Below, piece after piece: positions 1 through 34,638 of a DNA stretch of 34,638 nucleotides (position 1 is the stretch's first letter; each line of letters begins with the position of its first letter). The stretch is from positions 1-34,638 of the forward strand of contig DATIKP010000069.1 in assembly GCA_035477455.1 (NCBI GenBank), given 5' to 3'. The notes beneath the pieces are model-generated. The model was given only the letters and a program-made list of their open reading frames with translations. It had not been told where the DNA came from and did not search any database. The position numbers and the translations under genes were made by a program. This DNA comes from Atribacteraceae bacterium (GTDB lineage Bacteria; Atribacterota; Atribacteria; Atribacterales; Atribacteraceae).

Positions 1-398
1 CGCAACCGTTTTTCAAGAACCTGCAGGGAAGGAGGGGCGATGTATACAAACACCCCCTCCGGAAAACTCCAGCGAACTTGTTGCGCGCCCTGGATATCGA
101 TCTCCAGAATCACATCACACCCCTGAGCCAACCATGCTTCGATTGGTTTCCGCGGTGTCCCGTAATAGTTTCCGTGGACCTTTGCCCATTCCAGGAAGGC
201 GTGTTCCTTTTTCATGCGTTCGAAGGTTTCGTTATCTATAAACGTATAATCAAGTCCTTCCCGCTCTCCAGACCGGGGGAGGCGGGTGGTCACTGAGACT
301 GAATACCTCAGTCCGTCGCAACAGGATATCACGGTTTTACGCAGGGTGCTCTTGCCTACCCCGGAAGGACCAGATATCACGAACAGAAGACCAGACAT
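1..398 (-). CDS. gmk: Guanylate kinase, C-terminus beyond window edge
   Basis: Guanylate kinase phosphorylates GMP to GDP with ATP in the cytosol, feeding GTP, dGTP and (p)ppGpp pools. The first 132 codons are visible. They start [18 protein letters not shown], with the P-loop SGPSGVGKS at about residues 9-17. The GMP-binding region follows ([19 protein letters not shown], then [13 protein letters not shown]) and then [14 protein letters not shown]. Family members are about 200 residues, so roughly the last third is cut off at base 1. The ATG is 3 bases after the yicC stop, with GGAGTGA just upstream inside the yicC end, so the two genes are almost certainly cotranscribed. The yicC-gmk order is common in bacteria. 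Identity is secure. Confidence 0.96.
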
Positions 399-401
399 AG
401 G

Positions 402-1274
402 TCACTCCACGTTTTGGATTTGTTCCCGCATTTTCTCAAGGACTGTTTTCATATCGATGACCAAGGATGATATATCTACCGATCCGGCCTTGGAACCAAG
501 GGTATTGATTTCTCTGTTCAACTCCTGGAGAATAAAATCCAGTTCCCGCCCCAGGGGATGGTTCTTCTTGAACAGGCCCTCCATCCGGTCAAGATGGGTC
601 CGCAACCGGACAATTTCTTCATGGATATCGCTTCGTTCAACATAGTACACCAGTTCCTGGGCCAACAAACCCTCGTTGACCGGCGTAGAGGGGAGCATTT
701 CCTCCAGACGCTGCACAAGGCGATTTCGATAGTGTTCCTTCGTCGTTGAGGCATACCCGCTCACCGAATCAGTGAACCTTCGAACAGACCCAAGCAGCCC
801 GGCCAGGTCTTGCAGAAGACGGGAACCTTCGTTGGATCGGAACGCATTAAAGTATTGATAGGCTTCCTCGAGAATCGGGAAAAAACGATCCCACTCGCTC
901 AGCCATCGTTGATCATCTTTTTTGAGCTGGATAATTTCACCAACTTTGAGCAATAGCTCAATACTCGGTTCGCAGGGAAGATCGAGTTCGTTGGCGATCA
1001 TCCGAATGCCTTCGAGATAAGAGCGGGCCAGAGCGCTGTTCGGAACCACCGAAAAAGCTTCGGCATGAGGTTCGAAAGATATTTTTATTTCGACTTTCCC
1101 CCGTGAAATCCGCTCACGGAGGAAAGTAACGATGGCTTCCTCCCACAGGGTGAGTTCCCGCGGCAGTCGTATATGGACATCACAAAATCGGTGGTTCAGG
1201 CTTTTCAGGTTTATCCGATAATACCCCAGAGCTCCGTTCCCCTCTGCGTAACCAAAACCGGTCATACTGTTCAT
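402..1274 (-). CDS. yicC: YicC-family endoribonuclease
   Basis: YicC/YloC proteins are cytosolic endoribonucleases implicated in mRNA and small-RNA turnover and in stationary-phase survival. The 290-residue product matches the family in length and ends. It has the N-terminal SMTGFGYAEG signature, the LKSLNHRFCDVHIRLP segment, and a C-terminal DUF1732-type region (GRELDFILQELNREINTLGSKA, here split by its usual E-N-T core) near residues 245-268. The ATG at 1274 is chosen because AAAGGGG lies 7 bases upstream. It is first in a transcript with gmk and is preceded by a good minus-strand promoter (1310-1338). No catalytic residue is missing as far as can be judged by eye. Confidence 0.93.
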   Translation of the reverse strand: MNSMTGFGYAEGNGALGYYRINLKSLNHRFCDVHIRLPRELTLWEEAIVTFLRERISRGKVEIKISFEPHAEAFSVVPNSALARSYLEGIRMIANELDLPCEPSIELLLKVGEIIQLKKDDQRWLSEWDRFFPILEEAYQYFNAFRSNEGSRLLQDLAGLLGSVRRFTDSVSGYASTTKEHYRNRLVQRLEEMLPSTPVNEGLLAQELVYYVERSDIHEEIVRLRTHLDRMEGLFKKNHPLGRELDFILQELNREINTLGSKAGSVDISSLVIDMKTVLEKMREQIQNVE

Positions 1275-1285
1275 AAGTCGGCCCC

Positions 1286-1314
1286 TTTACAACGTTCTAT
1301 TCTGGGTCTATATT
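1286..1314 (+). promoter_or_regulatory. Sigma-70-type promoter for rqcH
   Basis: TTTACA (1286-1291) and TATATT (1309-1314) each match the consensus at 5 of 6 positions and are separated by 17 bases. The predicted start of transcription near 1321 lies downstream of an in-frame TTG at 1316, which supports the ATG at 1349 as the rqcH start. The site overlaps the oppositely directed yicC promoter. Confidence 0.65.
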
Positions 1315-1338
1315 ATTGAATAATGTTTATTCTGTCAA
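1310..1338 (-). promoter_or_regulatory. Sigma-70-type promoter for yicC-gmk
   Basis: Read on the minus strand there is a perfect TTGACA (bases 1338-1333), a 17-base spacer and TAATAT (1315-1310; 4 of 6 consensus). The predicted transcript start near 1303 leaves a leader of about 29 bases before the yicC ATG at 1274. The -10 element shares bases 1310-1314 with the rqcH -10 element. Confidence 0.6.
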
Positions 1339-1348
1339 CGAAGCCAAA

Positions 1349-3064
1349 ATGAGAACACTCGAAGGACTCCCCCTGCGTTTTCTGGTCGAAGAACTCACTC
1401 CGCTTTGCCTGGGTTCCCGAATACAGCGAATTGTCACCGGTGACCATCGGGAAACCCGGCTACAGCTCTCTAAAAAAGACCTCGCCGGCTGGCTGGTGCT
1501 TGCCTGCCATCCGGAAAAATGCGCCCTTTTTTTTGATCCGGAAAGATCATCGCGGCAAAAAAATACCCACTCGGGTTGGGAACAACTCCTGGCGAAATAC
1601 CTCGGCGGCGGAAGAATCGAATCCATCGAGCAGGTCGGCTGGGACCGGATCGTTAGGTTGACCGTCCGAAATCACAGCCTGTGGGGAGAGCACACCGCTT
1701 TTTCTCTGATCCTGGAGTTGACCGGTCGGAACGCGAACTGTATCCTGACGTTGCCCGACGAACAACAAACCGTCCTGGGAGCCCTGCGAACAGTTTCCAA
1801 CCAAGAGAGCCGCTTCCGAAACATCACTCCCGGAGAACCCTATCAGCTCCCTCCCCAGAAAAGAGAACGCATTAACCCCCTCGACTTCACCAATCAGTCC
1901 CCTGCGGGCGCACTCCCGGTTCCCCGCGCCGAGGAAATCCCCGACTGGCTGATTAAAACAGTGGATGGTATCGGTCCCTGTCTCGCCCGCTGGATCGCTG
2001 AACGGATGAAGCGGGAACCCGATGCTACGCTGTCACAAATCCAGGCTATCCTTTGGGAATTCGTTCATCCACTTCAGGAAAGAACCTACCAGGTGGCCCT
2101 GCTCCGCGACCCGCACTCAAAAAGACCCTTGAGTCTTACCTGGGCCGATTCCTCTGCCGCCCCGCCTCCGGAGGCCGGGATTTACTGGTCCTTCAACGAA
2201 GCAGTACGAGCGCTTCAAAAGACCGAAAGTGAATGGCAGACTCGGGAAACGGAAAAAAACCGCTTCCAGAGATACATCCGGAAAGAATTAGACTATATTC
2301 ACCGGGAAGAGGAAAAAGTCCACTCGCTTCTCCTGCCGGAGGAAGAAGTCAAAAACTTGAAACTCAAAGGTGAACTCCTGAAAATCCACTCAAATTTAAA
2401 GTCGGAGAACCTGCACGAACTGCGGGTCTCCAACCTGCTATCCGAACAGCGGGAGGAAGTGGTTATCGAACTCGATCCCCGATTCACTATCAGTCATAAC
2501 ATGCAGCGCTATTTTCGGCGATACCGGAAGGCCGTGCTCCGCAACATACAATTGAAGGGGAAATTGGAAAAAATCCAGAAAAAAAAATCCCTAATCCGAA
2601 CATCACTACACACGGGTTTCATAGAAGGGACGAGCCTGGCGGGCACTGCAACTCCATCGGATGATCGGTCCATAGGGGGGAGAGCGCAGCGCTTTCGAAC
2701 TCCCTTAGGCAATGAAATCCTGGTGGGGAAAAATAACCGGGAGAACCATGTTTTGATCAACCGCCTGGCGAATCGGAATGACTACTGGTTTCATGTCCGG
2801 GATTTGCCCGGTTCGCATGTTATTTTGAAGATAGTCAATTTCCAGTTCAACCCAGAAAGCGACCTTCTTCACGCGGCCCGCTTAGCTGCTTCTTTGTCTT
2901 CCGCAAAAAACTCCTCACGAGCCGAGGTCATCATGACCAGGGTCAAGCATGTGCGTTTCGTCCCCAGTGGTAACCTGGGAAAAGTGACCTTCCGCAACGA
3001 GCGCACTCTCGTTGTCGAGCCTACCCGGCCACGGGAACTCGTCTTGTTGGATAACCATTCATGA
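1349..3064 (+). CDS. rqcH: RqcH/NFACT ribosome quality-control protein
   Basis: RqcH binds 50S subunits carrying stalled peptidyl-tRNA and directs C-terminal alanine tailing, the bacterial counterpart of Rqc2/NEMF. Older annotations call it fibronectin-binding protein A. From the ATG at 1349 the product is 571 residues. An NFACT-N domain comes first (MRTLEGLPLRFLVEEL), with the functionally important Asp-Arg pair at D99-R100 (GWDRIV) and LTGRNAN after it. A helix-hairpin-helix-like part (about 210-240) and a charged coiled coil (about 310-440) follow, then NFACT-R/DUF814 (IGGRAQRFRTPLGNEILVGK, NDYWFHVRDLPGSH). An in-frame TTG at 1316 lies upstream of the predicted transcript start and was not used. 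It is the only plus-strand gene. Its stop overlaps the rluD stop by 6 bases, tail to tail. Confidence 0.93.
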   Translation: MRTLEGLPLRFLVEELTPLCLGSRIQRIVTGDHRETRLQLSKKDLAGWLVLACHPEKCALFFDPERSSRQKNTHSGWEQLLAKYLGGGRIESIEQVGWDRIVRLTVRNHSLWGEHTAFSLILELTGRNANCILTLPDEQQTVLGALRTVSNQESRFRNITPGEPYQLPPQKRERINPLDFTNQSPAGALPVPRAEEIPDWLIKTVDGIGPCLARWIAERMKREPDATLSQIQAILWEFVHPLQERTYQVALLRDPHSKRPLSLTWADSSAAPPPEAGIYWSFNEAVRALQKTESEWQTRETEKNRFQRYIRKELDYIHREEEKVHSLLLPEEEVKNLKLKGELLKIHSNLKSENLHELRVSNLLSEQREEVVIELDPRFTISHNMQRYFRRYRKAVLRNIQLKGKLEKIQKKKSLIRTSLHTGFIEGTSLAGTATPSDDRSIGGRAQRFRTPLGNEILVGKNNRENHVLINRLANRNDYWFHVRDLPGSHVILKIVNFQFNPESDLLHAARLAASLSSAKNSSRAEVIMTRVKHVRFVPSGNLGKVTFRNERTLVVEPTRPRELVLLDNHS

Positions 3065-3982
3065 CCTTCGGTGCTCTTCCCTCAGACGTGCGAGAAGAAG
3101 CTTCAGATCTTCGGGCAATGTGGCGGAAAAAGTGGCCCGCGCACCGGTCAGGGGATGTGGAAAGCTCAGTAGGAAGGCGTGCAGAGCGTGCCTGGATAAC
3201 CCGCTGACCGGCGTTCTCGTCCCGTATACCGTATCGCCGGCCACCGGAAAACCCTGCGAGGCAAGATGTACCCGAATCTGGTGGGTACGTCCGGTTGTCG
3301 GTCGTACGGAAAGAAGGGAAAAAGCCGGGCCGGTTATCAGGGGCTTGACCAAGGTACGGGCTGCCTTCCCCCCTCTTTGTTTCACCTCCATATACCAGGG
3401 TTTCGCCTGATTCCTGCCCAGTGGTAGATCAACGACGTTTTTAGCCTGCCAGCACCCTTCGACAACCGCCAGATACCATTTCTCAACTTGTCGTTCCTTG
3501 AATGATTTCACCAGAGACAAGTACGCGGTATTTGTTTTGGCTACAACCATAATCCCCGAGGTATCCCGGTCCAAACGCTGGACAATGCCGGGCCGCAAGG
3601 GGCGGCCATAATCGGCCAGGGTAATACCCAGCCCATAAAGGGCGTTTACCAGGGTGTCCCGCTGAAAGAGCGACACGGGATGAACGGTCATCCCGGCCGG
3701 TTTATCAACAACCAGAATATCCTCATCTTCGTAAACGACATCCAAGGGGATCGCTTGCGCGGGGGGAGCCTGACGATCCGCTTCCGGCCAACAGACCTCG
3801 ACCAGATCACCGGGGATGACTTTCTTCCCGGCTTTATTGGTCAAATGTTGATTGACGGTTACCCGGCCTTCCCGAATGATCCGTCCCAGTAGGGTTCGCG
3901 AAATCTCCGGATACTGGCGGGCAAGCCAGGAATCGAGCCGGCAAAAGGCCTCGTCATACACCTGTATCTTTTCGCTGTTCAC
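3059..3982 (-). CDS. rluD: RluA/RluD-family rRNA pseudouridine synthase
   Basis: It isomerises specific uridines in structured RNA, most often 23S rRNA helix 69 for RluD. An S4 RNA-binding domain lies at about residues 13-75 (RLDSWLARQYPEISRTLLG, then VNQHLTNKAGKKVIPGD), followed by the synthase domain. The catalytic motif QRLDRDTSGI gives Asp at about residue 128, and GRTHQIRVHLASQGFPVAGD is the family's third motif. The start is uncertain. A GTG at 3982 gives 307 residues and a normal N-terminus, but no strong ribosome-binding site is visible. The open frame extends to a TTG at 4033, inside lspA. Its start overlaps the lspA end by 29 bases, and lspA-rluD is a classic bacterial pair. The exact target uridines cannot be read from sequence. 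Confidence 0.9.
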   Translation of the reverse strand: MNSEKIQVYDEAFCRLDSWLARQYPEISRTLLGRIIREGRVTVNQHLTNKAGKKVIPGDLVEVCWPEADRQAPPAQAIPLDVVYEDEDILVVDKPAGMTVHPVSLFQRDTLVNALYGLGITLADYGRPLRPGIVQRLDRDTSGIMVVAKTNTAYLSLVKSFKERQVEKWYLAVVEGCWQAKNVVDLPLGRNQAKPWYMEVKQRGGKAARTLVKPLITGPAFSLLSVRPTTGRTHQIRVHLASQGFPVAGDTVYGTRTPVSGLSRHALHAFLLSFPHPLTGARATFSATLPEDLKLLLARLREEHRRS

Positions 3983-4439
3983 AGGTGGTTTCCAACCGCC
4001 AAAAATTGAGAAAGACCAGAACCAATCCGGCAATAATCACAACATCGGCCACATTGAAGGTTGGCCAAAAAGAGGGATTTAAAAAGTCAATGACGTGCCC
4101 CCATCGAAACCGGTCCAGCAGGTTCCCCCAGGCACCACCGAGAAAAAGCCCTGTTCCGGCATAATATGAGATTCCAGCCTGGGGAACCCGGGGGATCAGC
4201 CCCAGAAAAAAAAGGCTTACGGCTACCGTCAGAACCCCTAACCACAAAGGATTCAATAAAACCAGACCAAAAGCGCTCCCGATATTGAAGGCCAATCTCA
4301 GTTCAAACAATCCTTCAACAACCGTGATGGATCGATGGATAAGCGTACGTGATGCCCACCACTTGGTCGCCTGATCAAGGACGAGGGCACCGATAAATGG
4401 GAGAAGAAATGACAATGCTTTCGTACGCAAGATGATCAT
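3954..4439 (-). CDS. lspA: Lipoprotein signal peptidase II
   Basis: LspA is the inner-membrane aspartyl protease that cleaves diacylated prolipoproteins. The 161-residue product has four hydrophobic segments (about 9-25, 62-82, 88-105, 128-147). It also has the family signature: GGAWGNLLDR at about 101-110, then GHVIDF with catalytic Asp118, then PTFNVADVVIIAG with catalytic Asp132. The short gap between these Asp residues is in keeping with compact Gram-positive-type enzymes. Its ATG overlaps the divIVA stop in an ATGA junction, so it is probably translationally coupled. It is followed by rluD with a 29-base overlap. Confidence 0.95.
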   Translation of the reverse strand: MIILRTKALSFLLPFIGALVLDQATKWWASRTLIHRSITVVEGLFELRLAFNIGSAFGLVLLNPLWLGVLTVAVSLFFLGLIPRVPQAGISYYAGTGLFLGGAWGNLLDRFRWGHVIDFLNPSFWPTFNVADVVIIAGLVLVFLNFWRLETTCEQRKDTGV

Positions 4440-5035
4440 CGGTCAGAAAAACGTGAATCGTTTTGAAAGTCATCCAGTGAAAAACTGGTCACGTCTTCTT
4501 CCGGAACAACGTCGCCGGAAACGATTCTTCCCGGGTGTTGAGCCGGGTTACCGTTGTGAGGTGGTTTTTCGTCAAAGGGTAGGTCGAATTCCCTTTCTTT
4601 TCTTTCCATCCCCTGCAGAAAGGAATTCAGAAGGGATTTGAAACGGACAAGAAAGGCGTTGTATTTATTCTGGAGTTCCGTCCAACTATTTTCGATCTCT
4701 TTCTTTTTACGCAGGGCTTCATCGACGATTCTCTGAGATCTTTGCTGGGCTTCGCGCAGGACCATTTGCCCTTCCCGCCGGGCCAATTCTTTTTCCACCT
4801 CGGCCTGCATTTTCCAATCCTCGAGATGGAACTCCAGTTTCTCTACATGCTGCTGTCGTTCAGCGAGCTTTTTTTTCAGGTCCTCTCTTTCCTGGATCAA
4901 CCTATCCCGTTCCTTCAGTACTTCCTCCCACTGTTCGGCTAATTCTTCCAGAAATTCGTTTACCTCCGCCTCGCTGTACCCACGAAACACCCGGCTGAAT
5001 TCGTAATCAAGAATTTCTTCCGGTTTAATGGTCAT
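4436..5035 (-). CDS. divIVA: DivIVA-family septum/pole coiled-coil protein
   Basis: DivIVA senses negatively curved membrane at septa and poles and scaffolds division or envelope factors. The N-terminus MTIKPEEILDYEFSRVFRGY has the family's short lipid-binding head with the GYSEAEVNEFL element. A continuous charged coiled coil follows, about residues 25-115. The C-terminal 60 residues are a low-complexity, proline- and acid-rich tail. ATG 5035 is preferred because GAGAGG (5044-5049) sits 8 bases upstream and it makes an ATGA overlap with proC. The in-frame ATG at 5041 is only 2 bases from that site. It sits in the ylm-like neighbourhood downstream of ftsZ, as in Gram-positive bacteria, but no SepF gene is present between yggS and divIVA. 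Confidence 0.88.
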   Translation of the reverse strand: MTIKPEEILDYEFSRVFRGYSEAEVNEFLEELAEQWEEVLKERDRLIQEREDLKKKLAERQQHVEKLEFHLEDWKMQAEVEKELARREGQMVLREAQQRSQRIVDEALRKKKEIENSWTELQNKYNAFLVRFKSLLNSFLQGMERKEREFDLPFDEKPPHNGNPAQHPGRIVSGDVVPEEDVTSFSLDDFQNDSRFSDR

Positions 5036-5847
5036 CGGCATCGCCTCTCACCACCGGACATGCCGGTTTTCCGGTAAGATGCTTCAACGGCGTTCATTAC
5101 TGCAGCCCGCAGTCCCCCTTCTTCCAGGCGGCGTATCCCAGCAATAGTCGTTCCGCCAGGTGAAGCGACTTGATTCTTCAGTAACCCCGGGTGATTTCCT
5201 CGCGCTTTCAGAAGAAACGCGGTACCACACACAGTTTGCAGGGCCAGTTTCAGGCTCGTTTCCCAGGGAATCCCGATACTGACTCCTCCATCGGCCAGAG
5301 CCTCGACAAACATGGAGACAAAGCCGGGACCGCTTCCGCTGAGCGCAGTATAGGAGGCAAGATGTTTTTCTTCAGTTTCAAAAATCCACCCCAGGGTCGA
5401 CAGAAAAAAAAGAAAATCCTCCTTGCGGTCCTGTTCCATATCCGGCGAGAAACATACGGGGACAATCCCTTCGCCTACCTCAACCGCAAGATTGGGCATG
5501 ATCCGGACTATTCGTTTTGCCCCGGCGAGCGCACTCGCGAGATCACTAAGAGAGACTCCGGCCAGAACCGAAACGAACATGGCCTCCGGCCACCGCTGCA
5601 GGTGGATGCCCGCTCCCGAAAGATCGTCCGGCTTGAATGCGAGAACGACAATGGTTGGCGTGAAAGGTATCTCCTCCAGATGTGGTGCCCATGCGAGATC
5701 AAACTCGGCAGCCAGTTCCGAAGCCCGCTCGGAAATAACGTCATACAGGAAATACCGGTTTTTGCGGAGACGCTTTTCCCGACATAACCCTCTGACCAAA
5801 GCGCCACCCATATTACCGCAACCAAGAATCAGGACATTTTGAATCAC
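5032..5847 (-). CDS. proC: Pyrroline-5-carboxylate reductase
   Basis: It reduces 1-pyrroline-5-carboxylate to L-proline with NAD(P)H, the last step of proline synthesis. The N-terminal Rossmann motif is VLILGCGNMGGALVRGL. The central IVRIMPNLAVEVGEG and the dimerisation-domain signature LSGSGPGFVSMFVEALADGG (near residues 168-187) are also present, as is the late VASPGGTTIAGI motif. Length 271 is normal. The start is a GTG that overlaps the yggS stop (GTGA), with AAAGGAG placed correctly upstream inside yggS. A yggS-proC pair next to division genes is widespread. proC may share a transcript with the wall genes simply through operon architecture. Confidence 0.96.
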   Translation of the reverse strand: MIQNVLILGCGNMGGALVRGLCREKRLRKNRYFLYDVISERASELAAEFDLAWAPHLEEIPFTPTIVVLAFKPDDLSGAGIHLQRWPEAMFVSVLAGVSLSDLASALAGAKRIVRIMPNLAVEVGEGIVPVCFSPDMEQDRKEDFLFFLSTLGWIFETEEKHLASYTALSGSGPGFVSMFVEALADGGVSIGIPWETSLKLALQTVCGTAFLLKARGNHPGLLKNQVASPGGTTIAGIRRLEEGGLRAAVMNAVEASYRKTGMSGGERRCR

Positions 5848-6551
5848 AATATGCTCCTTTCACCGAACAATACTCTTCCCAAGCGTACAATCGTCGCCCC
5901 CTCCTCAACAGCCAGGGCATAATCGTCACTCATTCCCATAGACAACTCCCTGAGCGGGTGATCGCCGGTCACCCTCATCCGATTGACTTTCTCCAGAAGA
6001 TCCCGCAGTCTTTGGAAGCAACCTCGCACGAGAGATTCTGTGCCCACAAACGGAGCAATAGTCATCAGCCCCGTCACCCGAATCGGAGGAATATCCTGCA
6101 ACTTCTCAAGAAACGGGATAACCTCTTCTGCGGCAACACCTCCCTGGTTTTGGCTTCCGGTCAAGTTGACCTGAAGGAGAACCGGGTAGCTGACCATACC
6201 GAAGCGATCGAGATGTTTCTCTATAACCAACGCCTGTTTATGTGCATCAAGGGATTGAACCGAGTGAAACAATTCTATCACTTTTTTGACTTTATTGGTT
6301 TGCAGGCGGCCGATAAAATGCCAGCGGATCGGTGATCCGGAAAGGTGCACCATTTTCCGCTCGGCTTCCTGCAGGCGGTTTTCCCCGATCTCGTGTATTC
6401 CGGTCTCCACTGCCTCTCGAATTCTTTCCGGTTCCACGCCTTTCGCAACCGCATACACTACCACCGAGGAACTTTTCCTTCCACTGCGCTGGCAGCTTCT
6501 TTCGATAGTTTCGCGGATCCGATCAATATTCTCCGCAACCCTTAGGGTCAT
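5844..6551 (-). CDS. yggS: YggS/PLPBP pyridoxal-phosphate homeostasis protein
   Basis: This family binds pyridoxal 5'-phosphate on a lysine in an alanine-racemase-like barrel and keeps vitamin B6 and amino-acid pools in balance. No catalytic turnover is established for it. In the 235-residue product the PLP lysine is K37 in VVYAVAKGVEPE, where relatives usually read AVSKTKP. IGENRLQEA, RWHFIGRLQTNKVKK, LLQVNLTG and LSMGMSDDYALAVEEGAT follow in canonical order. ATG 6551 is chosen over an in-frame ATG at 6569 because it makes an ATGA overlap with the radical SAM stop, has GGAG about 10 bases upstream and gives a standard N-terminus. The homologue in Bacillus is ylmE, also downstream of ftsZ. 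Confidence 0.94.
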   Translation of the reverse strand: MTLRVAENIDRIRETIERSCQRSGRKSSSVVVYAVAKGVEPERIREAVETGIHEIGENRLQEAERKMVHLSGSPIRWHFIGRLQTNKVKKVIELFHSVQSLDAHKQALVIEKHLDRFGMVSYPVLLQVNLTGSQNQGGVAAEEVIPFLEKLQDIPPIRVTGLMTIAPFVGTESLVRGCFQRLRDLLEKVNRMRVTGDHPLRELSMGMSDDYALAVEEGATIVRLGRVLFGERSIL

Positions 6552-8221
6552 CGCGAACACACTCCGCATTCAGTACACCCATGTCCAAAGCAACGTCCGG
6601 CGGCCTCAGCGCGCTCCCCCCGTTCATTTTCCCCCTTCCGGTGTTCCTCGTCGATACCGGAACAAACGACCTGCCAGGGACGAAACTCTCCAGACCAAGG
6701 CGAACGAGGCCATTCCCACAGGTCCCGCCCGATTCCTCCCAGCAGGCTTTTCCAGGTTTTCACCGTGGAATCTCCACTATCCCGCACAAAGCGCGGTATC
6801 TGTTCTGACAACAATCGGTCAGCCCGGGCCAGAATCAATTCAACCCAAGCCTGACGGGGACTTTCCCCGGAAAAGGCCAAACCAATTTTTTTCAGTCCTT
6901 TTTCAAAAATCCGCTGCTCTTCCTTCCACCGTGAGAATGGCAAAGCAACCGTATCGGCCAGCGGAGTGAGCGGCTTAGGAACAAAAAAACTATACGAGAC
7001 AGTAATTTTCCCCTTTGGTCGATTGTCCGACGTAAGACCGGAAAGAAAATCGAGATCGTCCTCCGGCCCACTCCAGGGCTTTCCCAACATGAAGTATAGT
7101 TTAACGTTCATCCGCCTTGTATTCAATATATGATCCACGAGTTCAATCCATTGCCGGTTGTCGAGTGTTTTCCCCAGTATTTTCCTGGTGACTTCGTTTC
7201 CGCTTTCCGGTGCCAGGGTTACCGTACGGATTCCTCCAGCCGCCAAGCTGTCCAAAAGGTCCTTTCGTTCCCAGAGTGTCTGAGCGGAAAGCGATGAAAA
7301 AGTCGTGGAAAGGCGGAGCGCTTTCGCGTCATCAAGAATCCCAGTCAGTTGTGGATGGGCCAGGATATCCGCACCGACCAGACCGACTTTTCCGGAAAAA
7401 GCCAGTACTTGGCGGAACATCGCTCCGACCAAGTCGGTGGAGCGAGGACGCAGCGGCCGATAAATGACCGTCCCGGCACAGAAGCGGCACCGGTAACTGC
7501 AACCCCGGCTTATCTCGACCAGCGCGGTATTACGAAAATGGGTATGGGGACTGTAGATAAAAGTCCGGCATTCATGGGCTTCTACATCGACCCACTGGCG
7601 CTTTACCGGTAAGACAAGCGGGGACCGGCTTTCGAACCCGCCGAGGGTTCCTTTGCGGTAGATCGGTTTGACGAGAGACGGCAGGTATACTCCCTCGATT
7701 TCGGCCAAGGCCGTCAGCAGATCCGGTTTGTTTCGGACCCGTTCCCGCATCGTCTGCCAGATATACAATACTCTGGGCAGAGTTTCTTCACTCTCACCGA
7801 CGATAACCACATCGGCAAACGGCGCGACGATTTCGGGATTCAGTGTCGGTACCGCACCGCCGCCAATTACCAGTGGATCAGCAAGTTCCCGATGGAGGGC
7901 CAGAGGCTTCACCCGGCCTGCGGAGAGGATGGAAATTAAAGTCGGCAGGTCCCGTTCATAACAGAGGGAAAAGCCGATGATCGGGAAACAGAACAACTCC
8001 GCCCGACTTTCCAGGGAACGTGGACCACTGTCGGAAAAAAACCTTTCCGGCCGCCAGCCGACTAAGCCGTACACCAGGGAGAGAACGGTTTGGAAGCCGA
8101 GATTGGCCATTCCCAAGGCATAGGGTCCGGGAAATACCAAGGCAAAGAAATGGTTGCCCTGCTTAGCTCTCAGCCGAAGGCCTCTTTCCCGGAGCAAAAC
8201 ATCCTGGCCAACGGGAAACAT
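6548..8221 (-). CDS. B12-binding-like radical SAM protein (TIGR03960-like), function unknown
   Basis: The 557-residue protein has an N-terminal cobalamin-binding-like half (about 25-165; FPGPYALGMANLG, PLVIGGGAVPTLNPE, ADVVIVGESEETL). A radical SAM barrel follows. Its cluster motif is RGCSYRCRFCAG (C-x3-C-x2-C, near residue 240), with the SAM-binding TLAPESGNE later. At the very end lies a cysteine-rich tail, CFGHGCTECGVCSR, which could hold a second metal or Fe-S site. The architecture resembles the TIGR03960/YgiQ-type proteins, whose reactions are not defined. It starts 2 bases after the ftsZ stop and overlaps yggS by 4, so it is embedded in the division operon. I see no substrate clue. Related proteins often sit by DUF2344 and rng/rplU genes, which are absent here. 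Confidence 0.8.
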   Translation of the reverse strand: MFPVGQDVLLRERGLRLRAKQGNHFFALVFPGPYALGMANLGFQTVLSLVYGLVGWRPERFFSDSGPRSLESRAELFCFPIIGFSLCYERDLPTLISILSAGRVKPLALHRELADPLVIGGGAVPTLNPEIVAPFADVVIVGESEETLPRVLYIWQTMRERVRNKPDLLTALAEIEGVYLPSLVKPIYRKGTLGGFESRSPLVLPVKRQWVDVEAHECRTFIYSPHTHFRNTALVEISRGCSYRCRFCAGTVIYRPLRPRSTDLVGAMFRQVLAFSGKVGLVGADILAHPQLTGILDDAKALRLSTTFSSLSAQTLWERKDLLDSLAAGGIRTVTLAPESGNEVTRKILGKTLDNRQWIELVDHILNTRRMNVKLYFMLGKPWSGPEDDLDFLSGLTSDNRPKGKITVSYSFFVPKPLTPLADTVALPFSRWKEEQRIFEKGLKKIGLAFSGESPRQAWVELILARADRLLSEQIPRFVRDSGDSTVKTWKSLLGGIGRDLWEWPRSPWSGEFRPWQVVCSGIDEEHRKGENERGERAEAAGRCFGHGCTECGVCSR

Positions 8222-8223
8222 GC

Positions 8224-9273
8224 TTATTTTTTTCTCATAAAGGCCGGGGTATCGAGGTCGTCTAATGAAAATCTATCGTGGACTCCATTAGGATTGTCGT
8301 CGGGTTCCAAAGCATCCACCTGCTCAAAACCGGTGGCGATCACCGTGATTTTTATTTCGTCCTTGATCTTTTCATCGATCACCGCTCCAAAAATGATATT
8401 CGCCTGATCGGACGCGGCGCCACAGATAATTTCCGCCGCCTTGTTCACCTCAAGAAGACCCAGGTTCGGCCCTCCGGTGACGTTGAACAGAATCCCGCGG
8501 GCTCCTTTGAACGACGTTTCCAAAAGGGGGCTGGAAACAGCGGCTTTCGCCGCCTCGACCGCCTTATTCTCCCCCGAGGCCCGGCCGATCCCCATCAAGG
8601 ACGTCCCGGCATTGGCCATGATGGTGCGGATATCGGCAAAATCAAGATTGATAACTCCCGGGACGTTGATCAGATCGGATATGCCTTGAACGCCCTGCAG
8701 GAGTACATCATCAACCATGCGGAAGGCTTCCCCAAGCGAGGTGGTACGGTCACTGATCTGCAAGAGCCGATCATTGGGAATGACAATCAAGGTGTCGACT
8801 TTTCCCTTGAGCTGTTCGATTCCCGCTTCCGCCTGACTGGAACGTTTCCGTCCTTCAAAAGAAAAAGGCTTGGTCACAACGGCAATGGTCAGAATTCCCA
8901 GTTCACAGGCAATGGAGGCGATGACCGGAGCACCGCCGGTTCCCGTTCCTCCACCCATACCGGCGGTCACGAAAACCATCTCGGTGTCTTCGAGAATCCG
9001 GAATATTTCGTCTCGATCTTCTTCGGCTGCCTTTCGGCCGGTTTCCGGATTCGCCCCGGCTCCCAATCCCCTGGTCGATCTTTTGCCAATCTGCAACTTC
9101 GTTTCCGCCTTGGAGGATCGTAATACCTGTACGTCGGTGTTCATGGCCACAAACCCGACTCCCCGCAATCCAGACTCAACCATCCGGTTGACGGCATTGC
9201 CACCGCCTCCGCCAATGCCTAAAACTTTTATCGCCACTCCATCACGCTGGCTTTTTTTCTTATCGGAAACCAT
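8224..9273 (-). CDS. ftsZ: Cell-division GTPase FtsZ
   Basis: FtsZ polymerises with GTP at mid-cell and organises the divisome. The 349-residue product has the glycine-rich nucleotide loop ([15 protein letters not shown]), tubulin signature [10 protein letters not shown] at about 107-116, and the T7 catalytic loop [12 protein letters not shown]. The flexible linker is very short. The C-terminal peptide [10 protein letters not shown] corresponds to the conserved D-x-PAF-R core bound by FtsA and others. ATG 9273 is selected because a consensus GGAGGT (9281-9286) lies exactly 7 bases upstream. The in-frame ATG at 9288 overlaps that site. It follows ftsA by 16 bases. Confidence 0.98.
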
Positions 9274-9280
9274 TCGACCT

Positions 9281-9286
9281 ACCTCC
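9281..9286 (-). promoter_or_regulatory. Consensus ribosome-binding site for ftsZ
   Basis: GGAGGT read on the minus strand, 7 bases before ATG 9273. This is one of the strongest ribosome-binding sites in the window and decides the ftsZ start. It fits the high FtsZ:FtsA ratio cells need. Confidence 0.8.
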
Positions 9287-9289
9287 ATC

Positions 9290-10555
9290 TCATCCCATCA
9301 TGAAAAAGTCTCGCAACCAATCAAACATTTTCTGGGCCCTGCCAAAGGAACTTTCGATAAAAGGCCGTGTTTTTTTCCGACTTCCCTTGGCGGACAAGGC
9401 CTGTTCCAGCAAGCCGCAGGCAGTGGAAAAGATCGGGTTCGAAATGGTTTGCACCATGCCAATATACTGTCGTCCATCTGGATACCCCCCTCTGACCGGT
9501 AAATCCAGCATCGTCGATGCAAAATCGTTGATTCCTTCCAGCAGAGATGATCCACCAGTCAGGACAACCCCTCCCCGCAAATAACGCTCCATACCAGAAG
9601 CCTTTATCTGCCGACGGAGCAAGAGAAACAATTCTTTTATCCGTGCTTCGATAATCTCACAGGCAAACTTCCGGCGAATCGTTTTCAGCGACGAGAGGCT
9701 CATATCCTTCACTTCAATCATCTCATCCGGTGAGACAAGCTTACTGAAAACTGAGCCGTATTTCAATTTGATCTTTTCCGCCTCGTCACGGGAAGTTCGT
9801 AAACCAACCGAAAGGTCGGCGGTCAGGTGTTCTCCTCCCAGCGGAATGACCCCGGAAAACCAGATACTTCCATCAAAAAACATAGCCATATCCGTCGTTC
9901 CGCCGCCAATATCGACCAGTAAAGTTCCCGCTTCCTTTTCCACCGAAGTCAATACCGACTGCGCGCAGGCATAGGGCTGAAAGATAAAGTTGGCTACCTC
10001 CAGCCCCGAATCGAGAAAACACTTATGCAAGTTTTGTATATGGCTTTCCTGAGCGGTAACCACATGAATCCGGGCCCCGAGACTACTCCCCACCATCCCC
10101 TGCGGGTCGGCGATTCCATGTTGATCGTCCACGGAAAAACTCTGAGGAATCAAGTGGATAATCCGTATCTGTTCACCGGGAATGCGGGATCGTGAACTTT
10201 CCACCACCTTCTCCATTTCCCGTTCGGTAATCTCCCGGCTTGCCCGGCTGATAAGCACTTCGTTCTCTATGTTAAACGAAGAAATTGCATCTCCGGAAAC
10301 CCCGGCCACAATCACGTTCGGTTCGCGGCGGGCAACTTCCATGGCTAACGCGAGAGAATCCCGAATTGCCAGGGTAGTTCTTTCAACATTCACCACTTTA
10401 CCCTTGCGAATACCCTGGGAAGCACTCAGGCCGATTCCCAGGATCTCGATACCCTCACCCTGGGATCGTCCGATCAGAGTACAGATTTTACTCGTGCCCA
10501 CATCCACCGCTGCAACCACCGCAGGGTTTCCGTCAATATATTTAAAAACCTTCAA
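9290..10555 (-). CDS. ftsA: Cell-division ATPase FtsA
   Basis: FtsA is the actin-like protein that tethers FtsZ filaments to the membrane and recruits later divisome proteins. The 421-residue product shows phosphate-1 AVDVGTSKI (about 16-24) and phosphate-2 [15 protein letters not shown], separated by the family's 1C domain. An adenosine-type [13 protein letters not shown] motif follows. The last dozen residues ([12 protein letters not shown]) make the amphipathic membrane-targeting helix. The start is an unusual TTG at 10555 that overlaps the ftsQ stop as TTGA, with AAGGTGAG 5 bases upstream. No ATG occurs near the expected start, so TTG is well supported. Confidence 0.96.
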
Positions 10556-11268
10556 AAAGACTCACCTTCGTTTCGAATCAAGACGATGTCCCGTCTCATT
10601 CTCAAATCGAAACCTCCCACCTGGAGAGCTTTAATCTGTACCTCTCGCAAAAGTGGTGCGAGCAAGGCCGCTTTATCTTGCAGATTACGCGGTCCTTCGC
10701 TCCTAATAAATATACCATTATACAAATTCAAAATAAATAACTTTCGATCTTCGACCCGGATCTCCGTCAGGGGCGTTTCAAATGTTTCTTTCCATAGATC
10801 GATCATTTCCAACGCATCGGCAAGGGCTCCGGAATCATAATAATCCATCCAGATGCGGGGTAGTGAGGCGGTCTCCTCACGAATATTGGACACTTCAAAC
10901 GCATCCCGGTCGACACAATACGTGACATCACCGATCACCACGACAGCAAAGGGCTCCCGCTCTTCGATCTCGATCAACAATGCCCGTGGAAACACTTTTT
11001 TCACTCGTGCATCCCGGACCTCAAGAATTCTCTCCAATCTTCTTTCCACTTCCCAGGCCCGGATGCCAAAAATATTCTCTCCGGGAAGCACTCCAGATGT
11101 TTCAATAACCAAGCTTGTCGCTAATCGGTGATTCCCGGTGACGGTAATTTCCTGAATCCTGAGGAAATCGCTACGCATGAGCAGAAAGAAAATCATCCAG
11201 GAGAGAAGACCCAGGGCGAGATAAAAAAAAAGGATACGAAGAAATATTTTTACCTTGTTAAGACCCAT
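10552..11268 (-). CDS. ftsQ: Division protein FtsQ/DivIB
   Basis: FtsQ/DivIB is a bitopic membrane protein that links FtsL and its partners to the cytoplasmic divisome. The 238-residue product has a short basic cytoplasmic tail and one transmembrane helix (about 10-30). The POTRA domain begins at FLRIQEITVTGNHRL and continues with IRAWEVERRLERILEVRDA and KVFPRALLIEIEEREPFAV. A beta-rich C-terminal domain follows. ATG 11268 shares its A with the murB TAA stop and has GAGGT 6 bases upstream. The frame also has an upstream TTG at 11274 that I reject. The murB-ftsQ-ftsA-ftsZ order is the usual one. Confidence 0.93.
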   Translation of the reverse strand: MGLNKVKIFLRILFFYLALGLLSWMIFFLLMRSDFLRIQEITVTGNHRLATSLVIETSGVLPGENIFGIRAWEVERRLERILEVRDARVKKVFPRALLIEIEEREPFAVVVIGDVTYCVDRDAFEVSNIREETASLPRIWMDYYDSGALADALEMIDLWKETFETPLTEIRVEDRKLFILNLYNGIFIRSEGPRNLQDKAALLAPLLREVQIKALQVGGFDLRMRRDIVLIRNEGESF

Positions 11269-12200
11269 TACCAAACCTCTATTTCATTTTCCAGGATGAT
11301 TCCCCTTTTCCTGTAAACCTCGCTTCGTATCCATTCGATCAGAAAATGAACCTCCCGGTACGTGGCCCGTCCTCGATTGATAATAAAATTCGAGTGCCTG
11401 GTCGAAACTTGCGCGTCCCCGACCCGAATACCCTTAAACCCCATGGCCTCGATAATCCTGGCGGCATAATCTTCAGTTGGATTTTTAAAAACACTCCCGG
11501 CAGAAGGATAGCCGATAGGTTGAGTTTTTTTCCGTAACAAATTATAATTCCTGATTTTCTCTCGGACAGCTTCCGGCGGAGAGGGTAGCAAATGAAAACG
11601 GGCCTTGAGAATAACATGGCGCTTCAGACGTAGGGTCGAATGACGGTAAGTAAATCCAGCCTCTTCTTGCTCAAGCCACCGCGTTGTACCATCACCATTC
11701 CTGACCAGAATTTGTTTGGCCAGGCGACCGATTTCCTGGCCAAAACAACCGGCATTCACCAACAATGCCCCGCCAATCGTTCCCGGCACCCCAACCAGAA
11801 ACTCCACGCCGGTCAAACCATGGAAGAGAGAAAGGCTCACCAGTTTAATCAAGCGGGTTCCCGATCCTGCCTCGATTTCACATGAACCAACCAACTCGAG
11901 CTGGGCAAAATCTCCTTCCAGGATGATTACAACGCCATTGAACCCCCGATCATCGACGAGAATATTCGATCCCTTACCAAGGATGCGCCAGGTAATTCCC
12001 CGCCGATCAAGAAAGGCGATGAGACGGTTCAGGGCCTCGACACATCGAACCTTCACCAGGGCTTTAGCCTTGCCGCCGATTTTCCAGGTGGTGAGACAAC
12101 GCATCTCCGGTTCGGGAAGGAAATCCCATCCCTGCGTCTTGGCAAGCTCCCGACGGAGAAGAATCAGGTCTTCCCACACAAGCAGGTGCCTACCTTCCAC
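11268..12200 (-). CDS. murB: UDP-N-acetylenolpyruvoylglucosamine reductase
   Basis: MurB reduces the enolpyruvyl group to give UDP-MurNAc, using FAD and NADPH. FAD-binding motifs are present: TTWKIGGKA, RILGKGSNILVDDRGF and VGVPGTIGGALLVNAGCFGQ. So are the active-site elements YRHSTLR (Arg), PSAGSVFKNP (proton-donor Ser) and the terminal ENEIEVW (Glu). At 310 residues it is the compact type common in Gram-positives. The start is uncertain. GTG 12200 overlaps murC by 37 bases with GGGAG 10 bases upstream, while GTG 12179 would overlap by 16. Neither has an ideal ribosome-binding site, and translation is probably coupled to murC. Confidence 0.95.
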   Translation of the reverse strand: MEGRHLLVWEDLILLRRELAKTQGWDFLPEPEMRCLTTWKIGGKAKALVKVRCVEALNRLIAFLDRRGITWRILGKGSNILVDDRGFNGVVIILEGDFAQLELVGSCEIEAGSGTRLIKLVSLSLFHGLTGVEFLVGVPGTIGGALLVNAGCFGQEIGRLAKQILVRNGDGTTRWLEQEEAGFTYRHSTLRLKRHVILKARFHLLPSPPEAVREKIRNYNLLRKKTQPIGYPSAGSVFKNPTEDYAARIIEAMGFKGIRVGDAQVSTRHSNFIINRGRATYREVHFLIEWIRSEVYRKRGIILENEIEVW

Positions 12201-13549
12201 ACATCACCCGCTCCCATCGTGATCAGGAGATCGCCGGGCTCCAGCCATTCCTCGAGTATTCGAACGGCATCATCCAGGCTTTCCGAGAGAAAGGCCTGAT
12301 CATAACCTTTCTCTTTCATCGCCCGGTAGACGAGTTCGGATGTGACGTTCTCAACGGGCCTTTCTCCCGCCGGATAGATGGGAAGTATAAGCACCCGATG
12401 AGCGCTGCCCAGCATCTGCGCCATTTCCCGATACAGCCTGCCGGTGCGGGTATACCGGTGTGGCTGGAAGACTACCACCAGGCGTCCCGCCGTCTGATGG
12501 ACGGCAGCCTGGAGAACCACCTCCATTTCGGTGGGGTGATGAGCGTAGTCGTCCACCACCTGTGTACCACGATAGAATCCAATGCACTCAAACCGCCTCT
12601 TGACTCCGCTGAACGAAGCAATCGCATCCCTGATTGTGGATGAACCGATTTCCAGCTCCACACCGACGGCAATGCAGGCTAAGGCATTCAGGACATTGAA
12701 GAGTCCGGGAATATTAGTCTCGAAATCTCCCAGACTGTGCTTTCCGTTACTCACTCGAAAGGCGTACCCTCGTTGTTTTTCCCTGAGGACCAGTGCGCGG
12801 CAATCCAGTTCTTCCTCGGTCATACCATACGTCAACACCCGAAAGGAACGCTTCCTGGTGGGAATGATGGTTCGAACATTAGGATGATCCTTGCAAAGCA
12901 CGGCCAGCCCTCCCGGTTTGATACGCTCCAGAAAGATCTGATAAGCTTCGACTGCCTTGTCCATGGAGCCGTAATGTTCGAGATGATCGTCTTCGATGTT
13001 GGTTATGACGCCACAATAAGGTCTCAGCTTCAGAAACGATCCGTCACTCTCGTCGGCTTCAGCTACAAAAAGATCACTCTCTCCTATCTTGGCGTTTCCG
13101 CCAATATCTTCCAGTTCACCACCGATGAGGACGGTCGGCTGAAGCCCTGCCGTCTCCAAAAGGAGGGATATCAACGAGGTGGTGGTCGTTTTCCCATGGG
13201 TTCCGGAAACGGCGATGCCTCTTTTCCGGTTGAGGAGAGATGCCAACATCACGCCTCGATGAACAATAGGGAGTCTTAACTCACGGGCCGCGCACAACTC
13301 CTCGTTCTCCGCAGGTATCGCCGATGAGACAATCACCGCTCCGTTTCGCTGGATTCTTTCCCGACAATGCCCGACATAAACAGGAATGCCCCGTTCCCGC
13401 AGGCGTACGGTCATTTCACTCTCGGTTATATCCGAACCACTCACCCGGTAACCCATTCCCCGGGCAATGAGCGCCAGACCACTCATACCGGTTCCCCCGA
13501 TACCAATGAAAAAGAGGTCTCGGGGTAAGCTGAGGGTCTCTCTCTCCAA
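12164..13549 (-). CDS. murC: UDP-N-acetylmuramate--L-alanine ligase
   Basis: MurC adds L-alanine to UDP-MurNAc with ATP, the first Mur ligase step. The 461-residue product has the N-terminal UDP-binding FFIGIGGTGMSGLALIA and the P-loop VSGTHGKTTTTSLIS. The carbamylated-lysine/metal region (EADESDGSFLKLRP, ITNIEDDHLEHYG) and the C-terminal DDYAHHPTEM and FQPHRYTRT motifs of MurC follow. The frame is open to a GTG at 13567, but AGGAGG (13557-13562) lies 7 bases before TTG 13549, so TTG is the likely start. It opens the second half of the division cluster after a spacer of about 430 bases and may have its own promoter. Confidence 0.96.
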   Translation of the reverse strand: MERETLSLPRDLFFIGIGGTGMSGLALIARGMGYRVSGSDITESEMTVRLRERGIPVYVGHCRERIQRNGAVIVSSAIPAENEELCAARELRLPIVHRGVMLASLLNRKRGIAVSGTHGKTTTTSLISLLLETAGLQPTVLIGGELEDIGGNAKIGESDLFVAEADESDGSFLKLRPYCGVITNIEDDHLEHYGSMDKAVEAYQIFLERIKPGGLAVLCKDHPNVRTIIPTRKRSFRVLTYGMTEEELDCRALVLREKQRGYAFRVSNGKHSLGDFETNIPGLFNVLNALACIAVGVELEIGSSTIRDAIASFSGVKRRFECIGFYRGTQVVDDYAHHPTEMEVVLQAAVHQTAGRLVVVFQPHRYTRTGRLYREMAQMLGSAHRVLILPIYPAGERPVENVTSELVYRAMKEKGYDQAFLSESLDDAVRILEEWLEPGDLLITMGAGDVWKVGTCLCGKT

Positions 13550-13556
13550 TGCAATT

Positions 13557-13562
13557 CCTCCT
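13557..13562 (-). promoter_or_regulatory. Consensus ribosome-binding site for murC
   Basis: AGGAGG on the minus strand, 7 bases before TTG 13549. It sets the non-ATG start of murC and excludes the upstream GTG at 13567, which lies beyond the site. Confidence 0.75.
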
Positions 13563-13591
13563 AACACATTAAGATGATGTCAAACACTCGG

Positions 13592-13620
13592 AATACACTT
13601 ATTTGAACCCAGATCATCAA
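13592..13620 (-). promoter_or_regulatory. Possible weak promoter before murC
   Basis: On the minus strand TTGATG (13620-13615) and TGTATT (13597-13592), 4 of 6 consensus matches each, are 17 bases apart. A transcript starting near 13585 would give a leader of about 36 bases before murC. The matches are modest and the call rests partly on the presence of a long spacer. Confidence 0.3.
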
Positions 13621-13648
13621 CGGGTACCATGTGAGCAAGGCTCATATT

Positions 13649-13930
13649 TCAATAAGGATGCCCGGGAAGACTCTCCTCCTGGCCGGCTCGGCCACCTATC
13701 GGAAAGCGGCCTTCCCCCCCGGACACATTTTTCGGGCTCCGCGGGCTAGAGAGGGTCGCGCTTCGAACACCAAGCCGGATTAGGCCACGCAACGACCCGG
13801 ATACCAGTTCCCTGGTGATACAGGCATGTACTATAACCACCTTGATACAGAAGGCCTCTCCGGGCTCATGAAGGACTCCCGGCACCAGAGTAACGCCGCT
13901 CTCTTTCGCCGATGGTTTTAGGTTCAACAT
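13649..13930 (-). CDS. Doubtful 93-codon frame in the murG-murC spacer
   Basis: An ATG-started frame of 93 codons, read in the same direction as its neighbours. The first 45 residues look protein-like (KESGVTLVPGVLHEPGEAFC, then IKVVIVHACITREL). The rest is Gly/Ser/Pro/Arg-rich and looks like translated GC-rich spacer. There is no convincing ribosome-binding site (only GCGG upstream) and I recognise no family. It could be a small orphan gene, a remnant of a lost gene, or chance. It is listed so the interval is not silent. Confidence 0.18.
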   Translation of the reverse strand: MLNLKPSAKESGVTLVPGVLHEPGEAFCIKVVIVHACITRELVSGSLRGLIRLGVRSATLSSPRSPKNVSGGEGRFPIGGRAGQEESLPGHPY

Positions 13931-13982
13931 ATAACCGCTTAATCATTCATTTTCCTGTTCGATGCCGTCGGGCCCCGACCGG

Positions 13983-15068
13983 TTAACCCCTCTGTAATTC
14001 CTCAACAATGGCTTTGGCAATGAGTTCGGCAGCTTCTTGTCGGCCTTCCTGACCATTCCACGATTCCCGCTTGAGGGCAAACATCCGCTCAAGCGCCCGG
14101 GCCAGGTTGATGGGATTGAATTCCCGTTCTCCGAATACCTCTACCGGCTGTCTTCTCCGAAGCCAGCCCGCGTTCAATTCCTGATGACTCTCGGTCGCCC
14201 CTTCGAAGGGGATCATGATGGCGGGAAGTTGAAACCAGTCCACCTCAAAGGTCGTGCTGGCCCCAGCTCGGCAAACCACAACGTCGGCTGCGGCATAGGC
14301 CGCTCCTGGATCAGGAAGAAAATCGAATACCAAGTACCGGCCGGGATCATTCGCAACAAACTGCCCAAGGGGCCGGCCTTCCTCCTTTCCGGTCGTATGA
14401 ATCACCTGAAAGGGAGTACCAGTCCAGTTTCGCCATACTTCCGCAAAAACCCGGTTGATCAGGGAAGAGCCCAGGCTGCCGCCAATGACAAACACGGTAC
14501 GAAGGTCAGGCTTGAAGCCGAAGAAAGCTCTGGCTTCCTCTTGTTTCCCTCTCCATTCTCGAACGGTTTTCCTCAGCGGATTCCCCGTCAGGGAAATTGT
14601 ATCCTGATTTTGAAAATATGCCAATGAATCCTCGAAAGAAATAAAAATTTTTCTGGCCCACCGGGAAACAACCCGATTAGCCAGTCCCGGCAGTACATTT
14701 TGTTCGTGGACAAAAAGGGGGATACGGAAGATCCGACCCCAGAATCCGATGAGCAAAGAAACATAGCTTCCCATACAGAGAATTCCGCAAGGTCGCTGCG
14801 CGGCAATCAACCTGAAGGCCTGGAAAAACCCGATGGTATTAAGTAGAAGCATACGGAAAAAAGACCATCCAAGCGTCCGGTCCCAACCCCGGGCGCAGAT
14901 GTAGTGAAGAGGAAACCCGGCTTGGCCGATAAACCGGTCCTCCATACCCCTCCTGGTTCCGATAAAGTGGACTGCGAGCACACCTTCCTTTTGGAGTTCT
15001 TCGGCAACGGCTAATCCGGGAAATATGTGACCTGCGGTACCGCCGGCACAAATATAGAATCGTCTCAT
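13983..15068 (-). CDS. murG: Lipid II-forming N-acetylglucosaminyltransferase MurG
   Basis: MurG transfers GlcNAc from UDP-GlcNAc to lipid I on the cytoplasmic membrane face, producing lipid II. The 361-residue GT-B enzyme has the acceptor-side glycine loop CAGGTAGHIFPGLAVAEEL and VHEQNVLPGLANR. The second loop is VFVIGGSLGSSLINRVF. The donor-binding segment VVCRAGASTTFEV continues into PFEGATESHQELNA with the usual His-Gln pair. Its ATG overlaps the ftsW stop by 4 bases. It is the last gene before the unusual spacer that splits the cluster. Confidence 0.97.
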   Translation of the reverse strand: MRRFYICAGGTAGHIFPGLAVAEELQKEGVLAVHFIGTRRGMEDRFIGQAGFPLHYICARGWDRTLGWSFFRMLLLNTIGFFQAFRLIAAQRPCGILCMGSYVSLLIGFWGRIFRIPLFVHEQNVLPGLANRVVSRWARKIFISFEDSLAYFQNQDTISLTGNPLRKTVREWRGKQEEARAFFGFKPDLRTVFVIGGSLGSSLINRVFAEVWRNWTGTPFQVIHTTGKEEGRPLGQFVANDPGRYLVFDFLPDPGAAYAAADVVVCRAGASTTFEVDWFQLPAIMIPFEGATESHQELNAGWLRRRQPVEVFGEREFNPINLARALERMFALKRESWNGQEGRQEAAELIAKAIVEELQRG

Positions 15069-16231
15069 CCGACATTACCCTTTTTCCGGGAAGCGATATT
15101 GAAAAGAATGCCTATCTTGATCAGGGTTATAAGCAGCGATGAATTGCCATAACTCATCAAAGGTAGAGTGATTCCGGTAATGGGTATGATTTTGAGGACG
15201 ACACTCAGATTGATCGTTGCCTGAACAAAGATGCTGAGCGTGAGACCCATGGCCAGAAGTCCCTCAAATTCATTCTGGGTCTGAACGGCTATCCGCCAGC
15301 CTCTCCAGAGGATAACGCCAAATAATACGAGAATGGACAGGGTGCCCACAAAACCGAATTCCTCACCGATAATCGCAAAAATGAAATCGGTATGCCGTTC
15401 GGGGAGATAGAAAAATTTCTGCCGGCTTTCCCCCAGTCCCAGACCGAAAATGCCTCCCGATCCCAGGGCGATCAGAGATTGAATGATTTGAAAACCCTTC
15501 CCCAGCGGATCTTTTTCCGGATTGAGAAAGGATTCGACCCGGGCTCTCCAGTAAACGTTTCCACTGAAAAAAACCAGGAAAAAAACGGTGGGAATGATGA
15601 TAATCACCGGCAACAAAAGGTGAAAAATACGTCGGCCACCCAGGTAAAGCATGAGAAAGGCAATGATCACAAGAAATAAGGCGGTCCCCAGGCTAGGTGC
15701 GAGAAGAACCAGCAGGCACGTTCCCCCGACGACAAGCAGAAAGGGAACGACACCGTATATAAAGTCCTGAGCCCGGTCCCGATAATGGACCAAGGCATCG
15801 GCCATGTACAGGATGACACTCAACTTCGCCAATTCTGAGGGCTGAAATCCAATGGCGAGCCAGCGGTATGCCCCGCCCACTTCGCGGCCGATGCCAGGGA
15901 CAAAGACAAGAATGAGCAGGATAAAGGAAAAAACGAGCAACTTACGGCTCAGACGCCGCAGCAACTCCAAGTTGAATACGCTGGCCGCCACAAAAAAAGG
16001 AAGGGATACTCCAAGCCCTACCAGATGCCTTTTCAAAAAAAAGAAGGGATCGGCGAAGAGATCCAGCCCAGTCGTCATGCTGGCGCTGAAAACCATGACG
16101 ATTCCCAAACTGAGCAGGATGAGCGTCGACCAGAAGAGGGGAGGGTCAATATCCCACCACCATTCCCAGTTTACTTTCTCCATCCGGAAAATTTTAAAAC
16201 GATGGAGAGGGGCTTGAGGCAGTTCAACCAT
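15065..16231 (-). CDS. ftsW: SEDS glycosyltransferase FtsW
   Basis: FtsW polymerises lipid II into septal glycan with its partner class-B PBP. The 388-residue product has about ten transmembrane segments. It has the large-loop signature GGAYRWLAIGFQPSELAKL, LLAPSLGTAL and ERHTDFIFAIIGEEFGFVG. The late motif is ITLPLMSYGNSSLL. Most SEDS proteins have SYGGSS here, so the Asn is a small deviation. ATG 16231 overlaps murD by 8 bases and has GGAGG 7 bases upstream, so it is preferred over a second ATG at 16183. Its place between murD and murG argues for FtsW rather than RodA. Confidence 0.95.
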   Translation of the reverse strand: MVELPQAPLHRFKIFRMEKVNWEWWWDIDPPLFWSTLILLSLGIVMVFSASMTTGLDLFADPFFFLKRHLVGLGVSLPFFVAASVFNLELLRRLSRKLLVFSFILLILVFVPGIGREVGGAYRWLAIGFQPSELAKLSVILYMADALVHYRDRAQDFIYGVVPFLLVVGGTCLLVLLAPSLGTALFLVIIAFLMLYLGGRRIFHLLLPVIIIIPTVFFLVFFSGNVYWRARVESFLNPEKDPLGKGFQIIQSLIALGSGGIFGLGLGESRQKFFYLPERHTDFIFAIIGEEFGFVGTLSILVLFGVILWRGWRIAVQTQNEFEGLLAMGLTLSIFVQATINLSVVLKIIPITGITLPLMSYGNSSLLITLIKIGILFNIASRKKGNVG

Positions 16232-17558
16232 GAATCAACCTCCGGAAGTGCTCTCCCCGATCTTCAAAGTTCCGGTACTGATCCCAGCTGGCGCATCCTG
16301 GAGAAAGAAGGACCACATCACCCATACCGGCGATCAGGCGGGCCCTCTGTACAGCCTCTGCGAGGTCGTGAACCTGGCAACAGAGAAGTTCACCCGGGAT
16401 AAATTCTTTGAGCAAATCTCCCGATTCTCCGAAAAGAATGACCGCCTTGATCTTGTCCTGAGTCAAGACAGCACTCAATTCAGAGAAATCCGGCAATTTG
16501 GCCCGGCCGCCCACCAATAGAACCAGAGGTCCCGCGATCGACTCGACCGCAGCCCGGGTCGCCGCCGGGGTCGTCGACTTCGAATCGTTGATAAACAGAA
16601 CTCCATTGTATTCCTCCACCGGTTCCAAACGATGCGCCAGGCCCCTGAAGCGCCCCAGCGCCCGCTCAATCGAAGGAATGTCCACCCCAGCTGTCCGGGC
16701 TGTGGCAACGGCACAGAGGAGATTTTCCAGGTTATGGAGTCCCGGCAATTTCCAAGCCTGAGTCGAAAGAGAATAGCGATGACCACACCATTGTTCCCTG
16801 ATGATCAGTCCATCGTAGAAAAACCCTTCGGAAAGCCGTCCTTGCGTGGAAAAGGGCACAATCCTCGAGCGGCTCAAGCGGCAAAAAAGAGTATGCCAGG
16901 AAGATCTGCTGGAATTGATCAGAGTGAAATCTTCCCGACACTGATTATTCAATATGCGGGCTTTGGTGAGCGCGTAATTGATCATTGTCCGATGCCGGTC
17001 GAGATGATTGGGAAAAACGTTGAGAATCGCGGCCAGATGAAAACGGGCTGTATAGGTTCTTTCCAGTTGAAAACTGGAAACCTCCACCACTCCCCACTCG
17101 TAGCGAGTTCCTGAAAGGCAGGCCTCCAACAACGGGGTCCCCAAATTCCCTCCCACAAAAGCCGGGATTCCCGCCTCGTGAAATATCGCACCGACGAGGG
17201 AAACGGTGGTGCTCTTTCCATTTGATCCGGTGATGCCAATCAGCGGAAAAGACAGAACCCGGGAAGCCAGCTCAATCTCGCTGATCAAGCTGATTCCCCG
17301 GCTTTGTAAAGCTTTGACGAGAGAATGATCACCAGGTACGCCGGGGCTGACGATTCCTTCATGGAAAGGATGGCGGACGAGACGACCCCACTGGTCATTC
17401 GGAATGAAATTAAATCCGGGATGTGAGGTGATTTCCGCAGGGATCGCCTCAGGAGCAAGGTTGTCGTCGACCGCAAAAACCCGCTCGCCGTGATCCAGAA
17501 GAAACCGTGACACCTTGAGGCCTGTGTTTCCCAATCCAATGACAATATAATCGGGCAC
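16224..17558 (-). CDS. murD: UDP-MurNAc-L-alanine--D-glutamate ligase
   Basis: MurD adds D-glutamate to UDP-MurNAc-L-Ala. The N-terminal Rossmann segment is DYIVIGLGNTGLKVSRFLL, the P-loop GITGSNGKSTTVSLVG, and the central metal/substrate region VSSFQLERT and NVFPNHLDRHRT. The family motif NDSKSTTPAAT is followed by VLLVGGRAKLPDF. GTG 17558 is chosen because AGAGGA is 7 bases upstream and it gives a standard N-terminus (MPDYIVIGLG) of a 444-residue enzyme. The frame stays open to 17588 inside mraY. A four-base gap separates it from the mraY stop. Confidence 0.95.
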   Translation of the reverse strand: MPDYIVIGLGNTGLKVSRFLLDHGERVFAVDDNLAPEAIPAEITSHPGFNFIPNDQWGRLVRHPFHEGIVSPGVPGDHSLVKALQSRGISLISEIELASRVLSFPLIGITGSNGKSTTVSLVGAIFHEAGIPAFVGGNLGTPLLEACLSGTRYEWGVVEVSSFQLERTYTARFHLAAILNVFPNHLDRHRTMINYALTKARILNNQCREDFTLINSSRSSWHTLFCRLSRSRIVPFSTQGRLSEGFFYDGLIIREQWCGHRYSLSTQAWKLPGLHNLENLLCAVATARTAGVDIPSIERALGRFRGLAHRLEPVEEYNGVLFINDSKSTTPAATRAAVESIAGPLVLLVGGRAKLPDFSELSAVLTQDKIKAVILFGESGDLLKEFIPGELLCCQVHDLAEAVQRARLIAGMGDVVLLSPGCASWDQYRNFEDRGEHFRRLIHG

Positions 17559-17562
17559 CAAC

Positions 17563-18531
17563 TTATCCTCTAATTCCCAGGACCGCAATCACCGCTCCCA
17601 AGGCCTGGACCATCCAAAAACGCAAAGTGATCTGATGTTCCTTCCATCCTCGCAATTCATAATGATGATGCAGTGGACTCATGAGAAAGACTCTCTTTCC
17701 AAAAATTTTAAACGATGTCACCTGAATGATTACGGAAAGTGTTTCCAGAACAAAGACGAATCCACAAAACAACAGGAGGAGGGTTTGGCCGGAAGCCAAG
17801 GCCATAAACCCGAGAAGAGCCCCCAATCCCAGAGAACCGGAATCTCCCATAAAAATTTTCGCCGGCCAGGCGTTAAACCATAAAAAGGCGAAAAGCGCGC
17901 CGGCTATCGAAAGATTAAGAGCCGTCATTCCCGGATTGCCGGTCAAAAAGAAAAACCATCCCCAAAAAAGAAAAGAAATTATGCCACACCCACCAGCCAG
18001 ACCGTCCAAGCCGTCGGAAATATTGAAGGCGTTCGTTGACGCCAAAAGCACAAAGACACCGAACAAAAAAAAGAGGGGTCTGGATAGGGTGAGGGTAATC
18101 TGGGTGAACGGGAGGCTAATTTCGGGAGAAAGATTCTGCACCATCCAGCCCATGACCATCCCGGAGAAAACCACCTGGGCAAGAAATTTGAAACGGGCTT
18201 TAATACCCCAGGGTTTTTCCAGAAAACTCTTGAAATAATCATCCAAAAACCCGATCGCGGTAAACGAAACGACAACGATCGCGGGAAAAACCCAGGCTCC
18301 CATCCATTCTTTCCGGAAAAGAGCGGTCAGAACGATGGAGAAGACGATAACCATCCCACCTATACTGGGGGTATTCTCCTTGTGAAGATGCAGATTCGGG
18401 CCTTCTTTTTTTATTTTCTGACCCAAGCTCCGTCTCCTCTGCCAGTTGATAAAAAAAGGAAACACCACCAAGCCGATCGCCCAGGACAGGAGAAACGCCG
18501 TAAAGCCATCCCGCAGATGAGTGAATCCCAT
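17563..18531 (-). CDS. mraY: Phospho-N-acetylmuramoyl-pentapeptide transferase
   Basis: MraY moves phospho-MurNAc-pentapeptide from UDP to undecaprenyl phosphate, making lipid I. The 322-residue polytopic protein carries the polyprenyl-phosphate transferase motifs: GFLDDYFK (catalytic Asp pair), NAFNISDGLDGLAGG, FNAWPAKIFMGDSGSLGLG and SPLHHHYELRGWKE. ATG 18531 shares one base with the murF stop (TGATG), with GGAGGAG 6 bases upstream. A GTG at 18534 and a GTG at 18546 are in frame but placed poorly relative to that site. Confidence 0.97.
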   Translation of the reverse strand: MGFTHLRDGFTAFLLSWAIGLVVFPFFINWQRRRSLGQKIKKEGPNLHLHKENTPSIGGMVIVFSIVLTALFRKEWMGAWVFPAIVVVSFTAIGFLDDYFKSFLEKPWGIKARFKFLAQVVFSGMVMGWMVQNLSPEISLPFTQITLTLSRPLFFLFGVFVLLASTNAFNISDGLDGLAGGCGIISFLFWGWFFFLTGNPGMTALNLSIAGALFAFLWFNAWPAKIFMGDSGSLGLGALLGFMALASGQTLLLLFCGFVFVLETLSVIIQVTSFKIFGKRVFLMSPLHHHYELRGWKEHQITLRFWMVQALGAVIAVLGIRG

Positions 18532-19931
18532 CACGGGCTCCTCCACTCCATCGGTATCGCCCGTTCCATCTCCATCGCCCGCGAACCCTTAAAAAGAATT
18601 ACCCATTTGCGCGGGGAAATGGCCAGTTTTTCACGAAAGATGGCGGTTCCCTCAGCGTGTGATGAAACCAGAAACACTCCCTGCCCCGCCGCATCACCGG
18701 ACAAGACCTGGTCGGCCGCCCGATGAAATACAGCGCCCAGGAGAATGACCTGGTCGATCCGCAACTTCAGAAGAAAACGTATTAGCTCCTGATGGGCCCG
18801 ATCAGAGGCATCGCCCAACTCGAGCATATCCCCCAGGACCGCCCAGGTTTCATAGCCTTTCTGCCGAAAACCGTCTAGAAGATGAATCGCTTTTTTCATC
18901 GAGAGGGGATTTGCGTTATAGGTATCATCGATAACGACTCCGTTACCGATCCAGGTCAGGGTTTCCCTGCCAGGTGAGGCAACCATGGCTTCCGTCCGTT
19001 CCACAATCTGTGGGAGGGTGATCCCGCATTCAAGGGCAAAATGAACGGCCGGTCCGAGGAGAAGCGCCACTTCCGGGCTGACAATTTTCGAACGGAAGAG
19101 AGGCCGATCCCGACCGATTCGCAACTGGAACCGTGATCGTACGGTATCCGGCTCAAAGGTGAATTCTTCCAGGACAATATGGGATGAGGGGTGGTCGGGA
19201 CCACCGAAAGTTACTATTTCAGGCCGGTTACTCTTCGCAAGATCCCGGATACTGGCAAAGCACCGGTTGCCGGTATAGAGGTACACCCGCCGGGTTTTCC
19301 CGCAAACCAAACGCATTTTTTCCCTGGCTACCGTCTCCACATCTCTCAAGCCCTCCAAATGGCCCTCTCCAAAGGGAGTGAAGATGGCTATTTCCGCCTG
19401 GGCCAGAGATGACAATTCCGCCATCTCCCCGGGGTGATTGATACCCGCTTCCAAAAGGTAATAACTGCTGGTAACCGAGAAATTACACAGGGAGACCGCC
19501 ATACCTATAACGGTATTGAAACTGCGGGGAGTGGCCTCGACCTGGAAGCGGGATGAAAGTAACTCCTGAAAGAAGCGCTTGGCCGTCGTCTTCCCCACTG
19601 TGCCGGTAAAAGCCAGGCGAGTACCCTGGAGAAGACCGGTACACGCTTTCCCCAGATTTTTCAGGGTATTTTCGGTGTCCGTCACACGAAAAACGGTAAA
19701 ATCCGGCAGAAAACATCCGTCCTTTTCCACCAAAGCCCCGGCGGCTCCCCGTTTCCAGGCATCAGTAAGGAAGTTATGCCCGTCGGTTCTCTCGCCCCGC
19801 AAAGCTACAAAGAGCGTATCCTTGGAACACTCCCGGCTGTCAATGGCAATCCTGGCAAACAATCCGGCTGAACCACGAGAAACCATCGTCGCCCCGGTCA
19901 GAGATTCAATCTCTCCGGGTTTGAACCGCAT
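18531..19931 (-). CDS. murF: UDP-MurNAc-tripeptide--D-Ala-D-Ala ligase
   Basis: MurF attaches D-Ala-D-Ala to UDP-MurNAc-tripeptide to complete the pentapeptide. The 466-residue product has the substrate-binding DSRECSKDTLFVALRGERTD, P-loop FTGTVGKTTAKRFFQELL, ITHPGEM-like ILEAGINHPGEMAEL, and the family motif DDTYNANPLSMKKAI. AVLGDMLELGDASDRAHQEL follows. ATG 19931 lies within the end of murE (26-base overlap) and has AGGAGG 6 bases upstream. No ddl gene for the D-Ala-D-Ala substrate is present in this window. Confidence 0.97.
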   Translation of the reverse strand: MRFKPGEIESLTGATMVSRGSAGLFARIAIDSRECSKDTLFVALRGERTDGHNFLTDAWKRGAAGALVEKDGCFLPDFTVFRVTDTENTLKNLGKACTGLLQGTRLAFTGTVGKTTAKRFFQELLSSRFQVEATPRSFNTVIGMAVSLCNFSVTSSYYLLEAGINHPGEMAELSSLAQAEIAIFTPFGEGHLEGLRDVETVAREKMRLVCGKTRRVYLYTGNRCFASIRDLAKSNRPEIVTFGGPDHPSSHIVLEEFTFEPDTVRSRFQLRIGRDRPLFRSKIVSPEVALLLGPAVHFALECGITLPQIVERTEAMVASPGRETLTWIGNGVVIDDTYNANPLSMKKAIHLLDGFRQKGYETWAVLGDMLELGDASDRAHQELIRFLLKLRIDQVILLGAVFHRAADQVLSGDAAGQGVFLVSSHAEGTAIFREKLAISPRKWVILFKGSRAMEMERAIPMEWRSP

Positions 19932-21429
19932 GGATCCCCTCCTGAATAAATGATCGCACTATTTCTAAATCATTGTGGTTGATACTGTAATCAGCAAAAA
20001 TCTGGCTCCGTTCCGGACCTTTGCCTGCCAGGAAAACAATATCTCCCGGCCCGGCAGCCTGTAAAGCCTGACGGATCGCTTCTCTTCGATCGACGATGGC
20101 CCGGTACTCCACCGCCCTGACCCCGGCTTTCTTGCATACGCCTTCCAAGGCGTCGTTAATGGTGCTCATTGGATCTTCATGGCGAGGATTGTCGGTGGTG
20201 AGAATACAAAGATCGCTCCACCGGGCAACAGCCTCTCCCATCAACGGTCTTTTCCGCTTATCTCTCTCTCCACCGCAGCCGAAAACGCTAATGATTTTTC
20301 CGCTGGTCAGGTTACGAACCAGGGAAAGACTCTTCTCCAGAGCGTGCCAGTTATGGGCGAAATCAACGATGATCTCAAAATCCTGACCGGCGCGGACACG
20401 TTCCCACCGCCCGGGGACCCGCGGGGTTAACGCCAGCCCCCGGGCAATCGTTTCCTGGGTCAACCCATAAAACAGCGCAACGCTCACCGCACCCAGCGCA
20501 TTATATACATTGTGGAGACCGGGCTGGCTGATCTGGAGCGGGAACGTTCCCCAGGGACTTTGTACGGTAAATTCGGTCCGGTCGAAGGCGTGTTTCGGGT
20601 TTACCGCCCGGACATCCACCCCCCGCTCGATACCGAATGTGATCAGAGGGACATTGTATCCGCCGGCCATTCGCATTACTTCGGGGTCATCCCCATTGGC
20701 GACGACGAGGGGGGGGGTAGTTTTTTCCCGATTCGCTTCCACCATGGACAAAAGCTTTTTTTTGCTCGCGAAATAGTGATCGTATGTCCCATGAAATTCC
20801 AAATGTTCCGAGACCAAGTTGGTGACCACCGCGGTATCAAAAAGAATCTCCGCCACCCGGCCCAGAGCCAGCCCATGCGACGACACCTCCATGACCGTGT
20901 GCCGAATACCTTTTTTTAACAGGGCGTCAAGTCGGGACGAGACGCTCAAGGCGTCCTCGGTGGTATTGACCGACTCGTATTCCTCGTTGCCGATCAAGTT
21001 CTTCACGGTCGTCAGCAGCCCGCATGGCCATCCGCCCTCTTCAAAAATGCTGTGCAGTAAGAAACAGGTTGTTGTTTTGCCATTGGTACCGGTAATCCCC
21101 ACCACGTGCATCTTCCGGGACGGATGACCGTAAAACACCGTGGAAATATGGGCCATCGCCTCGCGAACATTGGAAACCAGGATATATGGGACGTGGTCTT
21201 GAATTTCTGGAATCGAATTCCGATCCTGGATGACGACCAGCACCGCACCCCGGTCAATCGCTTCGTTCAAAAAGAGGTGACCATCGGTATTTGCCCCGGG
21301 GAGGGCAAAAAAAACATATCCCGGACGTACATGACGGGAATCGGCCGCCAGCCCTCGTACCTCACAATCCCCGTTTTGCCGGTTTTTCCCGAGAACCGTT
21401 AATCCGCTTGTTATCTCGCGTATATTCAA
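19906..21429 (-). CDS. murE: UDP-MurNAc-tripeptide synthetase, meso-DAP type
   Basis: MurE adds the third amino acid of the stem peptide. The 507-residue ligase shows GLAADSRHVRPGYVFFALPG, the P-loop VVGITGTNGKTTTCFLLHSI, VTNLVSEHLEFHGTYDHY and VFGCGGERDKRKRP. The specificity motif reads TTDNPRHEDP. DNPR, with its Arg contacting the second carboxylate, marks meso-diaminopimelate enzymes, whereas lysine enzymes have a different sequence there. The wall is therefore inferred to be DAP-type. The TTG start at 21429 overlaps the ftsI stop as TTGA, with GAGGT about 9 bases upstream. Confidence 0.96.
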   Translation of the reverse strand: MNIREITSGLTVLGKNRQNGDCEVRGLAADSRHVRPGYVFFALPGANTDGHLFLNEAIDRGAVLVVIQDRNSIPEIQDHVPYILVSNVREAMAHISTVFYGHPSRKMHVVGITGTNGKTTTCFLLHSIFEEGGWPCGLLTTVKNLIGNEEYESVNTTEDALSVSSRLDALLKKGIRHTVMEVSSHGLALGRVAEILFDTAVVTNLVSEHLEFHGTYDHYFASKKKLLSMVEANREKTTPPLVVANGDDPEVMRMAGGYNVPLITFGIERGVDVRAVNPKHAFDRTEFTVQSPWGTFPLQISQPGLHNVYNALGAVSVALFYGLTQETIARGLALTPRVPGRWERVRAGQDFEIIVDFAHNWHALEKSLSLVRNLTSGKIISVFGCGGERDKRKRPLMGEAVARWSDLCILTTDNPRHEDPMSTINDALEGVCKKAGVRAVEYRAIVDRREAIRQALQAAGPGDIVFLAGKGPERSQIFADYSINHNDLEIVRSFIQEGIHAVQTRRD

Positions 21430-23120
21430 TAGATCCGAACCTCTGCATCCTGAGACGGAATGCCCAGGTAATTAATAACATTCTGTGCGATATCCCGAAA
21501 CACCGGTGTGGCGATCTCGCCTCCATAAAACGCGCCTTGCGCTTCATCCAGAACAACGACAATGCCTATCTGGGGATCGGGGAGAGGGAAAAAACCGGCG
21601 AAGGACGAAACAAATCGATCCGCCATATAAAGGCCGTCCGGTCCGATTTTCTGTCCGGTGCCTGTCTTTCCTCCGATCCGGTATCCGGGAATGACCGCCC
21701 TTTTACCGGTTCCCTCTTCTGCGGCCTTCTCCATCATGTGCAATACGAGCCACGCTGTATCGGCGCTGATCACCCGGCCAGCCGGCGCTGGGAGATGTTC
21801 CCTGACCGGTTCACCATCCAGGGTTTGCACCCGCTGGACAATCCGGGGATGCATCAATACCCCTTGGTTTGCGATCGCCGAAAGGGATTTTAACAGCTGA
21901 AGAGGCGTTACCAACATTTCCTGCCCGATGGGAACAGCACCGATCGAAAGGGCTGACCATTCCCGAAAAGGGCGCAACAGCCCACTTTCCTCTCCCTCGA
22001 GAGGAAGCTTGGTAGGTTCGCCGATTCCAAAATCTTTGAGATAGCGAAAGAGACGTTCTTCTCCCAACCGTTGCGCCAGTTGTATGACCCCGACATTGCA
22101 CGAGTCGGCGATAATCTCCTCCAGTTTCAGATCGCCATGGGCATTGATATCCCGCATTCGATGATTATACACCATTATATGGCCCGGACAATAAAACGCT
22201 TCTTGAGGGTGAGTCAGTTTTTCTTCAAGGCTGGCGGCCACCACCAGCGGTTTGACCGTCGAACCCGGTTCGAAAACCATCCCGATGGCCAAATTTCTCC
22301 ACTTATCGGGATCGTAGGCCCAGAAATGACTGTTGTCGAAGGTAGGCCGGGCCACCATGGCCAGTATGTCACCGGAACGGGGATCGTTGACCACCACCAC
22401 GCCCCTTTTGGCCTTAGTGCTCTCCATAGCCTGATCCAGCGCGCGTTCAGCGAAAAATTGGATTGAACTGTCTATAGTAAGAATAACGTCATTCCCCGGT
22501 TTCGGGTTTAAAAAGCCGGTACTACCGGGTATTTCCCGACCGGTTGCGTCACGCTCGTAGGTAACAAAGCCGACTTCCCCCGTCAATTCCTGGTCAAAAG
22601 TAAATTCGACTCCTTCCAACCCCCGATGGTCAGTCCCGACAAAACCGACGAGATTACTCAAGCGGGGCGCTTGTGGATAAAAGCGAATATTCTCTCTCCG
22701 CCACTCAATACCCGGTAAATTCTCCTTCCGCAATACTTCTTCCAAATAGAGCGGGACCTTCCTTTGTATCCAAACGAAACTGAGCGGGCTTTTCAGACGG
22801 ACAAACAACTCTTCTTGATCCATAGTGAGGATGCGAGCCAAATGTTTGGCGGTTTCTTCAGGGTTGACAATCAGAGAAGGAAGGGCATAGACTGAAATAG
22901 CCTCGAAATCCCTGGCAATGGCTTCATTGTGCCGGTCGAGTATTTTACCCCGTGGAGGAACGAGGTCTTCGACCCGCATTCTGATCAGGTTTGCCCGTTG
23001 CCGGTAGACGTCACCATAGGTGATCTGCACGGTATACAAACGAAACCCGATGTAAAACAAGAACGTGAAGAGGAGGAAGACCAGAAAATTTGTCCGGTGG
23101 ACAAATTTTCTCGAATTCAT
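21426..23120 (-). CDS. ftsI: Class-B penicillin-binding protein (FtsI/PBP3-like)
   Basis: It is the septal DD-transpeptidase that crosslinks glycan made by FtsW. The 564-residue protein has a short cytoplasmic tail, one transmembrane helix (about 11-30), and the pedestal domain with ARDFEAISVYALP. The transpeptidase motifs are STVK (nucleophile Ser287, Lys290), SCN (340-342) and KTGTGQ (485-490). No PASTA repeats follow, unlike SpoVD or PBP2x. ATG 23120 overlaps ftsL by 4 bases. Its location between ftsL and murE favours the division enzyme over the elongation paralogue. Confidence 0.95.
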   Translation of the reverse strand: MNSRKFVHRTNFLVFLLFTFLFYIGFRLYTVQITYGDVYRQRANLIRMRVEDLVPPRGKILDRHNEAIARDFEAISVYALPSLIVNPEETAKHLARILTMDQEELFVRLKSPLSFVWIQRKVPLYLEEVLRKENLPGIEWRRENIRFYPQAPRLSNLVGFVGTDHRGLEGVEFTFDQELTGEVGFVTYERDATGREIPGSTGFLNPKPGNDVILTIDSSIQFFAERALDQAMESTKAKRGVVVVNDPRSGDILAMVARPTFDNSHFWAYDPDKWRNLAIGMVFEPGSTVKPLVVAASLEEKLTHPQEAFYCPGHIMVYNHRMRDINAHGDLKLEEIIADSCNVGVIQLAQRLGEERLFRYLKDFGIGEPTKLPLEGEESGLLRPFREWSALSIGAVPIGQEMLVTPLQLLKSLSAIANQGVLMHPRIVQRVQTLDGEPVREHLPAPAGRVISADTAWLVLHMMEKAAEEGTGKRAVIPGYRIGGKTGTGQKIGPDGLYMADRFVSSFAGFFPLPDPQIGIVVVLDEAQGAFYGGEIATPVFRDIAQNVINYLGIPSQDAEVRIY

Positions 23121-23452
23121 TGCTGCAATACTCGATCAGCAATATTGGCTGCGATATGCTGTTCCGGTTCCTGTCTTTCCGCTTGAAGCGTGCTTCCGGA
23201 AGCTAGATATATGGTTTCTGTTGGTTGAACCATGCCCAACCGGTTTGTGGCAATTTCCCCGATCCGATCCAGAGAGGCCGCCTGGGCGATAGCCACCTCC
23301 AATCGGTTCCGCTCAGCCAAAAGACTTTCCACGCGTCCCCTTTTCATATCCAAAAGAAATGACCGGTTGACAAGTTGAGCCTGAACCGCCAAATAGGCCA
23401 AAGACATACACAGAACGAACATTAGAAATAGAATCTGATACACTCTGGTCAC
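23117..23452 (-). CDS. ftsL: FtsL-like small bitopic division protein
   Basis: FtsL forms a coiled-coil complex with FtsQ/DivIB and DivIC/FtsB and activates FtsWI. The 111-residue product has one transmembrane helix at about residues 6-25 (YQILFLMFVLCMSLAYLAVQ). A heptad-like periplasmic helix (about 35-62) and the short conserved-type end RIGEIATNRLGMVQPTE follow. FtsL sequences diverge strongly, so the call rests on topology and on its place between rsmH and ftsI. GTG 23452 overlaps the rsmH stop (GTGA). Confidence 0.85.
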   Translation of the reverse strand: MTRVYQILFLMFVLCMSLAYLAVQAQLVNRSFLLDMKRGRVESLLAERNRLEVAIAQAASLDRIGEIATNRLGMVQPTETIYLASGSTLQAERQEPEQHIAANIADRVLQQ

Positions 23453-24354
23453 GGTTTCTCCCCCTCTGGTACCGGTGCCTTCCGGGCCACCCGCAAGCGG
23501 GCACTCCGGCTCCGGGGATTTTCCTTGATTTCATTGTTTCCGGTTAGAATCGGCTTTTTGGTTTCGACAACCAAACGGCTGTCCCCCCGAAAAAAAGTTT
23601 TTACCTGACGATCCTCTAATGAATGGTAGCTCAGGATAACGATCTTCCCTCCCGGCTCGAGTAAAGCAGGGACCTTTTCCAAGGCGTTCCTCAGTTCTTC
23701 CAGTTCATGATTGACGAAAATACGGATCGCCTGGAAACTCCGGGTGGCCGGATCGATTTTTCCTCGCGACCATCCCAGTGCCCGGCGGATAATTCCGGCC
23801 AATTCCCCAGTGGTTTCCACCGGCTTTTTTTCCCGGTAACGCACTATAGAACGGGCAATCCGGCGTGATTTTCTTTCCTCTCCATACCGGTATAGAATGT
23901 CTGCCAATTCTCGTTCCGGAAACGTGTTGATCACCTGACCGGCGGACAGCGTCTGACCGGGATCCATCCTCATATCCAACGGACCGTCCTCCCGGAAACT
24001 AAACCCGCGATGCGGGGTATCCAATTGCCGTGAGGATACGCCCAAATCGCATAATATTCCCGAAACTTGCGTGATTTGCAGGGAATCGAGAATCCGGTCA
24101 ATGTCGGAAAACGAACCCTGGATCAAGGTCAACCGGGAACGAAAGGGATCTAACCACCCGCGTGCCGCATCAAGAGCGTCCGGATCCCGATCGATGCCTA
24201 CCAGGCGGGCTTTCCCCGAAAGAACAAGAAAAAGCGCACGAGCATGACCACCTCCCCCCACCGTACAATCCACATAAATTCCATCCGAACGGTGTGCCAG
24301 ACAGCGGCAAACCTCACCAGTCATGACCGGCCGATGAAAGCGGTATTTATTCAT
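23449..24354 (-). CDS. rsmH: 16S rRNA m4C1402 methyltransferase RsmH
   Basis: RsmH N4-methylates C1402 of 16S rRNA in the decoding centre. The 301-residue product shows FHRPVMTGEVCRCL, SAM-binding YVDCTVGGGGHARALF, VGIDRDPDAL, and ILCDLGVSSRQLD. GFSFREDGPLDMRMDP, a family hallmark, follows, then VILSYHSLEDRQVK. Its ATG makes an ATGA overlap with mraZ. Formerly mraW, it nearly always follows mraZ at the head of the dcw cluster. Confidence 0.97.
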   Translation of the reverse strand: MNKYRFHRPVMTGEVCRCLAHRSDGIYVDCTVGGGGHARALFLVLSGKARLVGIDRDPDALDAARGWLDPFRSRLTLIQGSFSDIDRILDSLQITQVSGILCDLGVSSRQLDTPHRGFSFREDGPLDMRMDPGQTLSAGQVINTFPERELADILYRYGEERKSRRIARSIVRYREKKPVETTGELAGIIRRALGWSRGKIDPATRSFQAIRIFVNHELEELRNALEKVPALLEPGGKIVILSYHSLEDRQVKTFFRGDSRLVVETKKPILTGNNEIKENPRSRSARLRVARKAPVPEGEKP

Positions 24355-24782
24355 ATGCCGGTATCCATCAAGCCTTTACCGATTTCCTCATACCGTCCTT
24401 CCATTTCTGTGGAGTAGCGGTTCCATCCCTCTTCGGACCAGATTTCAATGCGGGTTCCCGTACCCACTACCATGGCCTTCCGCTTCAGGTTGGCACGTTC
24501 TCGGAGCGGCCGGGGAATCATGATCCGTCCCAGGGGATCGGGACTGACTGAAGCGGCGTTGGCCAAAAATATCCGGGAAAAACTCCGACCTTCCTCTCTG
24601 GTAAGGGGTAGAGAAGCTATGCTTCGATACAGGCGTTCCCACTCTTCCTGGATAAAGACAAAGATACACCCTTCCAGCCCCCGCGTGAGATAGATCGTAT
24701 CCGAGAGGTTTTTACGGAAATCATCTGGTATAATGATTCTGCCCTTGTTATCGATGGAACGCTGATGATGACCAAGAAACAT
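24351..24782 (-). CDS. mraZ: Transcriptional regulator MraZ
   Basis: MraZ is an AbrB-fold DNA-binding protein that assembles into rings and regulates its own dcw operon. From ATG 24782 the product is 143 residues, the family norm, and begins MFLGHHQRSIDNKGRIIIP. Both tandem swapped-hairpin domains show the D-x-x-G-R motif: DNKGR near residue 11 and DPLGR near residue 82. GGAG lies 7 bases upstream. The frame remains open to 24848, but that start lies upstream of the predicted promoter. A four-copy GTG repeat directly upstream looks like its operator. Confidence 0.96.
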   Translation of the reverse strand: MFLGHHQRSIDNKGRIIIPDDFRKNLSDTIYLTRGLEGCIFVFIQEEWERLYRSIASLPLTREEGRSFSRIFLANAASVSPDPLGRIMIPRPLRERANLKRKAMVVGTGTRIEIWSEEGWNRYSTEMEGRYEEIGKGLMDTGI

Positions 24783-24797
24783 GGGGACTCTCCAAAC

Positions 24798-24833
24798 ACC
24801 CACCTTTTTCCACATTCTATCACTTATTCCCAC
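24798..24833 (-). promoter_or_regulatory. MraZ operator: four GTG repeats with exact 10-base spacing
   Basis: On the minus strand GTGGGA (24833-24828), GTGATA (24823-24818), GTGGAA (24813-24808) and GTGGGT (24803-24798) recur every 10 bases. This is one DNA turn, between the putative -10 element and the mraZ ribosome-binding site and partly over them. MraZ is known to bind tandem GTGGG-type repeats with this kind of spacing upstream of mraZ. Autoregulation of the whole dcw transcript is therefore inferred. Confidence 0.8.
24814..24822 (-). promoter_or_regulatory. Extended -10 promoter for the mraZ-murG operon
   Basis: TGATAGAAT on the minus strand: TG, one base, then TAGAAT (5 of 6 to TATAAT). 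No convincing -35 box is seen 16-18 bases upstream, which is typical of extended -10 promoters. The predicted transcript start is near 24807, giving a 25-base leader. The element lies within MraZ repeats 2 and 3, so MraZ binding would occlude it. Confidence 0.55.
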
Positions 24834-24889
24834 AAATTGATAGATCAACTCCCTTTTTCGCTAGTTTTCCAGATAATTTCGTAGGTTGG

Positions 24890-24951
24890 GGAGCCGGTTC
24901 AGAAACAGGCGAGCATTAGCGAGGAGTAGCCAGTCAGTGCCCTGCGGCTCC
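24890..24951. repeat. Long-loop inverted repeat, 7-base arms
   Basis: GGAGCCG (24890-24896) is mirrored by CGGCTCC (24945-24951) around a 48-base GC-rich centre. It resembles an intergenic palindromic unit of REP type, but no second copy is visible in this window, so the class is unproven. Confidence 0.35.
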
Positions 24952-25009
24952 GAACATCCCCATCACCGTTTTTTTACAGAGCACCAAGAATGAGTTTGCA
25001 GAAGGAATC

Positions 25010-25241
25010 TTGATTCTGCTGCAATAAGTAATTTTGCTGCAAAAGAACGAAGAAAGCCCGGGCCTGAGTTGCCTGAATCAGCCGCCGAAATCACCGCATT
25101 TTCGAAGTAAATATGCCAAGGATGCCCTTTTCAGCATCACTGTAACCAGACGTGGTCATTGATGCGTGCGATAAAACACCAGATGAGGCGGGGCTGAGGG
25201 CAACGGGGCCTTGCTGAAATGAGTTTTTGCAGCAAAATCAA
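25010..25241. repeat. Tandem and inverted 18-base repeats centred on TTTTGCWGCAAAA
   Basis: Two 18-base units lie head to tail at 25010-25027 and 25028-25045. An inverted copy at 25224-25241 matches the first at 16 of 18 positions. Two copies contain near-perfect palindromes, TTTTGC-T-GCAAAA (25032-25044) and TTTTGC-A-GCAAAA (25225-25237). A related AATGAGTTT..GCAG element occurs at 24989 and 25218. The outer copies enclose about 230 bases with inverted ends, which would fit a small non-autonomous transposable element or a set of regulator-binding sites. Confidence 0.5.
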
Positions 25242-25279
25242 TCTTCGAATGTGAAGAGGCAGAGGAGTGATGACGACCG

Positions 25280-26017
25280 TCAGGCTTGGATAAACCGGCC
25301 TTCCTGGCCGGATAATGCCAGGCGGAATTCATCCCAAGAGAGACGGTTCATTGAGAACGTGGTGGTGACACAACCGATGTCTGCCAGACAATGCGCATCG
25401 GAGGAGCGAAGCAGGGAGACACCTCTTAGAGAAAAACGGCTTCCGGCCGTGCCGGTATCCATCCGACGGGACACTTCCAGGGCGGGGACTTTCAGGTCCG
25501 GTGGAATGAAGCCCAGAACCTGAATGATGCTGTAGGAAGGCTGGTCGATATGAGCAGGGATCGGGATACCCCCAAACCGCTCAACCCGGCAAAATACTTC
25601 TTCGATACTTAAGGTGAGAGAACGGGTCAGGAGATGATCTTTTTTTTCCAGGATAGTTCCATCCTCGCCAACGACCCACTCTTCCCCCCAAATCGACTCA
25701 TCCAGGGGGAATCGGGGTAGATGCCGCTCAACCTCCCAGGAAAAACCCCGGAGCGCTGTGAGGTCCGGAAAATAACACAGGCAGTGAATTTCCTCTCCGG
25801 TTTCGACTTCCATCCCGGGCACTACCCAAACACCAAATCGCTCGCCGAGAGCGACGGTGACGGCGGTGTTGTCAGAGGTGTTATGATCGGTCACCGCAAT
25901 CATATCGATTTTCTTGGTCAGGGCCTCCAGGATAATCAGCGGGGGAAGCATTTCCCGCTCGGCACAGGGAGAAAGGACACTATGGATATGAAGATCCGCT
26001 TGAAACAACAACCTCAT
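25280..26017 (-). CDS. PHP-domain metal-dependent phosphoesterase
   Basis: PHP-fold proteins hydrolyse phosphoesters with a trinuclear metal site. The 245-residue product has the expected ligands: DLHIHS (His10, His12), AVTDHN (Asp44, His45), GMEVETGEEIHCL (Glu70, His78), IPAHID and the late SSDAH. The substrate is unknown; relatives range from nucleases to 3',5'-bisphosphate phosphatases. Its ATG overlaps the preceding DRTGG gene by 4 bases, so it belongs to the hydrogenase-like cassette. It is the last gene before the repeat-rich island. A small-molecule signalling or nucleotide-cleaving role in the cassette is conceivable but not shown. Confidence 0.85.
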   Translation of the reverse strand: MRLLFQADLHIHSVLSPCAEREMLPPLIILEALTKKIDMIAVTDHNTSDNTAVTVALGERFGVWVVPGMEVETGEEIHCLCYFPDLTALRGFSWEVERHLPRFPLDESIWGEEWVVGEDGTILEKKDHLLTRSLTLSIEEVFCRVERFGGIPIPAHIDQPSYSIIQVLGFIPPDLKVPALEVSRRMDTGTAGSRFSLRGVSLLRSSDAHCLADIGCVTTTFSMNRLSWDEFRLALSGQEGRFIQA

Positions 26018-26364
26018 CTATGCTTTCTGGCACCGGGAATACCCAGTCCCGAGAGAACGGCAACGGCTTGATAGCTGGTCATGGCTGTCCGCAAAAGGAC
26101 AACTCCCTCCTGGCGGGCTTTCGCAAGTGTCTGTTCATTGTGTTCCTGACTGTTGGCGATCACGACGGCGGCCATATCCGTCAACACCGCGACGGCAACA
26201 ATGTTCGGATGAGATTGGATCGTCACCCAAACACATCCCTCAAACGCGTTGGCGATACAATCACTGAGCAGGTCACCACAATAACCGCCGGTTATTTCCC
26301 TCTGCCGGTTGGCGTCCACCAGAATTTCCGCCTGAAGCGGTTCAATGATATCATGAACCCTCAA
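26014..26364 (-). CDS. DRTGG-domain protein (copy nearer the PHP gene)
   Basis: A 116-residue stand-alone DRTGG domain, a fold often found with CBS or phosphotransacetylase-like proteins and of unknown biochemical role. It contains REITGGYCGDLLSDCIA and alternating beta/alpha segments. It aligns end to end with the other DRTGG protein of the cassette (28149-28502), sharing a DLLSD core. That alignment supports the TTG start at 26364 (LRVHDIIEPLQ against the paralogue's LREIQMILEA), with AGGGG 11 bases upstream. The frame also reaches ATG 26388. It overlaps the hydrogenase-like gene by 14 bases. Confidence 0.75.
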   Translation of the reverse strand: MRVHDIIEPLQAEILVDANRQREITGGYCGDLLSDCIANAFEGCVWVTIQSHPNIVAVAVLTDMAAVVIANSQEHNEQTLAKARQEGVVLLRTAMTSYQAVAVLSGLGIPGARKHR

Positions 26365-27694
26365 TGGTCTTTTTTCCCCTTTCATCATTCTTCATGGTCT
26401 GTGGAATTTTGTTGGCCAGGTCAAATATTTCCCGGGACAATTCAAGCATCTTTTCCCGTAACAGAAAAGGACAGTCGATTTCCTGAGCTTTTTCCCGGAC
26501 AACGTCTTCGGCCAGGGAACGGCAGGTGGGAGAACCGCACGCTCCGCAATCCAAACCAGGGAGTCGGTCCAGGATTTTTTCGATGATTTGATACTTTTCA
26601 AGAGCTCTTTTATAGTCCTGATCCAATTTCAGGATATCTCTGGCTATAAAAGGTTTTTTCCGACGGAAGGCATCTTGTCTGGCCAGTTTATCCCATTCTT
26701 TTTCTTCAATCGCCTGAAACACGGAATATTTCCTGATCAGGCGATTGACGTTGACTTTGGCCAGGAAGGGGTTTTGAACCGCCAACACGCCACCGATGCA
26801 TCCTCCGACACAGGCCTGAGCTTCGCAGTACACAAGATTGTTGAGTTCGCCCATTTCAATCTTTTCAAAAACGGACATAACGTCATGAATGCCGTCAACG
26901 GCGACATACTCGCCCTCATCCAGTGATTCCTGTTCCCCGCCTGAACGGGCCCAGCCAATTCCTTTCCAGCTCGCTCGCTGGATACCGGAAATATCCTGCA
27001 ACTTTTCAGTCATATTGATGATCAAAGGATAAATCTTGGCCATGGAAATCGCACCGTCTATCCTTTCGAGATCTCCAACGCTTTGCCGTATTTCCGTAAC
27101 CTTGGCCGGGCAGGGGGTAATGAAAAAAACCCCGATTTCTTCGGGAGAAAATCCTTTCTCCAGCGCCCGGGACCGGGCGATACGGGCCGCAACCCCCAAG
27201 GGTGAATCAAGGGGGAGAAGATTGCCGGTTAGTGAAGGAAACTTTTCTTCTGCCAGACGAACTACCGCCGGACAGGCCGAAGAAATGAGAGGTGGCGGAA
27301 GATGGCCACTCCGCAGGATTTTTTTGATTTCTTCGGCAAGAATCTCCGCTCCGCGGGCCACTTCGTATACATCGGAAAACCCAAGTTCCAGCAGTCCGTA
27401 CAGAAGTTTTCCCAGGGTAAACCCGGTGGAAAATTGCGCGTAAAAAGCGGGAGCGGGAAGAGCGATGGAATAACGATAATGCCCGATCGCTTCGAGGGGA
27501 TCAGACTGGGCGTATTTCGCGTGGTTGGGACAGGTCCTGATACATTCTCCGCAATCGATGCACCGCTCTTCGTCTATCCTGGCTTTGCCTCCTTTGACCC
27601 GGATGGCCTCGGTCGGACACCGCCGGATACAATGGGTACATCCCTTGCATTTTTCCTCATCGAGGAGAACCGAATGACATAGCTTCTCCTTCAA
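26351..27694 (-). CDS. [FeFe]-hydrogenase-like protein of sensory type
   Basis: The 447-residue product starts with two 4Fe-4S ferredoxin motifs (Cys16-19-22-26 and 45-48-51-55). The [FeFe]-hydrogenase large-subunit core follows. Motif L1 reads SSACP (138-142), L2 TPCPAK (193-198) and L3 EAQACVGGC (291-299). All four predicted H-cluster cysteines (141, 195, 295, 299) and Lys198 are kept. The proton-relay cysteine of catalytic enzymes (first Cys of TSCCP) is Ala140 and the usual Met of L3 is Gln293. A C-terminal 4Fe-4S domain follows (C383-x2-C386-x4-C391-x16-C408). These traits fit sensory HydS-like proteins. The TTG start overlaps the HATPase stop (TTGA). Confidence 0.88.
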   Translation of the reverse strand: MKEKLCHSVLLDEEKCKGCTHCIRRCPTEAIRVKGGKARIDEERCIDCGECIRTCPNHAKYAQSDPLEAIGHYRYSIALPAPAFYAQFSTGFTLGKLLYGLLELGFSDVYEVARGAEILAEEIKKILRSGHLPPPLISSACPAVVRLAEEKFPSLTGNLLPLDSPLGVAARIARSRALEKGFSPEEIGVFFITPCPAKVTEIRQSVGDLERIDGAISMAKIYPLIINMTEKLQDISGIQRASWKGIGWARSGGEQESLDEGEYVAVDGIHDVMSVFEKIEMGELNNLVYCEAQACVGGCIGGVLAVQNPFLAKVNVNRLIRKYSVFQAIEEKEWDKLARQDAFRRKKPFIARDILKLDQDYKRALEKYQIIEKILDRLPGLDCGACGSPTCRSLAEDVVREKAQEIDCPFLLREKMLELSREIFDLANKIPQTMKNDERGKKTIEGS

Positions 27695-28152
27695 ACTCCA
27701 CCACCATTTTTCACGGAGTTCAGGAAAAAATCCATCATGACCCGGGTCCCTTCCCCAACCCTGGAATCGATTTCTATCCGATCGGAACATTTCCTCATGT
27801 TCGCCAATCCGTAACCCGCTCCAAAACCCATTTCCCGAATATGAGGGGGGGCGGTCGAATATCCCTCCTGAAATGCCAGGTCGAGATCTGGAATACCCGG
27901 GCCTTCATCATCAATGACGATGTGAACCTTCTCGGGGGTGATAACCGTCCTGAAGCTTCCTTTGTAGGCATGAATCACAACGTTCATTTCCGCCTCATAG
28001 GCGGCGATCACGATACGGCGGATAAACGGGGGTGGAAATCCGGCTTGGAGCAGAAGTTTTTTCAACTCCCCGGATATATCGCCCGCGCTCTGAAAATCCG
28101 CTCCGACTATCTCCCGGGAGGCCTCAAACAAGGGTTTAGGCTCAATGATCAC
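27691..28152 (-). CDS. RsbW/SpoIIAB-like serine kinase-type HATPase
   Basis: A 153-residue GHKL ATPase of the anti-sigma-factor serine kinase class. The N-box is AAYEAEMNVVIHAY (Glu53, Asn57), the G1 box DDEGPGIPD (81-89) and the G2 box MGFGAGYGLANMRK (108-121). There is no histidine-phosphotransfer domain and no sensor domain, so it probably acts on a protein partner. No sigma factor or anti-anti-sigma gene is in the window. It overlaps the hydrogenase-like gene by 4 bases, which suggests the redox protein is its partner. The start GTG 28152 overlaps the DRTGG stop. Confidence 0.88.
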   Translation of the reverse strand: MIIEPKPLFEASREIVGADFQSAGDISGELKKLLLQAGFPPPFIRRIVIAAYEAEMNVVIHAYKGSFRTVITPEKVHIVIDDEGPGIPDLDLAFQEGYSTAPPHIREMGFGAGYGLANMRKCSDRIEIDSRVGEGTRVMMDFFLNSVKNGGGV

Positions 28153-28502
28153 TTGATTTCACTGCAACCCCTGATCCCGTGCCGATAGAGCCTACCACAG
28201 GCTTCATACATGGGAAGACGGGTCGTCAGTATTGGAATCTTTTTGATGCCGGCCAATTCCACCGTGGCCGTTTCCGGCTTCTTCCCACGGACAAAAACGA
28301 TCCCGATAAGATCGCTCATTTCTGCGGTCCTGATGACCTGAGGATTCGTCAGGCCCGTCAACAGCAGGGATTTCTCTTTGGTAAACGCGAGAACATCACT
28401 GAGTAAATCGCTCCCGCACACCGAGGATGGTTCCCGGTCGAGCCACTGGTCACCGACCAGAACATCGGCTTCCAAAATCATCTGAATCTCCCTTAAGTTC
28501 AT
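28149..28502 (-). CDS. DRTGG-domain protein (copy at the head of the cassette)
   Basis: A 117-residue single-domain protein related to the copy at 26014-26364: both begin with an LR.......L.A. segment, share a GxDLLSD core and have the same length. Here the TGG of the domain's name is replaced (REPSSVCGSDLLSDVLA), so the sites may differ in ligand. ATG 28502 has a G-rich site just upstream. A 9-base gap follows the SPOR gene. The function is unknown. Paired DRTGG proteins around an Fe-S protein suggest a complex, but that is inference. Confidence 0.75.
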   Translation of the reverse strand: MNLREIQMILEADVLVGDQWLDREPSSVCGSDLLSDVLAFTKEKSLLLTGLTNPQVIRTAEMSDLIGIVFVRGKKPETATVELAGIKKIPILTTRLPMYEACGRLYRHGIRGCSEIK

Positions 28503-28511
28503 GGACCCCCC

Positions 28512-29135
28512 CTACTGTCCGGCGAATGACTCGATGCCCTGGTTTCTCAATTGCTGGACAATCCGTCTCGCTTCCTCCAACGAAGGCAGGCCGGGGATCT
28601 GGACCTTGAACACTGCTGCGTCTTGACGAAGAACTGGTTGAAAACCGAGTTGGCGCAGGGATTCAAGCATGCGATCGGCATTCTCCCGCCGAGAGAAAGC
28701 ACCGGCCTGGACAAAGAACGCTCCCGATGGCGCTTGGATTACTGGAGCGGGTGTTGGAGAAGCAGCGGCTACTGGGACAGGAGGGGTGGAAACCGTTACC
28801 GGAGTGGGGACCGGGGCTGCCGGTACGCCGGTCGCGGCTGGGGCAATAATTTGCTCAACGGGTCCAACGGCGGGAGCAACCTCCCCTTCCTGGAAGCCGG
28901 GCACCGTTGTCGGATCAGCGGGTCGCGCCAGTCGCTCCAATTCGGTCAGAAGATCAGCGGCTCTCCGTTCTCCGGGAACATCTTCAATCTGCAAGGATGT
29001 ACCGAGTAAAAACCCGGTATACGCATCAAGGTCACCGCGGGCGATAAAAAAAGCCACCATGATGACCAGAAAACATCCCATCAGAAACACGACGTGTTCG
29101 ACTGGGTCCTTCTGTCTGAGAAAAGGATTGTTCAT
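28512..29135 (-). CDS. Membrane-anchored SPOR-domain protein
   Basis: SPOR domains bind glycan strands stripped of stem peptides, which concentrates such proteins at the septum. The 207-residue product has a short N-terminal tail, one transmembrane segment (about 17-34), and a Pro/Ala/Val/Thr-rich linker (about 80-145). The C-terminal SPOR domain begins AFFVQAGAFSRRENADRML, continues through VFKVQIPGLPSLEEARRIV and ends IESFAGQ. The design is like FtsN/DamX, but no other FtsN feature is visible. Its ATG overlaps the valS stop by 4 bases. It lies upstream of the division cluster and may be the division-linked member of this operon. Confidence 0.85.
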   Translation of the reverse strand: MNNPFLRQKDPVEHVVFLMGCFLVIMVAFFIARGDLDAYTGFLLGTSLQIEDVPGERRAADLLTELERLARPADPTTVPGFQEGEVAPAVGPVEQIIAPAATGVPAAPVPTPVTVSTPPVPVAAASPTPAPVIQAPSGAFFVQAGAFSRRENADRMLESLRQLGFQPVLRQDAAVFKVQIPGLPSLEEARRIVQQLRNQGIESFAGQ

Positions 29136-31786
29136 AACGACCTGATGTCCTCGATAAGCTTTCTGATCCGGATCCGCTCACCGTTCAAGGTTTCCCAGCG
29201 CTTTCTCTCTCGTTCGACTATCTCATCCGGAGCCCGGTTCAGAAAATCCTGGTTGTCGAGTCTGGATCGCAGGCCTTCAAGGTCTCTTTCGTGAATCAAG
29301 CATTTTTTTTCCAACCGCCGCACTTCCTCATCCACCTCGATCAAGTCACCGATTTCCAAAAAAATGTCCGCTCCCGGCACCCGGCCGGTGGCCATCCCGG
29401 CTTTGTCAATCGCCTGATCCTGTTTCAGTATCTCACATTTCGCCAGAAGTGCAAGATAGGGGAAAAAGGTATCGGATAACGCTCTCAGGCCGAAATCGGA
29501 AAAATGGATATGAACCCGGCAGGTTTCCGCCGGAGATATCGAAAGCTCAGCCCGCAGAAAGCGGATTTCCCGGATCATATCCTGGACACGGGTCATCACC
29601 TCCTCAATTTCATCCGCGCACCATCGAGGGTCCGGTTCCGGCCATGAAACAACAATGAGCTTATCCTGGTTCTCTCCGACCATCTGTTGCCAGATTTCCT
29701 CGGTTATAAAAGGGGCTACCGGATGGAGTAAACGAAGGACCCTCTCCAGGACATGAACCAGGACATTCTGAGTCCGTTCCTTTTCCCGGTCCTTCCCCCG
29801 GTAAAGATCCTGTTTGGCCAGTTCGATGAACCAGTCACAATAATCTCCCCAGACAAAATCATAAACGATTTGAACATATTCACCAAAAGCATAGCTCTCG
29901 AGCGCATCCGTAGCCAAGCCGATGGTCCTTTCGAACCGGGACAGTATCCAGCGGTCTTTCAGTTCAAGTTCTTCCTGAAACATTTCCAGGGGAGTACGGT
30001 GTAATCCGTTTGTGTTCATCAGCACAAAACGTGAGGCATTCCAGAGCTTGTTCATAAAATTCCGGGCCGATTCAATCCGGGCAACCGACAAATTGATATC
30101 CCGGCCCTGGACGGTCAGCCAGGCCAGAGCAAAGCGAAGGGAATCCGCTCCAAACTGCTCGATTACATCCAGGGGATCGAGGGCGTTTCCCAGTGATTTA
30201 CTCATTTTTTTTCCTTTTTCATCCCGTACCAGGGGGGTTATAAAGACATCATAAAAGGGAATGTCTTCTTTAAAGCGAAGACCCATCATGATCATTCTCG
30301 CGACCCAGAAAAAGATGATATCAAACCCGGTCACCAGAACACTGGTGGGATAAAAAGTTCTGAGATCGCCGGTGTCATCCGGCCAGCCAAGGGTGGAAAA
30401 CGGCCAGAGGGCGGAACTGAACCAGGTGTCTAAAACATCTTCATCCTGTCGGAGGGAGCCTGAACAACGGGGGCATACCAAAGGTTCGTCTACGGCGGCG
30501 AAACAATATTCACATGCATCACAATAAAAAACCGGTATCCGGTGACCCCACCAGATCTGGCGGGAAATACACCAGTCCCTGATCTTATTCATCCATTCAA
30601 AATAGACCCGTGACCAGCGTTCGGGGATAAACCGGATACGGTCCTCCTCAACCGCGTGGATAGCCGGTTCTGCCAGTTCTTTCATCCGCACGAACCATTG
30701 CTTGGACACATAAGGTTCTATAGCGGTGGTACAGCGATAACAATATCCCACCGAATGGTTATAATCTTCGCACCGTTCCAAGAGACCCTGTTTTCCGAGC
30801 GCGTCAACCACCTGTTTCCGGCAGGTATATCGATCGAGTCCAGCATATCCTCCGGCCTCTTCACTCATCATCCCTTCTCCGTTGATGACCCGGATAACGG
30901 GAAGTCGGTGTTTTCGGCCCAGTTCGAAATCGGACATATCGTGGGCCGGGGTCACTTTCAACACCCCCGTTCCGAATCCCGGTTCAACATAATCATCGGT
31001 TATGAGCGGGAGTTCCCGTCCCACGAGGGGAAGCAACACCCTTGAACCATGGTGCAGGCGATACCGTTCATCATCGGGATGGACCGCCAGGGCAACATCG
31101 CCGAGCATAGTCTCCGGGCGGGTGGTGGCTACGACCAGGTATTCACCCGGCCGTTTCGTCAAAGGATAGCGGATGAAGTAGAGCTGTCCTTCGACTTCCC
31201 GGTAATCGACCTCGATATCGGCCAAAGCGGTTGTGCAGCGGGGACACCAGTTCACGATATACTCATCACGGTAAATCAACCCGTCCTCGAAAAGACGGAC
31301 AAAAACTTCCCGAACCGCCCGGGATAAGCCTTCGTCCATAGTAAAGCGCTCGCGGCTCCAATCGCACGAGGCACCCATCCGTTTCAACTGAGTCACTATC
31401 CGTCCATGGTAACGGTCTTTCCATTGCCAAACCCGCCCGATAAACCGGTCCCGTCCCAAGTCATGGCGGCTGAGACCTTCACCGGCCAACATCCGTTCCA
31501 CGACATTTTGAGTGGCAATCCCCGCGTGATCGGTACCCGGTAGCCAAAGGGTTCGATATCCCTGCATCCGTTTCAGACGAATCAGGACATCCTGCAGTGT
31601 AAGGTTAAGGGCATGACCCATGTGGAGATGGCCCGTAACATTCGGAGGAGGAATAACAATACAAAACGGGTCGTTTCCCGGACTCCTATCCGGGTGGAAA
31701 TATCTCCCTTCCTCCCAGATACGGTACCATTTTTCTTCTATGGTTTGCGGCTCGAAAACTTGGGGCAATGTTTCTTCATTTTTCAC
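29132..31786 (-). CDS. valS: Valyl-tRNA synthetase
   Basis: This class I aminoacyl-tRNA synthetase charges tRNA-Val and edits threonine. The 884-residue enzyme has the HIGH-type motif PPPNVTGHLHMGHAL (about 46-60) and the editing domain with ATTRPETMLGDVA. An inserted zinc-type CDACEYC...CPRC knuckle follows, then KMSKSLGNALDP. The anticodon-binding domain and a C-terminal coiled-coil arm come last. The GTG start at 31786 has AAGGA 8 bases upstream, 15 bases after the clpX stop. Length and motif order are normal. Confidence 0.98.
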   Translation of the reverse strand: MKNEETLPQVFEPQTIEEKWYRIWEEGRYFHPDRSPGNDPFCIVIPPPNVTGHLHMGHALNLTLQDVLIRLKRMQGYRTLWLPGTDHAGIATQNVVERMLAGEGLSRHDLGRDRFIGRVWQWKDRYHGRIVTQLKRMGASCDWSRERFTMDEGLSRAVREVFVRLFEDGLIYRDEYIVNWCPRCTTALADIEVDYREVEGQLYFIRYPLTKRPGEYLVVATTRPETMLGDVALAVHPDDERYRLHHGSRVLLPLVGRELPLITDDYVEPGFGTGVLKVTPAHDMSDFELGRKHRLPVIRVINGEGMMSEEAGGYAGLDRYTCRKQVVDALGKQGLLERCEDYNHSVGYCYRCTTAIEPYVSKQWFVRMKELAEPAIHAVEEDRIRFIPERWSRVYFEWMNKIRDWCISRQIWWGHRIPVFYCDACEYCFAAVDEPLVCPRCSGSLRQDEDVLDTWFSSALWPFSTLGWPDDTGDLRTFYPTSVLVTGFDIIFFWVARMIMMGLRFKEDIPFYDVFITPLVRDEKGKKMSKSLGNALDPLDVIEQFGADSLRFALAWLTVQGRDINLSVARIESARNFMNKLWNASRFVLMNTNGLHRTPLEMFQEELELKDRWILSRFERTIGLATDALESYAFGEYVQIVYDFVWGDYCDWFIELAKQDLYRGKDREKERTQNVLVHVLERVLRLLHPVAPFITEEIWQQMVGENQDKLIVVSWPEPDPRWCADEIEEVMTRVQDMIREIRFLRAELSISPAETCRVHIHFSDFGLRALSDTFFPYLALLAKCEILKQDQAIDKAGMATGRVPGADIFLEIGDLIEVDEEVRRLEKKCLIHERDLEGLRSRLDNQDFLNRAPDEIVERERKRWETLNGERIRIRKLIEDIRSL

Positions 31787-31801
31787 GAGAGAATTCCTTC
31801 C

Positions 31802-33058
31802 CTACGCCGGCCGGTCAATGATCGAGTTTTCCCGGGGAAGCAGGGTCACACTTTTCCGGTCCAAGACAATTCTCTCGTCAATCACCACTTTTTTGATATC
31901 TTTTCGGGAGGGAAGCTCAAACATCAGTTCGGTCATCAGCCTCTCCGTAATCATACGGAGTCCCCGGGCGCCGGTTCCTTTTTCCATAGCCTGACGGGCA
32001 ATGAGGCGGACCGCTTCCGGGGTAAAAACCAGTTTGGTCCCCTCCATCGCCAGGAGCTTTTGATACTGTTTCGCCAGGCTGTTTTTCGTGGTGAGGAGAA
32101 TGGACACCAGATCATCCTCGGTGAGCTTGTCCAAAGCGGTTACAACGGGAATTCGGCCGACAAATTCGGGGATCATCCCGTATTTGAGAAGGTCTTCCGG
32201 CTGCACTTCCGATAAACAGTTCTGCGGCTCCTTCCCCGACAACCCTTCCAGTGACCCGAAACCGATCTTTTTTTCCTTGAGCCGGGACGCAATGATGGGT
32301 TCGAGGCCGATAAAAGCTCCTCCGCAGATAAAAAGGATGTTTTCGGTATTGATTTTGATAAATTCCTGCTGCGGGTGTTTTCGCCCACCCTGCGGAGGAA
32401 CGTTAGCCAGAGTGCCCTCCAGTATTTTCAAAAGGGCCTGCTGAACTCCTTCTCCCGAAACATCCCGGGTGATGGAGGGACTGTCCGATTTCCGGCTGAT
32501 TTTATCGATCTCATCGAGATAAACAATGCCCTTCTCCGCTCGTTTGATATCGAAGTTCGCGTTTTGGATCAGGCGGAGCAGAATATTTTCGACATCTTCT
32601 CCGACGTACCCGGCTTCAGTCAGGGTCGTCGCGTCAGCGATTGCAAAAGGGACATTGAGCGTGCGGGCCAGCGTGCGGGCCAATAGGGTCTTTCCGGAAC
32701 CGGTGGGACCGATCAACAAAACATTGCTCTTTTCCAGTTCGACACCGTCATGGTCTTTACTGCAGACTATCCGTTTATAGTGATTGTACACGGCCACAGC
32801 GAGTACGATTTTCGCCCACTCCTGCCCCACCACGTATTGATCGAGAAAGGACTTGATCTGGCGGGGGGTTGAAAGCTGATCGAGGGTGAAGTCTGTCTTT
32901 TTCCCTTTTCCATCCTCCCGGACGATCTCTTCGCAAAGCAATACGCACTCATTACAGATGTAGACGCCAGGTCCGGCGATCAGCTTGCTCACCTCCGCCT
33001 GATTTTTTCCACAAAAGGAACATCGCGAGCGATTTTTTTCGACATCAATCTTACCCAT
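31802..33058 (-). CDS. clpX: ClpXP unfoldase subunit ClpX
   Basis: ClpX unfolds tagged substrates and feeds them to ClpP. The 418-residue protein has the N-terminal zinc-binding domain with four cysteines (Cys13, 16, 35, 38). Walker A GPTGSGKT is at 117-124, the pore loop [11 protein letters not shown] follows, and Walker B is [10 protein letters not shown]. The IGF-type ClpP-contact loop is KIGFGS, and [10 protein letters not shown] is the sensor-2 region. Its ATG overlaps the clpP stop by 8 bases, with AAGGAG rather far upstream (12 bases). The tig-clpP-clpX order is the standard bacterial one. Confidence 0.98.
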
Positions 33059-33692
33059 CGTTCTTTGGTTCTCCTTGTTTCTCTCGTTGATTTCTCGGTA
33101 ACAAAACCCGATCGACTATACCGTATTCCCGGGCTTCTTCCGGAGACATGAAGTAGTCACGCTCGGTATCCCGGCGAATCCGGTCGATAGGTTGTCCCGT
33201 ATGCAAGCTGAAAATCTCATTCAATCGTTCGCGGGTTTTCAACATCTCCCGGGTATGAATTTCGACATCGGTAACCTGGCCCTGAGCACCTCCCAGCGGC
33301 TGATGGATCATCACCTTGGCATTGGGCAAGGCGAGACGCTTTCCCGCCATTCCCGCCCCCAGGATCAAGGCGGCTCCGCTGGCGGCCTGACCGATACATA
33401 TTGTGCTAACGTCGGAACGGACATACTGGATCGTATCGTAGATGGCCAGCGAGGCGGACACCAGCCCTCCGGGGCTGTTAATGTAGAGGTTCACGTCCTT
33501 CTCGGCATTTTGCGCATCGAGAAAGAGAAGCTGGGCAATGATCAGGTTCGCCACCATATCGTCGATTTCCGTCCCCAGAAAGATGATCCGATCCTGCAGA
33601 AGGCGGGAATAGATGTCGTACGAACGTTCCCCTCGGGGAGTTTGCTCGACGACAATGGGAACCAAATAACTGTTATGCAGTTCGTGTTTCAT
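33051..33692 (-). CDS. clpP: ATP-dependent Clp protease proteolytic subunit
   Basis: ClpP is the barrel-shaped serine peptidase of ClpXP. The 213-residue product has the catalytic triad Ser105 (GQAASGAAL), His130 (VMIHQPLGG) and Asp179 ([16 protein letters not shown]). It also has the oxyanion loop NSPGG and the N-terminal pore-lining [20 protein letters not shown] short prosequence may be removed. ATG 33692 overlaps the trigger-factor stop by 4 bases, with AAGGG 8 bases upstream. Confidence 0.98.
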
Positions 33693-34638
33693 GAAAATAT
33701 CCCTTCTTCCGGATCTTCAAGCGTTTTCCATTGATCGAGATTGATCGTTTCTTCGGCTGTCCTGACGACCACCCGGCGGGCAATCTCGTCGGTCATTTTC
33801 GCCTGGAGGAGGTTTTCCTTGATCGCGTCAATTCGATCATTTTCTCTAAGTGTTTTCCGGACCTCTCTTTCGGTTTTCCCGAACTTTTTCGCCATTATCA
33901 GGATCTCGGCATCGAGTTCTTCATCGGTAACCGAAAGGCCATTTTCCCGGGAAAATTTACTGATTACAAAGGCCATCTTCAGATCCCAGGCCGCCATCTT
34001 CCTGAAGGATTCCTCCATGGCACTCTTATCGACACTGGTCAATTCCGCGTAGCGCTCCAAGGTCATGCCATCCCTTTTCAGCTCTTCCAGGAAGTTGTTC
34101 ATTCGTGTCGTTTTTCCCTCTTCAATGAGATCTTCCGGCACCTCGACTTCGGCTTTCCGGCAATAAGCGACCATAGCTTCCCGTCGAAAACGCCGTTCCA
34201 CCAGCGTCTGCGCCGCGTCTTCGAGGTTCTCTCTGATTCTCCGCTTCAATACCTCCAGAGAAGTGACATCCTCCCCAAAACGTCTGAGAAACTCTTCGTC
34301 CTGTTCCGGAAGTTGCCTTTCATGAACACCGTGGACCTGCAGCGATTTTTCTTCCCGACCGGCTTCACCGGGAAGCGTGACAGTCTTTTCCTCACCGATC
34401 TTCATTCCCAGTACTGTCTGATTCAGGACCGAATCCTTCTGGTGCTCGGTATCTCCCGCAATGAGGGTCATTTTATCCCCGTCGACCGTGACCTGGACAA
34501 AATCTCCATTCTGGATGGAACCCTCTGTCTTGGCAACCCAAGTCCCGCTCGACTCCTGCAAGCGTTTCAATTCCCGTTCAATATCGATATCCCTGATTTC
34601 CAATCTATAACGGCGAATTTCAATAGAATCGGCGTTAG
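33689..34638 (-). CDS. tig: Trigger factor, 5' end missing
   Basis: Trigger factor is the ribosome-associated chaperone that shields nascent chains. The frame runs open through the window end, with N-A-D-S-I-E-I-R upstream of a TTG at 34603, so about the first 120 residues (ribosome-binding domain) lie outside. Visible parts are the domain-2 start with [11 protein letters not shown], a short PPIase-like section (about 34300-34515), and the C-terminal arm domain. Motifs are [31 protein letters not shown] and [20 protein letters not shown]. The PPIase segment is shorter than in E. coli and lacks the usual FEGG-like core. Clustering with clpP and clpX supports the call. Confidence 0.92.

Follow-up and report, generated by a model that had tools for sequence, protein, structure and literature searches.

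Repeats of the kind considered here, upstream of mraZ, are reportedly bound by the MraZ protein of E. coli, and MraZ of M. gallisepticum is said to act as an activator. The conserved DNA-contact loop of MraZ carries an arginine, R15 in the E. coli protein. The array preceding mraZ in E. coli K-12 reads GTGGGAAATT GTGGGGCAAA GTGGGAATAA GGGG, i.e. three GTGG units and a GGGG in 10-bp steps, and it is situated downstream of TTGACA...TAAACT. For B. cenocepacia, published work describes an EMSA shift of PmraBc by purified MraZ and a site downstream of the -10 that consists of four 7-nt repeats with 3-nt spacers and overlaps the transcription start, the repeats having been inferred by inspection of the bound fragment (PMC7761207). 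In Mollicutes, according to PMC5282649, the MraZ site is (AAAGTGKN3)3 in the promoter of mraZ itself and MraZ binds as an octamer. In M. genitalium, deletion of mraZ raised the other dcw (division and cell wall) genes by log2 2.1-3.0 (PMC8475190).

Our literature search for MraZ together with Atribacter returned nothing relevant, and a search of an R. sphaeroides paper (PMC5089854) for MraZ-site terms found none. A search for structural papers on MraZ-DNA also found none, though MraZ has PDB entries (9qlg, 9qlr, 9r4j, 9sx6, 9sz7 and 1n0e). Here we compare the mraZ upstream region of an Atribacteraceae genome with these systems and with its counterparts in Atribacterota and Spirochaetota.

Sequences and samples

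The window, i.e. the whole stretch of 34,638 nucleotides that was analysed, is contig 69 (DATIKP010000069.1) of the 174 contigs of a 2.16-Mb genome (GCA_035477455.1). In the phylum sample 45 of 50 genomes had an MraZ match; one of these (G044, locus L055), with a partial domain in a 63-aa frame, was left out, giving 44 upstream regions. MraZ matches were present in 52 of 120 Spirochaetota genomes, 51 of which entered the spacing analysis while the 52nd (G050) was taken as locus L080. The named loci number 37, and those that belong to the family of the window (L056-L062) were counted once only. Five named loci were excluded, three (L064, L068 and L069) because the assumed start codon read GTA and two (L063 and L065) because the start was uncertain. 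The MraZ tree was computed from 43 of the 44 phylum sequences, the incomplete sequence of G021 being left out.

The mraZ gene and the dcw cluster

The following genes were identified in the window:

24351..24782, minus strand: mraZ, 143 aa with two MraZ domains and an ATG start; first gene of the dcw cluster
23449..24354, minus strand: rsmH (mraW), Pfam Methyltransf_5, overlapping the end of mraZ
8224..23452, minus strand: other dcw genes (DivIC/FtsL-like, PBP transpeptidase, Mur ligases, MraY-like transferase, ftsA and ftsZ) by Pfam, in a search covering the ORFs outside the interval 10.5-17.6 kb

The order is mraZ, rsmH, the DivIC/FtsL-like gene (which scores just below the Pfam cut-off), PBP and Mur ligases, followed later by ftsA and ftsZ; judged by its gene content this is an ordinary dcw cluster with mraZ first. 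Both domains of the encoded protein belong to the MraZ family (PF02381), with 57.4 and 52.8 bits against a curated cut-off of 23, and a second search gave 108.5 bits. The DNA-contact loops read DNKGR (residues 11-15) and DPLGR (82-86) and align with DSKGR and DGAGR of E. coli; D11, K13-G14-R15, D82 and G85-R86 are invariant in all ten MraZ proteins of the window's family.

In the list of open reading frames the mraZ frame (24351-24848) starts at a TTG at 24848 and runs through the operator described below, whereas MFLG, the conserved N-terminus, starts at 24782. Annotation from the TTG would thus bury the regulatory region within the mraZ gene. Seven of the ten family members (G001-G007, L014-L020) have GTG or TTG instead of ATG as the mraZ start codon. 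The gap upstream of mraZ spans about 430 bp and contains, as judged by eye, short inverted copies resembling TTTTGCTGCAAAA and TTTTTGCAGCAAAA at 25010-25240.

A phased array of four GTG units precedes mraZ

Read on the minus strand from 24833 to 24798, GTG occurs four times at exact 10-base steps, and positions 24833-24794 read, 5' to 3', GTGGGAATAA GTGATAGAAT GTGGAAAAAG GTGGGTGTTT, followed by GGAGAG. The elements are:

24824..24833, minus strand: operator unit 1, GTGGGAATAA, upstream of the -10; GTGG also in G008 and G009
24814..24823, minus strand: operator unit 2, GTGATAGAAT, with the extended -10 inside
24804..24813, minus strand: operator unit 3, GTGGAAAAAG, holding the predicted transcript start
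24794..24803, minus strand: operator unit 4, GTGGGTGTTT, from pattern search and sequence
24788..24793, minus strand: ribosome-binding site GGAGAG, from the sequence

The gap between the end of the array (24798) and the mraZ ATG is 15 nt, and unit 4 starts 21 nt before the ATG. Both direct reading and the pattern search thus bear out the claim, made in an earlier note on this DNA, of four GTG units in exact 10-base steps directly before mraZ. The array has the defining properties of an MraZ operator, i.e. at least three direct GTG repeats with a 10-bp period upstream of mraZ. With phased GTGG units that are kept in relatives and with mraZ directly downstream, it is, on these sequence features, almost certainly an operator for MraZ.

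The array pattern (34 bases) had a single match in the window and no match in 100 dinucleotide shuffles. Four GTGs at exact 10-base steps are found at a single site in the genome (2,161,246 bases), namely the mraZ array; the reversed-pattern control is uninformative for this search, since reversal leaves the pattern unchanged. In the 100 bases upstream of mraZ the score for four phased GTGG units was 15 of 16, a value reached by none of 300 shuffles. No further MraZ target emerged from the same genome with the exact fourfold GTG pattern, and no site has three exact GTGG at 10 bp, both searches covering exact matches only.

Conservation in Atribacterota and Spirochaetota

The earlier note had suggested aligning the mraZ upstream regions of related genomes, where loss of the 10-base phasing would count against its reading. 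Phased repeats were found there, and the 10-bp phasing turned out to be the best-kept property of the region. All ten genomes of the window's family have four units, nine of them with a perfect score (16/16), and the window has one GTGA. The degeneracy of unit 2 to which the note had drawn attention is therefore real in the window (GTGA for GTGG), but it is private to this genome within the family, and the two nearest relatives have GTGG.

Across the phylum, the four-unit score was matched by at most one of 300 shuffles in 43 of the 44 upstream regions. The exception, G010 (36/300 shuffles), has an 11-base step that breaks the phase, and its three-unit score was matched by 1/300. In families f6 and f7, all 19 genomes (L021-L039) have three units, typically AAAGTGGAGT, with one or two units starting ATGG in G027, G043 and G049. 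These three-unit arrays are nearer to the Mollicute consensus AAAGTGKN3 than is the array of the window. In the remaining families of the order the number of units varies from two to four, and degenerate ones (ATGG, GGGG or ATGT) occur among them. Genus-weighted counts of GTGG-GTGG distances in the phylum were 32.1 at 10 bp, 19.05 at 20 bp and 6.0 at 30 bp, the top shuffle value for any of the three distances being 2.0.

The same spacing prevails in the 51 upstream regions of Spirochaetota, with 49 GTGG pairs at 10 bp against a shuffle mean of 0.35 and a maximum of 3; a few genomes (e.g. G067, G099 and G137) are without a convincing array. Four phased units are present in each of the 19 spirochaete loci L074-L092, where unit 2 reads GTGTA(C/G)ATT. 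In 18 of these 19, TCCCA, which is complementary to a GTGGGA-type unit, directly follows unit 4 and could form a hairpin, as judged by eye.

A predicted extended -10 element lies inside unit 2

The window has one further element within the array:

24814..24822, minus strand: extended -10 TGATAGAAT (TGnTAGAAT), sharing its TG with unit 2; TAGAAT invariant in the three clade genomes

The element reads TG A TAGAAT, the hexamer matching TATAAT at five of six positions, and by its spacing the transcript would start at about 24807, in unit 3. The best -35 at 16-18 nt from this nested -10 matches at only three of six positions, and a scan for sigma-70 promoters (at least 9/12 over both hexamers) listed none. 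The case for the nested promoter therefore consists of the extended -10 and its conservation in three genomes only. These three, the window's genome (G000), G008 and G009, form one clade in the MraZ tree (local support 0.94). They keep TAGAAT at 6/6 positions, the spacers of units 1, 3 and 4 keeping 0, 2 and 2 of six, and they share little upstream of the array. This separate constraint on TAGAAT is the strongest argument for a genuine -10, and the conservation of the element supports the proposal that the array overlies an extended -10.

The other seven genomes of the family (genera g2 and g3) have a strong predicted promoter, TTTACA-17-TATATT with an extended TG, starting 7 bp before unit 1, at a position that no longer resembles a -10 in the window's genome, G008 and G009. 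In the outlying families of the order the promoter scan mostly placed the best -10 at the array's edge or upstream of it. The nested form being confined to a three-genome clade and the outlying families having this placement, the nested arrangement is probably derived, a polarity that we infer from sequence comparison. The automatic scan was inconsistent and gave implausible sites in the AT-rich families f6 and f7, and only the result for family f1, with high and consistent scores, was relied on. Among Spirochaetota it returned no promoter for G104 and G145, and it placed a hexamer downstream of the array in 13 of the 19 named loci.

Like the window, the spirochaete loci L074-L092 combine four phased units with a -10-like hexamer in unit 2, which the scan picked as the best promoter in 5 of the 19, but there the TG abuts the hexamer with no extra base between. 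With GTGTA(C/G)ATT as unit 2, these loci may offer another example of a -10 nested in this unit.

A dyad upstream of mraZ in other families

Outside the window's family the order is represented by 15 genomes, of which 12 (G011-G015 and G018-G024; loci L040, L041 and L045-L054) carry a dyad, [G/A]AAC-N4-GTTC, 81-98 nt before mraZ; it is absent from the window's own family. A thirteenth match, in G010, is at a different place (153 nt). In genus g6 the dyad overlaps the predicted -35. It resembles a Gram-positive LexA box. LexA was tried as the binder of the dyad and was not supported, as in the same 12 genomes the dyad occurred in none of the 12 stretches upstream of lexA (180 nt, at most one mismatch) and, with G015 left out, in none of 11 stretches upstream of recA. 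The recA loci numbered 18 in all, with another gene apparently located a short way upstream in most of them. Of all 30 lexA upstream stretches examined, one, in family f7, carries the dyad.

Comparison with described MraZ systems

The array shares with that of E. coli the GTGG units at exact 10-bp steps right before mraZ, and unit 1 of the window is identical, base for base, to unit 3 of E. coli. It differs in having four good units and in straddling an extended -10, whereas the E. coli array is downstream of its promoter hexamers. The window resembles B. cenocepacia (PMC7761207) in having four repeats that overlap the transcription start (a predicted start in the window), while the B. cenocepacia site is downstream of the -10 and the window has the -10 inside unit 2. 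With the Mollicute site (PMC5282649) the array has in common the GTG core, the 10-bp period and the location in the promoter of mraZ itself; three repeats are given there, and the units of the window are without AAA before GTG.

The earlier note had presented four units, rather than three, as unusual. This does not hold: all ten genomes of the family have four, as does the inferred site of B. cenocepacia, and in E. coli three units are followed by a degenerate fourth. Four units are thus not new, and overlap of the operator with the start region is also known. That the predicted -10 lies inside unit 2 and not ahead of the array is no bar to membership, since placement downstream of the -10 is a trait of the E. 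coli and B. cenocepacia examples and not of the operator definition. The distinctive detail is the promoter geometry, which is a modest variant and not a new class of system. In the literature searched, whose coverage did not extend to Eraso 2014 and Fisunov 2016, we met no extended -10 that lies within a repeat unit and has its TG in common with it, and we do not claim the arrangement to be unreported.

Discussion

What the DNA itself shows is a phased, conserved array that overlaps a conserved -10-like element. On this basis we consider it probable that the four GTGG units, phased at 10 bp, serve as operator for the MraZ encoded downstream and that bound MraZ would exclude RNA polymerase, so that the mraZ-rsmH-fts-mur operon would be autorepressed. 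In detail, and by analogy with MraZ of other bacteria, several adjacent subunits of the MraZ ring would approach the DNA from the same face and recognise one GTG apiece. Unit 1 would lie where RNA polymerase contacts the spacer between -35 and -10, unit 2 is predicted to be built around the extended -10 with the TG shared, and units 3 and 4 would cover the predicted start and the early leader. MraZ binding, use of the nested -10 and repression as the sign of regulation are the most likely interpretation of the analysis. The direct repression expected in the earlier note is plausible. Occlusion of the -10 from both sides would not be a family-wide rule, since the best promoter is just upstream of the array in seven of the ten family genomes.

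The main biological rival is activation, in which MraZ binds the array and, for example, aids polymerase at a promoter that has no -35. The window indeed has no recognisable -35, in contrast to TTTACA at 17 nt in the sister genera, and activation is what has been reported for MraZ of M. gallisepticum. Overexpression of MraZ in that species was also accompanied by more FtsZ (PMC8475190). A protein that covers the -10 and the start will normally keep polymerase out, however, and MraZ of both E. coli (annotated as a repressor) and M. genitalium represses; we therefore regard activation as quite unlikely. The main structural rival places the promoter elsewhere, further upstream, so that the array would belong to the transcribed leader and MraZ would use it as a roadblock; that the arrays of E. 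coli and B. cenocepacia follow the -10 suggests such a role. The missing -35 of the nested element, the gap upstream of mraZ and the best promoter being upstream of the array in most compared lineages are consistent with this. Against it, TAGAAT is the most conserved array spacer in the clade and the three clade genomes have little in common upstream of the array, and we consider a roadblock unlikely.

Two further readings concern the repeats themselves. A G-quadruplex, as proposed for the mraZ promoter region of S. aureus, where a G4 motif downstream of the promoter has been reported (PMC11796246), would accord with the several GG and GGG runs in the window. These runs are mostly GG, though, the first two are about 17 nt apart, and the exact 10-bp spacing, the strongest conserved property here, is not needed by a G-quadruplex; this explanation appears very improbable. 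The array might also be a product of chance, or simply a purine-rich leader around the ribosome-binding site. With equal base use, about 0.3 exact fourfold GTG sites are naively expected per 4.3 million positions, and one such site per genome is not rare by itself. But the site adjoins mraZ, and its spacing is common to all ten family genomes and to two phyla. The conservation of the array already refutes chance, which we find scarcely credible.

Returning to MraZ autorepression, the comparison allows a more tentative proposal, towards which we lean less than we doubt it. In one clade of Atribacteria the promoter might have moved about 21 bp into the operator, such that the TG of unit 2 would be read by both the sigma factor and MraZ, with one MraZ subunit placed directly on the -10. 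A similar arrangement in Sphaerochaeta-like spirochaetes would be an independent case. The operator would then stay fixed while the promoter slides in steps near a helical repeat, which could convert downstream hindrance into direct competition.

Taken as predicted, the array extends the MraZ operator to a phylum, Atribacterota, that is represented mainly by genomes of uncultured organisms. Throughout the comparison, the 10-bp phase is conserved much more strictly than where the promoter stands with respect to the array. The loci thus make natural variants available for asking whether MraZ represses by occlusion of the -10 or by blocking early transcription.

What the first reader, a model, noticed from the sequence alone, without database searches (positions are those of the whole stretch)
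25280..28502. Five-gene redox-signalling cassette upstream of the division cluster
A DRTGG protein, RsbW-like kinase, hydrogenase-like Fe-S protein, second DRTGG protein and PHP phosphoesterase are coupled by 4- to 14-base overlaps, so they are probably made in fixed ratio. Similar gene sets appear in anaerobic Firmicutes and related phyla, but I know of no assigned function. A sensor (hydrogenase-like), a protein kinase or anti-sigma-like switch and a phosphoesterase would make a self-contained signalling system responding to H2 or ferredoxin redox state. Its position directly before mraZ raises the possibility of read-through into division genes.
Basis: partly seen in the sequence, partly recalled or inferred. 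Interest (0 to 1): 0.75.

Follow-up and report, generated by a model that had tools for sequence, protein, structure and literature searches.

The report
Hydrogenase-gated kinase module, five genes
Five tightly joined genes in an uncultured Atribacterota bacterium form a signalling module, conserved in fixed order in Atribacterota and Bacillota, in which a hydrogenase-type H2 sensor appears to control a protein kinase; it names candidate partners for a class of sensor hydrogenase whose partners are unknown.

Summary
Five minus-strand genes (28502-25280) overlap by 4, 4, 14 and 4 bases: DRTGG-1, SpoIIAB-like GHKL kinase, [FeFe]-hydrogenase, DRTGG-2, PHP phosphoesterase. The "hydrogenase-like Fe-S protein" is a group D (M2e) putative sensory [FeFe]-hydrogenase: it keeps all H-cluster cysteines, the C-terminal Cx2Cx4Cx16C cluster and the group-D-specific proton path, and groups with the TamHydS-type enzyme. 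That class is known and already called sensory; its signalling partners are not. Of 68 related loci with room, 60 hold all five genes in order; 33 of 42 non-Atribacterota loci with room sit upstream of a bifurcating-hydrogenase operon. New here: (1) natural DRTGG-kinase fusions; (2) in the other main branch of the phylum the hydrogenase is missing and the same kinase is fused to a CBS pair in an otherwise intact cassette, a natural sensor swap; (3) no STAS protein, the usual kinase substrate, was detected in the genome, while both DRTGG proteins carry an invariant serine. Best reading: HydS gates the kinase, DRTGG proteins are its likely substrates, and the output is regulation of H2 metabolism; these steps are inferred. 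The division-gene link is synteny within one order; here a ~240-bp dispersed repeat separates the cassette from mraZ.

The parts
28149..28502 (-). DRTGG-1 (117 aa), first gene; invariant Ser35 at 28398-28400, at the N-terminus of a helix in the motif CGxDLxSDvLA
27691..28152 (-). GHKL (SpoIIAB-like) kinase, 153 aa; Glu53/Asn57 (27996-27982), D82xGPGI, R106 and the GFGAG motif; the named residues invariant in 92 of 92 homologues except P85
26351..27694 (-). HydS: group D (M2e) [FeFe]-hydrogenase, TTG start, 447 aa; 2x[4Fe-4S] at the N-terminus, H-cluster ligands C141, C195, C295, C299, C-terminal Cx2Cx4Cx16C cluster (C383-C408), group-D proton path E254/E291/S251/D267
26014..26364 (-). DRTGG-2 (start TTG 26364, or ATG 26388); invariant Ser42 (26265-26263, numbered from the ATG) and Thr56
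25280..26017 (-). PHP-family metallo-phosphoesterase (245 aa), HxH / DH / E / H / H / DxH metal ligands kept; nearest folds EndoQ and RNase AM
28512..29135 (-). Neighbour: SPOR-domain protein, upstream of the cassette in the own order and, with Rex between, in the other branch of the phylum
24351..24848 (-). Neighbour: mraZ, first gene of the dcw cluster; follows the cassette in the order of the window
25005..25246 (.). Dispersed repeat element (at least 39 other copies in this genome, 89-95% identical) with imperfect 30-nt terminal inverted repeats, lying between PHP and mraZ

Best explanation
The five genes encode an H2/redox signalling module. (1) HydS, a slow group D [FeFe]-hydrogenase, reacts with H2 and changes state [class behaviour published for TamHydS; membership shown here by sequence only]. 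(2) HydS acts on the SpoIIAB-like kinase next to it and sets its activity [inferred; supported by near-constant linkage and by the CBS-for-HydS swap]. (3) The kinase, coupled most closely to DRTGG-1, phosphorylates the DRTGG proteins on their invariant serines (DRTGG-1 Ser35, DRTGG-2 Ser42); these take the place of the STAS switch proteins, which were not detected in this genome [inferred]. (4) PHP hydrolyses either the phosphorylated product or a nucleotide ligand of the switch [inferred, weakest step]. (5) The output adjusts electron-bifurcating hydrogenase (H2/NADH/ferredoxin) function, since the same cassette precedes hyd genes in most Bacillota and in the other branch of Atribacterota [linkage shown, effect inferred].
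For: Fixed five-gene order in 60 of 68 loci with room. HydS forms one clade with the Thermoanaerobacter enzyme and apart from groups A and C, 99/99; in L027 the cysteines sit at positions 20 and 379 exactly as published for TamHydS. Natural DRTGG-1-kinase fusion in five Tepidanaerobacteraceae loci. Sensor swap: HydS in 25 of 25 genomes of the own order and 0 of 25 others in the phylum, yet 12 fetched loci of those others keep DRTGG-1, kinase and DRTGG-2 (PHP intact, or broken or cut off in two), the kinase ORF being 309-319 aa, with two CBS domains in the two scanned. Kinase catalytic residues invariant 92/92; Ser35 90/90; Ser42 89/89 across both cassette types. Kinase profile hits SpoIIAB first. 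STAS not found in the own genome or in any of 22 high-quality genomes of the phylum; STAS_2 not found in the own genome. Hyd genes downstream in 33 of 42 non-Atribacterota loci with room.
Against: No phosphorylation or binding data exist. Six of 68 loci lack only PHP, so PHP is not essential to the module. One locus (L022) lacks a detected kinase and one (L031) lacks DRTGG-2 and PHP. The invariant serines could be structural helix caps or ligand contacts. In the window's order the cassette is not next to a hyd operon. In C. thermocellum, HydS (Cthe_0335) and the hydABC genes (Cthe_0340-0342) do not respond alike (PMC3478167), so simple co-expression does not hold. The sensor swap and the SpoIIE correlation each rest on a single split in the phylum.
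Confidence: 0.5

Rival explanations
1. Partner switching on an unlinked target: the kinase acts as a classical anti-sigma factor or kinase on a sigma factor or switch protein encoded elsewhere, and the DRTGG proteins are nucleotide-binding regulators of the kinase rather than its substrates.
For: The kinase profile is closest to SpoIIAB. DRTGG-1 is near in fold to the DRTGG regulatory region of CBS-pyrophosphatase, solved with nucleotides (my knowledge). In the other branch of the phylum the kinase carries CBS domains, usual adenylate sensors.
Against: No STAS or STAS_2 protein was found in the own genome, and no sigma factor lies in the cassette. Invariant Ser35 and Ser42 lie outside the part of the DRTGG fold that matches the pyrophosphatase by sequence.
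Confidence: 0.25
2. Hydrogenase assembly or allosteric control rather than signalling: HydS, the GHKL ATPase, the DRTGG pair and PHP are accessory factors for assembly or direct activity control of the bifurcating hydrogenase complex HydABC(DE).
For: Hyd genes downstream in 33 of 42 non-Atribacterota loci, including a second GHKL ATPase between HydC and HydB.
Against: In the whole order of the window the cassette is detached from hyd genes yet kept intact. Nine non-Atribacterota loci with room have no hyd genes detected nearby. A CBS pair can stand in for HydS, which fits a sensor better than an assembly factor.
Confidence: 0.15
3. Redox control of cell division by read-through from the cassette into mraZ and the dcw cluster.
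For: The cassette precedes mraZ in 14 of 14 loci of the own order with room, the gap to the mraZ ORF being as small as 6 bases; no intrinsic terminator was found in the gap of this window.
Against: Confined to one order; elsewhere the cassette mostly precedes hyd genes. In the window the gap is about 430 bases and mostly a multi-copy repeat. The terminator scan is weak evidence, and no expression data exist.
Confidence: 0.1

Closest known systems
Group D (M2e) putative sensory [FeFe]-hydrogenase, TamHydS of Thermoanaerobacter mathranii (PMC8163306, PMC10407848, PMC13104023)
   Same: Same clade as its genus relative, same cofactor ligands, same C-terminal Cx2Cx4Cx16C cluster, same E-E-S-D proton path, no PAS; flanked by a kinase-like ATPase
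   Different: TamHydS lies upstream of a bifurcating hydrogenase, whereas in the window's order the gene is detached from hyd genes and lies before mraZ; the papers read name the neighbouring ATPase but I found no mention of the DRTGG pair or PHP, and they call the interaction partners unidentified
Group C (M2f) sensory hydrogenase, TmHydS type
   Same: Slow hydrogenase with an extra C-terminal cluster; two copies in this genome, each beside a SpoIIE-type phosphatase
   Different: Group C carries a PAS domain and its neighbour here is a phosphatase; group D has no PAS and its neighbour is a kinase
SpoIIAB / RsbW partner-switching modules
   Same: GHKL serine-kinase fold with the same Glu/Asn pair; small partner proteins encoded beside it
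   Different: No STAS partner detected in the genome and no sigma factor in the cassette; DRTGG proteins take that position
CBS-DRTGG regulatory region of inorganic pyrophosphatase (3l2b, 3l31) and AF1212 (2ioj)
   Same: Same DRTGG fold (TM about 0.7-0.8); CBS and DRTGG occur together, as in the CBS-type cassettes
   Different: Here DRTGG are free-standing proteins and the N-terminal half with the SD motif does not match by sequence
PHP enzymes EndoQ and RNase AM
   Same: PHP fold and metal ligands
   Different: About 20% identity; substrate cannot be inferred

Membership tests
Group D (M2e) [FeFe]-hydrogenase | Four H-cluster cysteine ligands present | tested here: met
   C141, C195, C295, C299 invariant
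Group D (M2e) [FeFe]-hydrogenase | Group A proton-transfer cysteine absent (Ala in L1 motif) | tested here: met
   SSACP in window; Ala in 89% of 81 rows
Group D (M2e) [FeFe]-hydrogenase | C-terminal Cx2Cx4Cx16C cluster, no PAS | tested here: met
   C383/C386/C391/C408; PF04060 hit, no PAS hit
Group D (M2e) [FeFe]-hydrogenase | Group-D proton path E252, E289, S249, D265 (TamHydS numbering) | tested here: met
   E254, E291, S251, D267 in window; both Glu and the Asp invariant in 81 rows
Group D (M2e) [FeFe]-hydrogenase | Falls in the group D clade, apart from A and C | tested here: met
   99/99 support, 98% of bootstrap trees
Group D (M2e) [FeFe]-hydrogenase | H2 oxidation or evolution at low rate | not testable with these tools
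   needs purified protein
SpoIIAB/RsbW partner switch | GHKL serine-kinase fold closest to SpoIIAB, catalytic Glu and Mg-binding Asn kept | tested here: met
   SpoIIAB E 1e-11; E53 and N57 92/92
SpoIIAB/RsbW partner switch | STAS-domain substrate encoded in the genome | tested here: not met
   PF01740 and PF13466 not found in the own genome, 96% complete
SpoIIAB/RsbW partner switch | Linked sigma factor | tested here: not met
   none among the five genes or the two flanking genes scanned against Pfam; sigma factors elsewhere in the genome not searched
SpoIIAB/RsbW partner switch | Serine phosphotransfer to a partner | not testable with these tools
   needs a biochemical assay
Group C (M2f) sensory hydrogenase | C-terminal PAS domain | tested here: not met
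   absent in the window protein, present in the two own-genome group C proteins
DRTGG-domain proteins | DRTGG fold | tested here: met
   DRTGG-1 model pLDDT 96, best PDB hit AF1212, TM 0.83; DRTGG-2 by profile only
PHP phosphoesterases | PHP fold with metal-binding His/Asp/Glu set | tested here: met

The most novel reading that the evidence does not exclude
A kinase-switch system without STAS proteins, in which interchangeable sensors (a hydrogenase or a CBS nucleotide sensor) control a SpoIIAB-like kinase that writes onto paired DRTGG proteins, while a second hydrogenase (group C, PAS) controls a SpoIIE-type phosphatase that erases the mark: two hydrogenases of opposite sign on one switch. 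In the phylum the group D kinase cassette and the SpoIIE phosphatases coincide in 25 of 25 genomes of the own order, and the 20 group C hydrogenase hits listed for those genomes at E 1e-40 all lie on the same contig within about 2 kb of a SpoIIE gene.
Probability: 0.2. Interest if true: 0.85.

Novelty: new variant of a known kind. Interest (0 to 1): 0.62.

Why it matters
A 2026 study of TamHydS found that the C-terminal cluster does not respond to H2 and stated that identifying the interaction partners of group D hydrogenases is critical to explain their signalling (PMC13104023). The conserved cassette names four candidate partners, shows where another sensor stands in for the hydrogenase on the same kinase, and points to two specific serines to assay. 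If right, it would show how fermenting anaerobes read H2 to tune electron-bifurcating hydrogenases, and would extend kinase switching beyond STAS proteins.

Tried and rejected
Pyrophosphatase or nucleotide metabolism as the main role: only the C-terminal half of the DRTGG proteins matches the pyrophosphatase region, and no catalytic pyrophosphatase domain is present. Reading the third protein as a group C (PAS) sensor or as a catalytic group A enzyme: rejected by domain content and tree. A sigma-factor switch of the standard kind: not favoured, since STAS and STAS_2 were not detected. An RNA element or riboswitch between cassette and mraZ: no Rfam match. A mixed alignment meant for folding the DRTGG-kinase fusion misaligned the DRTGG rows onto the kinase and was not used. 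A literature search for DRTGG with hydrogenase found only a Desulfovibrio mutant-library study, not read.
Full report
Observation. The five ORFs are present on the minus strand as described. Overlaps of 4, 4, 14 and 4 bases are correct when HydS starts at TTG 27694 and DRTGG-2 at TTG 26364; conserved HydS residues begin at position 7 of that reading. Upstream, a SPOR-domain gene ends 9 bases before DRTGG-1.

Identity of the parts. DRTGG-1 and DRTGG-2 match PF07085 (8e-7; 1.5e-4, the second under the curated cut-off). A structure model of DRTGG-1 (pLDDT 96) is closest to AF1212 and to the CBS-DRTGG region of clostridial pyrophosphatase. The second protein is a GHKL ATPase whose family profile finds SpoIIAB first (E 1e-11), with RsbW (3e-4) and a histidine kinase (6e-4) far behind. 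The fifth is a PHP phosphoesterase (model pLDDT 97; nearest EndoQ and others including RNase AM) with its metal ligands kept.

The hydrogenase. The third protein has two N-terminal [4Fe-4S] sites, an H-domain and a C-terminal FeS domain. All four H-cluster cysteines are present; the group A proton-transfer cysteine is Ala (SSACP). The published features of group D are met: Cx2Cx4Cx16C (PMC6984386), no PAS, and the proton path E252-E289-S249-D265 of TamHydS (PMC10407848), here E254, E291, S251, D267, the two Glu and the Asp being invariant in 81 sequences. The Thermoanaerobacter wiegelii homologue L027 has cysteines at 20 and 379, the positions mutated in TamHydS. In a tree of 46 proteins the window sequence falls in group D with L027, 99/99, apart from groups A and C. 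It is therefore a group D [FeFe]-hydrogenase by sequence; activity is untested.

Conservation of the set. 80 loci were fetched with HydS; they come from Atribacterota, Bacillota and one Thermodesulfobacteriota (where PHP lies some kb away), and the fetch kept only the closest relatives, so the sample is biased toward them. Of 68 with room for all five genes, 60 were scored as having all five; six lack only PHP, L031 lacks DRTGG-2 and PHP, and L022 lacks PHP and a detected kinase. The automatic assignment also missed the DRTGG of L022, which one search shows directly upstream of its HydS. Of 42 non-Atribacterota loci with at least 4.5 kb downstream, 33 show hyd-type genes next (in L027: HydC, a second GHKL ATPase, a [2Fe-2S] protein, HydB, HydA). 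This link of group D hydrogenases with a kinase and bifurcating hydrogenases was noted before (PMC3561251; PMC8163306); I found no description of the DRTGG pair or PHP as part of it.

Fusions. In five Tepidanaerobacteraceae loci (L028, L032, L035, L036, L045) DRTGG-1 and the kinase are one protein of about 270 aa, which points to direct coupling of the two.

Sensor swap. HydS is found in 25 of 25 genomes of the window's order and in none of 25 others of the phylum at E 1e-40. A DRTGG pair nevertheless occurs in 12 of those others, and a single DRTGG in one more. Fetched regions show DRTGG-1, a 309-319 aa protein with the same kinase at its end, DRTGG-2, PHP and, where the contig reaches, a second GHKL ATPase; in the two read in full, hyd genes follow and a Rex-type gene and the SPOR gene lie upstream. 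In the two proteins scanned, the added part is a CBS pair. PHP is cut off in L132 and short in L133. A tree of DRTGG-1, kinase and DRTGG-2 together puts the CBS type and the HydS type of the phylum in separate, fully supported clades; their sisterhood is weak, 66/80, so whether HydS was replaced or the two types were acquired separately is open.

Residues. Kinase residues Y52, E53, E55, N57, D82, G84, G86, R106 and the GFGAG motif are invariant in 92 of 92. DRTGG-1 Ser35 is invariant in 90 of 90 and DRTGG-2 Ser42 and Thr56 in 89 of 89, across both cassette types. Ser35 lies at the start of helix 34-40 in the model, and this half of the domain does not match known DRTGG structures well by sequence. 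That it is a phosphate acceptor is inference.

Substrate question. STAS (PF01740) was not found in the own genome or in any of 22 high-quality genomes of the phylum, though found in 10 control genomes and in 5 other genomes of the phylum; STAS_2 was not found in the own genome. SpoIIE-type phosphatases occur in 25 of 25 genomes of the order and in 2 of 25 others. The own genome has two group C hydrogenases with PAS, each next to a SpoIIE gene; comparing coordinates, the 20 group C hits listed for the order at E 1e-40 lie on the same contig as a SpoIIE gene, within about 2 kb. This suggests kinase and phosphatase arms under two hydrogenases, but both traits follow the same single split of the phylum, so the correlation counts as one event.

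Division genes. In the window's order the cassette is followed by mraZ in all 14 loci with room; L003 and L017 end within 1 kb of PHP without reaching it, and L004, L008 and L015 end in or before PHP. No terminator was found and no Rfam family. Synteny is real; regulation of division is not shown.

Mechanism. I commit to HydS gating the kinase with the DRTGG proteins as likely substrates and the hydrogenase system as output. Shown: membership, order, fusions, swap, invariant residues, STAS not detected. Inferred: gating, phosphotransfer, PHP role, output. In C. thermocellum, Cthe_0335 and Cthe_0340-0342 are reported to respond differently to ethanol shock and growth phase (PMC3478167), so the cassette is not simply co-expressed with hydABC there.

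Noticed in passing
   Followed up: partly
L089 1308-4183 and L092 151-3020 (own genome): Two group C PAS-bearing sensory [FeFe]-hydrogenases, each directly followed by a SpoIIE-type PP2C phosphatase; the first lies downstream of Rex, HydC, HydB and HydA.
   Followed up: partly
L124 7586-8542, L131 7656-8588, and similar 309-319 aa ORFs in L125-L130 and L132-L135: CBS-CBS-kinase fusion standing in for HydS in the other branch of the phylum (CBS confirmed by Pfam in L124 and L131 only).
   Followed up: yes
L027 12984-13550 and equivalents: A second GHKL ATPase between HydC and the [2Fe-2S] protein in the hyd operon, with an Asp where the cassette kinase has its Glu; role unknown.
   Followed up: no
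L040, L058, L060, L074, upstream of DRTGG-1: A SPOR-like gene also lies upstream of the cassette in a group of Bacillota MAGs, as in Atribacterota.
   Followed up: no
G009:C43: A STAS, SpoIIE and strong HATPase_c_2 (RsbW-type) set on one contig of a relative, either true partner switching or contamination.
   Followed up: no

Follow-up and report, generated by a model that had tools for sequence, protein, structure and literature searches.

A group D [FeFe]-hydrogenase of Atribacterota in a conserved five-gene module between valS and mraZ

Group D [FeFe]-hydrogenases sit in a conserved five-gene module, DRTGG1–HATPase–HydS–DRTGG2–PHP, and natural gene fusions link its parts. Atribacterota carry this module uncoupled from the HydABC hydrogenase operon and fixed between valS and mraZ. 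Both observations are new here and come from a window of 34,638 nt (contig DATIKP010000069.1, assembly GCA_035477455.1, Atribacteraceae bacterium, Atribacterota), its relatives and sampled Bacillota genomes (Table 1). We consider it probable, at roughly 60%, that the window protein is a sensory-type HydS of group D that would signal H2 or redox state through a conformational change to the HATPase, with the DRTGG and PHP proteins as partners.

Table 1 Features of the window and the basis of their assignment.
Feature	Position	Strand	Basis or remark
mraZ, first division/cell-wall cluster gene, conserved downstream flank	24351..24782	(-)	After ~500-nt gap
PHP metallo-phosphoesterase	25280..26017	(-)	Metal-binding residues all kept
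DRTGG-domain protein 2	26014..26388	(-)	Just under Pfam cut-off
Group D [FeFe]-hydrogenase (HydS, M2e), 447 aa	26351..27694	(-)	Domain matches, tree
C-terminal [4Fe-4S] motif CX2CX4CX16C (383-408)	26471..26548	(-)	Groups C and D type; PMC8163306
L3 motif CEAQACVGGC (290-299)	26798..26827	(-)	Glu291 (TamHydS E289), Gln293 (CpI Met497), Cys295, Cys299
Asp267, outer end of group D proton path (TamHydS D265)	26894..26896	(-)	
Ser251 to Glu254, group D proton path (TamHydS S249, E252)	26933..26944	(-)	PMC10407848
L2 motif TPCPAK (193-198)	27101..27118	(-)	Thr193 for CpI Met353; Cys195; Lys198
L1 motif SSACP (138-142)	27269..27283	(-)	Ala140 for CpI Cys299; Cys141, H-cluster ligand
N-terminal two [4Fe-4S] ferredoxin module (Cys16-55)	27530..27649	(-)	All Cys invariant, 126 homologues
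SpoIIAB/RsbW-like GHKL ATPase, proposed output kinase	27691..28152	(-)	Profile match, ATP-site motifs
DRTGG-domain protein 1	28149..28502	(-)	Domain match
SPOR-domain protein, conserved upstream flank	28512..29135	(-)	Domain match, synteny
valS, conserved upstream flank	29132..31786	(-)	Overlaps SPOR by 4 nt

Class and active-site pocket of the window protein

The HydS reading frame opens with a TTG at the end of the preceding HATPase gene, with whose stop it shares 4 nt; an ATG at 27790 would extend the protein to 479 aa, and the choice between the two starts is uncertain. Pfam matches to Fe_hyd_lg_C (E=4e-32), FeS (E=6e-13) and a dicluster ferredoxin, together with cysteines at 16/19/22/26, 45/48/51/55, 141, 195, 290, 295, 299 and 383/386/391/408, define a layout of two N-terminal 4Fe-4S clusters, an H-domain and a CX2CX4CX16C tail, with no PAS domain. 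The initial annotation had pointed to the retained H-cluster cysteines (141, 195, 295 and 299) and L2 Lys198, to Ala140 in place of the proton-relay cysteine in an SSACP L1 motif, and to Gln293 in place of the L3 methionine. All of these are seen in the translated frame, which holds one further pocket change absent from that account, Thr193 where CpI has Met353.

The same annotation read the protein as sensory and took the lack of a fused PAS or kinase domain as an anomaly. The sensory reading stands, the protein falling in group D, the class of TamHydS; the anomaly does not, because this architecture is already described for group D (M2e), with a C-terminal 4Fe-4S domain, a relay alanine, Met353 replaced by Ser or Thr, and an adjacent HATPase (PMC8163306, PMC3561251). 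A protein free of PAS, with its HATPase encoded separately, is thus standard for the group.

A maximum-likelihood tree of 60 proteins (IQ-TREE) resolved the four groups, with support of 100/100 for A, 100/97 for B, 100/99 for C and 100/100 for D. Window HydS falls within clade D (100/100), apart from B and C and outside catalytic group A; the tree contains no named T. mathranii row, and the label D derives from two independent lines, a residue fingerprint and published gene spacing. As to the fingerprint, the relay cysteine is absent, a threonine occupies the Met353 position, and the alternative proton path of group D is in place: TamHydS residues A137, S191, E252, E289, S249 and D265 (PMC10407848, PMC11803613) map to A140, T193, E254, E291, S251 and D267, shifted by two or three positions. 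Among 126 homologues, E254, E291 and Lys198 are each kept in all 126 and D267 in 122; position 193 is always Ser or Thr, and position 140 carries Ala or Ser and in no case Cys. As to the spacing, the locus tags of the group D M2e genes listed by Carere et al. precede HydABC by five to seven genes (PMC3561251), which equals the order found here, HydS–DRTGG–PHP–NuoE–HATPase2–Fd–NuoF–HydA. From these sequence features, assignment of the window protein to group D (M2e) is nearly certain. It shows neither the traits of group A (relay Cys, pocket Met, group A clade) nor those of group C (a PAS domain following the C-terminal FeS domain, a place in the group C clade). A site upstream of a HydABC operon, typical of group D without defining it, is not seen in the window. 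Of the 398 genomes sampled from the Bacillota phylum around Thermosediminibacter, 160 have group D proteins; the class is therefore common and already described.

We compared the window protein with TamHydS of Thermoanaerobacter mathranii by the published residues and description (PMC8163306, PMC10407848, PMC11803613, PMC13104023). The two share the layout, the CX2CX4CX16C tail, the lack of PAS, a neighbouring HATPase, Ala at C299, a hydroxyl residue at M353 and the E-E-S-D proton path. They differ at M497 (Gln in the window, Leu in TamHydS) and in setting, the TamHydS module lying upstream of HydABC and that of the window between valS and mraZ in an Atribacterota host. The Caldicellulosiruptor M2e genes, Cthe_0335, Cphy_3798 and TTE0887 (PMC3561251) are of the same class, and their distance to HydABC matches the gene order found; unlike the window gene, they lie upstream of bifurcating hydrogenase operons. 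Because the Glu-Glu-Ser-Asp relay of group D is intact (PMC10407848), proton transfer is probably not lost despite Ala140.

Derivation from a group C HydS by loss of its PAS domain is very improbable. Group C proteins (TmHydS of Thermotoga maritima, HfsB of Thermoanaerobacterium) are putative sensors that share the C-terminal FeS domain and the relay Ala, but unlike window HydS they carry PAS, form a clade of their own and are associated with SpoIIE-type phosphatase or kinase genes. The tree rejects such an origin, with C and D as distinct clades at 100% bootstrap each, and the genome itself has genuine group C paralogues with PAS: its six H-domain genes comprise three of group A, two of group C HydS type and window HydS. 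One of these paralogues lies in a single row with Rex, NuoE, NuoF, HydA and a SpoIIE-type-phosphatase-like protein (L043, G000:C38), a second sensor system, of group C, in this genome.

A search of 60 relatives found 24 close HydS orthologues at 67-75% identity, in every genome examined in the order and in none from the rest of the phylum. There is one copy per genome, and two contigs carry it in one genome; named relatives with the orthologue are Atribacterota, for example Candidatus Caldatribacterium. The pocket motifs are invariant across the 24 orthologues and are therefore neither chance nor decay. Loss of the catalytic cysteine and methionines might also mark a degenerate, functionless remnant, but the 189 positions invariant overall (24-25 sequences), the fixed operon, the high-confidence fold and the intact frames in relatives leave that reading a negligible probability.

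The five-gene module and its setting

The HATPase is nearest to SpoIIAB yet scores below the cut-off of that family. Its N-, G1- and G2-box residues are ~100% conserved, and across the module the ATP-site and PHP residues are ~97-100% conserved. It shares ATP-site motifs with the SpoIIAB/RsbW anti-sigma kinases (PDB 1til, 1l0o), whose systems have a STAS partner; in contrast, no STAS-domain protein was matched in the window genome (96% completeness), in a search where 10 of 14 controls matched. On the outcome of this search, at that completeness, RsbW/SpoIIAB-type partner switching through a STAS protein was rejected. Structural comparison of the PHP model (pLDDT 97) ranks the Endonuclease Q PHP domain first (Z 25.5, rmsd 2.2-2.3 over 218 residues) and PHP phosphoesterases, RNase AM for instance, next. 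An Asp-x-x-Ser motif is invariant in each of the two DRTGG families.

Of 60 wide loci outside Atribacterota, 57 show the full order DRTGG–HATPase–HydS–DRTGG–PHP; HydABC follows downstream in 51 of the 60, the other nine having no HydABC nearby. In-frame fusions join DRTGG1 to the HATPase at five loci (267-270 aa, for example L098:7147-7956), the HATPase to HydS on one contig only (L219:3498-5300), and HydS to DRTGG2 in two genomes (L220:3613-5322 and L221:3674-5362). The module and these fusions suggest one signalling complex with the SpoIIAB/RsbW-like ATPase as its output. The open literature searched on DRTGG and hydrogenase gave no account of the module. At two loci (L081:9305-10606 and L090:9304-9645), unrelated genes lie between HydS and DRTGG2, and the module still persists.

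HydS could instead act as a slow catalytic hydrogenase, an electron valve in exchange with ferredoxin, its neighbours being unrelated or mere regulators. TamHydS catalyses reversible H2 conversion slowly (PMC8163306), and the N-terminal ferredoxin clusters would permit such exchange. The tight linkage to ATPase, DRTGG and PHP genes, fusions included, a pocket tuned away from fast catalysis and the lack of a linked electron-carrier subunit in Atribacterota argue against a valve, which we regard as rather unlikely.

In Atribacterota, every contig long enough to show gene order reads valS–SPOR–DRTGG–HATPase–HydS–DRTGG–PHP–mraZ–rsmH; the exception, L076, starts inside the module and has no DRTGG2 match. 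Because the window genes from valS through PHP overlap or lie 9 nt apart, against ~500 nt between PHP and mraZ, the module probably shares a transcript with valS and SPOR and not with the division cluster. Scans of promoters and terminators gave no more matches than in shuffles. Just upstream of the mraZ start, repeats of TGGGA, TGGAA, TGGGT and TGGAG (24783-24840, (-)) resemble MraZ operators. In an uncultured Ruminococcus MAG (L088:3212-8428), the module lies directly upstream of mraZ–rsmH, with no HydABC nearby.

H-cluster capacity and a signalling model

The initial annotation had proposed a search for maturases and a structure prediction of the pocket. All three maturases, HydE, HydF and HydG, are grouped on contig C57 of the genome and score above their family cut-offs, and the AlphaFold2 model of window HydS (pLDDT 92, pTM 0.87) places the pocket, with high confidence, on the CpI fold (4xdc; Z 36.7, rmsd 3.0 over 347 residues). 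With the tree placement outside group A, all three conditions that the initial annotation had set against its own reading fail. By its gene content, the host genome is predicted to be able to make an H-cluster. Window HydS, with the ligands kept and the maturases in its genome, is a putative H-cluster binder.

How group D proteins signal is a question raised by their lack of PAS and kinase domains, and the module with its fusions names concrete partners. We observe sequence, predicted fold, conservation, fusions and synteny, and infer H2 or redox sensing through the HATPase, phosphorylation and the client genes. H2 or the cell redox state would set the state of the H-cluster, and the signal would consist of slow turnover and a conformational change, as opposed to bulk catalysis. 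This change would control the SpoIIAB/RsbW-like ATPase bound to HydS, which would phosphorylate a target, possibly a DRTGG protein at the invariant serine. The DRTGG proteins may be ligand-binding or phospho-acceptor parts, while the PHP phosphoesterase may return the signal to its resting state or cleave a nucleotide messenger. The usual client in Firmicutes would be the adjacent HydABC operon, which the module lacks as a neighbour in Atribacterota.

In favour of this model, H2-dependent changes in secondary structure have been reported for TamHydS; the redox state of its C-terminal cluster is unchanged with H2 (PMC13104023). That insensitivity speaks against the model, as do the genome without STAS, a clade without detected maturases (below) and the restriction of the HATPase–HydS fusion to one contig. 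Window HydS belongs to a known class at an unusual site conserved throughout its order, and the evidence from the module makes group D signalling testable.

Genomes without detected maturases

Among the 160 Bacillota genomes that carry group D, 46 gave no detectable HydG, and HydF was also undetected in 44 of these 46; all candidates were scored, except in G302, where 31 of 44 HydF candidates were. Many of these absences may be assembly gaps, since most such genomes still carry HydA; genome completeness is not given. Group D is the sole H-domain protein in eight of the 46. Five of the eight form one Firmicute clade (loci L266, L269, L270, L271 and L273; genomes G097, G242, G291, G362 and G445) with K198Q and E254Q and all 16 cysteines intact, a single evolutionary event. 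The clade, likewise a new observation, keeps the module and the second HATPase, with no HydABC.

Among 112 proteins from genomes with maturases, 111 retain Lys198 and 111 retain Glu254, which suggests that these residues mark H-cluster use; their presence would therefore support an H-cluster in window HydS. The module appears able to outlive the H-cluster, and because one clade keeps it without detectable maturases, H2 sensing may not be essential to it everywhere. This clade, lacking the 2Fe-contacting residues and detected maturases, offers a natural comparison for the contribution of the H-cluster.

The clade also bears on whether HydS might be a redox or oxygen sensor with [4Fe-4S] clusters only, never carrying the 2Fe subsite in vivo. 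Its substitutions, its 16 cysteines and the lack of a detected HydG, HydF or further hydrogenase in its genomes favour this possibility. For the window protein it is unlikely: Lys198, Glu254 and the full path are kept, invariant in its order, and HydE, HydF and HydG are in its genome. A more novel reading, which we propose only tentatively, makes group D HydS the input of a distinct DRTGG1–HATPase–HydS–DRTGG2 and PHP complex, physically linked as the fusions suggest and not tied to hydrogenase operons, which would serve some client in Atribacterota and act as a [4Fe-4S]-only sensor in the one Firmicute clade after loss of the H-cluster machinery.

Two apparently near-complete genomes, G302 (one 3.7-Mb contig; L214, L252) and G121 (one 3.17-Mb contig; L281), have several [FeFe]-hydrogenase-like genes and no detected HydG or HydF. 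The group D pocket of G121 is altered, with His140, Met194, Arg198, Asp254 and Ser267. A link between the TSCSP variant of HydA and missing maturases was considered and dropped, as no association was found: maturase-bearing genomes, the present one among them, have the variant too. Among HydA matches with all three motifs found, L1 reads TSCSPG in 37 of 44 (repeat loci included), placing Ser at the position of the CpI cluster ligand Cys300, as in L045:4011-5780 and other HydA genes; the C161 HydA of this genome is included.
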